Positions 1 through 64,000 of a stretch of DNA of 64,000 nt are shown here, piece after piece (positions within the stretch are counted from its first letter, which is position 1; the number at the start of each line of letters is the position of its first letter). The notes beneath the pieces were generated by a model that was not told the DNA's origin, did not search any database, and worked only from the letters and a program-made list of their open reading frames with translations. A program made the position numbers and the translations under genes. Origin of the DNA: Noviherbaspirillum sedimenti (GTDB lineage: Bacteria; Pseudomonadota; Gammaproteobacteria; Burkholderiales; Burkholderiaceae_D); the NCBI RefSeq assembly GCF_003590835.1, contig NZ_QYUQ01000002.1, forward strand, positions 3,100,001-3,164,000, written 5' to 3'.

Positions 1-519
1 CCGGGTCGTCCGTTTGGCTCCAATCTCGACATCCAGGTGGACGCCACCAATCAACTGCTCGATGTCGCTCACGAAAAACACATCCCGGTCATCCTCACCG
101 CGGTGCGATACGACGACGACCAACTGCGAGACGCAGGCATCTGGGCCATCAAGCAAAAAGGCGCGTCCAGCTTGAAGGCCGGCGGCGACGGACACGAGAT
201 TGATGCACGCATCCACAGGTCATCGACCGACTCCATGCTGTACAAAAAATATGCCTCCTGCTTCTTCGGCACCGATCTGGTGTCGCGCCTGGTTTCCTTC
301 GGCGCGGACACGGTGATCTTGACGGGAACCTCGACGAGCGGGTGCGTACGCGCCACGGCAGTGGATGCGTGCCAGTACGGCTTCCGGCCGATGGTCGTGC
401 ACGAAGCAGTTGGCGACCGGTCTGTCGCGTCACACGAACAAAGCTTGTTTGACCTCAACGCAAAATACGCCGATGTCGTATCGCTGGCCGACACACTGGC
501 GTATCTGAACGCGCTGTGA
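1..519 (+). CDS. Isochorismatase-family cysteine hydrolase, N-terminus outside window
   Basis: The frame is open from the first base, so the start codon and the first catalytic Asp region lie outside the window; 172 residues are visible. The motif TSTSGCVRATAVDACQYGF is the typical nucleophile-cysteine segment of the isochorismatase / N-carbamoylsarcosine amidase / maleamate amidase family, and the following VVHEAVGDRS matches the family. Members hydrolyse amide or vinyl-ether bonds of small acids in the cytoplasm. The neighbour nadC is convergent and does not settle the substrate. A maleamate or N-carbamoylsarcosine amidase role is possible; the substrate cannot be read from this fragment. 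Confidence 0.85.
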   Translation, partial: PGRPFGSNLDIQVDATNQLLDVAHEKHIPVILTAVRYDDDQLRDAGIWAIKQKGASSLKAGGDGHEIDARIHRSSTDSMLYKKYASCFFGTDLVSRLVSFGADTVILTGTSTSGCVRATAVDACQYGFRPMVVHEAVGDRSVASHEQSLFDLNAKYADVVSLADTLAYLNAL

Positions 520-625
520 GCGGCCACCAACAGAAGCCGACATGACCGATCTGGAAGCGATTCTGTCCACGCCAGGAGAAAGGCACGTCAAAAGCTTGGG
601 CAGATAAGAAACAAGTGATGGGGAA

Positions 626-651
626 AAACGCGGCAGAATGCGGCCGCGTTT
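626..651 (-). terminator. Intrinsic terminator of nadC
   Basis: A 9-bp perfect inverted repeat AAACGCGGC / GCCGCGTTT encloses an 8-nt loop. Read on the minus strand, the stem runs into TTTTTCCCC, so it fits a rho-independent terminator downstream of nadC. It sits between two convergent genes, so it may also stop the hydrolase transcript, although the plus-strand T run is poor. Confidence 0.6.
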
Positions 652-736
652 ACTTTATAGAAGCTAGCGGCGAATGCCACAATCAAAGACCAGATGTGCG
701 ATTGCAATCGCTATTCTGTGTGGATGTGGCGTTTTT

Positions 737-1627
737 TTATTTGGCAAATGGCGGCATCGATACAGGTCCCTCGCTCTCGTGAGACGGTTTGCTAAAGCGC
801 ATTGAGAAGTCAACCGCCTGCACGTCCTTGACTAAACCGCCAATGGATATACGGTCAACGCCTGTTTCAGCCAATTCCTTGATCGTTTCAAAAGTGACGC
901 CGCCAGAAACTTCAAGGCTGCATCGTCCATCGGCAATCTTCACGGCCTGGCGAATCTGATCAAGTGACATGTTATCGAGTAACACCATCGAGACCCCAGC
1001 CCGGAGCGCTTCATTGAGCTGCTCCAATGTTTCTACTTCAACCTGGATGAATTTTGCAGTATTTTTCAATCGCAATGCCGCTTGGTAGGCCGCAGTCAAA
1101 CTCCCGGCAGCAGCAAGATGATTCTCCTTGATCAGCATGGCGTCAAAGAGTCCCATGCGATGATTTTTGCCCCCACCACAACGCACTGCGTATTTCTCCG
1201 CCATGCGAAGCCCAGGGATAGTCTTGCGAGTATCAAGAATAGCGACCCTCGTACCGGCCACGGCATTCACAAATTTCGCAGTCTTGGTGGCCACGGCACT
1301 GAGCGTTTGTAGAAAATTCAGGCAGGTGCGTTCAGCGGTCAATAGCTCTCGCGCACCTGCGTATATCTCGACGATTGGCTGATTAGGTTCACATCGCTGG
1401 CCGTCCGAAACGTTCCAAACCGCCCTTGCCGAGGGAGCCACCTGTCTAAGCACCTCCATCACCCAAGCCTGTCCGCAAATAATTGCGGATTCACGACAAA
1501 TGACGATCGCTCGCGCCGTTTGTTGTGCCGGGATCAAGGCTGCAGTCAAATCACCAGCACCGACGTCTTCCTCGAGTGCACGTCTAACATCGGTTTGGAC
1601 TTGTAGATCAGAAATTGTAATATCCAC
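737..1627 (-). CDS. nadC: Nicotinate-nucleotide diphosphorylase (quinolinate phosphoribosyltransferase)
   Basis: A 296-residue protein of the usual NadC length. It converts quinolinate and PRPP to nicotinate mononucleotide, CO2 and pyrophosphate in de novo NAD synthesis in the cytosol. Family motifs are visible: EDVGAGDLTAALIPA at the N-terminus, ERTCLNFLQTLSAVAT, DTRKTIPGLRMAEKYAVRCGGG, HRMGLFDAMLIKENH, VEVETLEQL, LLDNM, and LEVSGGV with GVDRISIGGL near the C-terminus. The start is a GTG giving MDITISD, and no strong Shine-Dalgarno is seen. nadA and nadB are not adjacent. Confidence 0.96.
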   Translation of the reverse strand: MDITISDLQVQTDVRRALEEDVGAGDLTAALIPAQQTARAIVICRESAIICGQAWVMEVLRQVAPSARAVWNVSDGQRCEPNQPIVEIYAGARELLTAERTCLNFLQTLSAVATKTAKFVNAVAGTRVAILDTRKTIPGLRMAEKYAVRCGGGKNHRMGLFDAMLIKENHLAAAGSLTAAYQAALRLKNTAKFIQVEVETLEQLNEALRAGVSMVLLDNMSLDQIRQAVKIADGRCSLEVSGGVTFETIKELAETGVDRISIGGLVKDVQAVDFSMRFSKPSHESEGPVSMPPFAK

Positions 1628-1718
1628 GCTAAGACACTATCGTTAAAAAAAATCCATTTACGGGGCAGGCCGGCGCTACTCACCAAGACAAGTTTATGAA
1701 GAGCGATTCTTTTGTCAG

Positions 1719-2795
1719 TTAGATATTAAGAGACACCTCTTTCGAGGGGAGCTGAGCTTCTCTTCGACGATTTTTCAAGGAAATTGTCCACTCCTTGCGT
1801 CCCATCAGCCCATGAGGACGAATGAGCAAAATGGCACCCAATACAAAGGCAAGGGCTAGCTGCTGCGATCCAGCCGGTAAGCGAATGGCGTTGGCGCCAA
1901 TGCTGAAACCTGCCTCACCAAGATGCAACAGTTCGATCAGCCATGAAACGAGGATTGCGCCCAGTATGGCGCCAGACAGGCTCTGCATTCCACCGATCAC
2001 TAGCATGGCTAGCAGAATAAACGTTGTGTCCAGATACATGGAATCCGGTGACAGGAAGCCGGTAAAGTGCGCATATAAGGCCCCGGCAAAACCACAGATC
2101 GCTGCGCTCAATACGAATCCGGCCAAACGCACGCGAGTCAGTTCAATGCCAATTGATTGCGCAGCAGGCTCACTTTCTCGTGTCGCTTGCAGAAGCACCC
2201 CGGTCCGCGAATTCTGGAACCACCAAGCGCCCGCGATCACGACGACGGCGGCTAGCCATACTTTGCCCACTGTCACTGAGGTCGGAATGCCGATGATAGA
2301 ACTGGTGCCGGCGGTCAGCGCATCCCAATTGGCAAAGACACTGTTGAGAATCATGAGGAACCCAAACGTGGCAATCGTTGCGGCGATCCCGGAAAGCCTC
2401 ATCAAGCCTAAGCCAAGCAGCATTGCGACCGCTGCGGAAAGGATCGTGGCAAATGTCAGACTTACCCACAAATCATAGGAATGGCTGCGTAATATTTCTG
2501 GTAAGTCTGTCAGCATGATCTCCTTCCATTCCGGATCACAGCCAGCCCAAGCCGCAGCATAAGCGCCAAGACACATAAACCCGACATGGCCGAACGACAC
2601 AATTCCGGAATTGCCAATAAATGTGTAAATTCCGACCACCGCGATGAGACGAATCAGCATTTCAGTTGTGCTGATAGAAAATCCTCGGTCTCCCGAAAAT
2701 TCAGCGACCAATACAATCAATCCCAGCGATAGACTCCACAGCAGCGGTGTGGAGAACGCTCGAAGTTTGCTATTTGAATTTGTCATTATGTGCAT
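1719..2795 (-). CDS. livM: Branched-chain amino acid-type ABC transporter permease LivM
   Basis: Inner-membrane permease of the HAAT family with about nine to ten hydrophobic segments. The hallmark GNSGIVSFGHVGFMCLGAYAAA, ESEPAAQSIGIELTRVRL (the cytoplasmic coupling loop) and GGMQSLSGAILGAIL all match LivM. It is the last gene of the liv operon and pairs with LivH. The open frame extends to a TTG at 2810 that would overlap livH; ATG codons at 2795 and 2786 are better starts, so the start is uncertain by a few residues. The C-terminus is hydrophilic and basic. Confidence 0.93.
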   Translation of the reverse strand: MHIMTNSNSKLRAFSTPLLWSLSLGLIVLVAEFSGDRGFSISTTEMLIRLIAVVGIYTFIGNSGIVSFGHVGFMCLGAYAAAWAGCDPEWKEIMLTDLPEILRSHSYDLWVSLTFATILSAAVAMLLGLGLMRLSGIAATIATFGFLMILNSVFANWDALTAGTSSIIGIPTSVTVGKVWLAAVVVIAGAWWFQNSRTGVLLQATRESEPAAQSIGIELTRVRLAGFVLSAAICGFAGALYAHFTGFLSPDSMYLDTTFILLAMLVIGGMQSLSGAILGAILVSWLIELLHLGEAGFSIGANAIRLPAGSQQLALAFVLGAILLIRPHGLMGRKEWTISLKNRRREAQLPSKEVSLNI

Positions 2796-2796
2796 T

Positions 2797-3708
2797 TCAA
2801 ACTCTGTCAATTAATGTCTTCGAAGGGAAAAGACCTTTTGGCCGGAACATCAATACAGCAACAATTAATGTAAACGTGAAGGCTTCCCGGAAGTTGCGAA
2901 GTTCGTCGGGGAGGAACGACTGGAAAAGCGTCATGACCACCCCGATGAGAAATCCTCCCACGACAGCCCCAGTCAAGCTGCCCAGCCCACCAACGACAGT
3001 GGCGATAAAACCAAACAGTGCCAAAGGTACGCCCATGGTGGGGCTTAAAGCGCCTGTTTGGGCAACGAACAGGACCGATACGATTGCGGCAAGAATCGCA
3101 CTGAGCGCAAAGGCAGCGCCAATGACTCGGTTGCCCCGTACCCCGAGCATTCTGGCCATACGGAAATCCGACGCTGCGGCGCGCATCTGGATACCTATCG
3201 GTGTGAACTTCAGCAGTCCGCCTACCAGGACGAGAAGTAAACCTGTCACGCTGATAGTCGTTACCTGTAACAACGACACGCGAATCCCGAAAAATTCGAT
3301 GCCTTGGCCCAGACTGGACCACAGATCGATACCCTTAGGCCGCGCGCCGTAAATCATCATCACTGCATTCTGCAAAAAGTAACTCAGTGCGAATGAAGCA
3401 ATCATCAGGGTGCCAACGTTTGCCTGTCGAAGTGGCTTGAACAGACCATGGTCCACCACCAGCGCCAGGACAATCACGACGACGCACACCATCAGGACTA
3501 CGGCGGACCAATGCCATCCCTGGTAGAGCATGAATGAGGTCGCGTCGACCGAGGGAACAATGAGTGAATAGGCGCCCACCGTGATGAAATCCCCGTGTGC
3601 CAGGTTGATAAGACGCAGTACGCCAATCAGAAGCCCGAGCCCAAGGGCCACGAGAGCATAGAGACTGCCGAGACTGGCCGCATCCAGGATTGTTTGTCCG
3701 ATATTCAT
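2797..3708 (-). CDS. livH: Branched-chain amino acid-type ABC transporter permease LivH
   Basis: A 303-residue inner-membrane permease. LVALGLGLLIGVLRLINLAHGDFITVGAY is the LivH signature region (shown here as a description of residues 20-48), followed by the coupling-loop type sequence RAAASDFRMARMLGVRGNRV and GGLGSLTGAVVGG. The ATG lies 7 nt after a GAGG Shine-Dalgarno and 2 nt after the livF stop, so it is translated with livF. It forms the heterodimeric channel with LivM. Confidence 0.94.
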   Translation of the reverse strand: MNIGQTILDAASLGSLYALVALGLGLLIGVLRLINLAHGDFITVGAYSLIVPSVDATSFMLYQGWHWSAVVLMVCVVVIVLALVVDHGLFKPLRQANVGTLMIASFALSYFLQNAVMMIYGARPKGIDLWSSLGQGIEFFGIRVSLLQVTTISVTGLLLVLVGGLLKFTPIGIQMRAAASDFRMARMLGVRGNRVIGAAFALSAILAAIVSVLFVAQTGALSPTMGVPLALFGFIATVVGGLGSLTGAVVGGFLIGVVMTLFQSFLPDELRNFREAFTFTLIVAVLMFRPKGLFPSKTLIDRV

Positions 3709-3710
3709 TT

Positions 3711-4469
3711 TTAAGCCTCTATATCCAATGGATTAGATACGCCAGGCAGACCGAAATACGCCTCACGAATGGTATCGCCATCCCTTAGGCGGTCCGGGGT
3801 TCCCGTCAACCTTACCTCTCCACCACGCAGGACGTATATGCGGTCAGCGTATCGTAAGACGCGATTTGTACTTTGTTCGTTGATCAGCAAGGTCAATCCT
3901 TTGGTCTCCCGCAATTTCAGCAAGGCGCGATATACGTCTTCTGTCACACGCGGGGCCAAGCCTAGAGAGGGCTCGTCGATCAGGAGCAGCTTGGCATCGG
4001 TTAGAACAGCACGTCCGATGACGAGCATTTGCTGCTCCCCTCCTGAAAGATTGCCTGCTGCAGAGTGGCGCCGCTCATATAAACGCGGGAACAACTGGAA
4101 AATCGTGTCAAGTTCCTGCGCTACCCGATTGCGGTTGGGGCGCATGTAGGTACCAACCTTCAAGTTCTCCAATACCGACATTTCGGGAAACACATGTCGA
4201 CCTTCCGGCACCATGCTTATTCCCAATCTCGCAATGGCTTCAGGTGACTTTCCCTGCAAGGGAATCCCATTCAGGCTAATCGAGCCGGATTCTCTGCGAC
4301 CTGACAGACTGCCTGCAACCGCATTCATCGTGGTGGACTTGCCTGCGCCATTTTGTCCGACAATGCAAACGACCTCGCCTTGGTCCACGTGAAGATTTAG
4401 TCCACGCAATGCAGGCGTTTTTCCGTAACTAACGCTCAAGGACTGAACTTCCAGGATGCGGCGGCTCAT
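3711..4469 (-). CDS. livF: ABC transporter ATP-binding protein LivF
   Basis: A 252-residue ATPase. It has Walker A GQNGAGKST near residue 38, the C-loop NLSGGEQQMLVIGRAVL, Walker B LLLIDEPSLGLAP and an H-loop position occupied by Asn-Glu (LLINEQ), which is the usual state in LivF proteins. The start overlaps the livG stop by 4 bp (ATGA type), and a GGGGAGGAG Shine-Dalgarno precedes it. It energises uptake together with LivG. Confidence 0.94.
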   Translation of the reverse strand: MSRRILEVQSLSVSYGKTPALRGLNLHVDQGEVVCIVGQNGAGKSTTMNAVAGSLSGRRESGSISLNGIPLQGKSPEAIARLGISMVPEGRHVFPEMSVLENLKVGTYMRPNRNRVAQELDTIFQLFPRLYERRHSAAGNLSGGEQQMLVIGRAVLTDAKLLLIDEPSLGLAPRVTEDVYRALLKLRETKGLTLLINEQSTNRVLRYADRIYVLRGGEVRLTGTPDRLRDGDTIREAYFGLPGVSNPLDIEA

Positions 4470-5185
4470 GACTCCTCCCCGAGGTATGCCGCCATCACAG
4501 CTTTATTTCGCAGCACTTCAGCAGGCTGCCCTTCGGCCAGCGTGCTGCCGCCGTCCAACACATGCACACGATGACAAACACTAGTAATGAGTTGCATGTT
4601 GTGCTCAATCAGGAGCACGCCTGCACCCAGCTGTTCGGGAATTTCTTTGATAAGTCGCATCAGTTGCTCGCATTCCACATCCGACATGCCAGCGGCAGGC
4701 TCGTCGAGAAGTACATAACTTGGCTCACCGATAAGTGCCCTGGCAATGCCGATCCGGCGTTCGTCGACATACGCCACCGTTTCAGCAGGCCTCTCCAATG
4801 ATCCGGTGTAACCGGCCCACTGCAACATTTCACATGCCTTTGCACGCGCGGAATTGCGATGCATACCGAGCGCCAGTGCCGCTGCTTCGACGTTTTGCAA
4901 TACCGTCATGGAGCCGAAAAGACGGCCGCCTTGAAAGGTCCGCGCGATGCCCCTTTTGCGTGACAATGCCGGCGACCAATTTGACACTACTGAGCCTTCG
5001 AGCTGTATTTGTCCGCTGGTGGGTTTTTGAAAACCAGAAATACAATTCACCAACGTGGTTTTTCCGGCACCGTTCGGCCCAATTAACCCCAGTACTTCCT
5101 TGCGGAAGATCGACAAAGTCACGTCAGAGATTGCTTTGACACCGCCAAACCTGACGCTTACGTCGTTTACTTTTAATTCGCTCAT
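4466..5185 (-). CDS. livG: ABC transporter ATP-binding protein LivG
   Basis: A 239-residue ATPase. It has Walker A GPNGAGKTT, Walker B YVLLDEPAAGM and the H-loop LLIEHNM. The C-loop reads VAYVDERRIGIARAL instead of a Gly-containing LSYGEQ-type signature; a comparable Y-x-D-x-R form occurs in part of the HAAT family as far as I recall, so this is more likely a subfamily trait than a defect. It is the first of the four overlapping or closely spaced genes livG-F-H-M, 232 bp after the binding-protein gene. Confidence 0.93.
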   Translation of the reverse strand: MSELKVNDVSVRFGGVKAISDVTLSIFRKEVLGLIGPNGAGKTTLVNCISGFQKPTSGQIQLEGSVVSNWSPALSRKRGIARTFQGGRLFGSMTVLQNVEAAALALGMHRNSARAKACEMLQWAGYTGSLERPAETVAYVDERRIGIARALIGEPSYVLLDEPAAGMSDVECEQLMRLIKEIPEQLGAGVLLIEHNMQLITSVCHRVHVLDGGSTLAEGQPAEVLRNKAVMAAYLGEES

Positions 5186-5385
5186 GTTTGATCAGATCTT
5201 AAAGCGCTCGTAGCTGACTGGTTGAAGAGACTTTCATCAGCATTGATTTCTCGGACAGAACTTGCACAATAGGGGTGTGTGCAAATGCAGATCGCATTAG
5301 CGTGTCTCGTCTTCTCAAAATTGACATCTGCATAAACATCCTCTGCGGATAGCAGCTCGAGTACTGTGTTTTATGTGATGGGCGA

Positions 5386-5410
5386 GGCGAGCACCGGCAA
5401 GGTGCTCGCC
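5386..5410 (-). promoter_or_regulatory. Hairpin between binding-protein gene and livGFHM
   Basis: A perfect 10-bp inverted repeat GGCGAGCACC / GGTGCTCGCC with a 5-nt loop lies 7 nt downstream of the binding-protein stop codon on the minus strand. No strong T run follows. Such structures commonly lower read-through or stabilise the upstream message, giving more binding protein than permease. That role is inferred. Confidence 0.5.
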
Positions 5411-5417
5411 GCCGAGC

Positions 5418-6638
5418 TTATTTCTTTTGTGTACGGTAAAGTACGCTTACGGGGATGGGATCACCAGGCGGAATAATGGTTACGTCGGTCTGTTTTCCGC
5501 CATCTATTTTCACGATCGCCATCTCTGCGCGATCCTGAATATGGAGCTTGGGCGAGAAACTGTAAGGGCCAAGACTCGTGGAGACATCCTTGTACTGGTT
5601 CATTTTTGCTACGACATCCTTGGCATCGAAGCTTCCCGCCTCTTTGACGGCCCGCGCCCAGAGCTCCATCCACGCATAGATGGGCAAACCGGTTGCCTGT
5701 CCAAGTGGCTTACCGTACTTGGCTTTGTACGCATCAAGGATCTTCTTGACTGAGGAACGGGGATCCCCTTCGGTTGAAGCTTGCATGACCGCATGGAAGT
5801 TGCTTAAGTTAGGCACCGAACCTGTCCAGAACGTCCCAGCCATCGCTTGGCCACTGACAATCGGGAGATCAATGCCAGCCGCCCGGAGCTGACGCAACGC
5901 AGTTGCTGAGCCCGGCAAGTAAGAGCAAAGCATAATTAGATCCGCTTTTTTTTCCTTTATCGCGGCTGCGATTCGGGTCACTTGCGTTGCAATGCTTGGA
6001 TCCCCATTGCGGAAGGTATCGCGGCCAATAATCGTGCCGCCATTCTTTTCCCAAGCCCAGTCAAAGCCTGCGCAGACCGATTTCGTGTATTCGATCGTGC
6101 TATCCAAAAGGACGTAGGCATTTCGCGCCTTCTTCTGCTTGTATGCCCATTCAGCCAGTGTTGCGCCCTCAACCTGGGCGGCGATGGTGGAGCTGAACAC
6201 ATTATCTCCGGCACCCACCGGACCCATCTTTGGATCGCCAGCGCAAAGCGATACACTCATTACGCCGGCCTTGTTTGCTTGCAGCGCCGCAGGCGCACCA
6301 AAATCGTAGTCGCATGTGACGAAAACGAGCTTCGCTCCGTCTTTCAGTACGGCGTTGCCTGCCTTGGCACCTTCTACGCGATCGGATTTCGTATCAGCCA
6401 TTACTGACTTCAATTTATGGCCGAGAAGTCCGCCACTGGCATTCAACTGGTCAATGAATAACTGAGCGACTTTCGCTCCTTCTTCATCATATGGTTGGAA
6501 CATGCCGGATTGGGCGATAGCGAAACCCACCACTGCCTCTTTATCCGCTGCCTGGACTGCAGCGGTCGTCAGCATGCCTATTGCAGCGCAAATAACGGCT
6601 GCTGAACGGGGTACCGACCAATTCACTAATTTATTCAT
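5418..6638 (-). CDS. Periplasmic substrate-binding protein of the Liv-type ABC transporter
   Basis: A 406-residue protein. Residues 1 to about 30 form a Sec signal peptide (basic start, hydrophobic core AAVICAAIGMLTTAAVQA, cleavage after AQA/AAD). The mature part begins VVGFAIAQSGMFQPYD and contains GGLLGHKLKSVMADTKSD, as in Peripla_BP_6 receptors for branched-chain amino acids, amides or aromatic acids. The start was set at the ATG with AAGGAGA 7 nt upstream rather than the longer open frame. It is the first gene of the transporter operon. The ligand is not evident; a hydrophobic or aromatic acid would fit the nearby porin and gentisate genes. Confidence 0.92.
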   Translation of the reverse strand: MNKLVNWSVPRSAAVICAAIGMLTTAAVQAADKEAVVGFAIAQSGMFQPYDEEGAKVAQLFIDQLNASGGLLGHKLKSVMADTKSDRVEGAKAGNAVLKDGAKLVFVTCDYDFGAPAALQANKAGVMSVSLCAGDPKMGPVGAGDNVFSSTIAAQVEGATLAEWAYKQKKARNAYVLLDSTIEYTKSVCAGFDWAWEKNGGTIIGRDTFRNGDPSIATQVTRIAAAIKEKKADLIMLCSYLPGSATALRQLRAAGIDLPIVSGQAMAGTFWTGSVPNLSNFHAVMQASTEGDPRSSVKKILDAYKAKYGKPLGQATGLPIYAWMELWARAVKEAGSFDAKDVVAKMNQYKDVSTSLGPYSFSPKLHIQDRAEMAIVKIDGGKQTDVTIIPPGDPIPVSVLYRTQKK

Positions 6639-6830
6639 GGTTGTCTCCTTCAATTTTGGATATCTATGAGTCTTGTGCTAGCCAGCATGCCGGCTGTCCG
6701 ATTAATTGCTACGACATATTTGTCTCGGCAACCATATGATCGTATAAAACCATTGTTTAGACAAGCTCCTGGTCGCATCAAATATGCCGCGTGTAGTTAC
6801 AGTTCGTATCTGGTGGTGGCCTGGTTACTT

Positions 6831-8189
6831 TTAGAACCAAACCACAAGGTCTGCAGAAAGTGCTGTTTTTGAGTCCTTTCCGCCGTAGAACGCGCCTACG
6901 CCATTGTTATTTTTTTGCCAGTCATGCCTGAGCTCGGAACGCACGCGGACGTTTTTAGTCACAAGATGACTCGCTCCCAGGGTCGTAGCGTAGTAGTCTG
7001 TTTTCACCATGGACAGGGGATATAAGCCAAAACCATCACGGTCTTTAAATCTCTCGAAACGGACGCCATATCCAGTTTTTTCGTCTGCAGCATACAGAAG
7101 GCCAAGCGTCTGACCATTCCATTTGGCACCCGAGAAATTGGGGCCACCAATGATATCGATGGTGCTGCTTCTACCATCGCCTGCCTGTTTCCCGATCACG
7201 AGTTCGCCGTATGCCTTCCATTTGCCATCTCCAAAGATATGGTGGCCACCAAACGAGTGAACCTGACGGAGCTGGTTCTGGTCAGAGATGATTCGATTCG
7301 CACCAAACTGGAAGGGTCCATTTGGGTCATTTTGGTCATTTCCTGCAATGAAACGCCAATCGAATCCGGTTGCAAGATTCGCGCTTCTCCAATGCAGTGC
7401 ACCTACCAGGTTCTTTTCAGAATTGTTGTCCTGGCTGTTACTCCAGCCATTCACCATCCCTCCCTCGACGGTCCACAGTCCGGCTTGCGCGCTACGCCAC
7501 AAATTTGTAGAAAGTAAGAAACCCAGGTGAGTGACCGGTTCACCGAAAAAGGTATAAGGACGGCTATAAAAGAAATTCCCTAAAGGAGTCTGGCTGGTAG
7601 ATAGGGATACCTCATTACTGACGGGGGAAAGGAATCGACCTACCAGTAAGGATGTGCCATTTCCCCAAGGCATGTAAGCCTTCAGGAATGCTTCCGAATT
7701 GGCCAGATAATGATGACGGTCCCGAGTGCCGCTTACAGGGTCTTTTTGGTTTCTCGACCAGTTGTCATCCCAACCAGCCATGAGATGAGCGATGGCCATC
7801 CTTCCATAGGTCAGGCGAGTCTCAAATCCAAAATCATATTCTTGAGGAACAGGCCCGGGCAATCCAAATCCACGCGGGATAATATTGCTTTTCAGAGGCT
7901 TATCGACATGGACCTGCAGATTGTTGAGCTGAAACCCAGTATCGCCATTGGGTGCTGCCGGCCCGTTTGCTCCGCCATCACTTGGATTTCCGTTGCTGCT
8001 TGCGACGTATCCAAGTTGTGCAAATCCAGAGATGGTAATTCCTCCCATCCGCTCGGAAATATCATTTCCGAACAGGGAACGCATCAAGCTGCCTTCCGGC
8101 GGCAGTGAAGCTTCTGCCAACACAGAAACCGGGGCAGCCAACAAAGAAGCTAGTGTGCCGGTAACGAGAATATGGGTTAGTTTCGACAT
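6831..8189 (-). CDS. Outer-membrane beta-barrel porin (OmpL-like type)
   Basis: A 452-residue protein. A signal peptide ends at about SVLA-EA (residues 1-26). The rest is rich in alternating aromatic and polar residues (GISGFAQLGY-like start, FLKAYMPWGNGTSLLVGRF, ELRHDWQKNNNG), and the chain ends in LVVWF with a terminal Phe, the typical beta-barrel assembly signal. A strong AAAGGAGGA Shine-Dalgarno precedes the ATG. It is upstream of, and codirectional with, the liv transporter, so it may be the outer-membrane entry route for the same solute. It resembles the putative beta-barrel porin-2 family; the substrate is unknown. Confidence 0.75.
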   Translation of the reverse strand: MSKLTHILVTGTLASLLAAPVSVLAEASLPPEGSLMRSLFGNDISERMGGITISGFAQLGYVASSNGNPSDGGANGPAAPNGDTGFQLNNLQVHVDKPLKSNIIPRGFGLPGPVPQEYDFGFETRLTYGRMAIAHLMAGWDDNWSRNQKDPVSGTRDRHHYLANSEAFLKAYMPWGNGTSLLVGRFLSPVSNEVSLSTSQTPLGNFFYSRPYTFFGEPVTHLGFLLSTNLWRSAQAGLWTVEGGMVNGWSNSQDNNSEKNLVGALHWRSANLATGFDWRFIAGNDQNDPNGPFQFGANRIISDQNQLRQVHSFGGHHIFGDGKWKAYGELVIGKQAGDGRSSTIDIIGGPNFSGAKWNGQTLGLLYAADEKTGYGVRFERFKDRDGFGLYPLSMVKTDYYATTLGASHLVTKNVRVRSELRHDWQKNNNGVGAFYGGKDSKTALSADLVVWF

Positions 8190-8231
8190 AGATTGTCATC
8201 CTCCTTTAGGATAATTTTATTTTCAAAATTA

Positions 8232-8283
8232 CGCTATCCGGCCATACAAAATCCGTCTGAAAGTTAAGTACGTACGGATAGCG
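8232..8283. promoter_or_regulatory. Inverted repeat upstream of the porin gene
   Basis: A perfect 9-bp inverted repeat CGCTATCCG / CGGATAGCG is separated by 34 bp, centred about 70 bp upstream of the porin start. Position and symmetry suggest a binding site for a dimeric regulator that could loop or bind two half-sites. No regulator gene of the porin is adjacent. Confidence 0.3.
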
Positions 8284-8411
8284 CTACACGCCAACTACTT
8301 CTGTTATTGCCAATTGCCCCAGCGTTGGGAAGCCACACTTAAAAAAGAAATGTCAACCGGCGTCAGGCTGCACTGCAGGTGCGGCGCGGCGAAAGGTTTC
8401 CAGTTCCGCGC

Positions 8412-9608
8412 TTACTTCTCAGCGGTGAGGCAATTGTTGACATTCCAGCCGTACAGCCACTCCATGGCATCGTAGAAGCGTTCCGGCGTGCGACCTTTCC
8501 ACAAGTCGTTGCGGATCAGCCGCTCGACGCCCTTGGCGTGGTAGAGGCGGCCCATTTCGCGCGACGACAGCACGATGCGCGCGGTGCGGGCGATGCGCGA
8601 ACGCTGGTAGAGGTCAAACGCCAGGGCAAAATTGTTGTCATGTACGCGCAACGCTTCACCCAGCGTGACCGCATCTTCGAGCGCCATGCACGCACCCTGC
8701 GCCATGTATTGCGTGGTCGGGTGAGCGGCGTCGCCCAGCAGCGTGGCTCGTCCGAACGACCATTGCCCGATTGGTTCGCGGTCTGCGGTGGCCCAGCGCT
8801 TCCAGCTCTTGGGCAGTTCGATCAGCTGGCGCGCCTTCGGACAGATGCCCTGGAAGTAGCTTTGCACTTCTTCCGCGCTGCCTTCGGTGACGCCCCACTC
8901 TTCCTGCTCGCGGCTGTGGAAGGTCACCACGACGTTGTACTGCTCGCCGCCGCGTAAGGGATAGTGGACGAGGTGGCAATTCGGCCCGACCCAGATGCTG
9001 GCCGCGTTCCATTGCAGATTTTCGGGAAAGTCCTTCTTGTCGACGACTGCACGATAGACGACATGGCCGGTCACGCGCGCCGGGTCGTTGACATATTGTT
9101 GGCGCACTACGGAGCGAACGCCGTCGGCGCCGATCAGGGCCACGCCGCGATGGCCATTGCCATGCTGGTCGTAGACGGTCACGCTGCCGTCATCCTGCTC
9201 GATGCGCTCGATGCGGGTCGAGGTGAGGAATTCGACGCGGCCAGTTTCCTGTGCTCCTTCGAGCAGCGACTTATGCACATCGACGCGATGAATGACCGCA
9301 TAGGGATTACCGAAGCGCTTGCGGAAAGCCTCGCCGGTCGAAATGCGGCCGACCTCGTATTCGTCGATAGCGTCATGCATGACCATGTAGTCGGTAAACA
9401 CCGAGCGGCTGCGCGCCTTGTCACCAATGCCGAGGGCGTCGAATGCATGGAACGCATTCGGTCCGAGCTGAATTCCCGCGCCGATTTCGCCGATCTGGTC
9501 GGCCTGTTCCATCACCTTGACCCGAAAACCTCGGCGAACCAGCGCAAGTGCCGCAGCTAAACCACCGATGCCACCGCCGGCGACGAGTACGGGAAGTTGT
9601 TGGCTCAT
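8412..9608 (-). CDS. 3-hydroxybenzoate 6-monooxygenase (FAD-dependent, gentisate forming)
   Basis: A 398-residue flavoprotein of the p-hydroxybenzoate hydroxylase / salicylate hydroxylase type. It has the dinucleotide fold VAGGGIGGLAAALALVRRG at residues 7-25 and the FAD motif LLGDAAHPTTQYMAQGA near residue 290. The start at 9608 is fixed by AAGGAGA 7 nt upstream; a 12-codon extension lacks a ribosome site. It is the last gene of the gentisate cluster and would hydroxylate 3-hydroxybenzoate at C6 with NADH and O2 to give gentisate. Salicylate 5-hydroxylase activity is normally carried by a multicomponent enzyme, so 3-hydroxybenzoate is the better guess. The sequence is more GC-rich than the liv operon. 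Confidence 0.85.
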   Translation of the reverse strand: MSQQLPVLVAGGGIGGLAAALALVRRGFRVKVMEQADQIGEIGAGIQLGPNAFHAFDALGIGDKARSRSVFTDYMVMHDAIDEYEVGRISTGEAFRKRFGNPYAVIHRVDVHKSLLEGAQETGRVEFLTSTRIERIEQDDGSVTVYDQHGNGHRGVALIGADGVRSVVRQQYVNDPARVTGHVVYRAVVDKKDFPENLQWNAASIWVGPNCHLVHYPLRGGEQYNVVVTFHSREQEEWGVTEGSAEEVQSYFQGICPKARQLIELPKSWKRWATADREPIGQWSFGRATLLGDAAHPTTQYMAQGACMALEDAVTLGEALRVHDNNFALAFDLYQRSRIARTARIVLSSREMGRLYHAKGVERLIRNDLWKGRTPERFYDAMEWLYGWNVNNCLTAEK

Positions 9609-9673
9609 GATTTGTCTCCTTGCTGCATTTCTGTTTTCGGGCATCCTATCCAGGAAGCCTCTGCTCTGATTTC

Positions 9674-10384
9674 TTATTCCGGCTGGCCGATGGTCAGCGC
9701 GATGTCGCCCACCTTATCTACATGACCGGTGATGCGGTCGCCCGGCTTCACCGCGCCCACGCCTTCCGGCGTACCGGTGAAGATCAGGTCGCCCGGTTCC
9801 AGATGATAGAACTGCGTCAGGTCGGCCAGCAGTTCGGGGATGTCCCAGATCAGCTGGCTAAGGTCCGAGCTCTGTTTGGTTTCGCCATTGACTTGCAGCG
9901 AGACGGCGCCTTGCTTCAATACGCCCAGGTCACCCACGGGGACGATTTCCGTGCATACCGCCGATTTTTCAAAGTCCTTGCCAAGATCCCAGGGGCGGCC
10001 CTGGTCGCGCGCCACCAGTTGCAGGTCGCGGCGGGTCATGTCGAGGCCGGCGGCGTAGCCGTAGATGACTTTCGCCGCGTCGGCTTGATCCAGACGGAAG
10101 GCCGGGGCGCCGATGGCCAGCACCAGTTCCATCTCATAGTGATAGTTTTGCGTGCCGGCCGGATAGGGAACGGTCGCGCCGGATTCGACCAGTGTCGAAT
10201 TGGCTTTGGTGAAGTAAAAGGGGCGGGAAGTCGCCTTGTCCACCGGGCGGCTCATCTCGATGGCGTGCGCGTGATAGTTGCGGCCGACGCAAAAGATCCG
10301 CTTGACAGGAAAGTGCGCATCGCTGCCCTTGATCGGCAGGGAATAGACAGGCTCGGGATTGAAGACGTATTTGGTATCTGCCAT
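9674..10384 (-). CDS. nagK: Fumarylpyruvate hydrolase (FAH family)
   Basis: A 236-residue fumarylacetoacetate-hydrolase fold protein. FCVGRNYHAHAIEM, the metal-binding YHYEMELVLAIG (Glu-x-Glu) and GLDMTRRDLQ (Asp), and FTGTPEGVGAVKPGD are family marks. In the gentisate route it cleaves fumarylpyruvate to fumarate and pyruvate. The start is the ATG at 10384, giving MADTKYVFN, 7 bp after the dioxygenase stop; the longer open frame runs into that gene. A maleylpyruvate isomerase gene is not present between the two, so it must be elsewhere or be bypassed by direct maleylpyruvate hydrolysis. Confidence 0.88.
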   Translation of the reverse strand: MADTKYVFNPEPVYSLPIKGSDAHFPVKRIFCVGRNYHAHAIEMSRPVDKATSRPFYFTKANSTLVESGATVPYPAGTQNYHYEMELVLAIGAPAFRLDQADAAKVIYGYAAGLDMTRRDLQLVARDQGRPWDLGKDFEKSAVCTEIVPVGDLGVLKQGAVSLQVNGETKQSSDLSQLIWDIPELLADLTQFYHLEPGDLIFTGTPEGVGAVKPGDRITGHVDKVGDIALTIGQPE

Positions 10385-10391
10385 GATGTTC

Positions 10392-11438
10392 TCAATAATT
10401 CTGGTTGCGCACTTCATAGACGCCCAGCTTCTTCTGCAGGGGAGCGTCGTCGGCGATGAAAATGAATGCGGGCTCGGTAGTCGACCGATTTGCCAGCGTG
10501 ACGGCTTCAAAGCCAGGCACGCAGCAGGTGTCGGCTTCAGCGAGCGCGAACTGGCGTTCGGCGACGCTGACGTCGGCGCCGCCTTCGATCTGATGGAAGA
10601 CCATGGCGGTGGAGCGTACCGGCAGTGCCAGACGTTCTCCCGGGCGCAGCATCAGGGCGGAAAAGCCGAGAATTTTCTGGCAGTCGGTGCCGTTTTCCGG
10701 GTTGACATACGCTACCTGCACCGTCTCGATTTCCGGCTGCGATGTCGCCAGGGAGAGCAGCGCGGCGCGAACGTCGGCCCATGGATAGCGCAGCATGGGG
10801 AATGGCTGCGTGGCGCGTTCGAACACCGGCGTGGGTACCACGCCGCCCCGCAGATAGCCGCGGTTGTTGGCTTCGGCATTCGTTTCTTGCGCCTTGCCTT
10901 CGGTGACGTAGGACGCTTCCATGTAATACACCAGCGGCAAATCCAGCACATCCAGCCAGACCACGGGCTTGTCGCCGTCATGGCCGTGTTCGTGCCACAG
11001 GCCGGTGGGGGTCAGGATCAGGTCGCCGCGTTGCATCGGGCATTTTTCGCCATTCACCGTGGTGTAGGCATCTTCGCCTTCGACGATCATGCGCACCGCA
11101 TTCGGGGTATGACGATGTGCCGGTGCCCATTCGCCGGGCAGCAGCAGTTGCATGCCAAGATAAATGGTCGAGCTTGCTTGCATCTTTTCCAGGCCATGTC
11201 CGGGATTGGCCAGCACCAGCACGCGGCGTTCGGCTTTTTCGATCGGCGTCAATTCGCCTGCCTTGAGCAGCAGCGGACGCAGGGCCTGGTAGGACCAGAA
11301 TGCGGGTTGGGTGCGCGGAATGGGTTTGCCAGGCGGCAATACTGCACGCAAACTGGGCCACAGCGGCACCAGGTTTTGTTCGGTCAGTGCCGAGCGATAT
11401 TCTTCCGGCAGGTCTTCCAGGCGACCAAGATCCTGCAT
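10392..11438 (-). CDS. nagI: Gentisate 1,2-dioxygenase
   Basis: A 348-residue bicupin. The N-terminal cupin carries APAHRHTPNAVRMIVEG, the iron-binding His-x-His plus Glu region, and a second cupin follows after residue 240. The protein opens with the family-typical DLPEEYRSALTEQNLVPLWP. It opens the gentisate ring between C1 and C2 to give maleylpyruvate, using Fe(II) and O2. The start is the ATG with GGAGGAGA 7 nt upstream. It is the first gene of the cluster, divergent from the LysR regulator. Confidence 0.93.
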   Translation of the reverse strand: MQDLGRLEDLPEEYRSALTEQNLVPLWPSLRAVLPPGKPIPRTQPAFWSYQALRPLLLKAGELTPIEKAERRVLVLANPGHGLEKMQASSTIYLGMQLLLPGEWAPAHRHTPNAVRMIVEGEDAYTTVNGEKCPMQRGDLILTPTGLWHEHGHDGDKPVVWLDVLDLPLVYYMEASYVTEGKAQETNAEANNRGYLRGGVVPTPVFERATQPFPMLRYPWADVRAALLSLATSQPEIETVQVAYVNPENGTDCQKILGFSALMLRPGERLALPVRSTAMVFHQIEGGADVSVAERQFALAEADTCCVPGFEAVTLANRSTTEPAFIFIADDAPLQKKLGVYEVRNQNY

Positions 11439-11557
11439 AGCGTTCTCTCCTCCATCATTCGGACTTGTCAATCGGCCGCCCCGCGCGATGCAGTTGCGGC
11501 GGTGATTGGCTTAGGTGATGGCGCTATCCTAAGAGCAGAGCATTATTCTGTAAATGC

Positions 11558-11579
11558 AATACATTTGATAAGATGTATT
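11558..11579. promoter_or_regulatory. Candidate LysR operator of the gentisate cluster
   Basis: An AATACAT / ATGTATT perfect 7-bp inverted repeat with an 8-bp spacer lies in the 171-bp divergent region between the dioxygenase and the LysR gene. It contains the T-N11-A arrangement typical of LysR sites and overlaps the position expected for either promoter. Confidence 0.5.
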
Positions 11580-11609
11580 CGATTTTTTAATAGTAGGAAA
11601 AATTACTCC

Positions 11610-12533
11610 ATGACCGGAATCGATGTTCACCTTCTTGCTATTTTTAATGCGATCTACAAAAGCCGGAGCGTAAGCGGTGCTGCCCAGGCACTACGACTTA
11701 GCCAACCAACGGTCAGCGTTGCGCTGTCAAAACTCCGGAGTCATTTCGGCGATCAATTGTTCGTACGCACCTCATCAGGGATGGCGCCCACGCCGTTCGC
11801 CGAGGAGCTGGTGCAGCCCGTGCTCACGGTGATCGAGGCGCTCGATACGGTTCTCGGCCGACGACACGAATTTAATCCGGCCTCTTCGGACCGCACATTT
11901 GCGATCTGCATGACGGATACCAGTCAGGTTGTGCTACTGCCAGGCCTACTGAAAAGACTGCGGGCGGTAGCGCCGGGTATCCGCATCCGTGTCGTCTCGA
12001 TTCCTAATGATCTCGCGCGGCAGATGGAAGGTGGCGACATTGACCTTGCCCTCGGTTCATTTCCCCAGTTGGAAGTTGGCGTTTATCAACAGGTTTTGTT
12101 TTTGCAGAATTTCGTCTGCATGGCCAGCAAGGACCACCCGCGTATCGCCGGTACACTGACACTCGAGCAATTCGAAGCCGAAAATCACGCGACGATCGGC
12201 TCCACTGGCGCGGCGCCACAGATCATTGATCACGAAATCGCCCGCCAGGGAATTTTTCGACGTACTGTGCTGGAAATCCCGAATTTCTTCGGCGCTGTCT
12301 CCGTGGTCGAACATACAGACCTGATCGTGACTATCCCGGAACGACTGAGTTTTGTCCTGCAAGGCAGAGGGGCATATCAAGTGTTGCCTGTGCCGTTTCC
12401 CCTACCGGGATATGAAGTCAAGCAACTATGGCATCAGCGCTATCACAACGACCCGGGCGTTCGATGGCTGCGCGGCGTAATCTCCGAATTGCTTTCAGAC
12501 ACGGAAGACCGTTCTCTCCAGACTGATGCCTGA
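11610..12533 (+). CDS. LysR-family transcriptional regulator of the gentisate cluster
   Basis: A 307-residue regulator. Residues 1-62 form the winged helix-turn-helix (DVHLLAIFNAIYKSRSVSGAAQALRLSQPTVSVALSKLR), followed by the periplasmic-binding-like effector domain beginning near SSDRTFAICMTDT. It resembles the NagR/DntR/NahR subgroup. The start is the ATG after AGGAAA. The frame stays open for a further 417 codons upstream, but this is antisense to the GC-rich dioxygenase and is not coding. It is divergent from and probably controls the gentisate operon in response to an aromatic acid. Confidence 0.9.
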   Translation: MTGIDVHLLAIFNAIYKSRSVSGAAQALRLSQPTVSVALSKLRSHFGDQLFVRTSSGMAPTPFAEELVQPVLTVIEALDTVLGRRHEFNPASSDRTFAICMTDTSQVVLLPGLLKRLRAVAPGIRIRVVSIPNDLARQMEGGDIDLALGSFPQLEVGVYQQVLFLQNFVCMASKDHPRIAGTLTLEQFEAENHATIGSTGAAPQIIDHEIARQGIFRRTVLEIPNFFGAVSVVEHTDLIVTIPERLSFVLQGRGAYQVLPVPFPLPGYEVKQLWHQRYHNDPGVRWLRGVISELLSDTEDRSLQTDA

Positions 12534-13228
12534 CAAGGAGCGGTACTGACGCTAGTCCGATCCGCGTGTGGAAAATAAACTCACATCAGGTCCGAAGGCG
12601 CTGTCGACATATGGATCAAGCCGAGAAGATAAAAGGCGGCGCATCTTTCCGGGTATCCTGGCAATTTTCTCGTGGCCGCGTAGAACAGATTAGGCTTTAG
12701 CTAATTTAATCAGCCTCGTGCTCAAATCTGACCAAAGGTCAAAAACTGCTAATTTGCGAAATTGCCCGAAAATCCATGGGCACAATTTGGCACAGCGTGG
12801 GCACAGACAAATCTAGTCAGTGCTCACCCTCACTGTGGCTTCGGAGTGCAAGAATTTTGCTGGGTATAAACAGCAGTTGAATTTACGGCAAAAGTGCTTA
12901 ATCGGCTAACTCATTGATTATTTTTGTCTTTCATTCTTTTGCTTCGTGACCACAAAACAACCATTCACACCGATTATGTTTAACTAGTCACACTAGCTGG
13001 CACAAGAAACTCAACTGAAACGCCAACTATATGACTATTAACCGAATCAATTAAACCACAAATTTCTTGCAAAACAAAAAATTTTTAGTTAAATTATTTC
13101 CACCCTGAGCTGGCAGGGCTTCGCCAACCTAGCCTAAATTTGCAGTCTTGCACGAACTTGTGCTTCGCTGCCTTGGTTCTTGAAACCAGATCTATATGCC
13201 TCGTGCAAATCAGCATGAGGCCGCAGGA

Positions 13229-13264
13229 GAAAAGTCGAGTCGCCTGACTCCCTTTTCATTTTTT
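13229..13264 (+). terminator. Terminator-like hairpin inside the leader (possible attenuator)
   Basis: GAAAAG and GAGTC pair with CTTTTC and GACTC around a GCCT loop, and a T-rich tract follows at 13259-13264. It lies 200 bp upstream of the first recombinase-like gene in the same orientation. It could end transcripts entering from the left, or act as an attenuator if the promoter lies further upstream. Confidence 0.5.
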
Positions 13265-13376
13265 CCTTTCTTTCTGCCCTTCCCGGAATTTTCGCGAACT
13301 TTAGTCTAAACATCTAGGCTAGCCATTCGTTCGCCTGGCATTTCGCCAATCTCCGCCTGCTTTGCCAGGCCCGCTT

Positions 13377-13460
13377 CCTTTTCGGTTGCGCTAGCTGTCG
13401 TTCGGCAGCCTAACGCCGGTAGTCCGGCATTCGTCGTTCTCATCACTTAACCGAAAAGGA
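13377..13460 (+). promoter_or_regulatory. Branched RNA-like structure covering the ribosome-binding site
   Basis: An 11-bp perfect inverted repeat, CCTTTTCGGTT (13377-13387) and AACCGAAAAGG (13449-13459), encloses two further hairpins, at 13394-13409 (GCTGTC / GGCAGC with one G-U pair) and 13415-13428 (GCCGG-TAGT-CCGGC). The right arm contains the AAGGA Shine-Dalgarno 5 nt before the start codon at 13466, so the folded messenger would block translation. No known riboswitch family was recognised. Confidence 0.5.
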
Positions 13461-13465
13461 CTCAT

Positions 13466-15511
13466 ATGCGACAGTTTCACCCTTCTCTGCACACAAGCAT
13501 TCCCGCAACAGCAACTGCATTCATCACAGCATCCGACAAAGATCGGATCATCCGCATCCTGACGGTTCTCGGTGCATCAAAAGGTGCGCCGCTGGTGGGC
13601 AGCGTGCTGACTCTGTGCAGGTCTGCTCTTGAAACATTTAGCCGCAATTTGCCATTCCACTCAGAGCAGTTGACAGAACTGAACGATTTTCTTGCCCGCG
13701 TCACGCCAATTTTGGCGCTGACGCACGACGATTTGGATCCTGACCTGGCAATGCAGGGAATAAAAACGGAATTCCCTGGGTGGAGCGCATTGTGCAGCCT
13801 ACAGGCAACCTCGGTGCCAGAAAATGTACTCGAGTATCTCGGTGGCGAAATTGCCCACTGCGCAGTATCAGGAGGGAACCTCAGGGAGTCATCCATCAAA
13901 ATTTTGAAGAGTGCAGCAAAGCACCTAAAAACCTCGTTTGTCCTTCCAGAGGAAATCCATACCAAGTTGCAGCGCAAAACTTTTGAAGCAATACGAAAAC
14001 ACCGTCCCAAGGGTTGGACCGCCGACGAGAATCTAGAACGACAACATTTTTCAGGCTATTACCGCAACCATATTTTCAGTGAAATAAACTTCGCAAGATC
14101 CGAGGATCGCAAAGCGACCCAGAACCTTGCAATGCAAACCCCATCCGATTTTTTTGCCAGCACGCGGCTCCTTCGACGCGACGTCGAGCAAGGAGACATG
14201 GCAGCGCTCTTTCTATGCCTAGATCTATTGGTCGGCGTTCCACCAGGAATGTCTCGCAAAGTACCGATACTGCTTCCGGAGATATCTGATTGGGTGATCG
14301 TTATTGACGTTGTCGCAGGCATCATCAAAACAGATTTCTCGACCATCATTGCACGCGCCAAAGCGCCGCTGGCAGGCTGCATACCATCGAACTTCATTGC
14401 CTGCCGCCCACTTCCAATATTTTTGGCAGAGGCGCTTCGGCAAGCGTATATGAATAACTCAAGAGCGCAGACGCTAGGCGATCTAGACAGCGAGCAGCAT
14501 TTATTTGCCAATAAAAACCGCACCCACCATTACAACCCACACTCGAACATCATTCCCAGCCGTTCGAGGCTGATTGCGGCCCGCGGCGCAATCGCCTTAC
14601 AAGCGGGGGTGAATCGCGCTGCCGCAGCGCACATCGTTGCGGATTTTCAATTGATCGGAAATGCCCAGAATCATTACATCGTTATAAGTCGGGAGGAAAT
14701 TTCTCTGGGGGCGGCCAAATTCTACGACCACATCGGTTGGGGCGCTCCAGTCCCCTTGGAAGCTGGGCCAGCGACCGGTTCAGTAATTATGCCCGAACGG
14801 CAAACCATCATGCGTCGTCATGCAAACTTGGCCGCACAAGTCTCTGACACACATCCCGGGAAAAAATACTCGATCCTGGGGTTGGCAACGTATCATGCAA
14901 ATTACGCCAATCTTTGTGGTGCCACGCTCGAATTAATGACCGCGGCGCGCGCAACCAATGTACTTCGTTTCACAGCAGCGACATTTCCTTCCGGGGCGAG
15001 CTATACCAGCATTCTTGACAAAAAAGTAGGACTGCTGGACGGTCATTCGCCTGTTCCGATTTCACCATTTCTGGCCGAACAGGTACGTCTCTGGCTCGCG
15101 CATTGCCGCTGCCTTGACCAGCGCTTGGCGCGTAAAAATTGGTTAACGACTCACCCCGTCCGCCAGCACATTCAACGCATCTTCACAGGAGAAGCGGTTC
15201 CGCTGCTGTTTCACTTTCAGGAACAGCAACTCGAATTTATCGGTTCGCACCATATCGAGCAGACATTGCCTCCCGAACTTCGGCACAAGGGCGACGGCGC
15301 AAGGCATTTTTGGGAAAACACCCTACGAGTGGCTGGCCTATCTTCCCCGGATATCAATCGCTTCATGCGCCACGAAACGATTGGATTAGAAAATTTTTCG
15401 TCGACCTCGGACGGGACACTCGCTGACGCGTTTGCGCGCATTACATCAGTGCAGCAAAAGACACTGCTTGAGCTCGGCATTTTCCCTGTTATTGGCCTGG
15501 CAAAGAGGTAA
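13466..15511 (+). CDS. Large tyrosine-recombinase-like protein, catalytically degenerate
   Basis: A 681-residue protein. Residues 1-480 show no domain I recognise. Residues about 485-655 resemble the catalytic half of tyrosine recombinases: LELMTAARATNVLRF with an Arg at 495, ARHFWENTLRVAGL with Arg613-His614, and DINRFMRHE with His636. The HxxR histidine is replaced (DGAR), and the nucleophile position after His636 holds Phe644 (ENFSS) with no Tyr nearby, so cleavage activity looks lost. A Shine-Dalgarno AAGGA precedes the ATG within a hairpin. It is the first gene of a three-gene operon; the next starts 4 bp after its stop. It is probably a structural partner of the second recombinase. The call is inferred from motifs only. 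Confidence 0.6.
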   Translation: MRQFHPSLHTSIPATATAFITASDKDRIIRILTVLGASKGAPLVGSVLTLCRSALETFSRNLPFHSEQLTELNDFLARVTPILALTHDDLDPDLAMQGIKTEFPGWSALCSLQATSVPENVLEYLGGEIAHCAVSGGNLRESSIKILKSAAKHLKTSFVLPEEIHTKLQRKTFEAIRKHRPKGWTADENLERQHFSGYYRNHIFSEINFARSEDRKATQNLAMQTPSDFFASTRLLRRDVEQGDMAALFLCLDLLVGVPPGMSRKVPILLPEISDWVIVIDVVAGIIKTDFSTIIARAKAPLAGCIPSNFIACRPLPIFLAEALRQAYMNNSRAQTLGDLDSEQHLFANKNRTHHYNPHSNIIPSRSRLIAARGAIALQAGVNRAAAAHIVADFQLIGNAQNHYIVISREEISLGAAKFYDHIGWGAPVPLEAGPATGSVIMPERQTIMRRHANLAAQVSDTHPGKKYSILGLATYHANYANLCGATLELMTAARATNVLRFTAATFPSGASYTSILDKKVGLLDGHSPVPISPFLAEQVRLWLAHCRCLDQRLARKNWLTTHPVRQHIQRIFTGEAVPLLFHFQEQQLEFIGSHHIEQTLPPELRHKGDGARHFWENTLRVAGLSSPDINRFMRHETIGLENFSSTSDGTLADAFARITSVQQKTLLELGIFPVIGLAKR

Positions 15512-15515
15512 CCCG

Positions 15516-18263
15516 ATGGCAACGCAATCTTCTATCAAAATAATTGCCCACGAGGGGGGACGCAAGCATTTATCTCCGACAATCGGGGCTGGCGAGCGAG
15601 CTGCCAGAGTTGCTTCCTTTCAGAAACAGTTGATAAAAGGCTTCGTATTTCATGATGACCCGGAGGCAAAGCTGATCGCGCTTGCTATAACAACCGAGGC
15701 CCTCGTCAATCTATCGGAACTCAAATTATTCTTGAGTGCAGTAAATAACGTATATGCGATTGAAAGCAAGCATTACGTCAGTTGGATAGCCGAAGATCGG
15801 CGAGTTGACCGTCGCGAAATTTGCACATTTACAAGGATCACGATAGCGCAATGCAACGCTGGCACTAATTGGCATGATGCATTGAAGCGTTTCAGTCAAA
15901 AATTGCGCCAAATGCATTACCTGCCAAGGCTACGCTCAGATCCCGATGAGTATCTAACGGAATTTTCGCAAGATGCGGAGGCTTATTATTTCAGCATCCT
16001 TCCCAATCCGCTTTTCTGTCATGTAAAGCGAGTTGCTTCAATCGCCGCACTACCGGACAGTGCATGGGCGAGATATGCATCGCACAGGCCTCTGGCATCG
16101 AAGAAAGTATCGGACGAGTTGGTATCTACAGAGAGCGTGGAATCAACTGTTCTCGACGCTTTGTACGAAAACGCACTTCCGGCAAGCGGCTCCTGGTTCA
16201 TCCCCTTGTTGACTGCCGCAACCGGCCAGGTCGCCCAATTATCGAAACACACGGGGCGACAGGCCGTCCTGCAGGCACTAATTGACCTTGCACCGCAATG
16301 CAAGGTCGCCGGTCCGATTGCCGCCCTGCTGCTGGGATGGACCTGGCATATGACAACCTGTGGCACTCCGCAAACCCAGAGCGGGAATCCCAAAACTGTG
16401 CGCGCATACGTTTCTTCCGTCTCTGGCGTCTTGTACTCGGAATTAGCTGCGTCCAAAACGCATCCTCTGGATCTTGAAATGACAGAGCTTCAGAATATTT
16501 ACGCAAAAATCATGACGCAAGGTGTCTCCGGCACCGTCACCAGAGCAGCACTGCACGCGTTTCATACCTATCTAGTGCAGGTGCATGACTTTCTTCCGCT
16601 TGTGGTTCCACTTTCTGAAACGGAAGATCCGCTCCCCCGCGCTAATCTGTTTTGGGAGCACGAAGTTTCTCATCTGCGTAATCTGTTATTGCATAGCCAT
16701 GACAACGCCGACAAACGGCTTCTTCAGCAGATCCGTGTGCTATTCGAATTGGGGCATGCACTGCACTTTCGAATCGGGGAAGCATTGCATTTGAGGCTCT
16801 CAAACATCTGCGTGATCGAGGGTGTGATTGAAGTTGAAGTGGCGCCTAAGCGGAACGACGTCGGATTAAAAACAAAAAGCTCCCGCAGGAAAATTGCAGT
16901 TACGTGCCCCATCGCAGCGGAACATTTGTTGGCATGGGTGGCACGACGCACACTTGAAGGTGCGATGCCGGACGAATTTCTTTTTGGCGACCCCCATCGT
17001 GCCGGCAGTCTTTACCGGGTTGGCGCCACCCGAACAAGCATCAACAAGCTATTAAAAATTGTTACTGGTGATGATTCAGCCAAGTTCCACATGCTACGGC
17101 ATGGAATTTCATTTCAAATGTTGGATGTTTTATGCAACCACGGCCCACTTGGCGAAATTAACGCAATTGATATCCTGTCGAGCCGCCTCGGACATGCATC
17201 TAGTCAAACCATTTTTAGTTGGTATTTCCATCTCCCGGAGCGCCCGCTTCGCACGGCAATTGACCGTGCATCACGCAGAGTGGATCTTAACAGTGCGGAT
17301 GTTGCCCGCTGGACCAACATTAAAGAAGCGACCATACGCAAAAAGTTGCAACGAAAGACTTATGACAAGGATACTCATGAAAAGGATACGTTACATTGGG
17401 AAATACTTGATGCCTATGGCAGCACATTGGATTCAACACCCGTCACGACACGCTTCGAAACCACCGTCCCTCCCGACGTATTCACTCTTGCGACCGCCCG
17501 GCCGCTCGACTTCAATGTCATAGAAAATGTTCTGCGCGATATTGCCGACGGACGCCCAGTGGAGTCAGTGTGCCTGCGCAATGCACTTCCTCAAACCACC
17601 GTTGAAAGAATAGCCAGTTCGGCGATTCAGGTTGGCGGGCCGATATTCCTCAACCGAAGTATCTTGCGAGCGCTCGGCACAGACAGCCCCGTGAAAATTC
17701 TGATGGAACAGTTTCAACTCGGACGATTTCCGGATATGAATCGGTGTAGTAGCAGGAAATTTTCGCAAATCCGAAAATTCCTCCTGAGTCGGTCGGCGCA
17801 CCAATCGGTTGCCCCCGCCCTCGTAGGGTGGTCACACCTCTGGGAGCAGGGTTACCTCTGTCTGGACAACATTTCAGATTTCAAAGCAATTGCGATTTTT
17901 CTGCACCACTGTGAGATTTCGCCATCCAGTCTCTTAGTCCGTGTCAGCACATTGGACGGATTTGCACTAACACAGAGACCTCATCCTCTTCGGGCATTCG
18001 ACAACCCTGTTTTTCAAGCTACGGCTGATGTCGACCAAGTGATGAATAACATCTTCGGAGTATTGCCCCGCATTCAGATTGTTGATGAGCGCAGCGGTCG
18101 TCCGAAACGCTACCTAATTATTACCAGCCAGTCTCCCGATCTGGCCGAAAGTGCTTCGTCCGCGGCGAGCTCAATGGCGGGATTTCATGCACTCATGCTA
18201 ATCGCAATGGTTTCTCAATCGATTACAGAATCAGATTCATCTTTTCAGCAGGATCGAGAATGA
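15516..18263 (+). CDS. Large tyrosine recombinase with complete catalytic residues
   Basis: A 915-residue protein. The catalytic domain sits in the middle, about residues 410-590: HFRIGEALHLRLSNI with Arg419, KTKSSRRKI with Lys454, FHMLRHGISF with His525 and Arg528, SRLGHASSQTIFSWYFH with His560 and the presumed nucleophile Tyr570. About 400 residues precede it and about 325 follow it, far more than in phage integrases (300-450 residues in total). The start at 15516 is chosen because GAGG lies 8 nt upstream and it follows the preceding stop by 4 bp; the open frame 28 codons upstream overlaps the first gene. It is likely a DNA strand-exchange enzyme that moves or maintains the island, acting with its two neighbours. 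Confidence 0.7.
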   Translation: MATQSSIKIIAHEGGRKHLSPTIGAGERAARVASFQKQLIKGFVFHDDPEAKLIALAITTEALVNLSELKLFLSAVNNVYAIESKHYVSWIAEDRRVDRREICTFTRITIAQCNAGTNWHDALKRFSQKLRQMHYLPRLRSDPDEYLTEFSQDAEAYYFSILPNPLFCHVKRVASIAALPDSAWARYASHRPLASKKVSDELVSTESVESTVLDALYENALPASGSWFIPLLTAATGQVAQLSKHTGRQAVLQALIDLAPQCKVAGPIAALLLGWTWHMTTCGTPQTQSGNPKTVRAYVSSVSGVLYSELAASKTHPLDLEMTELQNIYAKIMTQGVSGTVTRAALHAFHTYLVQVHDFLPLVVPLSETEDPLPRANLFWEHEVSHLRNLLLHSHDNADKRLLQQIRVLFELGHALHFRIGEALHLRLSNICVIEGVIEVEVAPKRNDVGLKTKSSRRKIAVTCPIAAEHLLAWVARRTLEGAMPDEFLFGDPHRAGSLYRVGATRTSINKLLKIVTGDDSAKFHMLRHGISFQMLDVLCNHGPLGEINAIDILSSRLGHASSQTIFSWYFHLPERPLRTAIDRASRRVDLNSADVARWTNIKEATIRKKLQRKTYDKDTHEKDTLHWEILDAYGSTLDSTPVTTRFETTVPPDVFTLATARPLDFNVIENVLRDIADGRPVESVCLRNALPQTTVERIASSAIQVGGPIFLNRSILRALGTDSPVKILMEQFQLGRFPDMNRCSSRKFSQIRKFLLSRSAHQSVAPALVGWSHLWEQGYLCLDNISDFKAIAIFLHHCEISPSSLLVRVSTLDGFALTQRPHPLRAFDNPVFQATADVDQVMNNIFGVLPRIQIVDERSGRPKRYLIITSQSPDLAESASSAASSMAGFHALMLIAMVSQSITESDSSFQQDRE

Positions 18264-19060
18264 CCCCATCAACCTGGGTTGCCGATATTACGCTATTCCC
18301 GACTGGAATCATTTCAATCGACGAAGAACGCCTGAAAATAGCCTCGCTAAAGAACTTACTTGAAGTACTGATTTTTCCATGTGGGCTCTATGATCGTCTT
18401 AAATTTTTCACTTTTGACGAGAGTGGATTTACTTGGCTTCGTCTCAATCTGCCAGCACCAATACAACAAGAATTGCGACTCGCGGCTGACGAAGATAAGT
18501 GGTTGCACGGGCAATACGTTGAAGACCTTATGGAGAGAGAAAAACAGCAAATCCGCCGATCTCTTTTCGGGTCCATGGAATTGGCAGGCAAATTTCTTTA
18601 TCGGACAAATCCAGGGAATATTATCAAGCAAATAGATCAATCTGCTTATGATGCAGTCGAGCGAAAAAAACTTCGGGCAATCCATGCTGCGTGCAGCATG
18701 TTCCCAAAAAGAAAAATATTTTTTAGAGATTCGGCTGGCAATCACACGCTAGAATTTGAGCAGTTCCGACGCTTTGCCACAAACCCAGTCACTATCGCAA
18801 TTTCCGCAAAAGTTTTACAAGTAGGGCGAAATCATGCAGATCTGATCAATGTCGTGTCGATTGAGGGCGGACGACTTTCTGGAGACAAAAATGGGAAAAA
18901 AAGAATGCGATGGAATTTTCAGCGCTTTCCTGAATTAGGAGAAATTCTTTACAGCCATGTAAAAAATGGTGAAAAGATTGATTTGAAAGTTCGCGAAACC
19001 AGATGCGCACTGACGTTGGGCCTCGTGCAATTGGAATTTAATAGTCGAATGGAAGATTAG
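18260..19060 (+). CDS. Unknown protein, third gene of the recombinase operon
   Basis: A 266-residue hydrophilic, basic protein with no signal peptide or membrane segment and no family I recognise. Its ATG overlaps the stop of the large recombinase (ATGA), which implies translational coupling and a joint role. It contains a charged helix-prone stretch (LMEREKQQIRRSLFGSMELAGKFLY) around residues 90-115 and a Lys/Arg-rich patch (GDKNGKKRMRWNFQRF) near residues 215-230 that could contact DNA. By position it is comparable to the small non-recombinase third gene of trio elements such as Tn554 TnpC or the Gmt trio, but sequence kinship cannot be judged here. Confidence 0.6.
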   Translation: MTPSTWVADITLFPTGIISIDEERLKIASLKNLLEVLIFPCGLYDRLKFFTFDESGFTWLRLNLPAPIQQELRLAADEDKWLHGQYVEDLMEREKQQIRRSLFGSMELAGKFLYRTNPGNIIKQIDQSAYDAVERKKLRAIHAACSMFPKRKIFFRDSAGNHTLEFEQFRRFATNPVTIAISAKVLQVGRNHADLINVVSIEGGRLSGDKNGKKRMRWNFQRFPELGEILYSHVKNGEKIDLKVRETRCALTLGLVQLEFNSRMED

Positions 19061-19215
19061 CACTCAAAAAAATCCGACGCTTATAACAATAGCGGCCAAA
19101 TATCCGATGGCTATTTTCCAAATCACTGTTTCTCTCCAATCAAAAATTATCGACGCCTTCAATCAGGGGGGCTTTACATAATCTACAGGGAGGAATCCAT
19201 AAAGCAAGGTTCACA

Positions 19216-19242
19216 AAAAGTGTCACCACTGGTGACACTTTT
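19216..19242. terminator. Palindromic bidirectional terminator or site after the recombinase operon
   Basis: A perfect 12-bp inverted repeat, AAAAGTGTCACC and GGTGACACTTTT, has a 3-bp centre. A runs on one side and T runs on the other make it suitable as a bidirectional terminator between the convergent recombinase operon and the gene at 19437-20075. The rest of 19061-19436 holds no gene. Confidence 0.5.
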
Positions 19243-19360
19243 CAGGGTATTGTGGACTGTTATATCCGCTCCTCTTCCGACCCGACAGAAAAGATAAGCT
19301 TTTACATTCAGCCATTGCGATCCATTGCGACATTTTTGTACGTTGCGATTTTTTGGCCAT

Positions 19361-19429
19361 TTTTTAGCAACGGGTGATTTTGTGGCTGATTTTTAGCAAC
19401 GTGTGATTTTGTGGCTGATTTTTAGCATT
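19361..19429. repeat. Two and a third tandem copies of a 29-bp repeat
   Basis: Units at 19361-19389 and 19390-19418 differ at one base (AACGGG versus AACGTG), and a third unit breaks off after 11 bp. Upstream, CATTGCGA, CATTGCGA and CGTTGCGA occur within 40 bp, and CGTTGC is complementary to the GCAACG of the units. Multiple terminal repeats of this style are known from IS21-family ends, so this may be a relic IS end; no transposase remains beside it. Confidence 0.6.
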
Positions 19430-19436
19430 GAAGTTG

Positions 19437-20075
19437 TCATTTGGCCGCTGCTTTCTGCTCTTTAATCCACTCATTCTTGCCATACCGATAGCCAGGAAAC
19501 TCCTTCTCCAAGGTCGTTTGCCCCACAAGCAGCCGTCGCGCCAACGAGGCAACCTGAGCCAGTTCAACCTCGTTTCTGACCTCCAGCGGAACAATCAAAC
19601 TGATCCCCGTGGCCCAATTCAAGCGTTCGCGTTTCCACGAGGCATTGACCTCCAGATCAATGCCTTCGGCAGTCAGACGTTCGCGAATTAAGCGCAATTG
19701 CTTGTAGTGTGCCTCTTGCTCAGCCGAAGGTTGGCGGGTGGTGTAGCTGACGATCTTCTTGCGCGATTTACCAACCCGCTTGTAATTCGTCGTCGTCCCA
19801 TCCAACAGCCAGTCATCCTGCGGGCCGGGACCAGCTTCAACCCAGGATTGCTCGTCAATCGCGCTGCCATAGACATGGCGCGGGTGCTGCCACCAGACGA
19901 TAATGCGACGGCCATTGAGAATGAATCCGACATCATCCCACCGCGACAAACTATCCGGCCGTGTTTCATTGTAGGAGTGTGGAACGTACAAGCCATTGTG
20001 ATTCAAGCGCCATGGATGTTTCCGATGGTATTGGCGCTGCATTCGGACAAGGAGTTCTTGTTTGTGGTTTTTCAT
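19437..20075 (-). CDS. Hypothetical protein, 212 residues
   Basis: A soluble, basic protein without signal peptide. Visible features are the N-terminus MKNHKQELLVRMQRQYHRKHPWRL, a Trp-rich centre (RRIIVWWQHPRHVYG, QDDWLLDG) and a Lys/Arg-rich tail. I do not recognise the family. It belongs to the cargo of the accessory island and converges on the recombinase operon. Confidence 0.6.
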   Translation of the reverse strand: MKNHKQELLVRMQRQYHRKHPWRLNHNGLYVPHSYNETRPDSLSRWDDVGFILNGRRIIVWWQHPRHVYGSAIDEQSWVEAGPGPQDDWLLDGTTTNYKRVGKSRKKIVSYTTRQPSAEQEAHYKQLRLIRERLTAEGIDLEVNASWKRERLNWATGISLIVPLEVRNEVELAQVASLARRLLVGQTTLEKEFPGYRYGKNEWIKEQKAAAK

Positions 20076-20099
20076 CGCAGCACCTCTGAAGGAAAAATT

Positions 20100-20545
20100 A
20101 TTGACTCAGCTTGAGCCGCAATTTTCGCTAGACGACGTCATCGATACCAATTGCGGGATCACACTGCACCAGATTTGGCAAAAACGGTCTGAACCAGTGG
20201 CCGCAATCATCGAGCGCTACCCAACTCTCCAAAACGCGATTGGACTGCCCGCAACCAGCCCTCCACTTCAACGTGCCGTGGGTAGTTCCAGATGACCTCA
20301 CACAACGCAGGCAGATTTCGCCAATCCGGCGTCAATCCGACAATCCGGGCGCCGATGTCGGTTGAAAACAGCGCCTGCAGTTCGGCGAACGATCATGTCT
20401 GCCGCCAGATACTGGAAATGACGATCTCGACCTGAGAGTAATCGTGTAGAATCATCTCGAGCTTTTCTCGATGGCAAAGTAGCTCTTCACCTTGATTACA
20501 AAATTCAGGGTGTAGCGCGCCGTCAAAATCGAGAAAGAGAATCAT
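20100..20545 (-). pseudogene. Decayed copy of the HAD-like phosphatase gene at 21020-21466
   Basis: The first 49 codons from the ATG at 20545 match the intact neighbour closely (MILFLDFDGALHPEFCNQGEELLC). A CGA codon has become TGA right after WRQT, and a +1 insertion follows near the codons for the WLR segment. Similarity to the intact gene continues past its end, so the whole gene was duplicated and then inactivated. Confidence 0.8.
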
Positions 20546-20625
20546 GCCGCAATACCGAATTCCCGTTCCACTGGCCGCATGAATTCCCAACCATACTCCT
20601 CGTCGGTTAGCCAGTGACGTGATTT
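20546..20625 (-). pseudogene. Fragment of the gene at 21550-21858, part of the same duplication
   Basis: About 80 bp match the part of the neighbour that encodes RHWLTDEEYAWKFMRPVGREF, now fused upstream of the HAD pseudogene. The rest of that gene and the spacer are missing, so the duplicate lost a segment. Confidence 0.65.
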
Positions 20626-20664
20626 CTACCGACGCCCACGTTTTCGCATCTCATCAATTTCCGC

Positions 20665-20823
20665 CTAATCGATTGTGCCCGTCCGGTTCTTTTTTACTTT
20701 CCGGATTGCGTCCGATACAAGGGCCACTGACTCATTATCATGCAGCGACATACCACGCGATCGGATCGCCGAACTCGAGTATTGACGTGAATAAATAGTG
20801 CGCTTTCTGGTTCTGCTTTTCAT
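20665..20823 (-). CDS. Possible small basic protein, 52 residues
   Basis: The open frame starts MKSRTRKRTIYSRQY and is rich in Arg, Lys and Ser. No clear Shine-Dalgarno is present and no family is recognised. It follows the small gene at 20848-20976 in the same direction. It may be chance. Confidence 0.25.
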   Translation of the reverse strand: MKSRTRKRTIYSRQYSSSAIRSRGMSLHDNESVALVSDAIRKVKKNRTGTID

Positions 20824-20847
20824 GATTGCTCGCCAACGCCATTTTTC

Positions 20848-20976
20848 TTAACTTCGATTGCGTTCCCGCTCAATCCGGCCCATCTCAATCTTGACTTGCC
20901 TGTATGCCCCGACAAGTGGCGCGAAATACAAACGCAAGCTGCTTCTGAAGATCCTTCGCACATCACATGCATTCAT
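20848..20976 (-). CDS. Small protein, 42 residues, unknown
   Basis: The ATG has a GAGGAG Shine-Dalgarno 7 nt upstream. The product starts MNACDVRRIFRSSLRLYFAP and has an aromatic/hydrophobic centre (LYFAPLVGAY) followed by a charged amphipathic tail. Similar short proteins occur in prophage or island segments of Burkholderiales as far as I recall. It lies directly downstream of the HAD gene. Confidence 0.45.
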   Translation of the reverse strand: MNACDVRRIFRSSLRLYFAPLVGAYRQVKIEMGRIERERNRS

Positions 20977-21019
20977 AACCATTCTCCTCACTAATTAATG
21001 AGAATCGCAGGACAAAACA

Positions 21020-21466
21020 TCAATGGCTGAGTTTGAACCTCAATTCAACCTCAACGACATCATTGATGCCCGTTGCCGCATCACACATCACCAAATTTTT
21101 CAAAAACGGCCTGAACCAGTAGCCGCGATCATCAAGTGCCACCCAACTCTCCCAAACACGATTAGCCTGCCGCAACCACCCTTCCACCTCCACGTGCCGT
21201 GGGTAATTCCCGATGACATCACACAACTCAGGCAGATCCCGCCAATCCGGCGTCACTCCGATAATCCGGGGGCCGATATCAGGGGAAAACAGCGCCTGCA
21301 GTTCGGAGAGCGATCGTGTCTGCCGCCAGGTACTGGAAATGACGATCTCGACCTGCGGGTAATCTCGCAGGATCGTCTCGAGTTTATCTCGACGGCAAAA
21401 TAGCTCTTCACCTTGCTTATAGAATTCAGGGTGCAGCACGCCATCAAAATCGAGAAAGAGGATCAT
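21020..21466 (-). CDS. HAD-like phosphatase domain protein
   Basis: A 148-residue protein. FLDFDGVLHPEF at residues 4-15 carries the DxD nucleophile and acid/base pair of the HAD superfamily, VISSTWRQ supplies the motif II Ser/Thr, and WVALDDRGYWF near residue 110 supplies the acidic motif IV. The short length with a minimal cap resembles the HAD domain found in RNA-repair proteins and island genes. The substrate is unknown. A decayed duplicate lies 475 bp downstream. Confidence 0.7.
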   Translation of the reverse strand: MILFLDFDGVLHPEFYKQGEELFCRRDKLETILRDYPQVEIVISSTWRQTRSLSELQALFSPDIGPRIIGVTPDWRDLPELCDVIGNYPRHVEVEGWLRQANRVWESWVALDDRGYWFRPFLKNLVMCDAATGINDVVEVELRFKLSH

Positions 21467-21549
21467 GTCGCGAGCCTAATCATTCTGTAGATGCCGCCAA
21501 TCGAATTCATTTCGCCATTCGCCTTTATTCGTCAGACTAGTTCGTTAAG

Positions 21550-21858
21550 CTAACCTCGGTCGTCATGAGAATTTCTTGTCTTTGCGTGAACCCATTCCAT
21601 TGACTGGATTCTCTGATTCGATTCATGAACAAACCGCTCAGTCTCGTCCATTGATGTGGCTGCAAGATTGGCAGCTGCTACAGCTGCATCGGCGAGTGCA
21701 TCCAACTCTGCTAACCGCTCGAAATCCGGGCTAGCGAATTCCCGTCCCACTGGCCGCATGAATTTCCATGCATATTCCTCGTCGGTTAACCAGTGACGTG
21801 ATTCATGATACGTCTTGGACATGGCGTAAATGCGATGCTTTTTCTTCCGGTGGTTCAT
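21550..21858 (-). CDS. Small hypothetical protein adjacent to the HAD gene
   Basis: A 102-residue protein with the visible motif RHWLTDEEYAWKFMRPVGREF and an Ala-rich helix (LAELDALADAAVAAANLAAT). An internal start, MSKTYHESRH at 21822, is possible. Its segment was duplicated together with the HAD gene, so the two are linked. The function is unknown. Confidence 0.55.
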   Translation of the reverse strand: MNHRKKKHRIYAMSKTYHESRHWLTDEEYAWKFMRPVGREFASPDFERLAELDALADAAVAAANLAATSMDETERFVHESNQRIQSMEWVHAKTRNSHDDRG

Positions 21859-21925
21859 GGACGATCCAGTATCGAGATTGAAGGAGTCCCTGGTTGAGAG
21901 TTTTTGGTATGCAAGAAATCACATA

Positions 21926-22429
21926 CTACTTACGCTTCTTCCACGAGTCGATATCGATTCTTGATATTCTGTTTGCAGCTTTCTGGTTTAGGTCTCTTAT
22001 CGCCAATCCAAGCGGCATGGCATCGCTTTGCCAGTCTTCCACAACGGAATCAATACCAGAGAGTTTTGTCTCCATATCTGCATGGATTTTATCGCGAAGA
22101 ATCTTTACCTCATCTTGCGTATTCATCTTCTGAATTTCTTGGGCTCGCACACTGAGCGATTGCGCTGCTTCCTTTATTACGAACCTGAATGCTGTGCGGC
22201 AATTGATGTTCTGCGTAGATTTCGCGAATTGATCAAGACCTTCCGCATCTTTTTTCTCTAGCAAAGCCTTTTTCTTTTGTACGCAAGCTCTCAAGCTTTC
22301 CAGCGATTTTTCAAAACCCAGCCCTTGATAGTATGCAATGTCGCGTACGGGCTCCGCCTTGTCGCAACCCAGCAGAAGTGCAAAGGCAAACGCCGAGACG
22401 CCCAATTTGATTTTTCTGTTTTTCGACAA
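21926..22429 (-). CDS. Putative lipoprotein, 167 residues
   Basis: An N-terminal signal with lipobox ALLLGC (Cys about residue 22) predicts a lipid-anchored periplasmic protein. The mature part is helical and charged, with YYQGLGFEKSLESLRACVQKK, a Cys-x-spaced segment that loosely recalls EexN-type entry-exclusion lipoproteins of conjugation systems. That likeness is weak, and no transfer genes are nearby. Confidence 0.6.
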   Translation of the reverse strand: MSKNRKIKLGVSAFAFALLLGCDKAEPVRDIAYYQGLGFEKSLESLRACVQKKKALLEKKDAEGLDQFAKSTQNINCRTAFRFVIKEAAQSLSVRAQEIQKMNTQDEVKILRDKIHADMETKLSGIDSVVEDWQSDAMPLGLAIRDLNQKAANRISRIDIDSWKKRK

Positions 22430-22552
22430 AATATATTCTCCCCTGAATATGGTATTGCGTTTATGGAATATGGATACTGGAAAGTCTCGCAGTTGCTTTC
22501 AGATTCGATCAGCCGTTCAAAATTCTTCGGTCATAGCAGGCATCGCAGCCCG

Positions 22553-23047
22553 CTAATTTTCCAGAATTTTTCTTTTTTCCTTCTCGAATTCTTCCTGCGT
22601 CAACAATCCTCGCTCCTTGAACGCAACCAGTTTTTCAATTGCTTCGATTCGCGAAACCGGATTACCCGGCGATTGTGGCGACTGTTCGGGATTCGCCTCC
22701 GTATATTGCGGCGCCGGATCGGACCGCTTGAGCTTGCTGGAGATCCAGCAAATCAGCCGGTACAGAAAATAGAGCTGCAGAAGCGCCAATGCCAGCTTAA
22801 AAAGCCCGCTGAAAACAGTTCCATGGCCGCCTAATGAAAGAATCACGTAAGCGAATGGGGCAATACAGATCGCGCAAAAAATTGCCATTCCAATGCGTAT
22901 CCCACCACCGGTTTCGTACATGACTGCGCCACATATATTGCATAAATGTTGGGTTTTCATGTAAGTGATGTAGCCATACCATGGCGAGTAATTCCAAAGC
23001 CTTGGATGAACATGATTTTGACAAGACGGACATGTGACTGCGGTCAT
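22553..23047 (-). CDS. Zinc-ribbon membrane protein with C-terminal SHOCT domain
   Basis: A 164-residue protein from the ATG with AAAGGAGT 8 nt upstream. Residues 5-45 have two CxxC pairs (CPSCQ and CNICG), a likely zinc ribbon. Two hydrophobic helices follow (MAIFCAICIAPFAYVILSL and LFKLALALLQLYFLYRLICW). The C-terminus IEKLVAFKERGLLTQEEFEKEKRKIL is a clear SHOCT motif. It is an inner-membrane protein; its role is unknown. Confidence 0.75.
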   Translation of the reverse strand: MTAVTCPSCQNHVHPRLWNYSPWYGYITYMKTQHLCNICGAVMYETGGGIRIGMAIFCAICIAPFAYVILSLGGHGTVFSGLFKLALALLQLYFLYRLICWISSKLKRSDPAPQYTEANPEQSPQSPGNPVSRIEAIEKLVAFKERGLLTQEEFEKEKRKILEN

Positions 23048-23174
23048 TGCTTTGACTCCTTTCATGCTTCTAACGCTCGTGACCTTTGATGATTTATCCT
23101 GCATACGCCACGTCAGACGGCGAGGTACCGGTTGACATACCCGCTAGGGCGATCCGCAAGTCTTGCCAACCCTG

Positions 23175-24185
23175 TCAGAATGCCCCTGTCGTGAATGTGA
23201 AGTTGATGTTCACTGCCGCACCGTTGTTCGTGCCTGCCGCGGTGAAACGATAGGTGGTGTTGGTCGCTAGCGGGGCATCTGGCATAAAGATGATCATCGA
23301 ACCGTCGGTGAGGCTGTTGTTCTGGTCCGTGGTACGGTCCAGACGGTTCAGCATCAGCGCGGTATTGCCACCATCTACGCGCAGATCGACCGTGGAAAAC
23401 ATCAGATTTTTCCCGTCACGCGCCTTTACGTAGACCGGGTGGCCGATTGGCTGGGTCGCTAGATTTCGACCTGCGATAGGCGCCGGAGACTCATCGTAAT
23501 AAGTTTTCGTCAAAACACCCGTTGTACCGGCGCACGGATAGGTGGCGACAACGTTCCCGGCCAAGTGCTGAGTTGAGCGAGCGTCGGTCGTCGCAACGTT
23601 GATGCTGTATACCCGGCGCAATGCGTTTGAGCCTACGCCAATGCCGATGTCGCGGTAGCCGAGCAACAGCGTTCGGCCGTGATAAGGCGCAGCAAAAAGA
23701 TCTTTGAGGTTGGTTTGGCCGAGGTCTGTGCCATAGGCAGGGAAAGAATATGCGATTCCCTCGCCCCAGGTTGTCGACGAATAACCGGCCGCGAGATTGC
23801 GGTCATAGACGTTCGCGCCGGTAAAGCCAACCGGGAACGCCACGCTGTTCTCTCCATGACCAGACGTATTATTATTGATTTGATAGTCCGCATGGGCTTG
23901 AGCGGCAATATCCAGTTTTACGTCCTGCTGCAATAGTCCGAAACCGCAAGCCAGCCGCTGGGCATTCAGGTAAGCATAACCGGCTAGTTTATCGCTGCCG
24001 ACACCATAGGTCGCTGCAGTAATACCACTGTTTTGGATCGTGCTTGCAGCGCTCGTCGTAGTGGTCGTTGTCGTAACCGTGGTATTACCAGCCGCATCGC
24101 CCCCACCACCTCCGCACGCAGCAACTAACGCGGATGTCGTCAATACAGCCATGGACGCTCGTATTGTCCGAACTCTTCTATGCAT
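23175..24185 (-). CDS. CAP/SCP-domain lipoprotein
   Basis: A 336-residue protein with a signal peptide and lipobox ALVAACGGGG, followed by a Thr-rich linker (TTVTTTTTTTS). Residues about 65-200 form a CAP (cysteine-rich secretory / SCP) domain: LNAQRLACGFGLLQQDVKLDIAAQAHADYQINN, GHGE, GENSVAF and YHGRTLLLGYRDIGIGV. The last about 110 residues look like a beta-sandwich (NTTYRFTAAGTNNGAAVNINFTFTTGAF). It is probably surface- or periplasm-exposed; its ligand is unknown. Confidence 0.8.
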   Translation of the reverse strand: MHRRVRTIRASMAVLTTSALVAACGGGGGDAAGNTTVTTTTTTTSAASTIQNSGITAATYGVGSDKLAGYAYLNAQRLACGFGLLQQDVKLDIAAQAHADYQINNNTSGHGENSVAFPVGFTGANVYDRNLAAGYSSTTWGEGIAYSFPAYGTDLGQTNLKDLFAAPYHGRTLLLGYRDIGIGVGSNALRRVYSINVATTDARSTQHLAGNVVATYPCAGTTGVLTKTYYDESPAPIAGRNLATQPIGHPVYVKARDGKNLMFSTVDLRVDGGNTALMLNRLDRTTDQNNSLTDGSMIIFMPDAPLATNTTYRFTAAGTNNGAAVNINFTFTTGAF

Positions 24186-24378
24186 AGTTACTCTCCCTGA
24201 ATTTTCTTGTTCATATTTTTAAAGGCATTTTCCGAGCCAAATCGGCGCCCTGGACATTTTGCAGAAATTCACCACTGGAGTTTATACTTAAACACCATAA
24301 GTAAATAAGGCGATAGACCTGTTTTTTATTCAATTTTTGTTAATCCGTCGTATTCTGTAACTTGGCAAGTGGCTTGCT

Positions 24379-24729
24379 TTACATACCCTCGCCGTTACGG
24401 TAACTGGACTCGCGGTAAGCAGCATTCGCGTATCGTGCCCAACACATGGTTCCGTACCGCCTGAAATAGCGGCTCATTACTTGCCTGCGGCCGATGCAGG
24501 CTGACCAATTACCCGATGCCGTCAAATACATTGCGTTCCGCGGCAGATCCAGCGCCCCCATTTCAACGATCAGATCGTCGCTGTCGTCCAGCGTGATCCG
24601 TAGTTGCTCGCGGCTCGCTCCAAATTCCGTGATGCATGTCAGGGTCCAGCTCGAATCCCCGACCAGTGGAAGTTGGAGTGCTAATTCTCGAAGGATGGGA
24701 TGTATCTGGATTACTGAGGAGTTCGTCAT
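24379..24729 (-). CDS. Hypothetical protein, 116 residues
   Basis: A soluble protein beginning MTNSSVIQIHPILRELALQLPL and ending in an Arg/Tyr-rich tail (RRQVMSRYFRRYGTMCWARYANAAYRESSY). No family is recognised. It is divergent from the helix-turn-helix regulator at 25002 and may be controlled by it. Confidence 0.5.
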   Translation of the reverse strand: MTNSSVIQIHPILRELALQLPLVGDSSWTLTCITEFGASREQLRITLDDSDDLIVEMGALDLPRNAMYLTASGNWSACIGRRQVMSRYFRRYGTMCWARYANAAYRESSYRNGEGM

Positions 24730-24937
24730 AACGATGTTCCTTTCGGGCGTTAATGCCTTACTTTCCCACAGCGCTTTTCGAATTCAAGAGGGCTTTCGAG
24801 AAAAATGTTTTGATTTTTACCCTGCATTGACGCACCGTGTCCTACCAGGACAACCTCACTTCTTGCCTATGCTGTTTTAGTTCTGATGCATTCAAGACGT
24901 ATTGATCAGTCTGTTTTTGAACGGATATTTGTCATTA

Positions 24938-24977
24938 ATTCATTATTAGTGAATAAACACGATCACTGATAGTGAAT
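24938..24977. promoter_or_regulatory. Candidate operators of the island regulator
   Basis: Two TAGTGAAT copies (24947-24954 and 24970-24977) are spaced 23 bp apart. The first is part of ATTCA-N7-TGAAT and the second of TCACT-GAT-AGTGA, both inverted repeats. They lie just upstream of the helix-turn-helix gene, which suggests autoregulation. Confidence 0.45.
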
Positions 24978-25001
24978 GTTGCAAGCGGTAATGTACGGCG
25001 C

Positions 25002-25418
25002 ATGAAATCCGCCTCCGAGAAGACTGCTGCACTGGAAAGACAAGCGTTCAGCGACCGGCTTCGGCGTGCCATTGCCGATTTTGATGAATCGCTTCTAAGT
25101 CCTACAGTCCTGGCGCGCGAGTTCAATCGTCGATCCCGCCATAGCACGATCGGCACGACGGCCGCGTACAAGTGGCTGTCCGGCGAGGCGATTCCCCAGC
25201 AAGAGAAGCTAAGTTTTCTGGCAACCTGGCTCCGTGTATCAGTGCAATGGCTGCGTTACGGCGCTGTCGCGGACGATTCTGAAGCTGGTGCCGTGGTCGG
25301 CAATAAGGAAAGGCGGCGCCAAGACAAGCTGTTGAGCGACTTCGGCGCACTAGGGGAGCGTGACAAGGCGCTGATTGAAAATCTGATTCAGGCGATGCTG
25401 CACAATCAGTCGTCCTGA
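25002..25418 (+). CDS. Helix-turn-helix transcriptional regulator
   Basis: A 138-residue protein. Residues about 12-75 (FSDRLRRAIADF, SPTVLAREFNRRSR, TTAAYKWLSGEAIPQQEKLSFLATWLRVSVQWLRYG) match the prophage-repressor-like helix-turn-helix family common in Burkholderiales; a linker and a short C-terminal helix follow. The ATG at 25002 is preferred over a GTG 30 bp upstream that would overlap the repeat operators. It probably represses itself and the divergent gene. Confidence 0.75.
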   Translation: MKSASEKTAALERQAFSDRLRRAIADFDESLLSPTVLAREFNRRSRHSTIGTTAAYKWLSGEAIPQQEKLSFLATWLRVSVQWLRYGAVADDSEAGAVVGNKERRRQDKLLSDFGALGERDKALIENLIQAMLHNQSS

Positions 25419-25474
25419 ATTCTTGCAGTGCACAATAAAATCAGCTGTCCAACTATCTCGATTGATTCTATTAC

Positions 25475-26665
25475 TTAATAATACCCAGGCCGTTTCGGCT
25501 CTGGTGCATCCAGAATCGTATCGCACACCTGCATCATCGGATCGAGCCAATCAGCCTTGGCCAGCGCCCACGCTATCCAGTCTGCGTGCTCCGGTCGAGC
25601 CCCCATATCGGTAATCAGTTTCTGTTCGCGCGCCGCTATATAGCCTCGAAGACGTGCCGCCCTTTCCCAATTGATGGCATCGGTTTCCAGCTTCTTAAAT
25701 CGCGCCAATTCGTTCTCGCGCCGCTGCACAAGATAAGCATATCGTTCCTCTCGAAGCCGACGCGCCTCTTTCTGCCGCGCTTCTTCTGCTTCTTTTGCCC
25801 TAGTCTCCTCGATCAGCGCAATGAGTCCGGTAACGATCTCTGCCATGCGCTTTTCGAGCGGCGTGCGACTTGTATCGTTCCAATTTCGTGAGGGCCACCG
25901 GCCTGCTGAAATGGTCAATATTCCGGTCGGACGATAGTCATATCCAGGGGTATGCGGATATGGCATCGCCACATCCAGCATTGACCGACTCCGATACCGC
26001 TCTTTCGCCCGCCTTTCGGCGGGCGTATCCACGTGGGTAGTACGTTCGACCCGTTCGGTGATGCTGAACGAGACGACCGTGCCATCAAGATCCAGGAGCG
26101 TTTCCTTGCGCTGCGCATCGATGCGTATCGTGACGGACTGCTTTTCAAGTTGCTTCAGCAAGGAATCGGCGATCAATAGCGCGCGGTCAAGCGATGAACT
26201 GGAAACCTGAAGATGCAACACTTCAGCCGGAGCTGCCCGAAGACCTTTCTCGTCGCTTACACCCTCCCGTTGTTTGAGCCGTTTGCCGGCAGCTTTCACC
26301 AGGGGATGGGGATCAACGAGTTCCGTCGGAACGGTGATTGCCTTTTCAAGGTCCTCTCCGTGACTGATTATTTTTTGTTTGGCGACCGTTTCCGCTGCCT
26401 TCCTTACTGGATCGACCTTGCTCAGTACCGCATCTTGGGGGCTGTTTTCCTTGAGCTTGGGTAAAGGCATCTTTTTCATGATCCGTCCCGCTTTGACTTT
26501 GGCCCAGTATCCCCGGGTCGGCAGCGGTATGCTCAGTTTCTTGCAAATCTTGGCGAGCCCTACGTCGGAAATGCCATAGCGCTTGGCGACAATCACAACG
26601 GGATCTGCCCACACCTCCTCATACAATTTTTGCCTATCCACGACAGTTTGATTGGGATTTGCCAT
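25475..26665 (-). CDS. Island-associated hypothetical protein with N-terminal helix-turn-helix
   Basis: A 396-residue protein. The N-terminus (LYEEVWADPVVIVAKRYGISDVGLAKICKKLSIPLPTRGYWAKVKAG) is a well-recognised motif of a hypothetical family found in genomic islands of Proteobacteria. The centre is mixed, and residues about 290-345 form a long charged coiled coil (ARQKEARRLREERYAYLVQRRENELARFKK). The function is not known. Confidence 0.7.
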   Translation of the reverse strand: MANPNQTVVDRQKLYEEVWADPVVIVAKRYGISDVGLAKICKKLSIPLPTRGYWAKVKAGRIMKKMPLPKLKENSPQDAVLSKVDPVRKAAETVAKQKIISHGEDLEKAITVPTELVDPHPLVKAAGKRLKQREGVSDEKGLRAAPAEVLHLQVSSSSLDRALLIADSLLKQLEKQSVTIRIDAQRKETLLDLDGTVVSFSITERVERTTHVDTPAERRAKERYRSRSMLDVAMPYPHTPGYDYRPTGILTISAGRWPSRNWNDTSRTPLEKRMAEIVTGLIALIEETRAKEAEEARQKEARRLREERYAYLVQRRENELARFKKLETDAINWERAARLRGYIAAREQKLITDMGARPEHADWIAWALAKADWLDPMMQVCDTILDAPEPKRPGYY

Positions 26666-26870
26666 AGCATTTACCGTTTAAAGTCGTTTTGGGCTGAAAA
26701 AAGAAATAGAGTGCTAGATTAATCAGCATTCCGCATCCACATCTCATAGAATTACAATTTGCGCAATATTGTTGTCGCCATATACATTAAAAGATATCAA
26801 TCAGCGATCAGGAATTCACGGAAGCTGAATTCGTCATTTCGTCAGGCTAATTACGCAAGGGGATTTATTG

Positions 26871-27782
26871 GTGTTTAGTGAAATCGTCGCCGGTTTGAAT
26901 CTTTGGGATCGATGTTTGAAACTTTGGGATCGATTCAAGAAATGGCATCACGCCAAGCAAAATCCGCCAATCGAATCGGTGGCGTCCCGATTCATCCGCC
27001 TCTTTGAAAATTACGGCGTTCACCGTAACCAGATTCCCCGATATTTTGGTCATGGCATCAAGATGCTGGACCTACAGGACGATGCTTCGCTCCTCCTAAA
27101 GCTAGACGAAGCTATCCTAGACGCGGCATGTGCGCGTTTTGCAGTTCGCCGAGAATGGATGGATGGAGCGGATCTTCAGGCACATCTTTGCCACGATTTC
27201 TATAAGGATCCCAAAGGCTTCGCGGTTTTACTCGAAACCCTAAAACAAAATAATCCGGATGGAGAATTGAATGGCATATTGGTCGCTCCTCTTGAAAAAG
27301 AGCGAGATGCAGAAGCCTTGCTTATTTTGCAGGAATCAATTGGCTTTATAGGCGAAAAGCCGATCTATCGCTATCATTTGTGTAATAACTGGTCGTTTTC
27401 CTACTGGAAGTCCCGTGCTTATTTGACGGCATGCATCGCAATCGCTTGGAAGCATGAAGTTTATGTACATGGCATTTTTGCGCGGAAGAAAGTCATTGAG
27501 AAATTATCAGAGGGGAAAACTTTACTTGGCTGGCAGGGTGATGGAATGTGGAGCCTTGGTATTAAGCGATGGCATCCAGAAGACATGGCCCTACGCCCAG
27601 AAATATATCTTAATGGGCTTGATCCTGAACAAGACAATTTTGGAATCGTGGCCGGCTTGCAGCTCTGGCTTGAATTGGAAAATAAAGGCTTGATGAATAC
27701 TGGCGTTGATGAAAGCGCCCGACCACAGTTTCAACAAGAGCTAGCCAAGTATCAAATTGCATCGCAATCCATGGATTCATAG
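26871..27782 (+). CDS. Hypothetical protein, 303 residues
   Basis: The GTG at 26871 has an AAGGGGA Shine-Dalgarno 7 nt upstream; a TTG one codon earlier is possible. It is a soluble protein with many Trp (NLWDRCLKLWDRFKKWHH, YHLCNNWSFSYWKSRAY) and LTACIAIAWKHEVYVHG in the centre. I do not recognise it. It is the last full-length gene of the island. Confidence 0.55.
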   Translation: MFSEIVAGLNLWDRCLKLWDRFKKWHHAKQNPPIESVASRFIRLFENYGVHRNQIPRYFGHGIKMLDLQDDASLLLKLDEAILDAACARFAVRREWMDGADLQAHLCHDFYKDPKGFAVLLETLKQNNPDGELNGILVAPLEKERDAEALLILQESIGFIGEKPIYRYHLCNNWSFSYWKSRAYLTACIAIAWKHEVYVHGIFARKKVIEKLSEGKTLLGWQGDGMWSLGIKRWHPEDMALRPEIYLNGLDPEQDNFGIVAGLQLWLELENKGLMNTGVDESARPQFQQELAKYQIASQSMDS

Positions 27783-27885
27783 GTCAAGCTTCTTACCTAG
27801 TAGCGGAATTACGAAAGCTTTTATCAGTTTATGAATTTTTACATCAACAAAAATTAAACAGCGGTTCCCACATCATAGGCTAGGA

Positions 27886-28134
27886 ATGTCTACCGTGGTG
27901 CGTTTGACACATTACAAAAAAATCATGCCTCTTCAAAATCATTCAAAAAACTGCGAGCTTGTAATTGGAATAGTAGCGCCAGTGGGCGTCAACCTTGACG
28001 ACGTCCAAAATAGACTTGGTTCACTTTTTGAACAGTTCCAATACAAGTTGAATTTTATCCAAGTCAGCAAACTAGCGCTGTCCTACCTAGATGTTGAGGC
28101 CTCCACGGTAATCCCCCCATTTTTAAGCGCTTAA
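27886..28134 (+). pseudogene. Truncated N-terminus resembling anti-phage dCTP/dCMP deaminase
   Basis: From about codon 14 the frame reads NCELVIGIVAPVGVNLDDVQNRLGSLFEQF and YKLNFIQVSKLALSY, which matches the N-terminal P-loop-kinase-like domain of anti-phage dCTP deaminases (ELV-x-G-x-V-x-P-x-G-x-x-L, then a second strand and a serine-containing loop). Those proteins exceed 450 residues and carry a C-terminal deaminase with zinc motifs, which is absent. The match stops at YLD, where a 12-bp inverted repeat and IS3 debris begin, so the gene was cut by mobile DNA. Confidence 0.5.
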
Positions 28135-28151
28135 CTTCCGGGGGGATTACC
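28107..28151. repeat. 12-bp inverted repeat with an inner palindrome, probable IS scar
   Basis: GGTAATCCCCCC (28107-28118) and GGGGGGATTACC (28140-28151) are perfect inverted repeats 21 bp apart. The spacer contains the palindrome TTAAGCGCTTAA (28123-28134). The unit sits exactly between the truncated deaminase fragment and the truncated IS3 transposase, as expected for an IS end-to-end junction or excision scar. Confidence 0.55.
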
Positions 28152-28478
28152 AGACAACGGTGCGAAATTTACGGCGACGGCGGTGATGAAGTAGCTGCGG
28201 GACCAGAATATCGGCCCTGCCTATATAAAACCAGGAAGTCCCTGGCAGAACGGTTTTGTGGAAAGCTTCAACGTCAAGTTGCGCGAAGAATGCCTGAACA
28301 GGGAATGATTCGTGACACGGCGGGAGGCAAAAGTCGTCATTGAGAAATGGCGCCAGTTTTACAATAACGAGCGACCGCATTCTGCGCTCGGCAACCGCAC
28401 GCCGGCTGAAGCATGCCGGCAACGATGGCAAAATCAGACTGCTTGCCCCCGAAGGCTTACTTTGGAAATGGCTCCAAA
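28152..28478 (+). pseudogene. IS3-family transposase OrfB, C-terminal remnant
   Basis: The frame reads DNGAKFTATAVMK, stop, [36 protein letters not shown], stop, VTRREAKVVIEKWRQFYNNERPHSALGNRTPAEA. This is the end of the integrase core with the second Asp and the Glu of the DDE triad. Two in-frame stops and loss of the first half make it dead. Confidence 0.85.
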
Positions 28479-28639
28479 TTTCTGTAACAAGTCAAACATG
28501 CGCAGCCAAATCGAATGTATCCATGACATGCTGACCAACACTTGCTTCAGGACCTTGGTCACATTGAATCATTGTCTTACTCCGGAAAGCGCATTTTTAA
28601 AGTCTAATTGTACCCGCCGAAGGCAGGTAAATAGCCGAC

Positions 28640-28878
28640 ATCGAAATATTGATAATTTGGGTTTCTCCCGCTTGAGACGCGCGTTCTCGGCACGCAGTCT
28701 GGACAGTTCCATTTGTTCCGGCGTGACGACTTTTCTGCCAGCACCTTTGAGCTTACCTGCCGCAGTCGCCTTGCCCCAATTCCTTTACCACGGCCGTGAT
28801 TGATTCGCCGGCTGTGACGCGCTTGACGGCAAGCGCCTTGAACTCAGTCGTATATGCCTGTTTCGGCATCTTTTTCAT
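28640..28878 (-). pseudogene. IS3-family OrfA remnant, opposite orientation
   Basis: From 28878 on the minus strand the frame reads KQAYTTEFKALAVKRVTAGESITAVVKELGQG, the OrfA helix-turn-helix start, then shifts frame at a deletion near 28775 and continues KLKGAGRKVVTPEQMELSRLRAENARLKRE, the leucine-zipper part. It is oriented against the OrfB remnant, so the two come from different insertions or an inversion. The remaining bases of 28479-28943 show no gene. Confidence 0.75.
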
Positions 28879-28943
28879 TTCCAGTCTTTCCCAAGTAACG
28901 TCAATTTTACGTCACTTTTGGCCGACGAAATTTCATGGGGATC

Positions 28944-29984
28944 TCACCGTGATGTCGAATCATTTTCCGCGCACTTTCTGATGGTTGAATTGTGGCTCCG
29001 TAGACCGAGCTTTTCAAATAGTGCGCGGTCCACATCGGCCTCCGGGTTACCGGTGGTCAGCAGCTTGTCGCCATAGAAAATCGAATTTGCGCCGACCAAG
29101 AAGCACATCGCCTGCACTGCTTCACCCATTTCACGGCGGCCGGCCGACAGGCGCACGCGCGCTTTCGGCATCGTGATGCGTGCAACCGCGATGGTGCGCA
29201 CGAATTCCAGCGGGTCGAGCGGATCGATGCCGTGCAACGGCGTGCCTTCCACCTGCACCAGGTGGTTGATCGGCACAGATTCCGGATACGGATCGAGGTT
29301 CGCGACCTGCGCGATCAATCCGGCGCGTTGGCGGCGCGATTCACCCATGCCGACGATGCCGCCGCAGCACACCTTGATGCCGGCGTTGCGCACCTTGTCG
29401 AGCGTATCAAGGCGATTCTCATAACTGCGAGTGCTGATGATATCGCCGTAGAATTCCGGTTCAGTATCGAGATTATGGTTGTAGTAATCGAGTCCTGCGG
29501 CGGCGAGGCGCTCGGCCTGGCCGTCTTCCAACATTCCGAGCGTGGCGCACGCTTCTAGCCCAAGGTTCTTGACGCCGCGTACCATGGCCTCCACATGATC
29601 GAGGTCGCGGTCCTTCGGGCCGCGCCAGGCGGCGCCCATGCAGAAGCGCGTGGCGCCATGCTTTTGTGCTTCCCGCGCGGCGGACAGCACGGTGTCCAGT
29701 TCCAGCAGTTTTTGTGCGGTGACCCCAGTATCGTAGCGTGAGGCTTGCGGACAGTAGCCGCAATCCTCCGGACAGCCGCCGGTCTTGATCGAGAGCAGCG
29801 TTGCCAGTTCAACTTCCTGCGGATCGAAGTGTTCGCGATGTACCTGTTGCGCACGGAACACCAGATCGTTGAAGGGCAGGTTGAACAGCTCCAACACCTT
29901 GTCGACCGGCCATTGCTGTGCGGCGATGGCCCGTAGTTCGGCGGGAGTCGAAATCTGCCGGAATGTGATCGGTTGTGACGACAT
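28944..29984 (-). CDS. bioB: Biotin synthase
   Basis: A 346-residue radical SAM enzyme, the same length as E. coli Bio[20 protein letters not shown] at residues 49-67 holds the CxxxCxxC cluster ligands. [28 protein letters not shown] and [22 protein letters not shown] are typical, and [32 protein letters not shown] carries the conserved Arg of the [2Fe-2S] site. It inserts sulfur into dethiobiotin. It follows a broken bioD in the same direction. It may serve the biotin-dependent carboxylase in the cluster further on, but it is a general biosynthetic gene. Confidence 0.96.
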
Positions 29985-29999
29985 GAATTACTTCCTTTG

Positions 30000-30354
30000 C
30001 ATCAAAGTGAAACGGAACTTGCGGCGCGCACTTTCGGCCAACCAGGCAATACCAAAAATCGAGATGTGCCAAGGCCACTTGGGCCAGCGGCGACGCCAGC
30101 CGCGGTATCGCGCAGGAGATACGGCGTGGCCAGGGAAACCGGCAGCAGCACATTCCCGGCGTCGGCGACGATGTCCACATCCTCGTTGTGCCAGACGCTC
30201 TCGATTAAGCGCGCGCCCGCTGCAACGGGCTCATGCCGGCGACGCGCACGCCATGTTGGACCAGTGCATACAGCATCGCGCTGGACACCAGTGTCTTGCC
30301 GATCTCGGTGTCGGTGCCGGTGCCGGTGACGAAATAACCGATGGGCGCGTTCAT
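30000..30354 (-). pseudogene. bioD: Dethiobiotin synthetase remnant
   Basis: It starts MNAPIGYFVTGTGTDTEIGKTLVSSAMLYALVQHGVRVAGM, the BioD P-loop region, with an extra Gly-Thr pair caused by a 6-bp repeat. A single-base deletion at the expected KPVAAGA segment (near 30230) shifts the frame; the other frame continues PVAAGARLIESVWHNEDVDIVADAGNVLLPVSLATPYLLRD. A second shift and truncation follow before bioB. About 120 of about 230 codons survive. Confidence 0.85.
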
Positions 30355-30424
30355 GCGGATGTCTCCAGTAATTAGTTGGCTTGACTGGATAACGCCGAGA
30401 CAAGGAAGCCTTTCGCCTGGCAAA

Positions 30425-31201
30425 TTATTGGCCGATGAAAACGGGCGGCCGCTTTTCAATGAAAGCACGCTGCGCTTCCTTGGAGTCTTCTGTCGCCGAG
30501 ATGATCGCCGTCATGTCTTGTTCGTAACGATAGCCATCGCGCAAGCTCATATCCTCAATCGTATTCAAGGTATGTTTCGCCTTGCTGGAAGCAATGGGGC
30601 TCTTGGAAGCAATTTCTCGCGCCAATTCGATGACCATGGGTAATAGCTGATCGGGGGCGACGCATTCTTCCACAATACCAAGACGGTAAAGCTCAGACGC
30701 GGGAACGCGATAGCCGGTTAGCATCATACGGCGTAGTCGAGAGTGGTTGAAAAGCCGCATGGCGTGACGTCCGCCACCCATTAGCCCGACATTTATTTCG
30801 GGCAGCCCGAGGCATGCGGTTTCGGAAGCATATAGGATGTCGCTTGACGCAGCAATTGCAAGGCCAGCTCCTAGAGCAGGGCCATTTATGGCTGCAATCA
30901 CAGGCTTTGTGCATTCTCGGATAGAGTGAAAACACTCTCGAGTCCGTCTCGAATGAGCCGGAAGATCGCCCGCCTTCTTAATGTTTTCTGCCCTGCTCTT
31001 GAGGTCCGCACCGGCACAAAATATCTTTCCTGCGCCGGTGAGAATTACGACGCGCACATCGTCACGCTCGGATATTTCGTCGAGAGCCGCCGTTAACTCG
31101 TCATTCAAGGTACGGCTGAGGGCGTTAACTGGCGGATTGTCCATCGTCAGTGTCGCGACGAATTGCTCAATATCAACCTTGAGCTGCGTGAAATTTTCCA
31201 T
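30425..31201 (-). CDS. Enoyl-CoA hydratase/isomerase family protein
   Basis: A 258-residue crotonase-fold protein. GAGKIFCAGADLKSR and INGPALGAGLAIAASSDILYASETACLGLPEINVGLMGGGRHAMRLF give the oxyanion hole and one acidic residue (Glu in LPEINVG); the other hydratase Glu position is Ala. That points to a hydratase-like or decarboxylase/isomerase variant. The gene is at the 3' end of the acyl-CoA cluster, and GGGAAAG precedes the ATG. Confidence 0.85.
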   Translation of the reverse strand: MENFTQLKVDIEQFVATLTMDNPPVNALSRTLNDELTAALDEISERDDVRVVILTGAGKIFCAGADLKSRAENIKKAGDLPAHSRRTRECFHSIRECTKPVIAAINGPALGAGLAIAASSDILYASETACLGLPEINVGLMGGGRHAMRLFNHSRLRRMMLTGYRVPASELYRLGIVEECVAPDQLLPMVIELAREIASKSPIASSKAKHTLNTIEDMSLRDGYRYEQDMTAIISATEDSKEAQRAFIEKRPPVFIGQ

Positions 31202-31573
31202 AACTTTCCCTTACCAAAATATCATTAATTATTGACTTTTTCGAGCGATTAGCCATTTATATCGTTGGCCAGAAAAGCCGAAGCAACATCGAGGCGTCCC
31301 ATGTTACGAGCTTGAAGCGGAACGGCAGGTACGTGAAGCCAACACAACGACCAGCGGCAGCTGCAACTCAGGCAAGGGCATTCCGGTCGTATCCGCATCA
31401 ATGACTTCAAAACGCTGACGAGCACGACGGCATTGATTCTCGGCTTGTATGTTGTCATTAAATTTCTTACACTCCGCCCGACCGATCGATGGCCGGATGC
31501 AAGTATGTTTATGTCGGTAGGCCGCACGCCATTCTGCGCGGTCCCATTCGGATAACCCTTTTTACTAATACAC
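31202..31573. other. Intergenic stretch, nothing recognised
   Basis: These 372 bp separate two enoyl-CoA hydratase genes of the same direction. I see no gene, terminator or operator of the CCG-N6-CGG type. The open frames here show no family motif and no ribosome-binding site; it may be a decayed gene. Confidence 0.4.
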
Positions 31574-32404
31574 TTAATTTTCGCAATCCGTATTACCACT
31601 TGAGCCGAATACAGGGGGACGTTTACTTAGAAACGCCGCTGCTCCCTCGGCGAAATCGGCAGTGGCCACGCATTGCGCGGAAAGCTCCATCTCTCTTAGT
31701 AGCTGCTGGTCATAATCGGTGTGGGCAGACTCGCGTATAGCGGTCTTTACCGCGGCTAGCGCAAAGATCGGACCGCGCGCGAGCTGGGCAGTCAGTTCGT
31801 CAACAGCACCGGAAAATTCGGAGTCGGGATAACAGCGCCAGATGAGTCCCCACTCCTCGGCTTGTCGAGCACTGAAAGTTTCACCCAGCATGGACAACCC
31901 GAGCGTCCGCGCACGTCCAATAAGCCGTGGCAGCATCCAGGTACAACCAAGATCAGGGATCAAGGCAAGCAATGGCGTGAACTTGGGCAGAAAGCGGGCA
32001 GACTCAGTAGCAACCACGATATCGGCTGCCAGCGCCAGCCCGATCCCCCCACCCACGACTGGTCCATTGACCGCAGCGACCACTGGCTTCGGACAGTGGT
32101 GGAGACTAATCATGAGCGGGTTGATAGCATCTCGCACAAACCGCAAGGAACTTTCGCTTTGCGCAGCGCGACACGCCGGATCAAAACTCGTATCAACATT
32201 GCCGAGATCAGCTCCCGAGCAAAAGGCGCTTCCAGAACCGGTCAATAACAAGGTTCGCACTTGTGCATCGGTGACAGCTAGCCGCACTGCCTCCCGCAGC
32301 TCGCGCGCCATCTGGTCATTCAATCCGTTGCGAACTTTTGGCCGATTCATCGTCAGGCGAGCAACCCCATTTTCAACGCTGTAACATATTGTCTGGAATT
32401 CCAT
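31574..32404 (-). CDS. Enoyl-CoA hydratase/isomerase family protein, PaaG-like
   Basis: A 276-residue crotonase-fold protein. GSGSAFCSGADLGN and VNGPVVGGGIGLALAADIVVATESARF are followed by ALIPDLGCTWMLPRLIG, in which an Asp occupies the second catalytic position as in the ring-isomerase PaaG and related isomerases. It is likely an isomerase or hydratase on a 2,3-enoyl-CoA; the substrate is unknown. Confidence 0.85.
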   Translation of the reverse strand: MEFQTICYSVENGVARLTMNRPKVRNGLNDQMARELREAVRLAVTDAQVRTLLLTGSGSAFCSGADLGNVDTSFDPACRAAQSESSLRFVRDAINPLMISLHHCPKPVVAAVNGPVVGGGIGLALAADIVVATESARFLPKFTPLLALIPDLGCTWMLPRLIGRARTLGLSMLGETFSARQAEEWGLIWRCYPDSEFSGAVDELTAQLARGPIFALAAVKTAIRESAHTDYDQQLLREMELSAQCVATADFAEGAAAFLSKRPPVFGSSGNTDCEN

Positions 32405-32587
32405 TGATACCCTTTACTTTGCTGTTATCAGCACATTGCGGATAGACATGGTCGAACGCGCCCACCCCCGCGAGCCATGCCATCTCCCCGCGTTGTTGAA
32501 TATCGTGGCAATTGATGAATCAAGCGTGGATTGGCGAGGTTTCACGAACACAAATTTGGCGAACGCTGGTCTCCCCCTCACGTACAT

Positions 32588-32785
32588 CTATTTTCTTTCA
32601 AAAGCAGCACCTATTGGAGAATTCGCAATTTCGCAAATCTTCTCATCAAGCGCCGGCTTGGAAACGGACCGCCATCCAATCTCGACCTGGATCTGCCTTA
32701 CGTCAAGTGGCGGGTGCTTTTTTCGCAGGCGATCCACTAACCAAAGCCTTACTTTTTCTTTACTTGGCCTACCAAATTCTTCCAT
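32588..32785 (-). CDS. Small protein of the PxKE-x-IR-x-WL family
   Basis: A 65-residue frame starting MEEFGRPSKEKVRLWLVDRL, later RQIQVEIGWR. The start was chosen because it aligns residue by residue with the small protein encoded between etfB and etfA in this window (MENIHQPTKEQIREWLARRR, QIRRQLGWE). Longer starts at 32797 or 32806 are possible. No good Shine-Dalgarno is visible. The pattern suggests a small conserved family rather than chance; its function is unknown. The rest of 32405-32842 is empty. Confidence 0.45.
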   Translation of the reverse strand: MEEFGRPSKEKVRLWLVDRLRKKHPPLDVRQIQVEIGWRSVSKPALDEKICEIANSPIGAAFERK

Positions 32786-32842
32786 GCCATTTTTCATCGC
32801 GTGCATCAAGCCATATTAGAGAAAGAAACTGTACTGGGAAAC

Positions 32843-33187
32843 TCACTTCAATATCTCATTCCACTGCTCTGGCCCCGTAGCCTTATACACGGCCAATGCT
32901 ACTGTCTCGACAGCCAGTGCGGTGCTCAGTGGAAGGTTCTGCTTATTCAGAATTTCAATGATCGCCTTCGCACTCTCCTCGTTTTCTGCCTCAAAATTGT
33001 AGAGGCATAAGTAGCGCTGGTGAAACGTCTTAGAAGGCGCGAGACGCAACAACTGAAACCTCTGCGCACTGAGCACCCCAGGCACCTCAAGCATGTCCGG
33101 AATATGAGTTTGGTCATACCAATCCCCACATTCATTTTCCTTGCCATTTACTGGATTGCTCAATGCAGCCAGAATAAATCTCGCCAT
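32843..33187 (-). CDS. Dimeric alpha-beta barrel (EthD/DUF4286-like) small protein
   Basis: A 114-residue protein starting at an ATG with AGGAGA upstream. FILAALSNPVNGKENECGDWYDQTHIPDMLEVPGVLSAQRFQL is typical of the ferredoxin-like dimeric barrel family often found in aromatic or steroid degradation clusters (WYDxxHIPDML). It may be an auxiliary enzyme or a ligand-binding protein of the pathway. Confidence 0.7.
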   Translation of the reverse strand: MARFILAALSNPVNGKENECGDWYDQTHIPDMLEVPGVLSAQRFQLLRLAPSKTFHQRYLCLYNFEAENEESAKAIIEILNKQNLPLSTALAVETVALAVYKATGPEQWNEILK

Positions 33188-33214
33188 CACTTTTCTCCTG
33201 TATAACTTAGTATG

Positions 33215-34024
33215 TTATATCGTCGTTTCGGTTGGAAAATTCGGAGGACGCTTTTGCAGGAAAGCTTGCATGCCCTCCCAACCCTCTGGCCCGGCAAAGC
33301 CCATAAATTCATAGGCGACCGAGGCGTCAAAAATTGGGGAAGCATTTCGCACCCAGCTGTTGAGAGAATACTTTGTCCACCTGATCGCAGCCTGTGCGCC
33401 TTCTGCTAGCTTTGTTGCGACCGCAATTGTATGACTCTCAACTTCCTCGTCATTGACTGCCATAGACACCAATCCGATGCGTTCTGCTTCAGCGCCATCC
33501 AGCTTCTCGCAGCACATGAGGTAATACTTTGCTTTGGCCATGCTTACGAGGAGCGGCCAGATGATCAAAGCATGATCGCCTGCCGCAACACCGATCTTCG
33601 TATGTCCGTCCATAAAATTCGCATCCTTTGCGGCAATTGACACGTCGGCCAATAGTGCGCAGGCGACCCCTGCACCTACAGCCCATCCGCGGATGCCGCT
33701 CACAATGGGTTTGGAGCAATTGATCATGCCGTATACAAGATCCCTGGTTTCCTTCATTGCCTGCATACGCAAGTCATAGTCCTTGGCTACCTTAAGTTCG
33801 TGCTCGAGATCGCCGCCGGCCGAAAATGACTTTCCGGTACCAGTGATAATCACGGCGTTGACACTTCGGTCGGTATCGATATCCGTCCAAATCTCTGACA
33901 ACTCGCGATGCATAACAGGATCCATTACGCCGAGTTTAAGCGGCGAATTCAGGATAATACGTAGCACCTTTGGATGCGGACGATCAAACTTCAAACTTGA
34001 ATAGCGTTCATAGCGGTTCGTCAT
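33215..34024 (-). CDS. Enoyl-CoA hydratase/isomerase family protein
   Basis: A 269-residue crotonase-fold protein. GTGKSFSAGGDLEHEL and IRGWAVGAGVACALLADVSIAAKDANFMDGHTKIGVAAGDHALIIWPLL define the subfamily with DGHTKIGVAAGDHA, which lacks the usual second Glu. The reaction is uncertain: possibly hydration, isomerisation or C-C cleavage on a CoA ester. It lies in the same operon as the acyl-CoA dehydrogenases upstream. Confidence 0.85.
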   Translation of the reverse strand: MTNRYERYSSLKFDRPHPKVLRIILNSPLKLGVMDPVMHRELSEIWTDIDTDRSVNAVIITGTGKSFSAGGDLEHELKVAKDYDLRMQAMKETRDLVYGMINCSKPIVSGIRGWAVGAGVACALLADVSIAAKDANFMDGHTKIGVAAGDHALIIWPLLVSMAKAKYYLMCCEKLDGAEAERIGLVSMAVNDEEVESHTIAVATKLAEGAQAAIRWTKYSLNSWVRNASPIFDASVAYEFMGFAGPEGWEGMQAFLQKRPPNFPTETTI

Positions 34025-34074
34025 AGTAAGACTTTCGAGGTTAGGTTATTGATGCCGGTGTAGCAGAACGCGTG

Positions 34075-35133
34075 TCAGGCACACCGTTGAAAAGTGTCGA
34101 ACAAGCGGTTGACTTGCTTTGGACGCGATCCATGAGATACGCCAAGTCGGTATACTCTCCGCATGAGTCGATGCAAAGGGAACTCCATGGTGTAGCCAAT
34201 TGCCCCATGTAGCTGAAGAGCACACTCAGCGACGGACTTGCCAACTGTTGTTGCAAAATGCTTGGAAGCGCACACTGCAGCTTCCCCATCAACATCTTCC
34301 GCATCGATCGCTGCAGCAGCGTATTCTATGCTCGCCACCAATGCTTCAACACTTACATGGCAGTCTGAAAGAGCATGTTTCAGCGCTTGATTTGCTCCTA
34401 GGACTTGGCCAAATTGCGTCCGTGTCAACAGGTATTCTTTAGTCATTCCGACCATGCGCCGACAGGCACCGGCGATTTCTGCTGCAGCCAGCAGGCTCGA
34501 CCGCTGCTCAAAAAGTTTTACGAGACTGGTGTTGCTATCTGTATTCGCTGCGAGCACACTGCCAACGGAATTTTTAAAGATAATGTCTTGCACCGGATAA
34601 TCTATCTCTACCGTGCGACGTTGCGCGCGCCCGATGTCATTGCCTACCATGTTCACTTCTACCAGGACGGTATTATTCCCTTGTTTTGCAACGGCAAATG
34701 TGCGCGTCGCCAAATCGACATATGGCACTAGCCTCGCCGAACCGCTGAGGCGACCATTTTCCATAACCAGTCGTTCGTGCCCATCGCAGTCAGAACCGGG
34801 CAGGGTAAAAAACACCTCTGAACTTGCGATTGACGGCGTGCTGCTTTGCACTCTTACCGCACTCGCAACGAGGTTTTCAAGCACCGGAAAGGGGAGACAG
34901 GCGGCGCCCGCTTCCAATGCCACGAGGCTTTGCACCAACGCCGATGCCATTGAAGAATCGTCGGCGGAAGAGGGGAAAATGCCGAGATCAACTAACGCAC
35001 GCCCAACCTGCATACTGTTGATACGTCCCATTCCGTGCTGAATTTCCGCCGAGTCCTCAGCTACAAGATCGCTGAAAAGCCTACGGGCCGTCTCACCGAT
35101 CATGCGGTGCTCGTCTGTGACAAATTTATACAT
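34075..35133 (-). CDS. Acyl-CoA dehydrogenase, second subunit of a pair
   Basis: A 352-residue protein. The start MYKFVTDEHRMIGETARRLF is chosen because AGGTGG lies just upstream. ACAD features are present: EIAGACRRMVGMTKEYLLTRTQFGQVLGANQALKHALSD and LQLHGAIGYTMEFPLHRLMRRVYRLG near the C-terminus. The active-site glutamate expected near the C-terminus is not obvious, as in the less conserved subunit of alpha2beta2 acyl-CoA dehydrogenases. It follows the 393-residue dehydrogenase upstream, which suggests a heteromeric enzyme. Confidence 0.87.
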   Translation of the reverse strand: MYKFVTDEHRMIGETARRLFSDLVAEDSAEIQHGMGRINSMQVGRALVDLGIFPSSADDSSMASALVQSLVALEAGAACLPFPVLENLVASAVRVQSSTPSIASSEVFFTLPGSDCDGHERLVMENGRLSGSARLVPYVDLATRTFAVAKQGNNTVLVEVNMVGNDIGRAQRRTVEIDYPVQDIIFKNSVGSVLAANTDSNTSLVKLFEQRSSLLAAAEIAGACRRMVGMTKEYLLTRTQFGQVLGANQALKHALSDCHVSVEALVASIEYAAAAIDAEDVDGEAAVCASKHFATTVGKSVAECALQLHGAIGYTMEFPLHRLMRRVYRLGVSHGSRPKQVNRLFDTFQRCA

Positions 35134-35191
35134 AAACCACCTCATGACGAAAATTTCGGTATCTCGTGAATGACCACATTACAAACTAAGA

Positions 35192-36373
35192 CTACCTTGT
35201 GCGCGGCAAGTCCAGCAGGCGCTCGGCAATGATGTCCTTTTGGATTTCTGACGTTCCCGCAAAGATAGTCTCCGCTCTCGAATGAAAATACACTGGCATA
35301 AAACGTTCGCTGCCAAGGGAATCCTCTTCCGGGAACCAGTGATCCTCTCCAAGCAGGTCAGCAATGATTCCCGTGGAGTTCTGATGAAAGTGGCTCCAGC
35401 ATTGCTTAAGTATGCTTGCCTCAGAGCCCACTTTCTCCCCAGCGACAATTTTCCCCACAAAGCGTACATTGAGAGCCCGCAGCACTAACAACTGGCTGTA
35501 CGCCTCAGCAATTTGTTGCCTGGCAAGATCCGACTCGTCGATATTGGGACGCCGCCTCTTGGCGATTCGATACGCGTGCTGCAGTTCATTCAGGTACCGC
35601 TGCTGCCGATACAATCTTGTTGTAGCGCGCTCAATTGCGAGAACGGCGCCAGACACAGCCCATCCCTCGCCAACAGGCCCTAATACGTTTTCCGGTGGCA
35701 CCGCGACCTCGTCGAAAAACACTTCATTGAAATCCCAAGTACCGTCAAGTTGCTGCATGCCGCGCCGGGTAATGCCCGGCGAAGTCATTGGCACCGCCAT
35801 TAAGGTCAATCCTTGGTAGTTCTTCTTTTCCGTTGAGGTTCGCACAAGCAGCAAACACATATCGGCATGCTGCGCATAACTTGTCCAGATCTTTTGTCCC
35901 GTGACGATCCACATGCCATCTCGCTGAACGGCACGAGTTTTGAGGGATGTGAGATCCGAACCAGCATTCGGCTCTGAGAATCCCTGACACCAGATATCGT
36001 CACATGCCGCGATACGCGGGAGCAACCGCGTTTTCTGCTCTTCAGAGCCGGCATGCAGCAGCATGCCAGCGACCAACTCGCGTCCGATTGGGTTAATGCC
36101 TTCTGGCGCAGCAACACGCCCGCTTTCTTCGCCAAAAATAAAATGTTCAGTTAACGTTTGACCATGACCGCCATACTCCTTCGGCCAATGAAGCCCTGCA
36201 TATCCAGCTTCGTAGAGCTTACGTTCCCACTTACGAAGCGCCTCACCGCGCCCCGCTTCGGTTAATGGCTCGACAAAACGGCCGTTGCGCCAGTTTTCTG
36301 GCAAGTTTTTCTGGAGCCAGGAACGGAGCTCGGCACGAAATTCGCGCTGTCCTTCTGTGAGCAGAAAATTCAT
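35192..36373 (-). CDS. Acyl-CoA dehydrogenase, first subunit of a pair
   Basis: A 393-residue flavoprotein. RSWLQKNLPENWRNGRF, WPKEYGGHGQTLTEHFIFGEE, WCQGFSEPNAGSDLTSLKTRAV and GTSEIQKDIIAERLLDLPR are typical of the FadE-type dehydrogenases with long or branched acyl substrates. It is the first gene of an operon with the smaller dehydrogenase and the crotonase. A CCG-N6-CGG repeat lies 71 bp upstream. Confidence 0.92.
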   Translation of the reverse strand: MNFLLTEGQREFRAELRSWLQKNLPENWRNGRFVEPLTEAGRGEALRKWERKLYEAGYAGLHWPKEYGGHGQTLTEHFIFGEESGRVAAPEGINPIGRELVAGMLLHAGSEEQKTRLLPRIAACDDIWCQGFSEPNAGSDLTSLKTRAVQRDGMWIVTGQKIWTSYAQHADMCLLLVRTSTEKKNYQGLTLMAVPMTSPGITRRGMQQLDGTWDFNEVFFDEVAVPPENVLGPVGEGWAVSGAVLAIERATTRLYRQQRYLNELQHAYRIAKRRRPNIDESDLARQQIAEAYSQLLVLRALNVRFVGKIVAGEKVGSEASILKQCWSHFHQNSTGIIADLLGEDHWFPEEDSLGSERFMPVYFHSRAETIFAGTSEIQKDIIAERLLDLPRTR

Positions 36374-36443
36374 TGTGTTTGCCCCTTTTTTCTTCCCGAT
36401 GTTCGATGGTGAGAGATCGCCGCGCCTTACACTTCAATTTATA

Positions 36444-36459
36444 GTCCGACACAACGGTC
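36444..36459. promoter_or_regulatory. Candidate TetR operator, CCG-N6-CGG
   Basis: GTCCGACACAACGGTC contains CCG-ACACAA-CGG with GTC/GTC-type flanks. It is upstream of the dehydrogenase gene starting at 36373. It is one of five such sites placed at the start of transcription units in this cluster. The surrounding 36374-36826 has no gene. Confidence 0.5.
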
Positions 36460-36716
36460 TATTTAATAACTAGAATAACAGGCCCTTCTGAAGGTTGTCA
36501 ATGCAATTTATTTGATGAGATATACGTGGATCGATCTTATGAAGTGCACACACCAAAAGTGCCATCATGGCATCCGATTCGCACTCGCGAGTACCATACA
36601 AGTCATTCCCTGAAGTTGCCAGAACTGACCAGCCGACTGACCCGGCGGTGACACGACACCAGACGCTGCTTGATCCACTATGGGCCGAGTGCAGAATTGC
36701 AGATATGCAAGCTGAG

Positions 36717-36765
36717 TCAAAAAAATCCCGCTGCCGGTTGAATTTAAGCACAATCGACAGCGGGA
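36717..36765 (-). terminator. Intrinsic terminator after the fadB-like gene
   Basis: TCCCGCTG (36726-36733) and CAGCGGGA (36758-36765) pair, with an inner CGGTTG / CAATCG stem. On the minus strand the stem is followed by ATTTTTTT, a good U tract. It lies 62 bp after the stop of the gene at 36827 and ends the thiolase-fadB operon. Confidence 0.8.
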
Positions 36766-36826
36766 AAAACCCTAGCGAAAAGGCGCTAGAGAGGAGACAT
36801 CAGAAGAACGATTTCAACTAAATCCC

Positions 36827-38947
36827 TTACGCTACGTAGCGCTCCCCGCAGGCAGCCATTTCTCGTAGTTGCGCTGGCACTTCGAAGCGCTCGCCATAGA
36901 TTTGAGCCATACGATCGCATTCAGCCACAAATTGCTCTGCACCGATTGTGTCAATTTGACTAATTGCGCCACCGAGCGCGGCAGGGAATCCCCATCCAAG
37001 CAATGAACCAACATCGGCGTCCTTCGGAGTCACGATGCCTTCGCTGACACACCGCGCGGCCTCGACAGATTGAACATACATGAGGCGCTTTGTCACTTCT
37101 TCCAAACTTGGTTGTACTGTGCTTGTCGGGAAGTGTTGAGCAAGGTCAGGCCAGAGTGTTCTCTTGCCGTCAGGCGTGTAGTCGTAAAACCCTTTTCCAT
37201 TCTTGCGGCCAAGCCTGCCAGATTTTTCGACCATCGCAACCAAGACTGCGTCTTGTCCTTGCTCAACATATGAATCCCCTTGATCCGCACGATTTTGTTT
37301 GAGGACCTTGTATAGCAATTCGATTGAAAATTCATCGACAAGAGCAAGCGTTGGCATTGGCATTCCTGCCTGCCGGGCAGCGTTTTCGACTAAATTGGGA
37401 CACACTCCTTCTTGCAGAAGGATCATCGCTTCGTATGGTAAGCGACCGAACGCTCTATTCGCATAGAACGAGTGGCAATCACCTACCAAAATTGGCGTCT
37501 TGCGCAGCAACTTTACAAAATCCATCGCATGCGCAATCGCGGCATCGCCGGTGCTTTCGCCACGGATCACTTCCACGAGCGGCATTTTTTCGACAGGTGA
37601 AAAGAAATGCAGCCCGACGAATTGATGCGGCCGTTTCGATGCGCTCGCCAGGCTCGTGATCGGTAGTGTCGAAGTATTGGAGGCAAAAATGGCATCATCC
37701 GGGAGTACCGCTTCCGCACGGCGGGTAGTTTCCGCCTTGACTTGACGATCCTCGAATACCGCCTCAATGACGATATCGCAATCAGATAACATTGAATAGT
37801 CATCCGTCGGCAATACCCTGGCCAGGATCCGGTCGCGCGTCTCCAGATCCATCCTGCCGTTAGCGACTTGTTTGCTCAGAATCTTCTCAGAATAGGACTT
37901 CCCTTTTTTTGCTGATTCAACGCTAACATCGAGGAGGACTACGTCGAGACCGGCGACAGCACTCACATGAGCCACACCGGCCCCCATCATCCCCGCGCCA
38001 AGAACGCCCACTTTGCGGAACGATCTGGTCGGAATTTCCTTGGGCCTACGAGCAAGGCGGTTGGCCTCCCCAATGGAGAAGAATTTAGTGCGAATCAGAT
38101 TTTTAGTAGTCACTGAAATCGCCAGGCGCGCAAAGTGCCGCTGCTCGATTTTGAGGCCGCTATCAATGTCAACTTGACAACCGTCGTAAATACACGCCAG
38201 GATTGCTTCAGGTGCAGGGTAGATACCTTGCGTTTTAGCGAGCGTCTGACCAGCGATTCCGGCGAAGATCTGCTGTACGCCGCTTGTTTGAACGGCACCG
38301 CCTGGAAATTTGAAGGCTTTTTCGTCCCAAGGCTTTACAACGTGTAGCGCACCTTCGGCAAGCAACCACTCACGCGCACGCTCCCGCAATGTGGTTGCCG
38401 GCACAATCTCGTCGACGAGTCCAGCTTTTAGCGCTGCCTGTGGATTGAGCCTACGACCTTCTGTCAGAAAGGGCAGTGCATGCTTTATCCCAATCATTCG
38501 TGGAAGTCGTTGTGTGCCCCCGGCCGCAGGTAGCAGTCCAAGGGTAACCTCAGGCAGACCAAGTTCAATTTTTGGATTGTCCGCTACGATGCGGCGATGG
38601 CAGGCCAGACAGATCTCTAATCCCCCGCCCAGTGCGCTGCCATTGATGGCCGCAACAAAGGGCTTTGGGGAGCGCTCCAATGTTCGCAGGGTCGCGCTCA
38701 GCCTATGGGTAATAGACATAGACTCTTCGGCAGTCTTAATATTAAGGATTAACTGCAAGTCCCCGCCTGCCACAAATTCGCGACGGTCAGAGGTAATAAT
38801 TATGCCCTTGACGCGCTCGTCCGCAATTGCCCGCTCCACAGCAACGCCAAATGCCTCTGCCGATACCTGATTAATAACATTCATCGGGCGATCGGTGACG
38901 TTCCAGGTAAGCGTCGCGATACCGTCGTCTACGCAGTATTCGATCAT
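36827..38947 (-). CDS. Bifunctional enoyl-CoA hydratase / 3-hydroxyacyl-CoA dehydrogenase (FadB/FadJ type)
   Basis: A 706-residue protein. Residues 1-190 are a crotonase domain with both catalytic Glu residues (GGGLEICLACHRRI and LGLPEVTLGLLPAAGGTQRLPR). From about residue 310 the NAD fold follows (KVGVLGAGMMGAGVAHVSAVAGLDVVLLDV), with catalytic GLHFFSPVEKMPLVEVI and a C-terminal 3HCDH domain with GRKNGKGFYDY. It hydrates enoyl-CoA and oxidises the 3-hydroxyacyl-CoA. The start at 38947 has GGAGA 8 nt upstream; the longer frame overlaps the thiolase stop less plausibly. It is translated after the thiolase. Confidence 0.93.
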   Translation of the reverse strand: MIEYCVDDGIATLTWNVTDRPMNVINQVSAEAFGVAVERAIADERVKGIIITSDRREFVAGGDLQLILNIKTAEESMSITHRLSATLRTLERSPKPFVAAINGSALGGGLEICLACHRRIVADNPKIELGLPEVTLGLLPAAGGTQRLPRMIGIKHALPFLTEGRRLNPQAALKAGLVDEIVPATTLRERAREWLLAEGALHVVKPWDEKAFKFPGGAVQTSGVQQIFAGIAGQTLAKTQGIYPAPEAILACIYDGCQVDIDSGLKIEQRHFARLAISVTTKNLIRTKFFSIGEANRLARRPKEIPTRSFRKVGVLGAGMMGAGVAHVSAVAGLDVVLLDVSVESAKKGKSYSEKILSKQVANGRMDLETRDRILARVLPTDDYSMLSDCDIVIEAVFEDRQVKAETTRRAEAVLPDDAIFASNTSTLPITSLASASKRPHQFVGLHFFSPVEKMPLVEVIRGESTGDAAIAHAMDFVKLLRKTPILVGDCHSFYANRAFGRLPYEAMILLQEGVCPNLVENAARQAGMPMPTLALVDEFSIELLYKVLKQNRADQGDSYVEQGQDAVLVAMVEKSGRLGRKNGKGFYDYTPDGKRTLWPDLAQHFPTSTVQPSLEEVTKRLMYVQSVEAARCVSEGIVTPKDADVGSLLGWGFPAALGGAISQIDTIGAEQFVAECDRMAQIYGERFEVPAQLREMAACGERYVA

Positions 38948-38996
38948 TCCAATATTCTCCAGTTGTCCAAATTCAAAGGTTTTCACAGAAAGTGTT

Positions 38997-40202
38997 TCAA
39001 ACACGCTCAATCACCATGACCGACCCCATGCCACCCCCAACACACATTGTGACGACACCGATGCTTTGATCCCGTCGCTCGAGCTCGTCGAGCAGAGTGC
39101 CGATAAGCATGCCGCCGGTTGCACCAAGCGGATGGCCGAAGGCGATGGCACCGCCATTGACATTTACTTTAGAGTGCGGGACGTCGAGCGCGTCCATGAA
39201 GCGTAGAACCACTGCTGCAAAAGCCTCGTTGCACTCATAAAGGTCCACATCAGTTGCATTGAGGCCGGCTCGACGCAAGGCCGCTTGGGCAGCGGCTGCC
39301 GGGCCGGTAAGCATGATGGTTGGCTCCGACCCTACCGTGCCGAATGAACGAATCCGTGCGCGCGGCTTCATCCCCTGTGCTTTGCCTGCAGCCGCACTAC
39401 CGATCAGCACCGCAGATGCACCATCTACAATACCTGATGAGTTGCCCGCGTGATGAACATGATTCACTCCCGCAAGCTCTGGATAGCGATGCAGTGCAAC
39501 CGCATCAAATCCCAGCGTTTCACCTTGCGAAGTGAAAGACGGCTCCAGCATCGCCAGACTGTCAACCGTCGTATCCGGCCGCATGTGTTCGTCGCGTTCG
39601 AGAATGATCAGACCGTTGCAGTCACGCACTGGCACTATGGATTTAAAATATCCTTCACGCCAGGCATGTGCTGCACGTCGTTGGCTTTCGGCTGCATACA
39701 CGTCGACTTCCTGACGGCCGTATCCCCATTTTGTCGCGATCAGGTCGGCTGCGACGCCTTGCGGGATAATGCGATGTGGAATGGTAATTTGCGGATCAGT
39801 CACCCAAGGTGCACCGGCAGAGAACATCGGCACGCGAGACATGCTCTCAACACCGCCGGCAACGATCAGCTCGGCTTGTCCTGATTTCACCATCGCTGCT
39901 GCGAAATTGCATGCTTCAAGGCCGGATCCACAAAAACGATTTACCTGAATGCCTGGCACAGAGGGATCGAAGCCGGACGCGAAAACTGCGGCTTTAGCGA
40001 CGTTTGCAGCTTGCTCGTTAATCGTCTCAACGCAACCGAGGATCACATCGTTGACCATGCGGGTGTCTAGATTGCTTCGCTCGCGTAGTTCGCGCAACGT
40101 CGTTGCTGCCAAGCGTGCTGGAGCAACTTCGTGGAGTGCTCCGGAAATGCGGCCTCGACCGCGTGGGGTCCGTACAGCATCAAATATGTACGCTTCAGTC
40201 AT
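38997..40202 (-). CDS. Acetyl-CoA acyltransferase (thiolase)
   Basis: A 401-residue thiolase. NRFCGSGLEACNFAAA carries the nucleophile Cys (near residue 90), VNVNGGAIAFGHPLGATGG the His, and TMCVGGGMGSVMVIE the second Cys. It cleaves 3-ketoacyl-CoA to acetyl-CoA and a shortened acyl-CoA, together with the bifunctional protein downstream. The start is the ATG of MTEAYIF after an AAGAGG Shine-Dalgarno. A CCG-N6-CGG site is 84 bp upstream. Confidence 0.94.
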   Translation of the reverse strand: MTEAYIFDAVRTPRGRGRISGALHEVAPARLAATTLRELRERSNLDTRMVNDVILGCVETINEQAANVAKAAVFASGFDPSVPGIQVNRFCGSGLEACNFAAAMVKSGQAELIVAGGVESMSRVPMFSAGAPWVTDPQITIPHRIIPQGVAADLIATKWGYGRQEVDVYAAESQRRAAHAWREGYFKSIVPVRDCNGLIILERDEHMRPDTTVDSLAMLEPSFTSQGETLGFDAVALHRYPELAGVNHVHHAGNSSGIVDGASAVLIGSAAAGKAQGMKPRARIRSFGTVGSEPTIMLTGPAAAAQAALRRAGLNATDVDLYECNEAFAAVVLRFMDALDVPHSKVNVNGGAIAFGHPLGATGGMLIGTLLDELERRDQSIGVVTMCVGGGMGSVMVIERV

Positions 40203-40285
40203 CACGCCTCTTTCATGAATATTGATTGAAATTCCAGTTTCTTTTAACACGCGAAAAACCGTGCAATCCGAACCACGTTAATAAT

Positions 40286-40300
40286 ACCGTCTTGTCGGTC
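40286..40300. promoter_or_regulatory. Candidate TetR operator, CCG-N6-CGG
   Basis: ACCGTCTTGTCGGTC contains CCG-TCTTGT-CGG. Read on the opposite strand to the site at 51697, it is identical in 13 of 14 positions. It lies between the thiolase start (40202) and the TetR gene end (40495). Confidence 0.55.
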
Positions 40301-40494
40301 TTTAATAAAAAATTATAGCGTTCCAGATTTTTTCAACAGAGGCTATTTCTCCGGCGCGAATTTCAGAAAGGTCAACGCCGCTTGGGGTATTTTCCTGTGC
40401 ACAATCATTGCTAGAATGCGTTGTCGCCTTGTTTGCCGTAATAAATACTACTTGGGTAATCTTTGACTAGCGGATTTGTTTGAATCTAGGCCAC

Positions 40495-41121
40495 TTATCG
40501 TGCATTAACCCCGACACCACGTCGCTCTTTCACGAATCCATGCAAGAAAAGGTTTGTCACCTTATCGTAGAAATCGTCGGGAGATATCTTTCCTGAACTC
40601 CGATACCAGAGTTCAACCCAATTCATCATGCCGATTAACAGTAGCGAATGCGCTCGATACTCGCTTTGCTCGTAACTGCTATCAACCTTTTGCAATACCG
40701 TACTAACGCGATCTAGAATGTCTCGTTCCAGTTTAACGATCTTGCTTTTTTGTTCGGACGTTAGATATCTTCGGTCATGCAACGCGACGACATGTCGCGC
40801 GCGCGAAGCCTTCGATCGCTCCAAGTACAATGCAATGCACGTACGAAAATATTGGTTAATATCGGTTTCGTTAGTGCCCAAATCCGGTTGATATTCTTCG
40901 AACAAGGTAACTATTCTCAATAGATGCTGGCTAAGTATCTCGTACAAAACATCTTCTTTTTTTTCAAAATAATGATAAAGCATCGATTTTGAGACGTTGC
41001 ATGCCTTGGCAATATCCTGCATCTTACAACCGGAATAACCTTGATCAGCAAATAGCGCTGCTGCGACACTTAGGATGCCATTCTTTTTTTCTTCATAGTC
41101 ATCAGCGCGAATTCTTGACAT
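40495..41121 (-). CDS. TetR-family transcriptional regulator
   Basis: A 208-residue regulator. The N-terminal helix-turn-helix is ILSVAAALFADQGYSGCKMQDIAKACNVSKSMLYHYFEKKEDVLYEIL at residues 16-63; the rest is an all-helical ligand domain, likely for an acyl-CoA. It is the only regulator inside the acyl-CoA cluster and sits next to the SDR gene in the same direction. It probably binds the CCG-N6-CGG sites found upstream of the cluster's operons and is released by a pathway acyl-CoA. Confidence 0.9.
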   Translation of the reverse strand: MSRIRADDYEEKKNGILSVAAALFADQGYSGCKMQDIAKACNVSKSMLYHYFEKKEDVLYEILSQHLLRIVTLFEEYQPDLGTNETDINQYFRTCIALYLERSKASRARHVVALHDRRYLTSEQKSKIVKLERDILDRVSTVLQKVDSSYEQSEYRAHSLLLIGMMNWVELWYRSSGKISPDDFYDKVTNLFLHGFVKERRGVGVNAR

Positions 41122-41175
41122 TAGAACTTGATACCTTTAAATAAACAAAGTGTTGAATTGCATCCAACAGACGGT

Positions 41176-41943
41176 TCAACATGCAGCGAAGCCGCCATCG
41201 ACGCTTAACGCCGCCCCCGTAACAAACGAAGCCGCGTCAGAGCAAAGCCATAGCACCGAATCGGCGATCTCATCAGGTGTTCCCAGGCGGCGGATCGCTG
41301 CCCTACGACTGGCGACCGTGGCGGACTTGTTTGCGTTAGTTCCATTGCCTTCAATCATTGGCGTGTCGACAAAGCCTGGACAGATTGCATTGATTCGAAT
41401 TCCATCTCGCCCATAGTCTAATGCCGCGGCCTTTGTCAAACCAATCACACCATGTTTTGACGCACAGTAGGCTGCTGCTCCCTGAGCGCCAACTAAACCC
41501 ATCACCGAAGCAGTATTGACGATCGCCCCTCCCTGCGCTTTCATTACCGCTACCTCACACTTCAAGCAATTGAACACACCGGTGAGATTTACATTGAGTA
41601 CCTTGTGCCAAACGTCCTCGCTACAGCTTCCCACCGGGCAAAGTGGAGCGATAATACCGGCATTGTTGAAGGCAAAGTCCAGTCGACCAAAATGCGATAT
41701 AGCCTTGTCCACCAGAGCCTGACAAGCGTCCATTCGACTTACATCGGCATGCACAAATAATGCTTGCCCCCCTAAAGACAAGGCCTCCTCAGCGACCTTC
41801 TTGCCGGCGACTTCGGCGACGTCAGCAACAATCACCTGCGCGCCACTACTGGCAAACTTGAGAGCTGCGGCCCGGCCGATTCCGGATGAACCTCCGGTTA
41901 CCAGGACTACCTTTCCGTAAAAATCGTGCTTTACATTAGTCAT
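41176..41943 (-). CDS. Short-chain dehydrogenase/reductase
   Basis: A 255-residue classical SDR. VTGGSSGIGRAAALKFA (TGxxxGxG), NNAGI, NTASVMG with the catalytic Ser, AYCASKHGVIGLTKA (YxxxK) and NAICPGFVDTPMI are present. It probably oxidises a hydroxyacyl-CoA or alcohol with NAD. The gene precedes the TetR regulator by 54 bp. Confidence 0.92.
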   Translation of the reverse strand: MTNVKHDFYGKVVLVTGGSSGIGRAAALKFASSGAQVIVADVAEVAGKKVAEEALSLGGQALFVHADVSRMDACQALVDKAISHFGRLDFAFNNAGIIAPLCPVGSCSEDVWHKVLNVNLTGVFNCLKCEVAVMKAQGGAIVNTASVMGLVGAQGAAAYCASKHGVIGLTKAAALDYGRDGIRINAICPGFVDTPMIEGNGTNANKSATVASRRAAIRRLGTPDEIADSVLWLCSDAASFVTGAALSVDGGFAAC

Positions 41944-42007
41944 AATGCAATAGTTCTTTCATATCCCTCAGAACATCATTTCCCCAGCACGTGTGTGCAT
42001 AGAGAAG

Positions 42008-42808
42008 TTACGCTTTCCGACTATCGAGAAAACCCTTAAGCCTTTCCTTATGCCCGTCGGTGCTCAACATATAGCACTGTAGGTAAAGCTCATATGAGGT
42101 GCATGTAGCGTAGTCCGCCGACTCGCCTCGAAGCAGTATCTGCTTTGTCGCAGCTACAGCTCGCCTGGGCCCGGCAGCGATAATACTGCGGGCTAAAGCG
42201 ACCGCAGTATCCAGAACCTCTGCACGAGGCACCACATCGACAAACAATCCGTCCGCCCTTCCCTCATGGGCATTGATCGTGGCGCCAGTCAACAGAATTT
42301 GCTTCGCGCGCGCGGTACCAACAATGCGGGGGAGTAGATATGCGCATCCCATGTCCGCAGCAGCAGCACCGAGACGGCCAAATGGGAAAGAGTACGAGCC
42401 TTCCTCCGCTGCCACCACCAAATCGCACGCCAGCGCCAATGCTGCACCACCGCCGATCGCTGCACCGTTGAGCGCACAGATTACTGGCAGATCGTGCTCC
42501 CGAATGCGTTGGACGGCACGGAAGGTTTGTCGGATCGCCCGCAACTGCTCTTCCATATCCACGCCATCTACTTTCATGATCTCGCCGATTTTTCCGCCTG
42601 CGCAGAAAACTTTCCCAACGCCACTGATCACGATCGCGGACACAGAATCGTCCCGTTCTATCTCGTCTAGCGCTGATAAGAGGGCGCCACCAAAAGTAAA
42701 ACCTTGCGCGTTCGCGGCACGTGGCCGATTGAACAACAGGATTGCCACCCCGTCCCGACGTTCTATCAAAATCTCCGGTGCATCGTTGTCATGAATCGCA
42801 TCAATCAT
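42008..42808 (-). CDS. Enoyl-CoA hydratase/isomerase family protein
   Basis: A 266-residue crotonase-fold protein. The start MIDAIHDNDAPEI follows AGGGAGA; the longer frame overlaps the upstream dehydrogenase. GVGKVFCAGGKIGEIM and LNGAAIGGGAALALACDLVVAAEEGSYSFPFGRLGAAAADMGCAYLLPRI form the core; an Asp takes the second acid position, as in isomerase-like members. The substrate is unknown. Confidence 0.85.
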   Translation of the reverse strand: MIDAIHDNDAPEILIERRDGVAILLFNRPRAANAQGFTFGGALLSALDEIERDDSVSAIVISGVGKVFCAGGKIGEIMKVDGVDMEEQLRAIRQTFRAVQRIREHDLPVICALNGAAIGGGAALALACDLVVAAEEGSYSFPFGRLGAAAADMGCAYLLPRIVGTARAKQILLTGATINAHEGRADGLFVDVVPRAEVLDTAVALARSIIAAGPRRAVAATKQILLRGESADYATCTSYELYLQCYMLSTDGHKERLKGFLDSRKA

Positions 42809-42867
42809 AAAATCTCCCTGAAATTGTGTGCAGCGCTTAGTTACAGCATTGTGTGGTCGACATATAT

Positions 42868-44031
42868 CTACATCCAGTATGGAACGTCGTCCCAACGCTT
42901 TGCAATTTCATCGAGCATAATCTCAGTTGCACCACCGCCGATCGAGCATAGACGAGCATCGCGCGCCATGCGCTCAATTTTCCCCTCGCGCAGATAGCCA
43001 AATCCACCGTGGAACTGCAGGCATGTGTACATTACCTCATTGACCAACTCGCCCCAGTAGGCCTTGCACATGGACACTTCCCGAACCGCCTGCTCACCCT
43101 TCGCAAGTAGCGATGCAGCATGATAGACAAGCTGCCTGCCTGCCTCGGCGCGCGCATGTAACATCGCCAGGCGATGGCTAATTGTTTGCCGTTCGATCAG
43201 CGGCAAGCCAAAGGTCTTCCGTTCGCGCACGTAGTCGATCGTCATCTTAAGGGCCGTCATCGCCTCGCCGACGTTGGATGCAGTAAGCACGAGGCGCTCG
43301 TTTTGGAAGTTCTTCATGACGGCATAGAAGCCTTTTCCCTCAACGCCCAATAGATTTTCATGAGGAATCACACAGTCCTCAAAAATCAGCTCCGCCGTGT
43401 CGTTGGAGTGATAGCCCATCTTTTCGAGTTGCTGGCCGACACGGAATCCGGGGGTTCCCTTTTCGACGATGAACATGCTGATTCCGTTGGCACCTTTTGC
43501 AGTGGAGTCGGTACGCGCCGCAACGAAATAGACGTCGGCATTGACGCCATTGGAGATATAGAATTTGGAGCCGTTGAGCACCCAGCCGCGCTCGCTACGT
43601 ACAGCCCGCGTACGAATTGCGCCGACATCGGATCCGGCATCGGCCTCACTGACTGCAATCGCCGTAAGAATTTCCCCCGTGACTATCCCGGGCATGTACT
43701 TTTCAAGCTGGGCTTCGGTACCTGCATGCAGCAGGTGAGGCGCTGCCATTATGGAATGGATTGTAGCCACACCAGTCACTCCCGCAAAGGTCGATCGGCC
43801 CAGTTCCTCGGCTAGCACCACCCAGCCAAGGACATTCATATCGGCGCCGCCAAATCGCTCTGGCACACGAATCCCAAAAAATCCTAGTTCACCCATCTTC
43901 CTGATGACCTCACGCGGCACCATTCGTGCTTTTTCCCATTCATCAGCGTAAGGCTTAATCTCGCTCTCAACAAAGCGCCGTACGAGTCGGCGCAGTTGCT
44001 CATGTTCTTCATTGAAATATTGAATGCTCAT
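42868..44031 (-). CDS. Acyl-CoA dehydrogenase
   Basis: A 387-residue flavoprotein. FFGIRVPERFGGADMNVLGWVVLAEELGRST, TAIAVSEADAGSDVGAIRTRAV (FAD/substrate motif), ERKTFGLPLIERQTISHRLAML and LQFHGGFGYLREGKIERMARDARLCSIGGGATEIMLDEIAKR are standard ACAD motifs. The gene overlaps no neighbour and belongs to the central operon with the synthetase. Confidence 0.93.
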   Translation of the reverse strand: MSIQYFNEEHEQLRRLVRRFVESEIKPYADEWEKARMVPREVIRKMGELGFFGIRVPERFGGADMNVLGWVVLAEELGRSTFAGVTGVATIHSIMAAPHLLHAGTEAQLEKYMPGIVTGEILTAIAVSEADAGSDVGAIRTRAVRSERGWVLNGSKFYISNGVNADVYFVAARTDSTAKGANGISMFIVEKGTPGFRVGQQLEKMGYHSNDTAELIFEDCVIPHENLLGVEGKGFYAVMKNFQNERLVLTASNVGEAMTALKMTIDYVRERKTFGLPLIERQTISHRLAMLHARAEAGRQLVYHAASLLAKGEQAVREVSMCKAYWGELVNEVMYTCLQFHGGFGYLREGKIERMARDARLCSIGGGATEIMLDEIAKRWDDVPYWM

Positions 44032-44107
44032 AAAATTCTTTCCATATTAATTAGTAACAGCCAGAGGCCGGTCAGCATGCAGCCCGCCCCCCCGTTTGCC
44101 TCTACAA

Positions 44108-46066
44108 TCAACTTCCGCGGCCATGTTCTTCCCGATAGAGCCGGCAAGACTCTGCCATTTCACCGAATACCGTTGGGTCCTCTACCGAGTTAAGGTCTCC
44201 GGGCGCTTCTCCCAGCCAGGCTTGGCGCGCGAGCCGCCGAATTACCTTACCATTACGCGTTTTCACAATCCGCTGCACTGGCACCACGGCATGGGGTCGA
44301 AATGTCGGCCCCATTGCTGCCCGCAGCAATGTGGTCACCTGCTGGTCCAGTCCGTCCGGATATTCCTGATCACTGCCCCGCACTACCAGTACCACCATGG
44401 CCTCGCCACTACGAGCGTCTGGCACACCAAACACCACCGCCTCAGTAATGCATTTTCCATCGGCGACGATGCCTTCCACTTCGGAAGGGCCGACCCGTTT
44501 CCCAGAGATTTTCATCACGTCATCGGAACGGCCAAGCAAAAGATACTGCCCGTCCTCTTCTGCAACTGCCAAATCTCCATGCACCCATAAGCCGGGCATG
44601 CGCGACCAGTAAGTTTCGAGGTAGCGCTCAGTATCGCGCCAGAAGCCGCGTGTCATCCCGACGAAGGGCTGTGCGATCGCCAGCTCTCCTGGTGCTCCAT
44701 GCACTGTTTGGCCGGTGGAATCGACAACGCAGGCGCTCACGCCGGGAGCCGTGCTGTTGAAGCGCGAAGGTGCAATCGGTCGGACGACTACATTGGTGAG
44801 GATTGCGCCGGAAACTTCGGTGCCGCCGGTATAATTAATGATAGGCAGATTTCCCGAACCGAAACGCTGGAAATACCAACGATGGGAATCGGCGTCCATC
44901 ACTTCACCGCCGGTCATCAGCACCCGCAAATCGCTCGCATTTGGTGCCAGTGCGACGTTCTCATCGGCCGCCATGGCGCGCACTGAGGTGGGGGAACTAC
45001 CGAAATGTGTAACGCGATGGCGCGCAGCGATGTCGCGCAAGCGCCCGATATCGGGCACGTCCGGTGATCCATCGTAAATCACATAACTACCTTTGAGCAT
45101 CAACGTTGAGCAAATCGAGAACGGACCGACCATCCAGCCCATATCGCTCATCCAGAAGTAGCGATCGCCAGCTTTGAAATCAAACAGGTAGGCGACGTCC
45201 TGTGCCACTCTTAATGGAAATCCACCATGCACGTGAACCGCGCCTTTCGGTTTTCCTGTGGTGCCGGAGGTATAGATCACCATGAACGGATCGTTTGCAG
45301 CGGTAGGCGCAGCCGTAGCGACATCTCCATTGTTCTCGATGATATGCCAATCGTAGAAAGGGAACGGTACTACCGCGTCACCTTCGCGGCGCACCATGAC
45401 CACTTTTTCGAGCGACAATATGCGCTCTTGCACGGCACTAACCAATTTGGCGAGAGATACATATCGGCCACGGCGCAGGAATCCGTCCGCGGTAACCAGA
45501 CAGATCACTTCTGCATCCATAAGACGGCTCACGATGGCATCCACTCCGTAACCACTGTACAGAGGTACCGCGATTGCGCCGATGTAACAGATGGCGAGGA
45601 AGGAGATCACTGCTTCGGGAATATTCGGAAACAGCAGGCCGACACGGTCTCCTGGTTTCACTCCCAGCTTTAGCAAGCCGGCAGCGAATTGGCGCGTACG
45701 CTTCTCCAGCTCGACGTAGCTCATATTTCCGCAGCGTCCGTCCTCGCTTTCCCAGCTTAGCGCAACCCGTTCCGGGCAATCAGCCGGGGGCCGCACGCAG
45801 GCAGCGGCGAAATTAAAGCCAGCACCAGGGAAAAATTTTGCCCATGGCTTACCCTCTGAGACATCCAGGAACTGCTCCGCAGGCGGATCAAATTGAATGC
45901 CAAGATGCTCCAAAGTTGCTTCCCAGTACTTCTCTGGAGAGTCAACTGATAGCTTGAGAAACACATCGTAAGATGGTGTTCCCAAGCGGCGCATCAAAGT
46001 CACGAGGTTCGAGATCGTCAGCCACGTTTCGTCAGGATGCCATATATCAGAAGCCGAATTACGCAT
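44108..46066 (-). CDS. AMP-forming acyl-CoA synthetase (acetyl/propionyl-CoA synthetase-like)
   Basis: About 652 residues of the ANL superfamily. An ACAS-type N-terminus (YWEATLEHLGIQFD, PWAKFFPGAGFNFAAACV), the P-loop YTSGTTGKPKGAVHVHGG, motif INYTGGTEVSGAI, GDLAVAEEDGQYLLLGRSDDVMKISGKRVGPSEVE and a C-terminal lysine motif KTRNGKVIRR are visible. It activates a carboxylic acid to its CoA ester with ATP. The start is uncertain: ATG at 46066 after AGGAC, or 46081. It may be the entry enzyme of the pathway. Confidence 0.9.
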   Translation of the reverse strand: MRNSASDIWHPDETWLTISNLVTLMRRLGTPSYDVFLKLSVDSPEKYWEATLEHLGIQFDPPAEQFLDVSEGKPWAKFFPGAGFNFAAACVRPPADCPERVALSWESEDGRCGNMSYVELEKRTRQFAAGLLKLGVKPGDRVGLLFPNIPEAVISFLAICYIGAIAVPLYSGYGVDAIVSRLMDAEVICLVTADGFLRRGRYVSLAKLVSAVQERILSLEKVVMVRREGDAVVPFPFYDWHIIENNGDVATAAPTAANDPFMVIYTSGTTGKPKGAVHVHGGFPLRVAQDVAYLFDFKAGDRYFWMSDMGWMVGPFSICSTLMLKGSYVIYDGSPDVPDIGRLRDIAARHRVTHFGSSPTSVRAMAADENVALAPNASDLRVLMTGGEVMDADSHRWYFQRFGSGNLPIINYTGGTEVSGAILTNVVVRPIAPSRFNSTAPGVSACVVDSTGQTVHGAPGELAIAQPFVGMTRGFWRDTERYLETYWSRMPGLWVHGDLAVAEEDGQYLLLGRSDDVMKISGKRVGPSEVEGIVADGKCITEAVVFGVPDARSGEAMVVLVVRGSDQEYPDGLDQQVTTLLRAAMGPTFRPHAVVPVQRIVKTRNGKVIRRLARQAWLGEAPGDLNSVEDPTVFGEMAESCRLYREEHGRGS

Positions 46067-46114
46067 GTACCATGTCCTCATCTAAGGCAAATCAGCCCGC
46101 CGTTCTCGCTACGC

Positions 46115-46912
46115 TCAACGTCCTGTCCAACGCGGCGCACGCTTTTCCGCAAACGCCCGCGCGCCTTCCTGTGCATCGTCGCTTGCATACGCCGGGCGGT
46201 AAATCTGCCAAGCCATTTCCAATCCGGTATCGCATCCCACGCTCATCGCCGTAAGAATCGAGCGCTTTCCGGCCTCCACCGATAGCGGTGCATTGGCGCG
46301 AATCTGTTGTGCTAGCTGGAGCGCGCGTTGTCGTACTGCTTCCGGAGTTTCCTCAAGGTAGTTGATGAATCCGATGTCGTGAAAACGCTCAATAGGCATA
46401 AGTTCCGCCGTCAACGTCATCTCCATCAGCAGTGGCTGAGGCATCATCCACAGAAGCGGCATGGCCCAAGGTGATCCGCGTCCAATCTTTGATTCAGTTA
46501 TGCCGACACGAGAACCAGACAGGCCCACGCGCATATCGCAGTTCAAGCTCATCAGCATACCGCCCGCCATGAGATGCCCTGTCATCGCGGCGATAATAGG
46601 CACCTTTACTCGACGCATGCGGTAATGAAAAGGATCTTTCATAAAAGTAAGAATATCCTTGCCAGTGTCACGTTTCAGCGCGGCGGCCTGCTTTAAATCC
46701 ATTCCCGCGCAAAATGTTCCGCAATCACTTGAGGTGAGAATCACCACGCGTACGCTGGGGTCCTGATCAATCTTTTCCCACGCTTCGTACAAGCCATTAC
46801 ACGCTTCGACGGAGAGTGAATTTCGTTGCCCCGGTCGATCGATTGTCACCGTGGCGATTCCATCGTCAATACGGATTAGGATCGGGTTCTCGCTTATAGT
46901 CATCTCATTCAT
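46115..46912 (-). CDS. Enoyl-CoA hydratase/isomerase family protein
   Basis: A 265-residue crotonase-fold protein from the ATG preceded by GGAGAAG; the TTG frame start 12 bp upstream is unlikely. SSDCGTFCAGMDLKQAAALKR and MTGHLMAGGMLMSLNCDMRVGLSGSRVGITESKIGRGSPWAMPLLW define it. A Glu is kept in ITESKIG. The neighbours on either side are the synthetase and the HMG-CoA-lyase-like gene. It may act on the carboxylated enoyl-CoA before the lyase step, an inference from order only. Confidence 0.85.
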   Translation of the reverse strand: MNEMTISENPILIRIDDGIATVTIDRPGQRNSLSVEACNGLYEAWEKIDQDPSVRVVILTSSDCGTFCAGMDLKQAAALKRDTGKDILTFMKDPFHYRMRRVKVPIIAAMTGHLMAGGMLMSLNCDMRVGLSGSRVGITESKIGRGSPWAMPLLWMMPQPLLMEMTLTAELMPIERFHDIGFINYLEETPEAVRQRALQLAQQIRANAPLSVEAGKRSILTAMSVGCDTGLEMAWQIYRPAYASDDAQEGARAFAEKRAPRWTGR

Positions 46913-46948
46913 CAACTTCTCCAACTGATTAGCTGTTAGGTCGTCATA

Positions 46949-47932
46949 TCAATTCAGCGATGTTTGCTGCATCGCCGACCGCAATGGTGCCCGTTTCGGC
47001 CTGCCAGCATGCATCAGCTTGCCGGTCAGACTCCTGCCGAACATGCGCTCGGCCAGCAGCGCTGCCTCAATCAACCGATCGAGATCCACACCAGTCGAAA
47101 TGCCCATTTCTTCGCACATGAACACCATGTCTTCTGTACAGATATTCCCTGCGCCATGTGAATTCGCATGGTTTGCAAATGGGCATCCTCCCAGTCCGGC
47201 CACGGAACTGTCAAACAGATCTACTCCCATTTGAAGCGCGGCGAAGAAATTGGCTGCACCAATGCCTCGCGTGTCATGCAGGTGCAAACCCAGCTTCGCC
47301 TCCGGATACGCCTCTCGCACGGCGCCGACGCGCCGCTTGATTTCTTCCGGATTCGCCCAGCCGACAGTATCGGCAAGCATGATCCGCGGAAGCGGAAAGC
47401 CATGCTCCAAAGACAGGTCAACGATAAACCTGACGGAATCCATCATTACCGAAAGGGGCACTTCGCCCTGAAGATTACAGCCGAAGGCTGTCACGATATA
47501 GGCAGACTCGATCGGTTTTCCGGCGTCCTGGTAGAGTTGCACCCATTGTCTTTGGCGTTGCTGCATATTCGCCACACTGCAATTATTGTTGCGTTGGCTC
47601 AGCGCGTCGGTCGTGTATAGCATTAGGAAGGCACTAATATCGACGTTCTGAGTTGACATTGCACGCCGAAAGCCGGCTTCATTCAGCCACAATGCGGTAT
47701 AGCGAACGTCTTTACGAGGCGTGATTCCTGCAAACAGTTGATCGATATCAGCCATCGACGGCACTGCCTTCGGATTGACAAAGGAGCCGACCTGAATCTG
47801 TGATAGCCCGGTTTCCCCCAGAGCGTTGACCAGCTCAATTCGTTCAGATAGCGGAAATATCTGTTTTTCGATCTGCAGACCTTCGCGAGGTCCCTCCTCG
47901 TGAAATATGACTGCGCGCGGTATGTCACTCAT
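46949..47932 (-). CDS. Hydroxymethylglutaryl-CoA lyase-like enzyme (divergent)
   Basis: A 327-residue TIM-barrel of the HMGL family. The start MSDIPRAVI follows GGGAGA. GPREGLQIE (Arg16-Glu17) replaces the usual RDGLQ: the catalytic Asp has become Glu. LGLHLHDTRGIG keeps the two metal-binding His. The cysteine loop reads GGCPFANHANSHGAGNICTED and is longer than the typical GGCPYAKGASGN loop, but Cys and Asn are kept. It cleaves a 3-hydroxy-3-methylglutaryl-CoA-type ester, probably releasing acetoacetate or a related acid. It is directly downstream of the carboxylase genes. Confidence 0.85.
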   Translation of the reverse strand: MSDIPRAVIFHEEGPREGLQIEKQIFPLSERIELVNALGETGLSQIQVGSFVNPKAVPSMADIDQLFAGITPRKDVRYTALWLNEAGFRRAMSTQNVDISAFLMLYTTDALSQRNNNCSVANMQQRQRQWVQLYQDAGKPIESAYIVTAFGCNLQGEVPLSVMMDSVRFIVDLSLEHGFPLPRIMLADTVGWANPEEIKRRVGAVREAYPEAKLGLHLHDTRGIGAANFFAALQMGVDLFDSSVAGLGGCPFANHANSHGAGNICTEDMVFMCEEMGISTGVDLDRLIEAALLAERMFGRSLTGKLMHAGRPKRAPLRSAMQQTSLN

Positions 47933-47985
47933 GTATATTCTCCCGTTCGTTAACTCGTGTAGGCGTTTACATACCAATTCAAAAA

Positions 47986-49986
47986 TTAATTTGACTGCTC
48001 GATCTCAACAATCAATTGGTGACGTTCCACCATATCTCCGTTTGCACACACAACTGCGCTTACTGTTCCGCTGCACGGCGCATGTATTGATAACTCCATC
48101 TTCATTGATTCCAGAATAACCAACACATCGTTTTCCGCCACCACGCCTCCTGGCTTCACAATCACTTTGGACACCATGCCCATCATTGGCGCTCTTACTT
48201 GGCCGTTAGATGCGCCGGCTGTGGCATCCAAGGACAGCGATGGAACTACTGAAAACGCGCATTTGCCAAACGGCCCTTGAAGATGCACCTTGTCATTCGA
48301 CACGCTCGCTGCAACGGTGAATACGCGCTGCTGGAGCGTGAACTGGTAACGGCCTGGTGATTGAGACCTCACACTTACTGCCAATGTCTGATCATCAATG
48401 AGCAACATCAGGCCTTCGGCTGTCATTTGTCCTACTGTGACTGGCCAAATACGGCGATCGTCGGCAACCAAAGAGAACGCTGGCAGACCCGGGAAGTGCT
48501 CAGTACCATCCGTGTAATTCCATCCGAGGAAATCTTCGTGCCCCGCCCAGAGACCGGTGTTATCAGATGAATCAGCATCATTCCAGCATGACAAAGCCAA
48601 CAATGCAGCCATAGCCACCACGTCTCGCTCGCTATGTGCGGAAGCGATCAGTGTCAAGTCCCGGTCAATAAAACGATTATCAGCCGTTCCCGCCCTTACG
48701 ACCGGATGCTCAAGTAGTTTGGCAAGAAAGCCTAGATTGGTCTCGACGCCGAACACTACCGTGCGATTTACCGCGTCGAGGAGAGAATCTAGCGCCTGCG
48801 CCCGTGTTCCCCGATGGGCAATGAGCTTAGCGACCATAGGGTCGTAATAGGGCGTGATTTCGGAGCCGCTCTCCACGCCCGTCTCTACTCGGACCTCGCC
48901 CCATGGAAAGTCAACGTATTGCAAGCGCCCAGTGGATGGAATGAAGCCAGCCGCCGAATCCTCTGCATAGACCCGGGCTTGAATTGCATGCCCGCTGAGA
49001 GATATCTGATGCTGCGATTTTGGCAATGCGGCTGCGTTCGCAATCGCAATTTGCAACTCCACCAGATCCACGCCAGTGACCTCTTCAGTCACTGTATGCT
49101 CCACTTGCAAGCGCGGATTGCATTCCAAGAAGTAGTAACGATCTTCACACACCAGGAATTCAATGGTTCCCAGGCTACGATAGTTCACACTTTCACCGAG
49201 TTTTACAGCATCTGCGATAATTTGCTCGCGCAGAAACGCCGATAGATTCACGGCCGGCGCTTCTTCAATTATTTTCTGGAAACGACGTTGCAGCGAACAT
49301 TCTCGTTCGAACAAGTGAATCACAGAGCCTTTCCCGTCGCCGGCAATCTGCACTTCCAGATGTCTTGCGTTTTCGATAAACTCTTCAACAATCAAGTCTG
49401 GACGCCCAAACGACGACTGCGCCTCGCGCATCGCTGACTCAATGGTTTCGAGCAAACCTTCTTGACTTCGAACCACTCGTACGCCCCGCCCACCGCCGCC
49501 TGCTGCGGCTTTCAGAACAACGGGAAGACGCATTTCGGCGCGGATTAGCCGATCGATCTTTTCGGCGTTGTTATAGCTACCCTCGCTGCCACCAATGACT
49601 GGCACATTAGCTTGGCGTGCTTCATGTTTTGCCGCCCACTTGTCGGCAAAACGTCGCAAGATATCCGGACGTGGCCCGATAAAGATCAGCCCATGCGCTT
49701 CTACTGCTTCGGCAAAAACTGGGTCTTCTGAAAGAAAGCCAATGCCAGGATGAATCGCATTTGCGCCAACTTTTTCAGCCGCGCGTAGAATCGCCTCAAT
49801 GTTTAGATAACTCTGCGCTGCAGGTGCAGCTCCAATAGCGACCGATTCGCCGATTTCACGTACATGAAGAGAGTCTTTGTCCGCGTCCGAATGGACTGTG
49901 GCGACTGGCAAACCCATGCGCCGACAGGTCCGCGCAATGCGACAAGCGATTTCCCCACGATTGGCAATTAGTATTTTCTTGATCAC
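47986..49986 (-). CDS. Biotin-dependent acyl-CoA carboxylase, biotin carboxylase/carrier subunit
   Basis: A 666-residue protein. Biotin carboxylase spans residues 1-450 (KILIANRGEIACRIARTCRRMG, HPGIGFLSE, ATP-grasp KAAAGGGGRGVRVV, FIENARHLEVQIAGDG, FLECNPRLQVEHTVTEEVTG). The C-terminal carrier domain has ILESMKMELSIHAP with the biotinyl Lys629; Ser instead of Ala in the usual AMKM is a minor variant. The GTG start follows GGAG. With the beta subunit upstream it carboxylates an acyl-CoA; the methylcrotonyl-/geranyl-CoA type is favoured by the neighbouring lyase and by the beta-subunit ending. Confidence 0.93.
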   Translation of the reverse strand: MIKKILIANRGEIACRIARTCRRMGLPVATVHSDADKDSLHVREIGESVAIGAAPAAQSYLNIEAILRAAEKVGANAIHPGIGFLSEDPVFAEAVEAHGLIFIGPRPDILRRFADKWAAKHEARQANVPVIGGSEGSYNNAEKIDRLIRAEMRLPVVLKAAAGGGGRGVRVVRSQEGLLETIESAMREAQSSFGRPDLIVEEFIENARHLEVQIAGDGKGSVIHLFERECSLQRRFQKIIEEAPAVNLSAFLREQIIADAVKLGESVNYRSLGTIEFLVCEDRYYFLECNPRLQVEHTVTEEVTGVDLVELQIAIANAAALPKSQHQISLSGHAIQARVYAEDSAAGFIPSTGRLQYVDFPWGEVRVETGVESGSEITPYYDPMVAKLIAHRGTRAQALDSLLDAVNRTVVFGVETNLGFLAKLLEHPVVRAGTADNRFIDRDLTLIASAHSERDVVAMAALLALSCWNDADSSDNTGLWAGHEDFLGWNYTDGTEHFPGLPAFSLVADDRRIWPVTVGQMTAEGLMLLIDDQTLAVSVRSQSPGRYQFTLQQRVFTVAASVSNDKVHLQGPFGKCAFSVVPSLSLDATAGASNGQVRAPMMGMVSKVIVKPGGVVAENDVLVILESMKMELSIHAPCSGTVSAVVCANGDMVERHQLIVEIEQSN

Positions 49987-49998
49987 ATCAACGCTCCG

Positions 49999-51606
49999 TT
50001 ACATTCTAAATACGCCGAACTTCGTTGCCTCCAGGGGGCGGCGCGCAGCCAAGTCCAGAGCCAACCCCAAGACCGTACGCGTTTCCACAGGATCGATTAC
50101 GTCGTCGATCCATAAGTTGCCGGCAAAATTGTAGATGTCTGCGAACGACTCGAATTGCTCTTTGATTGGGACCTTAAATGCTTCTTCCTCTTCGTCCGAC
50201 CAGACCTCGCCATCTCGTTCCCGCTTCTGCCTCTGCACCATAGCTAACGTCGTCGCAGCTTGGTCTGGGCCCATTAGCCCAGCTCGTCCATTAGGCCAAC
50301 CGAAGACCAGATCCGGCTCGAACTGACGGCTGCACATGGCCAAATGACCTGCGCCGTAGGATCCGCCGATGATGAGATTAAACTTCGGAACATTAGCTGA
50401 AGACATTGCAGTGATCATCTTGGCGCCGGCCTTGGCAATCCCACTACGCTCGGCGTCTCGGCCCACCATGAAGCCAGCGATGTCGGCAAGAAACAGCAGC
50501 GGCACCTGCCGTTTGCAGCACAGATCAATAAAGTGCGCTGCCTTTAACGCGCTTTCTGTGAACAGCACTCCCAGGTTGGCCAGAACCCCGACTTCAAATC
50601 CGTGAATGTGAGCAAATCCGCAAAGCAGCGTATCGCCGTGGTCAGGCTTGAATTCGCTAAACCTGCTGTCATCCAAAAGCCGCGCCAATATCTCCCGTGT
50701 ATTAGTGGGAAACCTCGGATTGTTACTAACAATGCCGTAGATTTCTTTCGGGTCGTAACGTGGCGGCAAAGCCTTGATAGGAGGCCTGATATAGCCTCCT
50801 TGGCGCGGCAACCCAGCAATAATTTCCCTCATAATTGCTAATGCGTGGCGGTCGTTGTCCGCTATGTGATCCGTGACCCCGCTGACCTTTGTATGCATTT
50901 CGGCACCACCCAGAGACTCACGATCAACCTTCTCACCGGTCGCAGCAAAGGTGATTTCTGGCCCCCCCAAAAACATGTAGCCTTGATTGCGGACGATTAC
51001 AACTTGTTCGCATAGCGAGGGGACATAAGCTCCGCCGGCCACGCACGTTCCGTGCACCACCGCAAGCTGTGGAATTTCTTCAGCCGACTGGCGGACAATG
51101 TTGTGAAAGACACTCCCATACTGCCCTTCGTCCGGGAACACTTTAGCCTGCTCGGGGAAATATGCGCCTCCGGAGTCAACCAGCGTAATTGTTGGCAGGC
51201 GATACCGTCTGGCGACTTTTTGTGCACGTACATGCTTCTTCGCCGTCATGCCAAAGTAGGTGCCGCCTTTAATTGTCGAATCGTTGGCAATAATCATGCA
51301 AAGTCGGCCCTGAACGCGGCCGATGCCGGTGATGATTCCCGCCCCGAGTTGCGCCGCCCCCGAAGATTCACCTCCGGCGAGCACACCAAGTTCCAGAAAC
51401 GGTGCGCCAGGATCAATGAGTGCATGAACGCGGTCTCGCGGCAGCAATTTTCCGGCTGCCAAATGCCGCTCCTTGATTTTCTGACTAGCGCCTTGGAAAG
51501 TCACGTGTCGCTTTTCGTGCAGCGTACTGACTAGCCGACGGTAGTGTGCATCGTTTTCTTTAAATGATTGCGCTGACGTTGCAATTGATGACTGAATAAT
51601 CCCCAT
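49999..51606 (-). CDS. Acyl-CoA carboxylase carboxyltransferase (beta) subunit
   Basis: A 535-residue carboxyltransferase. RHLAAGKLLPRDRVHALIDPGAPFLELG, YFPEQAKVFPDEGQYGSVFHN, GTCVAGGAYVPSLCEQ and IIGGSYGAGHLAMCSRQFEPDLVFGWPNGRAGLMGPDQAA are family regions. The terminus KFGVFRM and the QYGSVFHN segment recall the methylcrotonyl-CoA carboxylase group, though GHLAMCSRQFEPDLVF differs from the usual GNYGMCGRAY. Acyl specificity is therefore open between methylcrotonyl-, geranyl- and another branched enoyl-CoA. GGAGAG precedes the ATG. First gene of the long minus-strand operon. Confidence 0.92.
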   Translation of the reverse strand: MGIIQSSIATSAQSFKENDAHYRRLVSTLHEKRHVTFQGASQKIKERHLAAGKLLPRDRVHALIDPGAPFLELGVLAGGESSGAAQLGAGIITGIGRVQGRLCMIIANDSTIKGGTYFGMTAKKHVRAQKVARRYRLPTITLVDSGGAYFPEQAKVFPDEGQYGSVFHNIVRQSAEEIPQLAVVHGTCVAGGAYVPSLCEQVVIVRNQGYMFLGGPEITFAATGEKVDRESLGGAEMHTKVSGVTDHIADNDRHALAIMREIIAGLPRQGGYIRPPIKALPPRYDPKEIYGIVSNNPRFPTNTREILARLLDDSRFSEFKPDHGDTLLCGFAHIHGFEVGVLANLGVLFTESALKAAHFIDLCCKRQVPLLFLADIAGFMVGRDAERSGIAKAGAKMITAMSSANVPKFNLIIGGSYGAGHLAMCSRQFEPDLVFGWPNGRAGLMGPDQAATTLAMVQRQKRERDGEVWSDEEEEAFKVPIKEQFESFADIYNFAGNLWIDDVIDPVETRTVLGLALDLAARRPLEATKFGVFRM

Positions 51607-51696
51607 CTGCTCTCCACGATCTCACGAATGATCTGAACTCCGGACACCTCAAACGGTCGGAGCGGGAAGCTACGACCGACTCCAATTCTTACATAA

Positions 51697-51712
51697 ACCG
51701 ACCAGACGGTCT
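51697..51712. promoter_or_regulatory. Candidate TetR operator upstream of the carboxylase operon
   Basis: ACCGACCAGACGGTCT contains CCG-ACCAGA-CGG, 91 bp upstream of the carboxyltransferase start. It lies in the 539-bp divergent region 51607-52145, which has no gene. It is nearly identical, read on the other strand, to the site at 40286. Confidence 0.6.
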
Positions 51713-52043
51713 GCGAATAGGGCTAGATTACTGTAGGTTGGATTCGTTGTCAACACCCTTCATTGAATTGAGGTAAAGATAAACGATAAGCGTCACGCCA
51801 GCATCGCCAAGGGCAAAAATGACGAAAGAGCGCAAGTGGTTCTCACCGAAGCAGCGGCGTGATTTCAATTAAACACTAGAGCTCAGCGAAGAAGCCGAAA
51901 CGGGTAGCCCGACCATTCGTTCGATTTCAAGAATCGCTCAGCGCAACTGGAATACGAGGCTGCAGTTTCAAAAACTTTTCAAAAAGTAGTTACACACGTC
52001 TCGAGAAAGTAGAAGGAAATGGCACGGCATAATGTTAATATTT

Positions 52044-52060
52044 AGTCCGACGAGTCGGTA
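52044..52060. promoter_or_regulatory. Candidate TetR operator upstream of etfB
   Basis: AGTCCGACGAGTCGGTA contains CCG-ACGAGT-CGG with a perfect CCGAC / GTCGG inverted repeat, 86 bp upstream of the etfB start. It is the second site in the divergent region and would serve the plus-strand operon. Confidence 0.55.
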
Positions 52061-52145
52061 GATCATAAAATTGCCGACCGACGCCAATTCCTTCACTCGC
52101 GAAGCAAGATCCGGAATTTACTTTCTTGACAATTAAAGGAGTTAC

Positions 52146-52895
52146 ATGAAAATCTTAGTAACAGTCAAACGCGTAATCGATTTCAACGTCAAGGTGCGCG
52201 TCAAGTCCGACGGCAGCGGTGTGGACATCGCCAACGTCAAGATGTCGATGAATCCCTTCGATGAAATCGCCGTCGAGGAAGCCATGCGCCTCAAGGAAGC
52301 CGGCAAGGCCACTGAAGTGGTGGCGGTGTCCTGCGGCGTGACGCAATGCCAGGAAACCCTGCGCACCGCCATGGCCATCGGCGCCGACCGCGCCATTCTG
52401 GTCGAGACCGATGCCGAGCTGCAGCCGCTGGCGGTGGCGAAACTTTTGAAAGCGCTGGCCGACAAGGAAGCCCCGCAACTGATCATTCTTGGCAAGCAAG
52501 CCATTGATGACGACAATAACCAGACCGGCCAGATGCTGGCCGGTCTGCTGGGCTGGGGACAAGCCACCTTTGCTTCGAAAGTCGTGATCGAAGGCGACCG
52601 CGCCGTGGTGACCCGCGAAGTCGATGGCGGTCTGGAAACTGTCTCCCTGGCCTTGCCGGCCATCGTCACCACCGACCTGCGCCTGAACGAGCCGCGCTAC
52701 GTGACCTTGCCCAACATCATGAAGGCCAAGAAAAAGCCGCTGGACGTGGTCAAGCCGGCAGACCTGGGGGTGGATGTGGCGCCGCGCCTGAAGACACTGA
52801 AAGTGGTCGAGCCGGCCAAGCGCTCGGCCGGCATCATCGTGCCGGATGTGGCCACGCTGGTCGCCAAGCTGAAGAATGAAGCAAAAGTCATTTAG
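52146..52895 (+). CDS. etfB: Electron transfer flavoprotein beta subunit
   Basis: A 249-residue protein, the usual length. [63 protein letters not shown] and the AMP-loop region [21 protein letters not shown] are family marks. With EtfA it takes electrons from acyl-CoA dehydrogenases to the quinone pool. AAAGGAG precedes the ATG. Its GC content is visibly higher than that of the neighbouring catabolic genes. Confidence 0.97.
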
Positions 52896-52925
52896 CCATA
52901 TCCGAACAGCACAGGAACCATTGTC

Positions 52926-53087
52926 ATGGAAAACATCCACCAGCCCACCAAAGAGCAAATCAGGGAATGGCTTGCCAGGCGTAGGCAGAATCCTGCGCCG
53001 ATACCGGATGCCAAACAGATCCGGCGCCAGCTGGGCTGGGAACAAGATGACCATGCATGCCAGCAACCCATTCAACAAGCAGCCTGA
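52926..53087 (+). CDS. Small protein between etfB and etfA
   Basis: A 53-residue frame, MENIHQPTKEQIREWLARRR then PIPDAKQIRRQLGWEQ, starting 28 bp after the etfB stop and ending 47 bp before the etfA start, so it fills the gap between the two Etf genes. It shares PxKExxRxWLxxR and QIxxxxGW with the small frame at 32588-32785. A related short family in Burkholderiales seems likely; its function is unknown. Confidence 0.55.
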   Translation: MENIHQPTKEQIREWLARRRQNPAPIPDAKQIRRQLGWEQDDHACQQPIQQAA

Positions 53088-53134
53088 GGAGCGGCGCCAT
53101 CGCTGCCCAGGCCGATTACTTCATCTGGAAAATC

Positions 53135-54082
53135 ATGACTGCACTCGTCATTGCCGAACACGATAACGATTCCCTCAAGGGCAGCACCGCGCACACCGTC
53201 ACCGCTGCCGCTGCCTGCGGCGACGAAGTCCATGTCCTCATTGCAGGCCACAACTGCGGCGCTGCCGCCGAAGCCGCGGCGAAGCTTGCGGGCGTCGGTA
53301 AAGTGCTGGTGGCCGATGCCGCGCATTTTGCCGATGGCCTGGCCGAGAATGTCGCGGCCCAGGCGCTGGCGCTGGCGCTGGCCAAGGATTACTCGCACAT
53401 CCTCGCCCCGGCGACTGCCTATGGCAAGAACATCGCCCCGCGCGTGGCCGCCAAACTGGATGTGGGCCAAATTTCGGAAATCACCAAGGTCGATAGCCCC
53501 GATACCTTCGAGCGCCCGATCTATGCCGGCAACGCCATTGCCACCGTGCAGTCGAGCGACCCGGTCAAGGTGATCACCGTGCGCACCACCGGCTTCGACT
53601 CCGCTGCCGAGGGTGGTTCCGCGCCGGTGGAAGCCATTCCGGCCGTGGCGGACTTCGGCAAGTCGGCGTTCATCTCGCGCGAAGTGGCCAAGTCCGACCG
53701 GCCTGAGCTGACGGCTGCCAAGGTGATCGTTTCGGGCGGGCGCGGCATGGGCTCGGGCGAGAGCTTCAAGATCCTCGAACCCCTGGCCGACAAGTTGAAT
53801 GCCGCCATGGGCGCCTCGCGCGCCGCGGTGGATGCGGGTTACGTGCCGAATGACTGGCAGGTGGGGCAGACCGGCAAGATCGTGGCGCCCCAGCTGTACA
53901 TCGCAGTCGGAATTTCCGGCGCCATCCAGCATCTGGCCGGCATGAAGGATTCGAAGGTGATCGTGGCGATCAACAAGGACGCCGAAGCGCCGATCTTCGG
54001 TGTGGCCGACTATGGCATCGTCGGCGACCTGTTCGAGGTCGTGCCGCAGCTTATCGCTGCACTCGGCCGCGGCTCGGTTTAA
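53135..54082 (+). CDS. etfA: Electron transfer flavoprotein alpha subunit
   Basis: A 315-residue protein. [25 protein letters not shown] at the start, then the FAD domain near the C-terminus: [93 protein letters not shown]. The family-typical start MTALVIAE at 53135 is preferred over a 26-codon extension into the small gene. It forms the ETF heterodimer with EtfB. Confidence 0.97.
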
Positions 54083-54109
54083 TCAATTTTTCTTGTAGGA
54101 GAATCTCTA

Positions 54110-55252
54110 ATGGCTGGACCATTGAATGGAATCCGTATTGTGGAATTTGCAGGTATGGGCCCTGGGCCGTTTTGTGCAATGATGCTGTCTGATATGGGTG
54201 CCGAAGTTATACGTATTCAATCGAAAAATAGTAGCTCGGTGACGCCAGTTTCAAATAGCAAGTTTGATGTCATGGCACGCGGCAGACGCTCAATGGCAAT
54301 AGATCTAAAAAAGCCGGGTGCCGCCGACGCCATGCTGCAACTAATCGACAGAGCCGATGCATTGATTGAAGGCTTTCGTCCAGGAGTTATGGAACGGCTC
54401 GGCTTGGGTCCGGAAATTTGTTGCAAACGAAATTCAAAGCTGGTATTCGGCCGGATGACAGGCTGGGGACAGACTGGCAAGCTCTCTGCGACTGCTGGCC
54501 ACGATATCAACTATATTTCGCTCTCCGGAGCTTTAAACGCCATGGGGAGCCGAGGGGCGCCCCCCGCGGTCCCGCTGAATCTCGTTGGCGACTTCGGCGG
54601 TGGCGGAATGATGCTCGCGTTTGGCGTTGTTTGCGCACTACTCGAGGCGCGCGAATCGGGTAAAGGGCAAGTAGTCGATGCCGCGATGACAGACGGCTCT
54701 GCATTACTTTCCTCGATGATGTTCGGGTTGAATGAAGCTGGTTTGTGGTCCAATCAACGAGGTGACAACCTACTGGATGGCGCTGCGCATTTTTACAGCA
54801 CTTACGAATGTGCAGACGGCAAGTGCGTGAGCGTTGGAGCAATCGAACCTCAGTTCTATAAAGCCCTGTTGCTTGGCCTTGACGTGAGCGATCCGTTGTT
54901 TAACAATCAGATGGACAAGGCCTTGTGGCCGGAGTTGAAAAGCCGTCTTGCCAAGATCTTCAAGACGCGCCATCGTGACGAATGGGCTGCAATTTTTGAC
55001 GGTAGCGATGCTTGCGTAACCCCAATCCTTGACTGGGATGAAGCGATCCAACATGAGCACAATCGGGATCGAGAGGCGTTCGTCGAGATTGACGGAGTAA
55101 TGCAACCTGCGCCTGCGCCGAGGTTCAGCCGTACTAAGCCGGAGATGCCCCTTGTTCCAGCGCATGCCAGTGAACATACCTCCGCGATCTTGTCCGAATG
55201 GGGTATCGATGTTCAAACTGTAAGCTTACTGCGTGAGCAAGGCGCGATTTGA
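54110..55252 (+). CDS. Alpha-methylacyl-CoA racemase (CaiB/BaiF family)
   Basis: A 380-residue class III CoA-transferase fold protein. [15 protein letters not shown] with His131, [19 protein letters not shown] with Asp161 and [14 protein letters not shown] with Glu246 correspond to the three catalytic residues of alpha-methylacyl-CoA racemases, so a racemase is favoured over a CoA transferase. AGGAGA precedes the ATG. It follows etfA by 27 bp and would convert (2R)- to (2S)-methylacyl-CoA, the form accepted by dehydrogenases. Confidence 0.88.
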
Positions 55253-55375
55253 GCATAAGAAGCACAGATCTAATTCTGTTTGCCTTTGAATGGATGATTC
55301 ACATGCAACACGTCGACAGAATCACTCAGCTGCTGGTCTGGCCATTCTCCGGAGATAGTTAAAACTACTGCAATC

Positions 55376-55714
55376 CAAGGGCTTTCCGGAAGCAATCGAA
55401 TCGGAGTTCCCAAAAACGGCGGTGCAGCTGTGTATCTTGCCCATGGTGCGCTACAGCCTGAACTTTGTTGGCTAGAATCTGCGCAAGGCAGTCTTGGCCG
55501 ATCTGCGCGCCATCTACACCGCCGTGACCATTAAATAAACGGCAACGCGCCTGTTCGAACTCGATGTCCAGTTGGGTGCGGATTATGCGTTGATCTGTAG
55601 TAGTTTCGACTTGATCGTAAAGTCCTGACAGCGCAACTGGGTGCGCATCGTGCCATTTTTCGATTATCCGGCAGAAATCCGGAAAGTGATCTACACGACC
55701 AATACGATTGAATC
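55376..55714 (+). pseudogene. IS256-family transposase, middle fragment
   Basis: The frame reads GFPEAIESEFPKTAVQLCILPMVRYSLNFVG, stop, NLRKAVLADLRAIYTAVTIK, stop, and later DYPAEIRKVIYTTNTIES, matching the mutator-type transposase. Three in-frame stops are present and the N-terminal half is missing. The IS66 element inserted after TNTIES; the rest continues at 58215. Confidence 0.88.
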
Positions 55715-55769
55715 GTAAGCACCTCATCAGCACCGTCATTGACTTTCGGTGCTGATGGTGATGCGGGAC

Positions 55770-57338
55770 TCAGGCTGATTTTTTCAGGCGCTCTGCGACG
55801 TTCCATGGCAGGAGATCTGCCACGCGATTGATCGGATAGTCTGCGATGTGGGTAAACACATGGCGCAGGTACGCTTCCGGATCGATGCCGTTGAGGCGGG
55901 CTGAGCCGATGAGCGAGTACATGGCGGCAGCACGCTCGCCACCGCTGTCAGCCCCCAGGAACAGGAAATTCTTCCTGCCAAGACAGACGCCGCGCAAGGC
56001 ATTCTCCGCGATATTATTGTCGATCTCTGCCATGCCATCGTCGCAATAATAGACCAGCGCCTGCCACTGGTTGAGCGCGTAGTTGATGGCCTTGGTCGTG
56101 TCCGATTGGGTCGATAGTGTCAACAGCCGCTGTCGCAGCCAGATTTCAAGATCGTCCAGCAGGGGCCTGGCCTGCTGTTGCCGAATCCGTTGCCGCTCGT
56201 CCGGTGGTTGCCCACGGATTTGCGCTTCGATGGCATACAGCTCGCCAATCCGTCGCAGCGCTTCGGTAGAGGTGGGCGTAGCCTTACGCACGTGCAGGTC
56301 ATGGAGCTTGCGACGGGCATGTGCCCAGCATGCCGCTTCCTTTACCTGGCCATCCGCATAGATCGCGTTGAAGCCTGGAAATGCGTCAGCCTGAACCACG
56401 CTGGCAAATCCGGCCAGGTGCGACTGCGGATGCTGGCCCTGGCGGTTCGGCGAATAGGCAAACCACACGGCCGCTGGAGCGGACGAGCCGGCATTGCGAT
56501 CATCCCTGACGTACACCCAGAGTCGGCCCGTCTTCGTCTGACCATTGCCGGGAGACAGTACCGGCATCGGCGTCTCGTCCGCATGAATCTTGCCCGGGGC
56601 CAGTACATGGCGGCGCAGTGCCTCCACCAGAGGGGTAATCAGCACACCGCATGCGCCCATCCAGCGCCCTGTGGTGGCGGGATCCAGATCCACCCCTTTC
56701 CTGGCGTGGATGACCGATTGGCGATACAGCGGTTGATGATCGGCGAATTTCCCCACGGCGATGTTGGCCAGCAGACCGGGGCCGGCGAAACTGCGCTGGA
56801 TCGGCCGACTCGGTGCGGCCGCCTGGACGATCACGTCGCAGCAGCCACAGGCTTTTTTACGGCGTACGTGACGAATCACCTTGAAGGCGGCGTCGATGAT
56901 TTCCAGCTGTTCGGAAACGTCTTCGCCGAGCGACTTGAGGTCGCCGCCACATGCCGGGCAGGCTTGGACCTCTGGCTCGATGATGTGGTCTTCGCGCGGC
57001 AGGTGGTCAGGCAATGGCTGGCGTGCCGACTTCTGCCGGGGCGTTACTGTTTCCGGCTGCTTCTGTTCGGCAGCGCCTTCCTCGGCAAGCAGATCTTCCA
57101 GACGCGTTTCCAGCTGCTCGAGTTTCTTGTCGATCTTCTCGGACTTGCGGCCGAACTGCATGCGCTTGAGTTTGGCGATCTGCAGTTGCAGCTGCTCGAT
57201 TTCGAGCGTGCGCACGGAAAGTGCCAGCTCCAGCGTCGACACGGTATGGCGCAATTGCTGGAGCTCGTCGTCGCGGCGCAATAGCAATGTCTTTAGGGCA
57301 TCGATGTCGTCCGGCAGTGAGGCGGGGGTGACAGGCAT
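55770..57338 (-). CDS. tnpC: IS66 transposase TnpC
   Basis: A 522-residue DDE transposase. An N-terminal leucine-zipper-like region (LELALSVRTLEIEQLQLQIAKLKRMQFGRKSEKIDKKLEQLE), a zinc-finger CPACGGDLKSLGEDVSEQLEIIDAAFKVIRHVRRKKACGCC, a central catalytic part (HADETPMPVL, YADGQVKEAACWAHARRKLHDLH) and the C-terminus NNIAENALRGVCLGRKNFLFLGADSGGERAAAMYSLIGSARLNGIDPEAYLRHV are all present. It is full-length and probably active. Confidence 0.96.
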   Translation of the reverse strand: MPVTPASLPDDIDALKTLLLRRDDELQQLRHTVSTLELALSVRTLEIEQLQLQIAKLKRMQFGRKSEKIDKKLEQLETRLEDLLAEEGAAEQKQPETVTPRQKSARQPLPDHLPREDHIIEPEVQACPACGGDLKSLGEDVSEQLEIIDAAFKVIRHVRRKKACGCCDVIVQAAAPSRPIQRSFAGPGLLANIAVGKFADHQPLYRQSVIHARKGVDLDPATTGRWMGACGVLITPLVEALRRHVLAPGKIHADETPMPVLSPGNGQTKTGRLWVYVRDDRNAGSSAPAAVWFAYSPNRQGQHPQSHLAGFASVVQADAFPGFNAIYADGQVKEAACWAHARRKLHDLHVRKATPTSTEALRRIGELYAIEAQIRGQPPDERQRIRQQQARPLLDDLEIWLRQRLLTLSTQSDTTKAINYALNQWQALVYYCDDGMAEIDNNIAENALRGVCLGRKNFLFLGADSGGERAAAMYSLIGSARLNGIDPEAYLRHVFTHIADYPINRVADLLPWNVAERLKKSA

Positions 57339-57368
57339 GCGCGGCAGTTTACGCGCTTGCGGGGATGT

Positions 57369-57716
57369 TTACAACAGCGAAAGCGGTGGCCCGGTGCGTT
57401 CCGGCTGCTTCCAGTTGATCCCCTCCAGCAGCATGGACAGCTGCGCCGGGGTCAGGTGGATCTTGCCGCTGTCGGCCTGCGGCCAGACGAACCGGCCATG
57501 CTCAAGCCGCTTGATGAGCAGACATAGTCCATCGCCGGTGGCCCACAACACCTTGATGACATTGCCACGCCGGCCACGGAAGACGAACACATGGCCGGAG
57601 AGGGGTTCCTCGGCCAGGGTCATTTGCACCTTGGCCGCCAGGCCATTCATGCCGGCCCGCATGTCGGTGATGCCTGCGGCAATCCAGATGCGCGTTCCCG
57701 CCGGCAGGCCCATCAT
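57369..57716 (-). CDS. tnpB: IS66 accessory protein TnpB
   Basis: A 115-residue protein typical of IS66 Orf2: IWIAAGITDMRAGMNGLAAKVQ, GHVFVFRGRRGNVIKVLWATGDGLCLLIKRLEHGRFVWP. It is needed for IS66 transposition with TnpC. Its start overlaps the tnpA stop by 4 bp. Confidence 0.95.
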   Translation of the reverse strand: MMGLPAGTRIWIAAGITDMRAGMNGLAAKVQMTLAEEPLSGHVFVFRGRRGNVIKVLWATGDGLCLLIKRLEHGRFVWPQADSGKIHLTPAQLSMLLEGINWKQPERTGPPLSLL

Positions 57717-58144
57717 GCGCGCAACATCCGCAGGACTGCATGCAGCATGGCCAGATCGGCGTGGCCATCAAACCGGAGCGTCACATCGGCGATGGCAATT
57801 TCCATAATGCCCTGTCGCGCAACGCGCGTGTCCGTTGTGCTTGCCGTCTCTGTCGTCGCCAGAAGTCGAGGCGTTGATGCGGGCGCGACCGCTGCCGCTG
57901 TCTCGACAATCGTGACTGGCAACATGGCCTGAGGCGCCGGCGCAGCATCGAACAGGCCAGCCACCAAATGTCGCCGCCATTTGAACAGCATGTTGACGTT
58001 GATGCCGTGCTGCTGCGCCAGATGTGAAACGGAAGCGCCGGGCTCGCTGGCCTGCTGCGCGAGCTGCTTCTTGAACGCGACCGGAAAGTTCGGGCGCCGT
58101 TTGCGACGCCCCTCTAAAATCAATGAATCCACGATAGTTCCCAC
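57713..58144 (-). CDS. tnpA: IS66 accessory protein TnpA
   Basis: A 143-residue protein. RRRPNFPVAFKKQLAQQASEPGASVSHLAQQHGINVNMLFKWRRHL is a helix-turn-helix of the OrfA/IS66 TnpA type, and the C-terminus DVTLRFDGHADLAMLHAVLRML is family-typical. The start appears to be GTG at 58144, within the 14-bp inverted repeat described separately. Confidence 0.92.
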   Translation of the reverse strand: MGTIVDSLILEGRRKRRPNFPVAFKKQLAQQASEPGASVSHLAQQHGINVNMLFKWRRHLVAGLFDAAPAPQAMLPVTIVETAAAVAPASTPRLLATTETASTTDTRVARQGIMEIAIADVTLRFDGHADLAMLHAVLRMLRA

Positions 58145-58169
58145 TAAAAAATAGCGGGAACTATCGTGG
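58129..58169. promoter_or_regulatory. 14-bp perfect inverted repeat across the tnpA start
   Basis: CCACGATAGTTCCC (58129-58142) and GGGAACTATCGTGG (58156-58169) pair perfectly with a 13-bp loop, on the 5' side of tnpA and covering its start region. The messenger would fold over the initiation site and limit transposase synthesis; the same palindrome could bind a repressor. Confidence 0.6.
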
Positions 58170-58214
58170 ATTATTTGGATACTCTCGTCCAGACGGTACA
58201 GATGAGGCGCTTAC

Positions 58215-58409
58215 ATTGAATCGCTCAACATGAGTCTGCGCAAGGTCACCAAAAACCTCAAATCATTTTCCAATGACGACGTCTTGATCAAGCTGCATTA
58301 TTTGGTACTGCGCAACATCAGCAAGAAATGGACAATGCCCATCCAGAAAAGGAAGGCAGGCCTGAACCGGTTCACCTTCCTGTTCGATGAGCGCATGCCG
58401 CAACATTAA
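58215..58409 (+). pseudogene. IS256-family transposase, C-terminal fragment
   Basis: It continues the frame broken at 55714: SLNMSLRKVTKNLKSFSNDDVLIKLHYLVLRNISKKWTMPIQKRKAGLNRFTFLFDERMPQH and stop. It includes the 8-bp duplicated target (58215-58222). It is well preserved but detached from its N-terminal part. Confidence 0.9.
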
Positions 58410-58474
58410 TCGAAAACAAGATCACACAAAATCGCGGACATCATCGGTGCGGAACGCCAACTCCATCTGCGTTC

Positions 58475-59623
58475 TCAGCAGCTTGGTCCAAGCCAGTTTT
58501 CTGCGACATTTTCGCGGTGAAATGTCGCATCACCGAAGGCCATTTCGAGGCGTTTAGCTCGCTTTAGATAAAAGTGAATATCATGCTCCCAGGTGAAGCC
58601 GATAGCGCCGAATATCTGTAATGATTTTTCCGCGGTTCGGACATAGGCATCCGAAGCGTATGCCTTGGCAGAGGAAATGGCTATCTCAGCGTCTGGCAAT
58701 TGATTTTGCATCGCCCATGCGGCGTAATATACTGAACCTCGCACTGCCTCCAGGTCCGTAAGCATGTCAGCACAGCGATGTTTAATGGCTTGATAACTGC
58801 CAATCGGCTTTCCAAATTGTACACGCTCTCTACTATAACTTACCGCCATTTGGAGGGACTTATCTATTCCACCAATCATTTCTGCGCTAGCGAGCAGCGT
58901 TGCAAGACCCTTTCCCTCTTTCCAGATCGGCCACCCTTGGTCAATTTTGCCAAGTATGTTTGCGCTGGGCACCCGGAGTCCATCCAGATTAATTTCACAT
59001 AATCGGTACGATTCGTCCATGCTATTCAAGGGCATAACCGGAATGTCAAGCTGTTGGCGGTCAAACACAATGAGGCTGATCCCTTCCTCGCTATTGAGAT
59101 TTTGCGAGGTTCGTACAGCGCATATTATGAGGTCCGCGACGTTGGCATACGGGACCCATAGTTTTCGTCCGTTCAGAGAGTAGTCGTCCCCTGAGTGTAC
59201 GGCGGTGGCCTGTACTGCATCAGCGCACCAGTAGCCATCTGGCTCGTCAATAGCGTAGGTCGCCACTAACTGACCTGCGGCGATTTTCGGCAGATACATC
59301 TTCCTCTGCTCGTCTGTGCCGGCCTTGACGAGCATGTCCGCCACCGTTATTGTTTCAAGATATGGACCTGGAAGTGGAATGCTACCGAGACATTCCATTA
59401 CAACGGCCAAGTCAACACTACCGAGTCCGCTCCCGCCGAATTCTTCAGGAACGTTCATTCCCAAGAGACCCAAATTTGCGAGATCATTCCAGACCTTTTC
59501 TGAAAAACAATCGCTACTTTCGATGATTTTTCGAATGGTATGCAAATCGCACTCGCTGTGCAGATAGCGCTGAACCGATTCTTTTAGCGCTATCTGGTAG
59601 TCATTTAGTCCAAAATTAAACAT
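58475..59623 (-). CDS. Acyl-CoA dehydrogenase, second subunit of a pair
   Basis: A 382-residue flavoprotein starting MFNFGLNDYQIALKESVQRYL after AGGA overlapping the upstream stop codon. GLLGMNVPEEFGGSGLGSVDLAVVMECLGSIPLPG, RERVQFGKPIGSYQAIKHRCADML and LQIFGAIGFTWEHDIHFYLKRAKRLEMAFGDATFHRENVA are family motifs; the last lacks the usual C-terminal Glu region, as in the second subunit of heteromeric enzymes. Tight coupling with the gene at 59632 suggests a complex. Confidence 0.9.
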   Translation of the reverse strand: MFNFGLNDYQIALKESVQRYLHSECDLHTIRKIIESSDCFSEKVWNDLANLGLLGMNVPEEFGGSGLGSVDLAVVMECLGSIPLPGPYLETITVADMLVKAGTDEQRKMYLPKIAAGQLVATYAIDEPDGYWCADAVQATAVHSGDDYSLNGRKLWVPYANVADLIICAVRTSQNLNSEEGISLIVFDRQQLDIPVMPLNSMDESYRLCEINLDGLRVPSANILGKIDQGWPIWKEGKGLATLLASAEMIGGIDKSLQMAVSYSRERVQFGKPIGSYQAIKHRCADMLTDLEAVRGSVYYAAWAMQNQLPDAEIAISSAKAYASDAYVRTAEKSLQIFGAIGFTWEHDIHFYLKRAKRLEMAFGDATFHRENVAENWLGPSC

Positions 59624-59631
59624 AATCATTC

Positions 59632-60813
59632 CTAACGAGGCATCTCAAGAATACGTTCTGCGAGCGTATTTCGGTTGATATCCGAGGTTCCGCCCGCTAT
59701 GGTTTCGCATCTCATCCAAAGATAGTAATAAGGCCAATGCCCATTGCTGATTGCCCGCTCAGATCCCTTCATAATTTGGGAATACGGTCCTTCAATATCT
59801 AGGGCGACAGACGAAAGACGCTGCATTATTTCTGTCCAATAGACCTTCAGGATCCATGATTCTGCTCCAGGTTCCTGGCCACGGATTTTCGCGCTTACTG
59901 TGCGCAACACCGCATATCGAAAGCTTTCAATCTCTATTCGGCACTGTGCCAGCTTCTGTCGAATGATTGGGTCTTGTATGACGGGCTTTCTGTTTCGAAC
60001 GGTATGTCGCGCAAGATCCACTAATTGTTCAAGTATGCGGAGATGCCGGATAGGCAGATCGAAATAAGCGGAAGTTCTCTCGTCGGCCAATGTCGTCATC
60101 GCGGCATACCAGCCTTTATCAATACCACCCACCACGTTGCTCAATGGAATGCGTGCCTCGTCAAAAAATATTTCACCATAATCCCTGTCCTTAGTAATCT
60201 GCCTGATTGGTCGTACTGTGACGCCTGGCGTCTTCATGTCGATCAGTACATAAGTCAATCCCTTGTGGCCTGGCTGGGTGTTAGAAGTCCTTACCAAAGC
60301 GAAGCACCAGTCTGCAATATGAGCCCAGGTAGACCATATTTTTTGTCCGGTGATTACAAGGTAGTCGCCATCGATGACGCCTTTCGTTCTCAGGTTCGGC
60401 AAATCTGAGCCGGCATTCGGCTCGGACCAGCCTTGGCACCACACTACATCTCCGCGGAGAATGGGCGGAATAAACCTCTCGCGCTGTTCTTCGGTACCGT
60501 GCGTGAGAATAGTCGGGCCAACAAGACCTTTACCTTGCCAAAGACCTTTAGGAGCATCTGCCTTGGCCATCTCTTCGTAGAATATTAGTTGCTGCGCCAG
60601 CGTGGCATCCATGCCTCCATACTTTTTCGGCCATGAGATCATCGCCCAGCCTTGCTTGAATAACAATCTGTCCCATTCCTGGTCGATGTGATCACGAGCA
60701 TCCCGATCGTTTTTTACGTTGTTAACTTTCCATTCTTCTGGAAGATTAGCTTTTATCCATGATCGAACTTGCTCTCTAAACGCTTCTTCATCTGCAGTAA
60801 ATTGTAAATTCAC
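59632..60813 (-). CDS. Acyl-CoA dehydrogenase, first subunit of a pair
   Basis: A 393-residue flavoprotein. RSWIKANLPEEWKVNNVKNDRD, WPKKYGGMDATLAQQLIFYEEMAKADAPKGLW, VWCQGWSEPNAGSDLPNLRTKGV and GGTSDINRNTLAERILEMPR match the FadE-type dehydrogenases. It resembles the protein at 35192-36373 in length and motifs, so the two pairs may act on successive intermediates. A CCG-N6-CGG site lies 138 bp upstream. Confidence 0.92.
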   Translation of the reverse strand: MNLQFTADEEAFREQVRSWIKANLPEEWKVNNVKNDRDARDHIDQEWDRLLFKQGWAMISWPKKYGGMDATLAQQLIFYEEMAKADAPKGLWQGKGLVGPTILTHGTEEQRERFIPPILRGDVVWCQGWSEPNAGSDLPNLRTKGVIDGDYLVITGQKIWSTWAHIADWCFALVRTSNTQPGHKGLTYVLIDMKTPGVTVRPIRQITKDRDYGEIFFDEARIPLSNVVGGIDKGWYAAMTTLADERTSAYFDLPIRHLRILEQLVDLARHTVRNRKPVIQDPIIRQKLAQCRIEIESFRYAVLRTVSAKIRGQEPGAESWILKVYWTEIMQRLSSVALDIEGPYSQIMKGSERAISNGHWPYYYLWMRCETIAGGTSDINRNTLAERILEMPR

Positions 60814-60950
60814 GCCTTTTTCCCTTTTGAAGAATCAAAAACGAATAACTTTCAGTGCTGGTCTTGAATTTCCGACTTCACTTCGGTTGTGGATTCCTTA
60901 TCTGGCTCATCACATTCAGATAGGCCAGCGACACTGCCCTTTATAAACAT

Positions 60951-60966
60951 TCCGTCTGGACGGACT
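60951..60966. promoter_or_regulatory. Candidate TetR operator, CCG-N6-CGG
   Basis: TCCGTCTGGACGGACT contains CCG-TCTGGA-CGG, nearly a full palindrome (TCCGTC / GACGGA). It lies upstream of the dehydrogenase pair at 58475-60813 and completes the set of five sites in the cluster. Confidence 0.5.
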
Positions 60967-61018
60967 ATTTTACACCTTAGAATTTTGTTTGCCCACAGCT
61001 CTTTATTTATCTCCCACG

Positions 61019-61495
61019 TTACACCGCTTGATAACGCCCATCTGGAAGTATGCCCCCCCCTTCCGCTATCAGTTCATCAAGATGCATGCTTATGCTACGC
61101 CGCTCTACAGAGCGCTCGTTCAGCACCGCCCTATGGTGCGAAGTGACCCAGATATTCAGATCAAGCTCGGCCACGGCCTTCATGGTTGGCCACACATCAT
61201 CATTGTCGGCGTAACCGAAGTATCGCGCTAAGCCCTCCCACGATTGCAGCGCCGCCCAATCGGCTTCATGCACTTGAACATGGGCCTGTAGCAAACGATG
61301 CAGGCCCGCGACGTGATTCTCATGCACATGACTGAGCACAACCAAATCGACTTGGTCGATCGCTGGCCCGATGCGGTTTGCCACTAACGGGATATCAAAT
61401 TCCCCCCGTAGATCCGCCCCAATCACGATCACCCGATTCCCAGCAGGGTATTTTCCGGCCTTTTCTCCAGTCATACTGAGACTGTGCCGTATCAC
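61019..61495 (-). pseudogene. Metallo-beta-lactamase-fold hydrolase remnant
   Basis: The 158-residue frame holds GEFDIPLVANRIGPAIDQVDLVVLSHVHENHVAGLHRLL, the HxHxDH zinc motif with Asn in place of the metal-binding Asp, and WVTSHHRAV near the C-terminus. Related enzymes are 230-300 residues; the N-terminal strand and the middle Asp/His region are missing. It may be a broken lactonase or glyoxalase-II-like gene. Confidence 0.5.
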
Positions 61496-61875
61496 ATCGT
61501 CTCTTCCAATTCGAGGGTATCCAATCGTTACCGATGGCTAAGACTCCGTTGTTCACACCCCTTCAACATGAGCGCCGTACATTGACGACCGCTCATTGCG
61601 CCACCCCTAAATTCAAGTTCGCAACAAACTCGTACTGAATATTAATGGCGATTGCTACTGCCTTCTCATACCGATACGTAATGCGGTGCTGCCGCCCGTG
61701 CACGAATGCGTTTTCAACAAAGCCCTCAATCACTTCTGTCTCGCTAATGGCGTCGACGCAACTCACAATGACCGAGCTTTTGATAGCGTGGTGCCGGCGC
61801 GTTCGCGGCAATGACGCATCGTGCCAAAATTTGAGGGCGAGATTTAGAACTCATCAGCATTGAACGCGTAGCGTT
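61496..61875. other. Intergenic stretch with a doubtful frame on the minus strand
   Basis: A 72-residue frame at 61593-61811 (KSSVIVSCVDAISETEVIEGFVENAFVHGRQHRITYRYE) looks protein-like but has no start signal and no family I can name. It may be the tail of a decayed gene between the hydrolase remnant and the oxidoreductase. Confidence 0.3.
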
Positions 61876-62853
61876 TCATGGCTTGATAACAACCTTCCCC
61901 ATTGCCCTGCGGCTGGACAGCCTCTTGAGTGCTGCAACGCCTTCCGAAAGGGGGACGACTGAATCGATCGCGGGGTTTATGATTCCTTGTTCCACCCAGA
62001 CTAACAGTTCTTCCATATTTTTTGCATGGAGCTCCGGTTGCTGCCTGACAAAGGTAAGCCAATGTACGCCAATGACGGAATAAACCTTAACCAATGTTAA
62101 GTTGACCGGTAAGATCGGTAGGTTTCCTGATGCAAAACCAACCACGAGCAATCGTCCATTGGTAGCCATAGCCCGCGCACATGCACCAAACACATCGCCG
62201 CCGACAGTGTCGAAGACAACGTCGGCGCCGCGACCGCCTGTGCGCTCCTTAATCGCTTTTTTTAGATCTTCCTTTGTGTAATTGATTGTCTCGTCGGCCC
62301 CCTGAGACTTCGCAAAAGCCGCCTTCTCGTCGCTTGAGCAGACTGCGATTACCCGTGCGCCGATAGCTTTTCCAACCTGGATTGCGCCACTACCGGTCGC
62401 ACCCGCGGCCCCGGTAACGACTAAGGTTTCACCAACTTGCATGTCTGCACGCTGTCGCAATGCATGCTGAGCAGTCGCAGTCGACGACATCATCGCCGCG
62501 CCAGATTCGTAGGAAATGTTTGGTGGTAATCGTGTTGGCAACCATCCCGGTAATGCAATTTTTTCTGCAAAAGCACCAAAATTCATTGCCAGGCTCATTA
62601 CCCGATCCCCCGGCTTAAACCGGGTGACGTTACTTCCGACAGCAACAACATCTCCTGATATTTCAGTCCCCAAGATAAAAGGCAAGGCGGGCTTCGTCTG
62701 GTACTTGCCTTCGGCAAGCAGAATATCAGTGAACACCACACCGGCGGCCCGTACCTGTACGAGAACGTCATCAGAGCCTGCATTCGGATCAGGCATCTCT
62801 TGATAAGAGAGCGTGTTCACATCTCCGAAATTGTTACAAACAAGGGCTTTCAT
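61876..62853 (-). CDS. NADPH:quinone oxidoreductase-type dehydrogenase (MDR family)
   Basis: A 325-residue medium-chain reductase. MKALVCNNFGDVNTLSYQEMPDPNAG starts the protein; the 21-codon extension lacks a ribosome site. GTEISGDVVAVGSNVTRFKPGDRVM, MMSSTATAQHALRQRA, VVTGAAGATGSGAIQVGKAIGARVIAVCSS and ADVVFDTVGGDVFG are quinone-reductase motifs. No catalytic Zn ligands are seen. It reduces a quinone or an enone with NADPH; in this cluster it may be an enoyl reductase. Confidence 0.88.
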   Translation of the reverse strand: MKALVCNNFGDVNTLSYQEMPDPNAGSDDVLVQVRAAGVVFTDILLAEGKYQTKPALPFILGTEISGDVVAVGSNVTRFKPGDRVMSLAMNFGAFAEKIALPGWLPTRLPPNISYESGAAMMSSTATAQHALRQRADMQVGETLVVTGAAGATGSGAIQVGKAIGARVIAVCSSDEKAAFAKSQGADETINYTKEDLKKAIKERTGGRGADVVFDTVGGDVFGACARAMATNGRLLVVGFASGNLPILPVNLTLVKVYSVIGVHWLTFVRQQPELHAKNMEELLVWVEQGIINPAIDSVVPLSEGVAALKRLSSRRAMGKVVIKP

Positions 62854-63019
62854 CACTATTTCGGGTTTCCTTTTTCGAGGAACAGAACGCTCATCTCGCT
62901 CCTCACTTGGCAGCAACTTTCCTCAGCTTCGCGAAATCACATACGAGCGTCGATTATCTTCGCTAAGCACTGATCCGTTTCGCCGATCTAATTCACTTTC
63001 GGCTGTAATCGGTCTTGCA

Positions 63020-64000
63020 TCATGTCGTCGACTTTGGATATGTCGATCCAGCCCAATACTTTTTCTTCAGCTCAAGCTTGTTAAGCTTGCCGGTGGCAGT
63101 CACAGGCAAGCTGTCAAGAAACTCGACTGACTTAGGCTTGGCATAGCTGGCCATGCGCGGCGCACAAAACTCGATCACTTCGCGCTCAGTAAGCTTTTCG
63201 CCCGGTTTGCACACAATGAAGGCCTTGACGACTTCGCCCCATTTGCTGTCCGGTACGCCAATGACCGCAACGTTGGCAATCTTGGGATGGTCGAACAACG
63301 CATTTTCGATTTGGGCCGGATACACGTTTTCCCCACCGGTAATAATCATGTGGCTCTTGCGATCGACAATGTAGATATAGCCATCCTCATCCACTGTCGC
63401 CAGATCCCGCGTGTAATACCATCCATCGCGGATTGCCTCCGCAGTCTCCTTTGGCTTGTTCAGGTAGCCTGCCATCACTTGCCCACTTCTGACGATGACT
63501 TCCCCTACCTCGCCCGGGATGACGTTCGTTCCGTCATCGCGCACAACTCTTACCTCTGAAAGACTGGCCTGCCTCCCGGCCGAGTTCAGCCGCCCTGCAA
63601 CACGGCCCGCTCCCGTTAATGCTTCCCGATGGTCGGCAACACTAAGCACCGATATGAATAAACATTCGGTAGCACCAAGTGCCTGCATGATCTCACAGCG
63701 CGGAAACATCTTGGTCGTTCGCCTCAGAATCTCCTGAGGCATGGGTGCGCCGCCGTAGAGCAGACGACTCATGCTGCTTAAATCGTAATCTTTGCCAAAA
63801 TCAAGCACCATATTGAGCACTGCCGGGACCAAAGTCGTTTTTGAGATGCCATGCTGTTGGACCATTTGGCAGAATTCCAATGGCACGAAATCCCTAACAA
63901 CGACGTTTGTAGCGCAGCGAAACACTGCTCCTAGTGCAATTAGGCCGATAGCATGGAACATCGGCAATGAGCCGAGGTAGCGATCCTCTGGTCCGAACTG
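63020..64000 (-). CDS. AMP-forming acyl-CoA synthetase, N-terminus outside window
   Basis: The frame is open to the right edge, so only the C-terminal 326 residues are seen; the P-loop region with YTSGTTG lies outside. YGGAPMPQEILRRTTKMFPRCEIMQALGATECLF, GEVGEVIVRSGQVMAGYLNKPKETAEAIRDGWYYTRDLATVDEDGYIYIVDRKSHMIITGGENVYPAQIENALFDHP and SLPVTATGKLNKLELKKKYW match fatty-acid CoA ligases; the lysine of the TATGKLNK motif is present. It is the second acid-activating enzyme of the cluster. Confidence 0.93.
   Translation of the reverse strand, partial: QFGPEDRYLGSLPMFHAIGLIALGAVFRCATNVVVRDFVPLEFCQMVQQHGISKTTLVPAVLNMVLDFGKDYDLSSMSRLLYGGAPMPQEILRRTTKMFPRCEIMQALGATECLFISVLSVADHREALTGAGRVAGRLNSAGRQASLSEVRVVRDDGTNVIPGEVGEVIVRSGQVMAGYLNKPKETAEAIRDGWYYTRDLATVDEDGYIYIVDRKSHMIITGGENVYPAQIENALFDHPKIANVAVIGVPDSKWGEVVKAFIVCKPGEKLTEREVIEFCAPRMASYAKPKSVEFLDSLPVTATGKLNKLELKKKYWAGSTYPKSTT

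What the first reader, a model, noticed from the sequence alone, without database searches (positions are those of the whole stretch)
13466..19060. Three-gene operon with two very large tyrosine-recombinase-like proteins and an unknown partner
Genes of 681, 915 and 266 codons are joined by 4-bp gaps and an ATGA overlap, so they are one translational unit. The second protein has the full R419-K454-H525-R528-H560-Y570 set inside flanks of about 400 and 325 residues, which ordinary integrases do not have. The third has no recognisable domain. Arrangements of recombinases plus a non-recombinase partner are known (Tn554 TnpABC; the GmtY/Z/X trio that carries anti-phage cargo; RIT elements), but I cannot say this belongs to any of them. 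The genes head an island of orphan genes that includes a deaminase fragment similar to anti-phage proteins. This is the best candidate for an undescribed mobile system.
Basis: partly seen in the sequence, partly recalled or inferred. Interest (0 to 1): 0.75.

Follow-up and report, generated by a model that had tools for sequence, protein, structure and literature searches.

The report
Recombinase operon with a dead partner
Three genes read as one unit encode a large DNA-rearranging enzyme, a sister protein that looks like the same enzyme but lacks its cutting residue, and an unknown helper; relatives of the first two were found side by side, or fused into one protein, in other bacteria.

Summary
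The three genes are real and coupled: A 681 aa, 4-nt gap, B 915 aa, ATGA overlap, C 266 aa. B is a tyrosine recombinase (YR) with large extra N- and C-terminal regions. A is most likely a YR-fold protein without a nucleophile: in 20 aligned A rows the site's Arg, Arg and His are invariant, Lys is in 19, and no tyrosine is conserved; the fold itself has only weak profile support. C has no known relative. The trio keeps its order in a divergent same-genus genome (33/31/25% identity). In 19 of 19 strong-match loci examined an A lies directly before B or is fused to it (6). A 17-bp site just after C in the window recurs eight times just after C in that relative. A GMT control does not match; GInt, SE, RIT and Tn554 differ in gene content or catalytic residues; BIM kinship was not detected. 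Best reading: a site-specific recombination module in which B cuts, A is a non-cutting subunit, and C plus the downstream sites are accessory. Mobility of this copy, its ends and its cargo were not shown; no deaminase was found in the ORFs tested. New variant of the multi-subunit YR kind.

The parts
13466..15511 (+). gene A, 681 aa: YR-fold-like protein without a catalytic tyrosine (R495, K519, R613, H636 kept; Asp at the place of the box II His; Phe at H+8; Ser at H+12)
15516..18263 (+). gene B, 915 aa: tyrosine recombinase, R419 K452 R458 H525 R528 H560 Y570; N-terminal region about 1-375, sub-threshold HTH-like stretch 579-613, C-terminal region about 620-915
18260..19060 (+). gene C, 266 aa, no recognisable domain, ATGA-coupled to B, found only in the trio clade
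19182..19193 (+). TCTACAGGGAGG, 12-mer shared with the G084 array (three exact copies there)
19216..19242 (.). palindrome AAAAGTGTCACCACTGGTGACACTTTT after C
19231..19247 (+). 17-bp site GGTGACACTTTTCAGGG; 15 of 17 identical to one of the eight copies downstream of C in relative G084; only place in the 64 kb within 3 mismatches of any of those copies

Best explanation
A-B-C is a site-specific recombination module. B is the catalytic tyrosine recombinase. A is a YR-fold partner that binds DNA like a recombinase but does not cut, probably in a 1:1 complex with B on each recombination site. C and the inverted 17-bp sites just after C form an accessory or regulatory part of the same unit. Because only B has a nucleophile, an A-B pair on each site could exchange only one pair of strands; the junction would then be finished by replication or host enzymes. 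Shown here: gene order, coupling, residue pattern, pairing and fusion of A with B, and a shared site after C. Inferred: the fold of A, DNA binding by A, the complex, the single strand exchange, the role of C and of the sites, and mobility of this copy.
For: B: Pfam phage integrase 2e-8; profile matches to solved integrases and Xer proteins; residues kept: R419 20 of 20, K452 20 of 20, H525 18 of 19, R528 19 of 19, H560 19 of 19, Y570 19 of 19 (row G865 ends with its contig). A: R495, R613 and H636 20 of 20, K519 19 of 20, D or N at the box II His in 18 of 20, no conserved tyrosine (at H+8: F 9, W 5, other 6), Ser 19 and Thr 1 of 20 at H+12. YR kinship of A: the three best of nine PDB matches of the 20-row A profile are XerD, XerD and XerC-like, E 0.02-0.04, the other six are SecE chains at E above 1; A parts of two fused relatives hit Xer models themselves (E 7e-4 and 4e-4). 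Pairing: 19 of 19 loci. Trio order kept in G084. Site after C: 2 mismatches in 17, 0 of 2000 letter shuffles of the 380-bp region as good, only place within 3 mismatches in 64 kb; in G084 all seven copies with at most 1 mismatch lie in 330 bp after C.
Against: No empty site, attachment site, circle or second copy was found for this element. The direct A-B profile alignment is weak (probability 4%, E 0.0095, box I half only), and A alone hits no family. The 20 rows are not independent: window and mg7, and G865 and A. baumannii, are near-copies in A. Only one relative carries the whole trio with known DNA. In eight of nine Acinetobacter plasmid loci the pair has the same left flank, so there it may be a plasmid module. 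Most other A-B loci show no repeat array after B. The palindrome after C could be a terminator.
Confidence: 0.55

Rival explanations
1. It is a divergent member of the GMT, GInt or SE groups, i.e. an already named multi-recombinase mobile element.
For: Same style: two or more YR-type genes plus a non-YR gene in one operon; GInt and SE also contain a YR-fold protein lacking catalytic residues (GinC, Tfp; PMC5385486 part 1 of 6 and PMC10214605 passages). The protein taken as GmtZ has 908 aa.
Against: No Gmt model among the NCBIfam hits of A, B, C at E up to 1 (the presence of GmtX-type and GmtY models in the library was seen, of a GmtZ model not checked). A GmtY found with NF040693 and its two neighbours score at most 2.5 bits with the A, B and C profiles, while plasmid relatives score 57-146 bits with the B profile. 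GInt and SE have three YR-type genes plus a small one; here two. GinC lacks the first arginine, A keeps it in 20 of 20.
Confidence: 0.12
2. The A-B pair is a plasmid or chromosome maintenance recombinase (like XerC/XerD with an inactive partner), not an integrative element.
For: In Acinetobacter plasmids the operon with a small upstream gene is found in 202 records, 188 of them with at least 80% of it; of nine loci looked at, eight share the left flank and five have an annotated Y-family polymerase to the right.
Against: In one of nine the left flank changes at a sharp point 165 bp before the small gene and in two of nine the right flank changes after B; sporadic in the window's family: 2 of 294 genomes, own included.
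Confidence: 0.2
3. The trio is a decayed or domesticated remnant whose A has simply lost activity.
For: A duplicated, partly decayed gene lies downstream (20093-21469); A lacks the tyrosine.
Against: All three frames are intact; the missing tyrosine and the kept residues are shared by 20 A rows; trio order is kept at about 30% identity.
Confidence: 0.1
4. The palindromes after C are only transcription terminators and unrelated to recombination (does not exclude the main reading of A and B).
For: Strong hairpin with A/T flanks after the operon in the window (z -4.2) and a hairpin in one stretch of the G084 array (z -3.0).
Against: Eight copies in both orientations with kept sequence in G084, two of them unpaired, and 15 of 17 bases shared between elements whose proteins are about 30% identical.
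Confidence: 0.3

Closest known systems
Strand-biased circularizing integrative elements (SE: intA-tfp-intB-srap)
   Same: Coupled operon of large YR-type genes with one YR-fold protein lacking catalytic residues and an extra small protein
   Different: Three YR-type genes, two active, plus srap; here one active and one dead plus C. Sequences were not compared (PMC10214605 passages only)
GInt (ginABCD)
   Same: Operon of YR-type genes with a degenerate one and a small non-YR gene, at one end of an island
   Different: Three YR-type genes; GinC lacks the first Arg, while A keeps it and lacks the Tyr; sequences not compared (PMC5385486 part 1 of 6)
Gamma-Mobile-Trio (GmtY/Z/X)
   Same: Two YR-type genes, one of about 900 aa, plus a third gene
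   Different: No profile match of A, B or C to a GmtY and its two downstream neighbours; GmtY is 441 aa and comes first
Tn554 and actinobacterial relatives
   Same: Two adjacent YR genes, one abnormally long (611-828 aa with an N-terminal extension over 400 aa), often with a third gene
   Different: Both YRs carry a catalytic motif; the partner is about 350 aa (PMC3414803 and PMC10214605 passages); A is long and dead. Sequences not compared
BIM elements (bimA recombinase, bimB)
   Same: Two-gene module of one YR and a conserved second protein in betaproteobacteria (PMC3414803, PMC2864759 passages)
   Different: bimB is described as a putative repressor or SMC-domain protein; pMOL28, one of its carriers, is in the plasmid collection and gave no match to A, B or three relatives
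RIT elements
   Same: Three adjacent, overlapping genes
   Different: Three YRs of 315-410 aa, all with the catalytic Tyr in the archetype (PMC10214605 passage)

Membership tests
Gamma-Mobile-Trio | Gmt protein families | tested here: not met
   no Gmt model hit at E up to 1 for A, B, C or relatives; one GMT locus at background against the profiles. GmtZ and GmtX of that locus named by position only
Gamma-Mobile-Trio | two YR-type genes plus one non-YR gene in one operon | tested here: met
   (A only weakly YR-like)
GInt | three YR-type genes plus a small HLH-type gene | tested here: not met
   two YR-like genes and one 266-aa gene; definition from PMC5385486
GInt | sequence kinship with GinA-D | not tested
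   no Gin sequence was fetched
SE | intA, tfp, intB, srap in order | tested here: not met
   only two YR-like genes, the dead one first
SE | sequence kinship with Tfp and Srap | not tested
   the record asked for was not held
Tn554 | TnpA and TnpB both with catalytic motif | tested here: not met
   A has no catalytic tyrosine
RIT | three active YRs of 315-410 aa | tested here: not met
BIM | kinship with the bimA/bimB pair of pMOL28 | tested here: not met
   no Cupriavidus record in tblastn of A, B and relatives at E 1e-5; pMOL28 is held; the bim pair itself was not located
Tyrosine recombinases (B) | R-K-H-R-H-Y set in a phage-integrase domain | tested here: met
Tyrosine recombinases (A) | YR fold with R-K-H-R-H-Y set | tested here: inconclusive
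   R, K, R, H kept, box II His and Tyr not; weak profile support
Integrative mobile element | defined ends, att sites, empty site | tested here: inconclusive
   none found for the window; sharp left end in one of nine plasmid relatives; tRNA-Arg-like 3' half upstream of A in G084 without a second copy

The most novel reading that the evidence does not exclude
A-B is an unnamed, widespread class of heteromeric recombinase in which one catalytic and one permanently inactive YR-fold subunit, in some lineages fused into a single chain, enforce one-strand-only exchange, with replication completing integration. A bolder form: the Ser or Thr fixed at H+12 in all 20 A rows, beside an otherwise kept basic active site, gives A a chemistry of its own.
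Probability: 0.3. Interest if true: 0.8.

Novelty: new variant of a known kind. Interest (0 to 1): 0.6.

Why it matters
Several multi-recombinase elements (GInt, SE, Tn554, GMT) contain more recombinase-like proteins than a simple integrase needs, and why a dead one is kept is open. A two-protein version with natural A-B fusions reduces the question to one chain that can be purified and tested, and would give a name to a module now annotated only as 'site-specific integrase' plus 'hypothetical protein'.

Tried and rejected
Known-family filing: NCBIfam, Pfam, PHROGs and PADLOC on A, B, C gave integrase-type hits for B, a weak HTH and repressor match in B, and otherwise only hits I count as noise (phosphoketolase 0.044 and DUF5365 0.25 for A, a phospholipase effector 0.033 for C). 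Rfam on window 8000-34000: one sub-threshold fluoride riboswitch inside gene A, rejected.

Ends: repeats at 12400-29000, the LysR flank in the genus (no DNA match in the 5 other genomes), tRNA scans. The 11-mer TGGCTTCGGAG shared by window 12836 and the tRNA-like fragment upstream of A in G084 is at chance level (44 of 100 shuffles have at least two matches at one mismatch) and is not used. An IS21-like reading of the 29-bp repeats at 19347-19433 was only recalled; no plasmid match.

C was compared with 18 small or neighbouring proteins of other A-B loci and with the protein taken as GmtX; no relation. Number of fusion origins: two fused clades are supported, the backbone is not, so none is given. 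The idea that S648 sits at the tyrosine's place: the XerC-like alignment puts F644 there, so it is kept only as the bold reading.

Full report
What is there. Gene A (13466-15511, 681 aa), gene B (15516-18263, 915 aa) and gene C (18260-19060, 266 aa) are intact and coupled by a 4-nt gap and an ATGA overlap. B gave one match in its own genome. A LysR gene ends at 12533 upstream. Downstream come partly decayed and unrecognised genes up to a biotin-synthase-like gene at 28944-29984.

Protein B. Pfam phage integrase covers 405-573 (E 2e-8), with a sub-threshold Xre-like HTH at 579-613; PHROG integrase profiles match; the B profile matches 19 solved chains up to E 0.1, integrases and Xer proteins first, the best at 2e-9. 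Over 20 aligned B rows: R419, K452 and R458 20 of 20, H525 18 of 19, R528, H560 and Y570 19 of 19; row G865 is cut by its contig end and the Sphingobium row has G at H525. The C-terminal region aligns with that of the distant relatives.

Protein A. No family hit of note. Over 20 aligned A rows: G438, R495, R613 and H636 invariant, K519 19, D518 18, D or N at the box II His 18; no conserved tyrosine after H636 (three rows have one at H+11, others at scattered places); Ser at H+12 in 19 and Thr in 1. The 20-row profile has nine PDB matches up to E 10: XerD, a XerD fusion and a XerC-like protein at 0.02-0.04, then six SecE chains above 1; the alignment shown, to XerD, is in register at box I and box II. 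The 8-row profile had one match, the XerC-like protein, at 0.049. A parts of the fused proteins of G550 and G725 match Xer models (7e-4, 4e-4). The direct A-B profile alignment is weak. I read A as a YR-fold protein that cannot cut; the fold is not proven.

Protein C. No hit in Pfam, NCBIfam or PHROGs; best PADLOC 0.033 and best PDB 0.06, taken as noise. Besides itself: two proteins in the protein database, one beside A-B in G084 at 25%, and none in the other 273 of 274 class genomes searched.

Relatives. The protein searches gave, besides the query's own entries, two B (81%, 81%), two A (88%, 27%) and two C (89%, 79%) proteins. Equal contig lengths suggest the whole trio on a 27,082-base contig and B-C on a 6,318-base one, an inference. 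The A and B searches scored only 7999 candidates. Pattern scans of genome contigs and of viral contigs and tblastn of A and B in plasmids found nothing. Same family: 2 of 294 genomes, own included. G084, same genus, has A-B-C in order with a 4-nt A/B and a 1-nt B/C overlap. Same order: 6 of 300, own included. Same class: 209 of 369 reach E 1e-3 with the wider B profile, but I kept only the eight places in seven other genomes that score over 50 bits in a frame of at least 700 aa; the others look like ordinary Xer-type integrases and were dropped. At most two candidates per genome were scored there. Through relatives, plasmids gave Acinetobacter, Sphingobium, Ketogulonicigenium and single records of other genera; I looked at four types and left the Aeromonas record unanalysed.

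Pairing and fusion. In 19 of 19 loci examined an A lies directly before B or is fused to it. Separate (13): window, G084, G418, G546, G638, G694 (C2), G672, G608, G826, G865, Ketogulonicigenium, A. baumannii, Sphingobium; A is short in G672, G865 and Sphingobium. Fused (6): G550, G414, G537, G694 (C4), A. lwoffii and G725, where only the last part of A is in frame with B. The A profile built without the fused proteins still finds the fused N-terminal halves of G550, G414 and G537 (E 1e-9 to 1e-10 in a set of local ORFs). Trees put the trio clade together (100/100); fused clades G414+G537 and G694+A. lwoffii are supported, deeper forks are not.

Sites after C. G084 has a 17-bp sequence CCCTGTAGANNCTCACC: seven copies with at most one mismatch, all at contig positions 121357-121686, after C and nowhere else in that genome; three one-mismatch hits in the window's genome and one in G062 lie elsewhere. 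An eighth copy in the array has three mismatches. I first noticed similarity by eye in both loci, then defined the motif from G084 copies alone. In the 64-kb window the only place within three mismatches of any of the eight copies is 19231-19247, two mismatches, 171 bp after C; 0 of 2000 letter shuffles of the 380-bp region and 1 of 168 window tiles do as well. Across six genus genomes the window 17-mer occurs with at most two mismatches only there and in the G084 array; by my own estimate a few such hits would be expected in that much DNA, so the position and not the count is the evidence. Of 13 other A-B loci most show no excess of repeats after B; Ketogulonicigenium does.

Mobility. For nine Acinetobacter plasmid loci the module start is sharp in one contrast: L076 has other DNA left of ATAACAGAAAACTAA, 165 bp before the small gene; L068 and L078 differ on the right after B. 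No second copy of that end was found in the fetched stretches. Upstream of A in G084 lies a 46-bp stretch like the 3' half of a tRNA-Arg(CCG) gene (named by eye), with no second copy in six genus genomes at up to three mismatches; the host gene with the same acceptor arm is tRNA-Arg(ACG). These are leads, not proof.

Comparison with the known. A GmtY located with NF040693 in G694, with its two downstream neighbours taken as GmtZ and GmtX by position, is the control: at most 2.5 bits with the A, B and C profiles, against 57-146 bits for four plasmid B relatives. It is one locus. Papers seen: PMC5385486, part 1 of 6; PMC10214605, PMC3414803, PMC8138268 and PMC2864759, passages. PMC3414803 already describes YRs of 611-828 aa with long N-terminal extensions beside a shorter YR, and BIM pairs, so long recombinases and two-gene modules are not new in themselves. 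No listing or passage that I saw describes an active-dead YR pair or its fusion (listings); this covers open-licence papers alone, and the GMT paper was not among the listings.

Mechanism. With A and B bound side by side on a site, B alone can cut. Two such sites could make one strand exchange, as in other one-strand systems (recalled), and replication would finish the job. Natural A-B fusions fit a fixed 1:1 ratio. This step is inference.

Noticed in passing
window 20093-20549 and 21015-21469: Duplication of a HAD_SAK_2-domain gene, one intact (21020-21466, PF18143 E 1e-27) and one decayed copy (77-87% identical).
   Followed up: partly
window 19347-19433: Three tandem 29-bp repeats between the trio and the next gene; no match in the plasmid collection.
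   Followed up: partly
window 28312-28803: Transposase fragment (rve_3, E 6e-10) just before the biotin-synthase-like gene; possible scar near a right border.
   Followed up: no
window 12779-12805: Three GGCACA repeats in 27 bp upstream of gene A, possible integrase arm sites (reading by eye).
   Followed up: no
G084 C10, about 730 bp upstream of A (in L004): 46-bp tRNA-Arg(CCG)-like 3' half, unlike the host's tRNA-Arg(ACG) with the same acceptor arm.
   Followed up: partly
L012 1605-3595: Two genes directly before the fused A-B gene of G537 look by eye like an AbiE-type pair (HTH protein and nucleotidyltransferase-like protein); a long hairpin lies at 1491-1574.
   Followed up: no
L003 14943-15965: NA37 nucleoid-associated gene downstream of the G084 trio (PF04245 E 4e-70).
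   Followed up: no
L068, L072-L079: The related module is common in Acinetobacter plasmids (202 records); in the loci seen it lies near Fic, HipA, type I restriction, DUF4011 or Y-family polymerase genes.
   Followed up: partly
L071 12968-13714: The Ketogulonicigenium operon has a 248-aa gene overlapping the end of B, in the place of C, but unrelated in sequence.
   Followed up: yes
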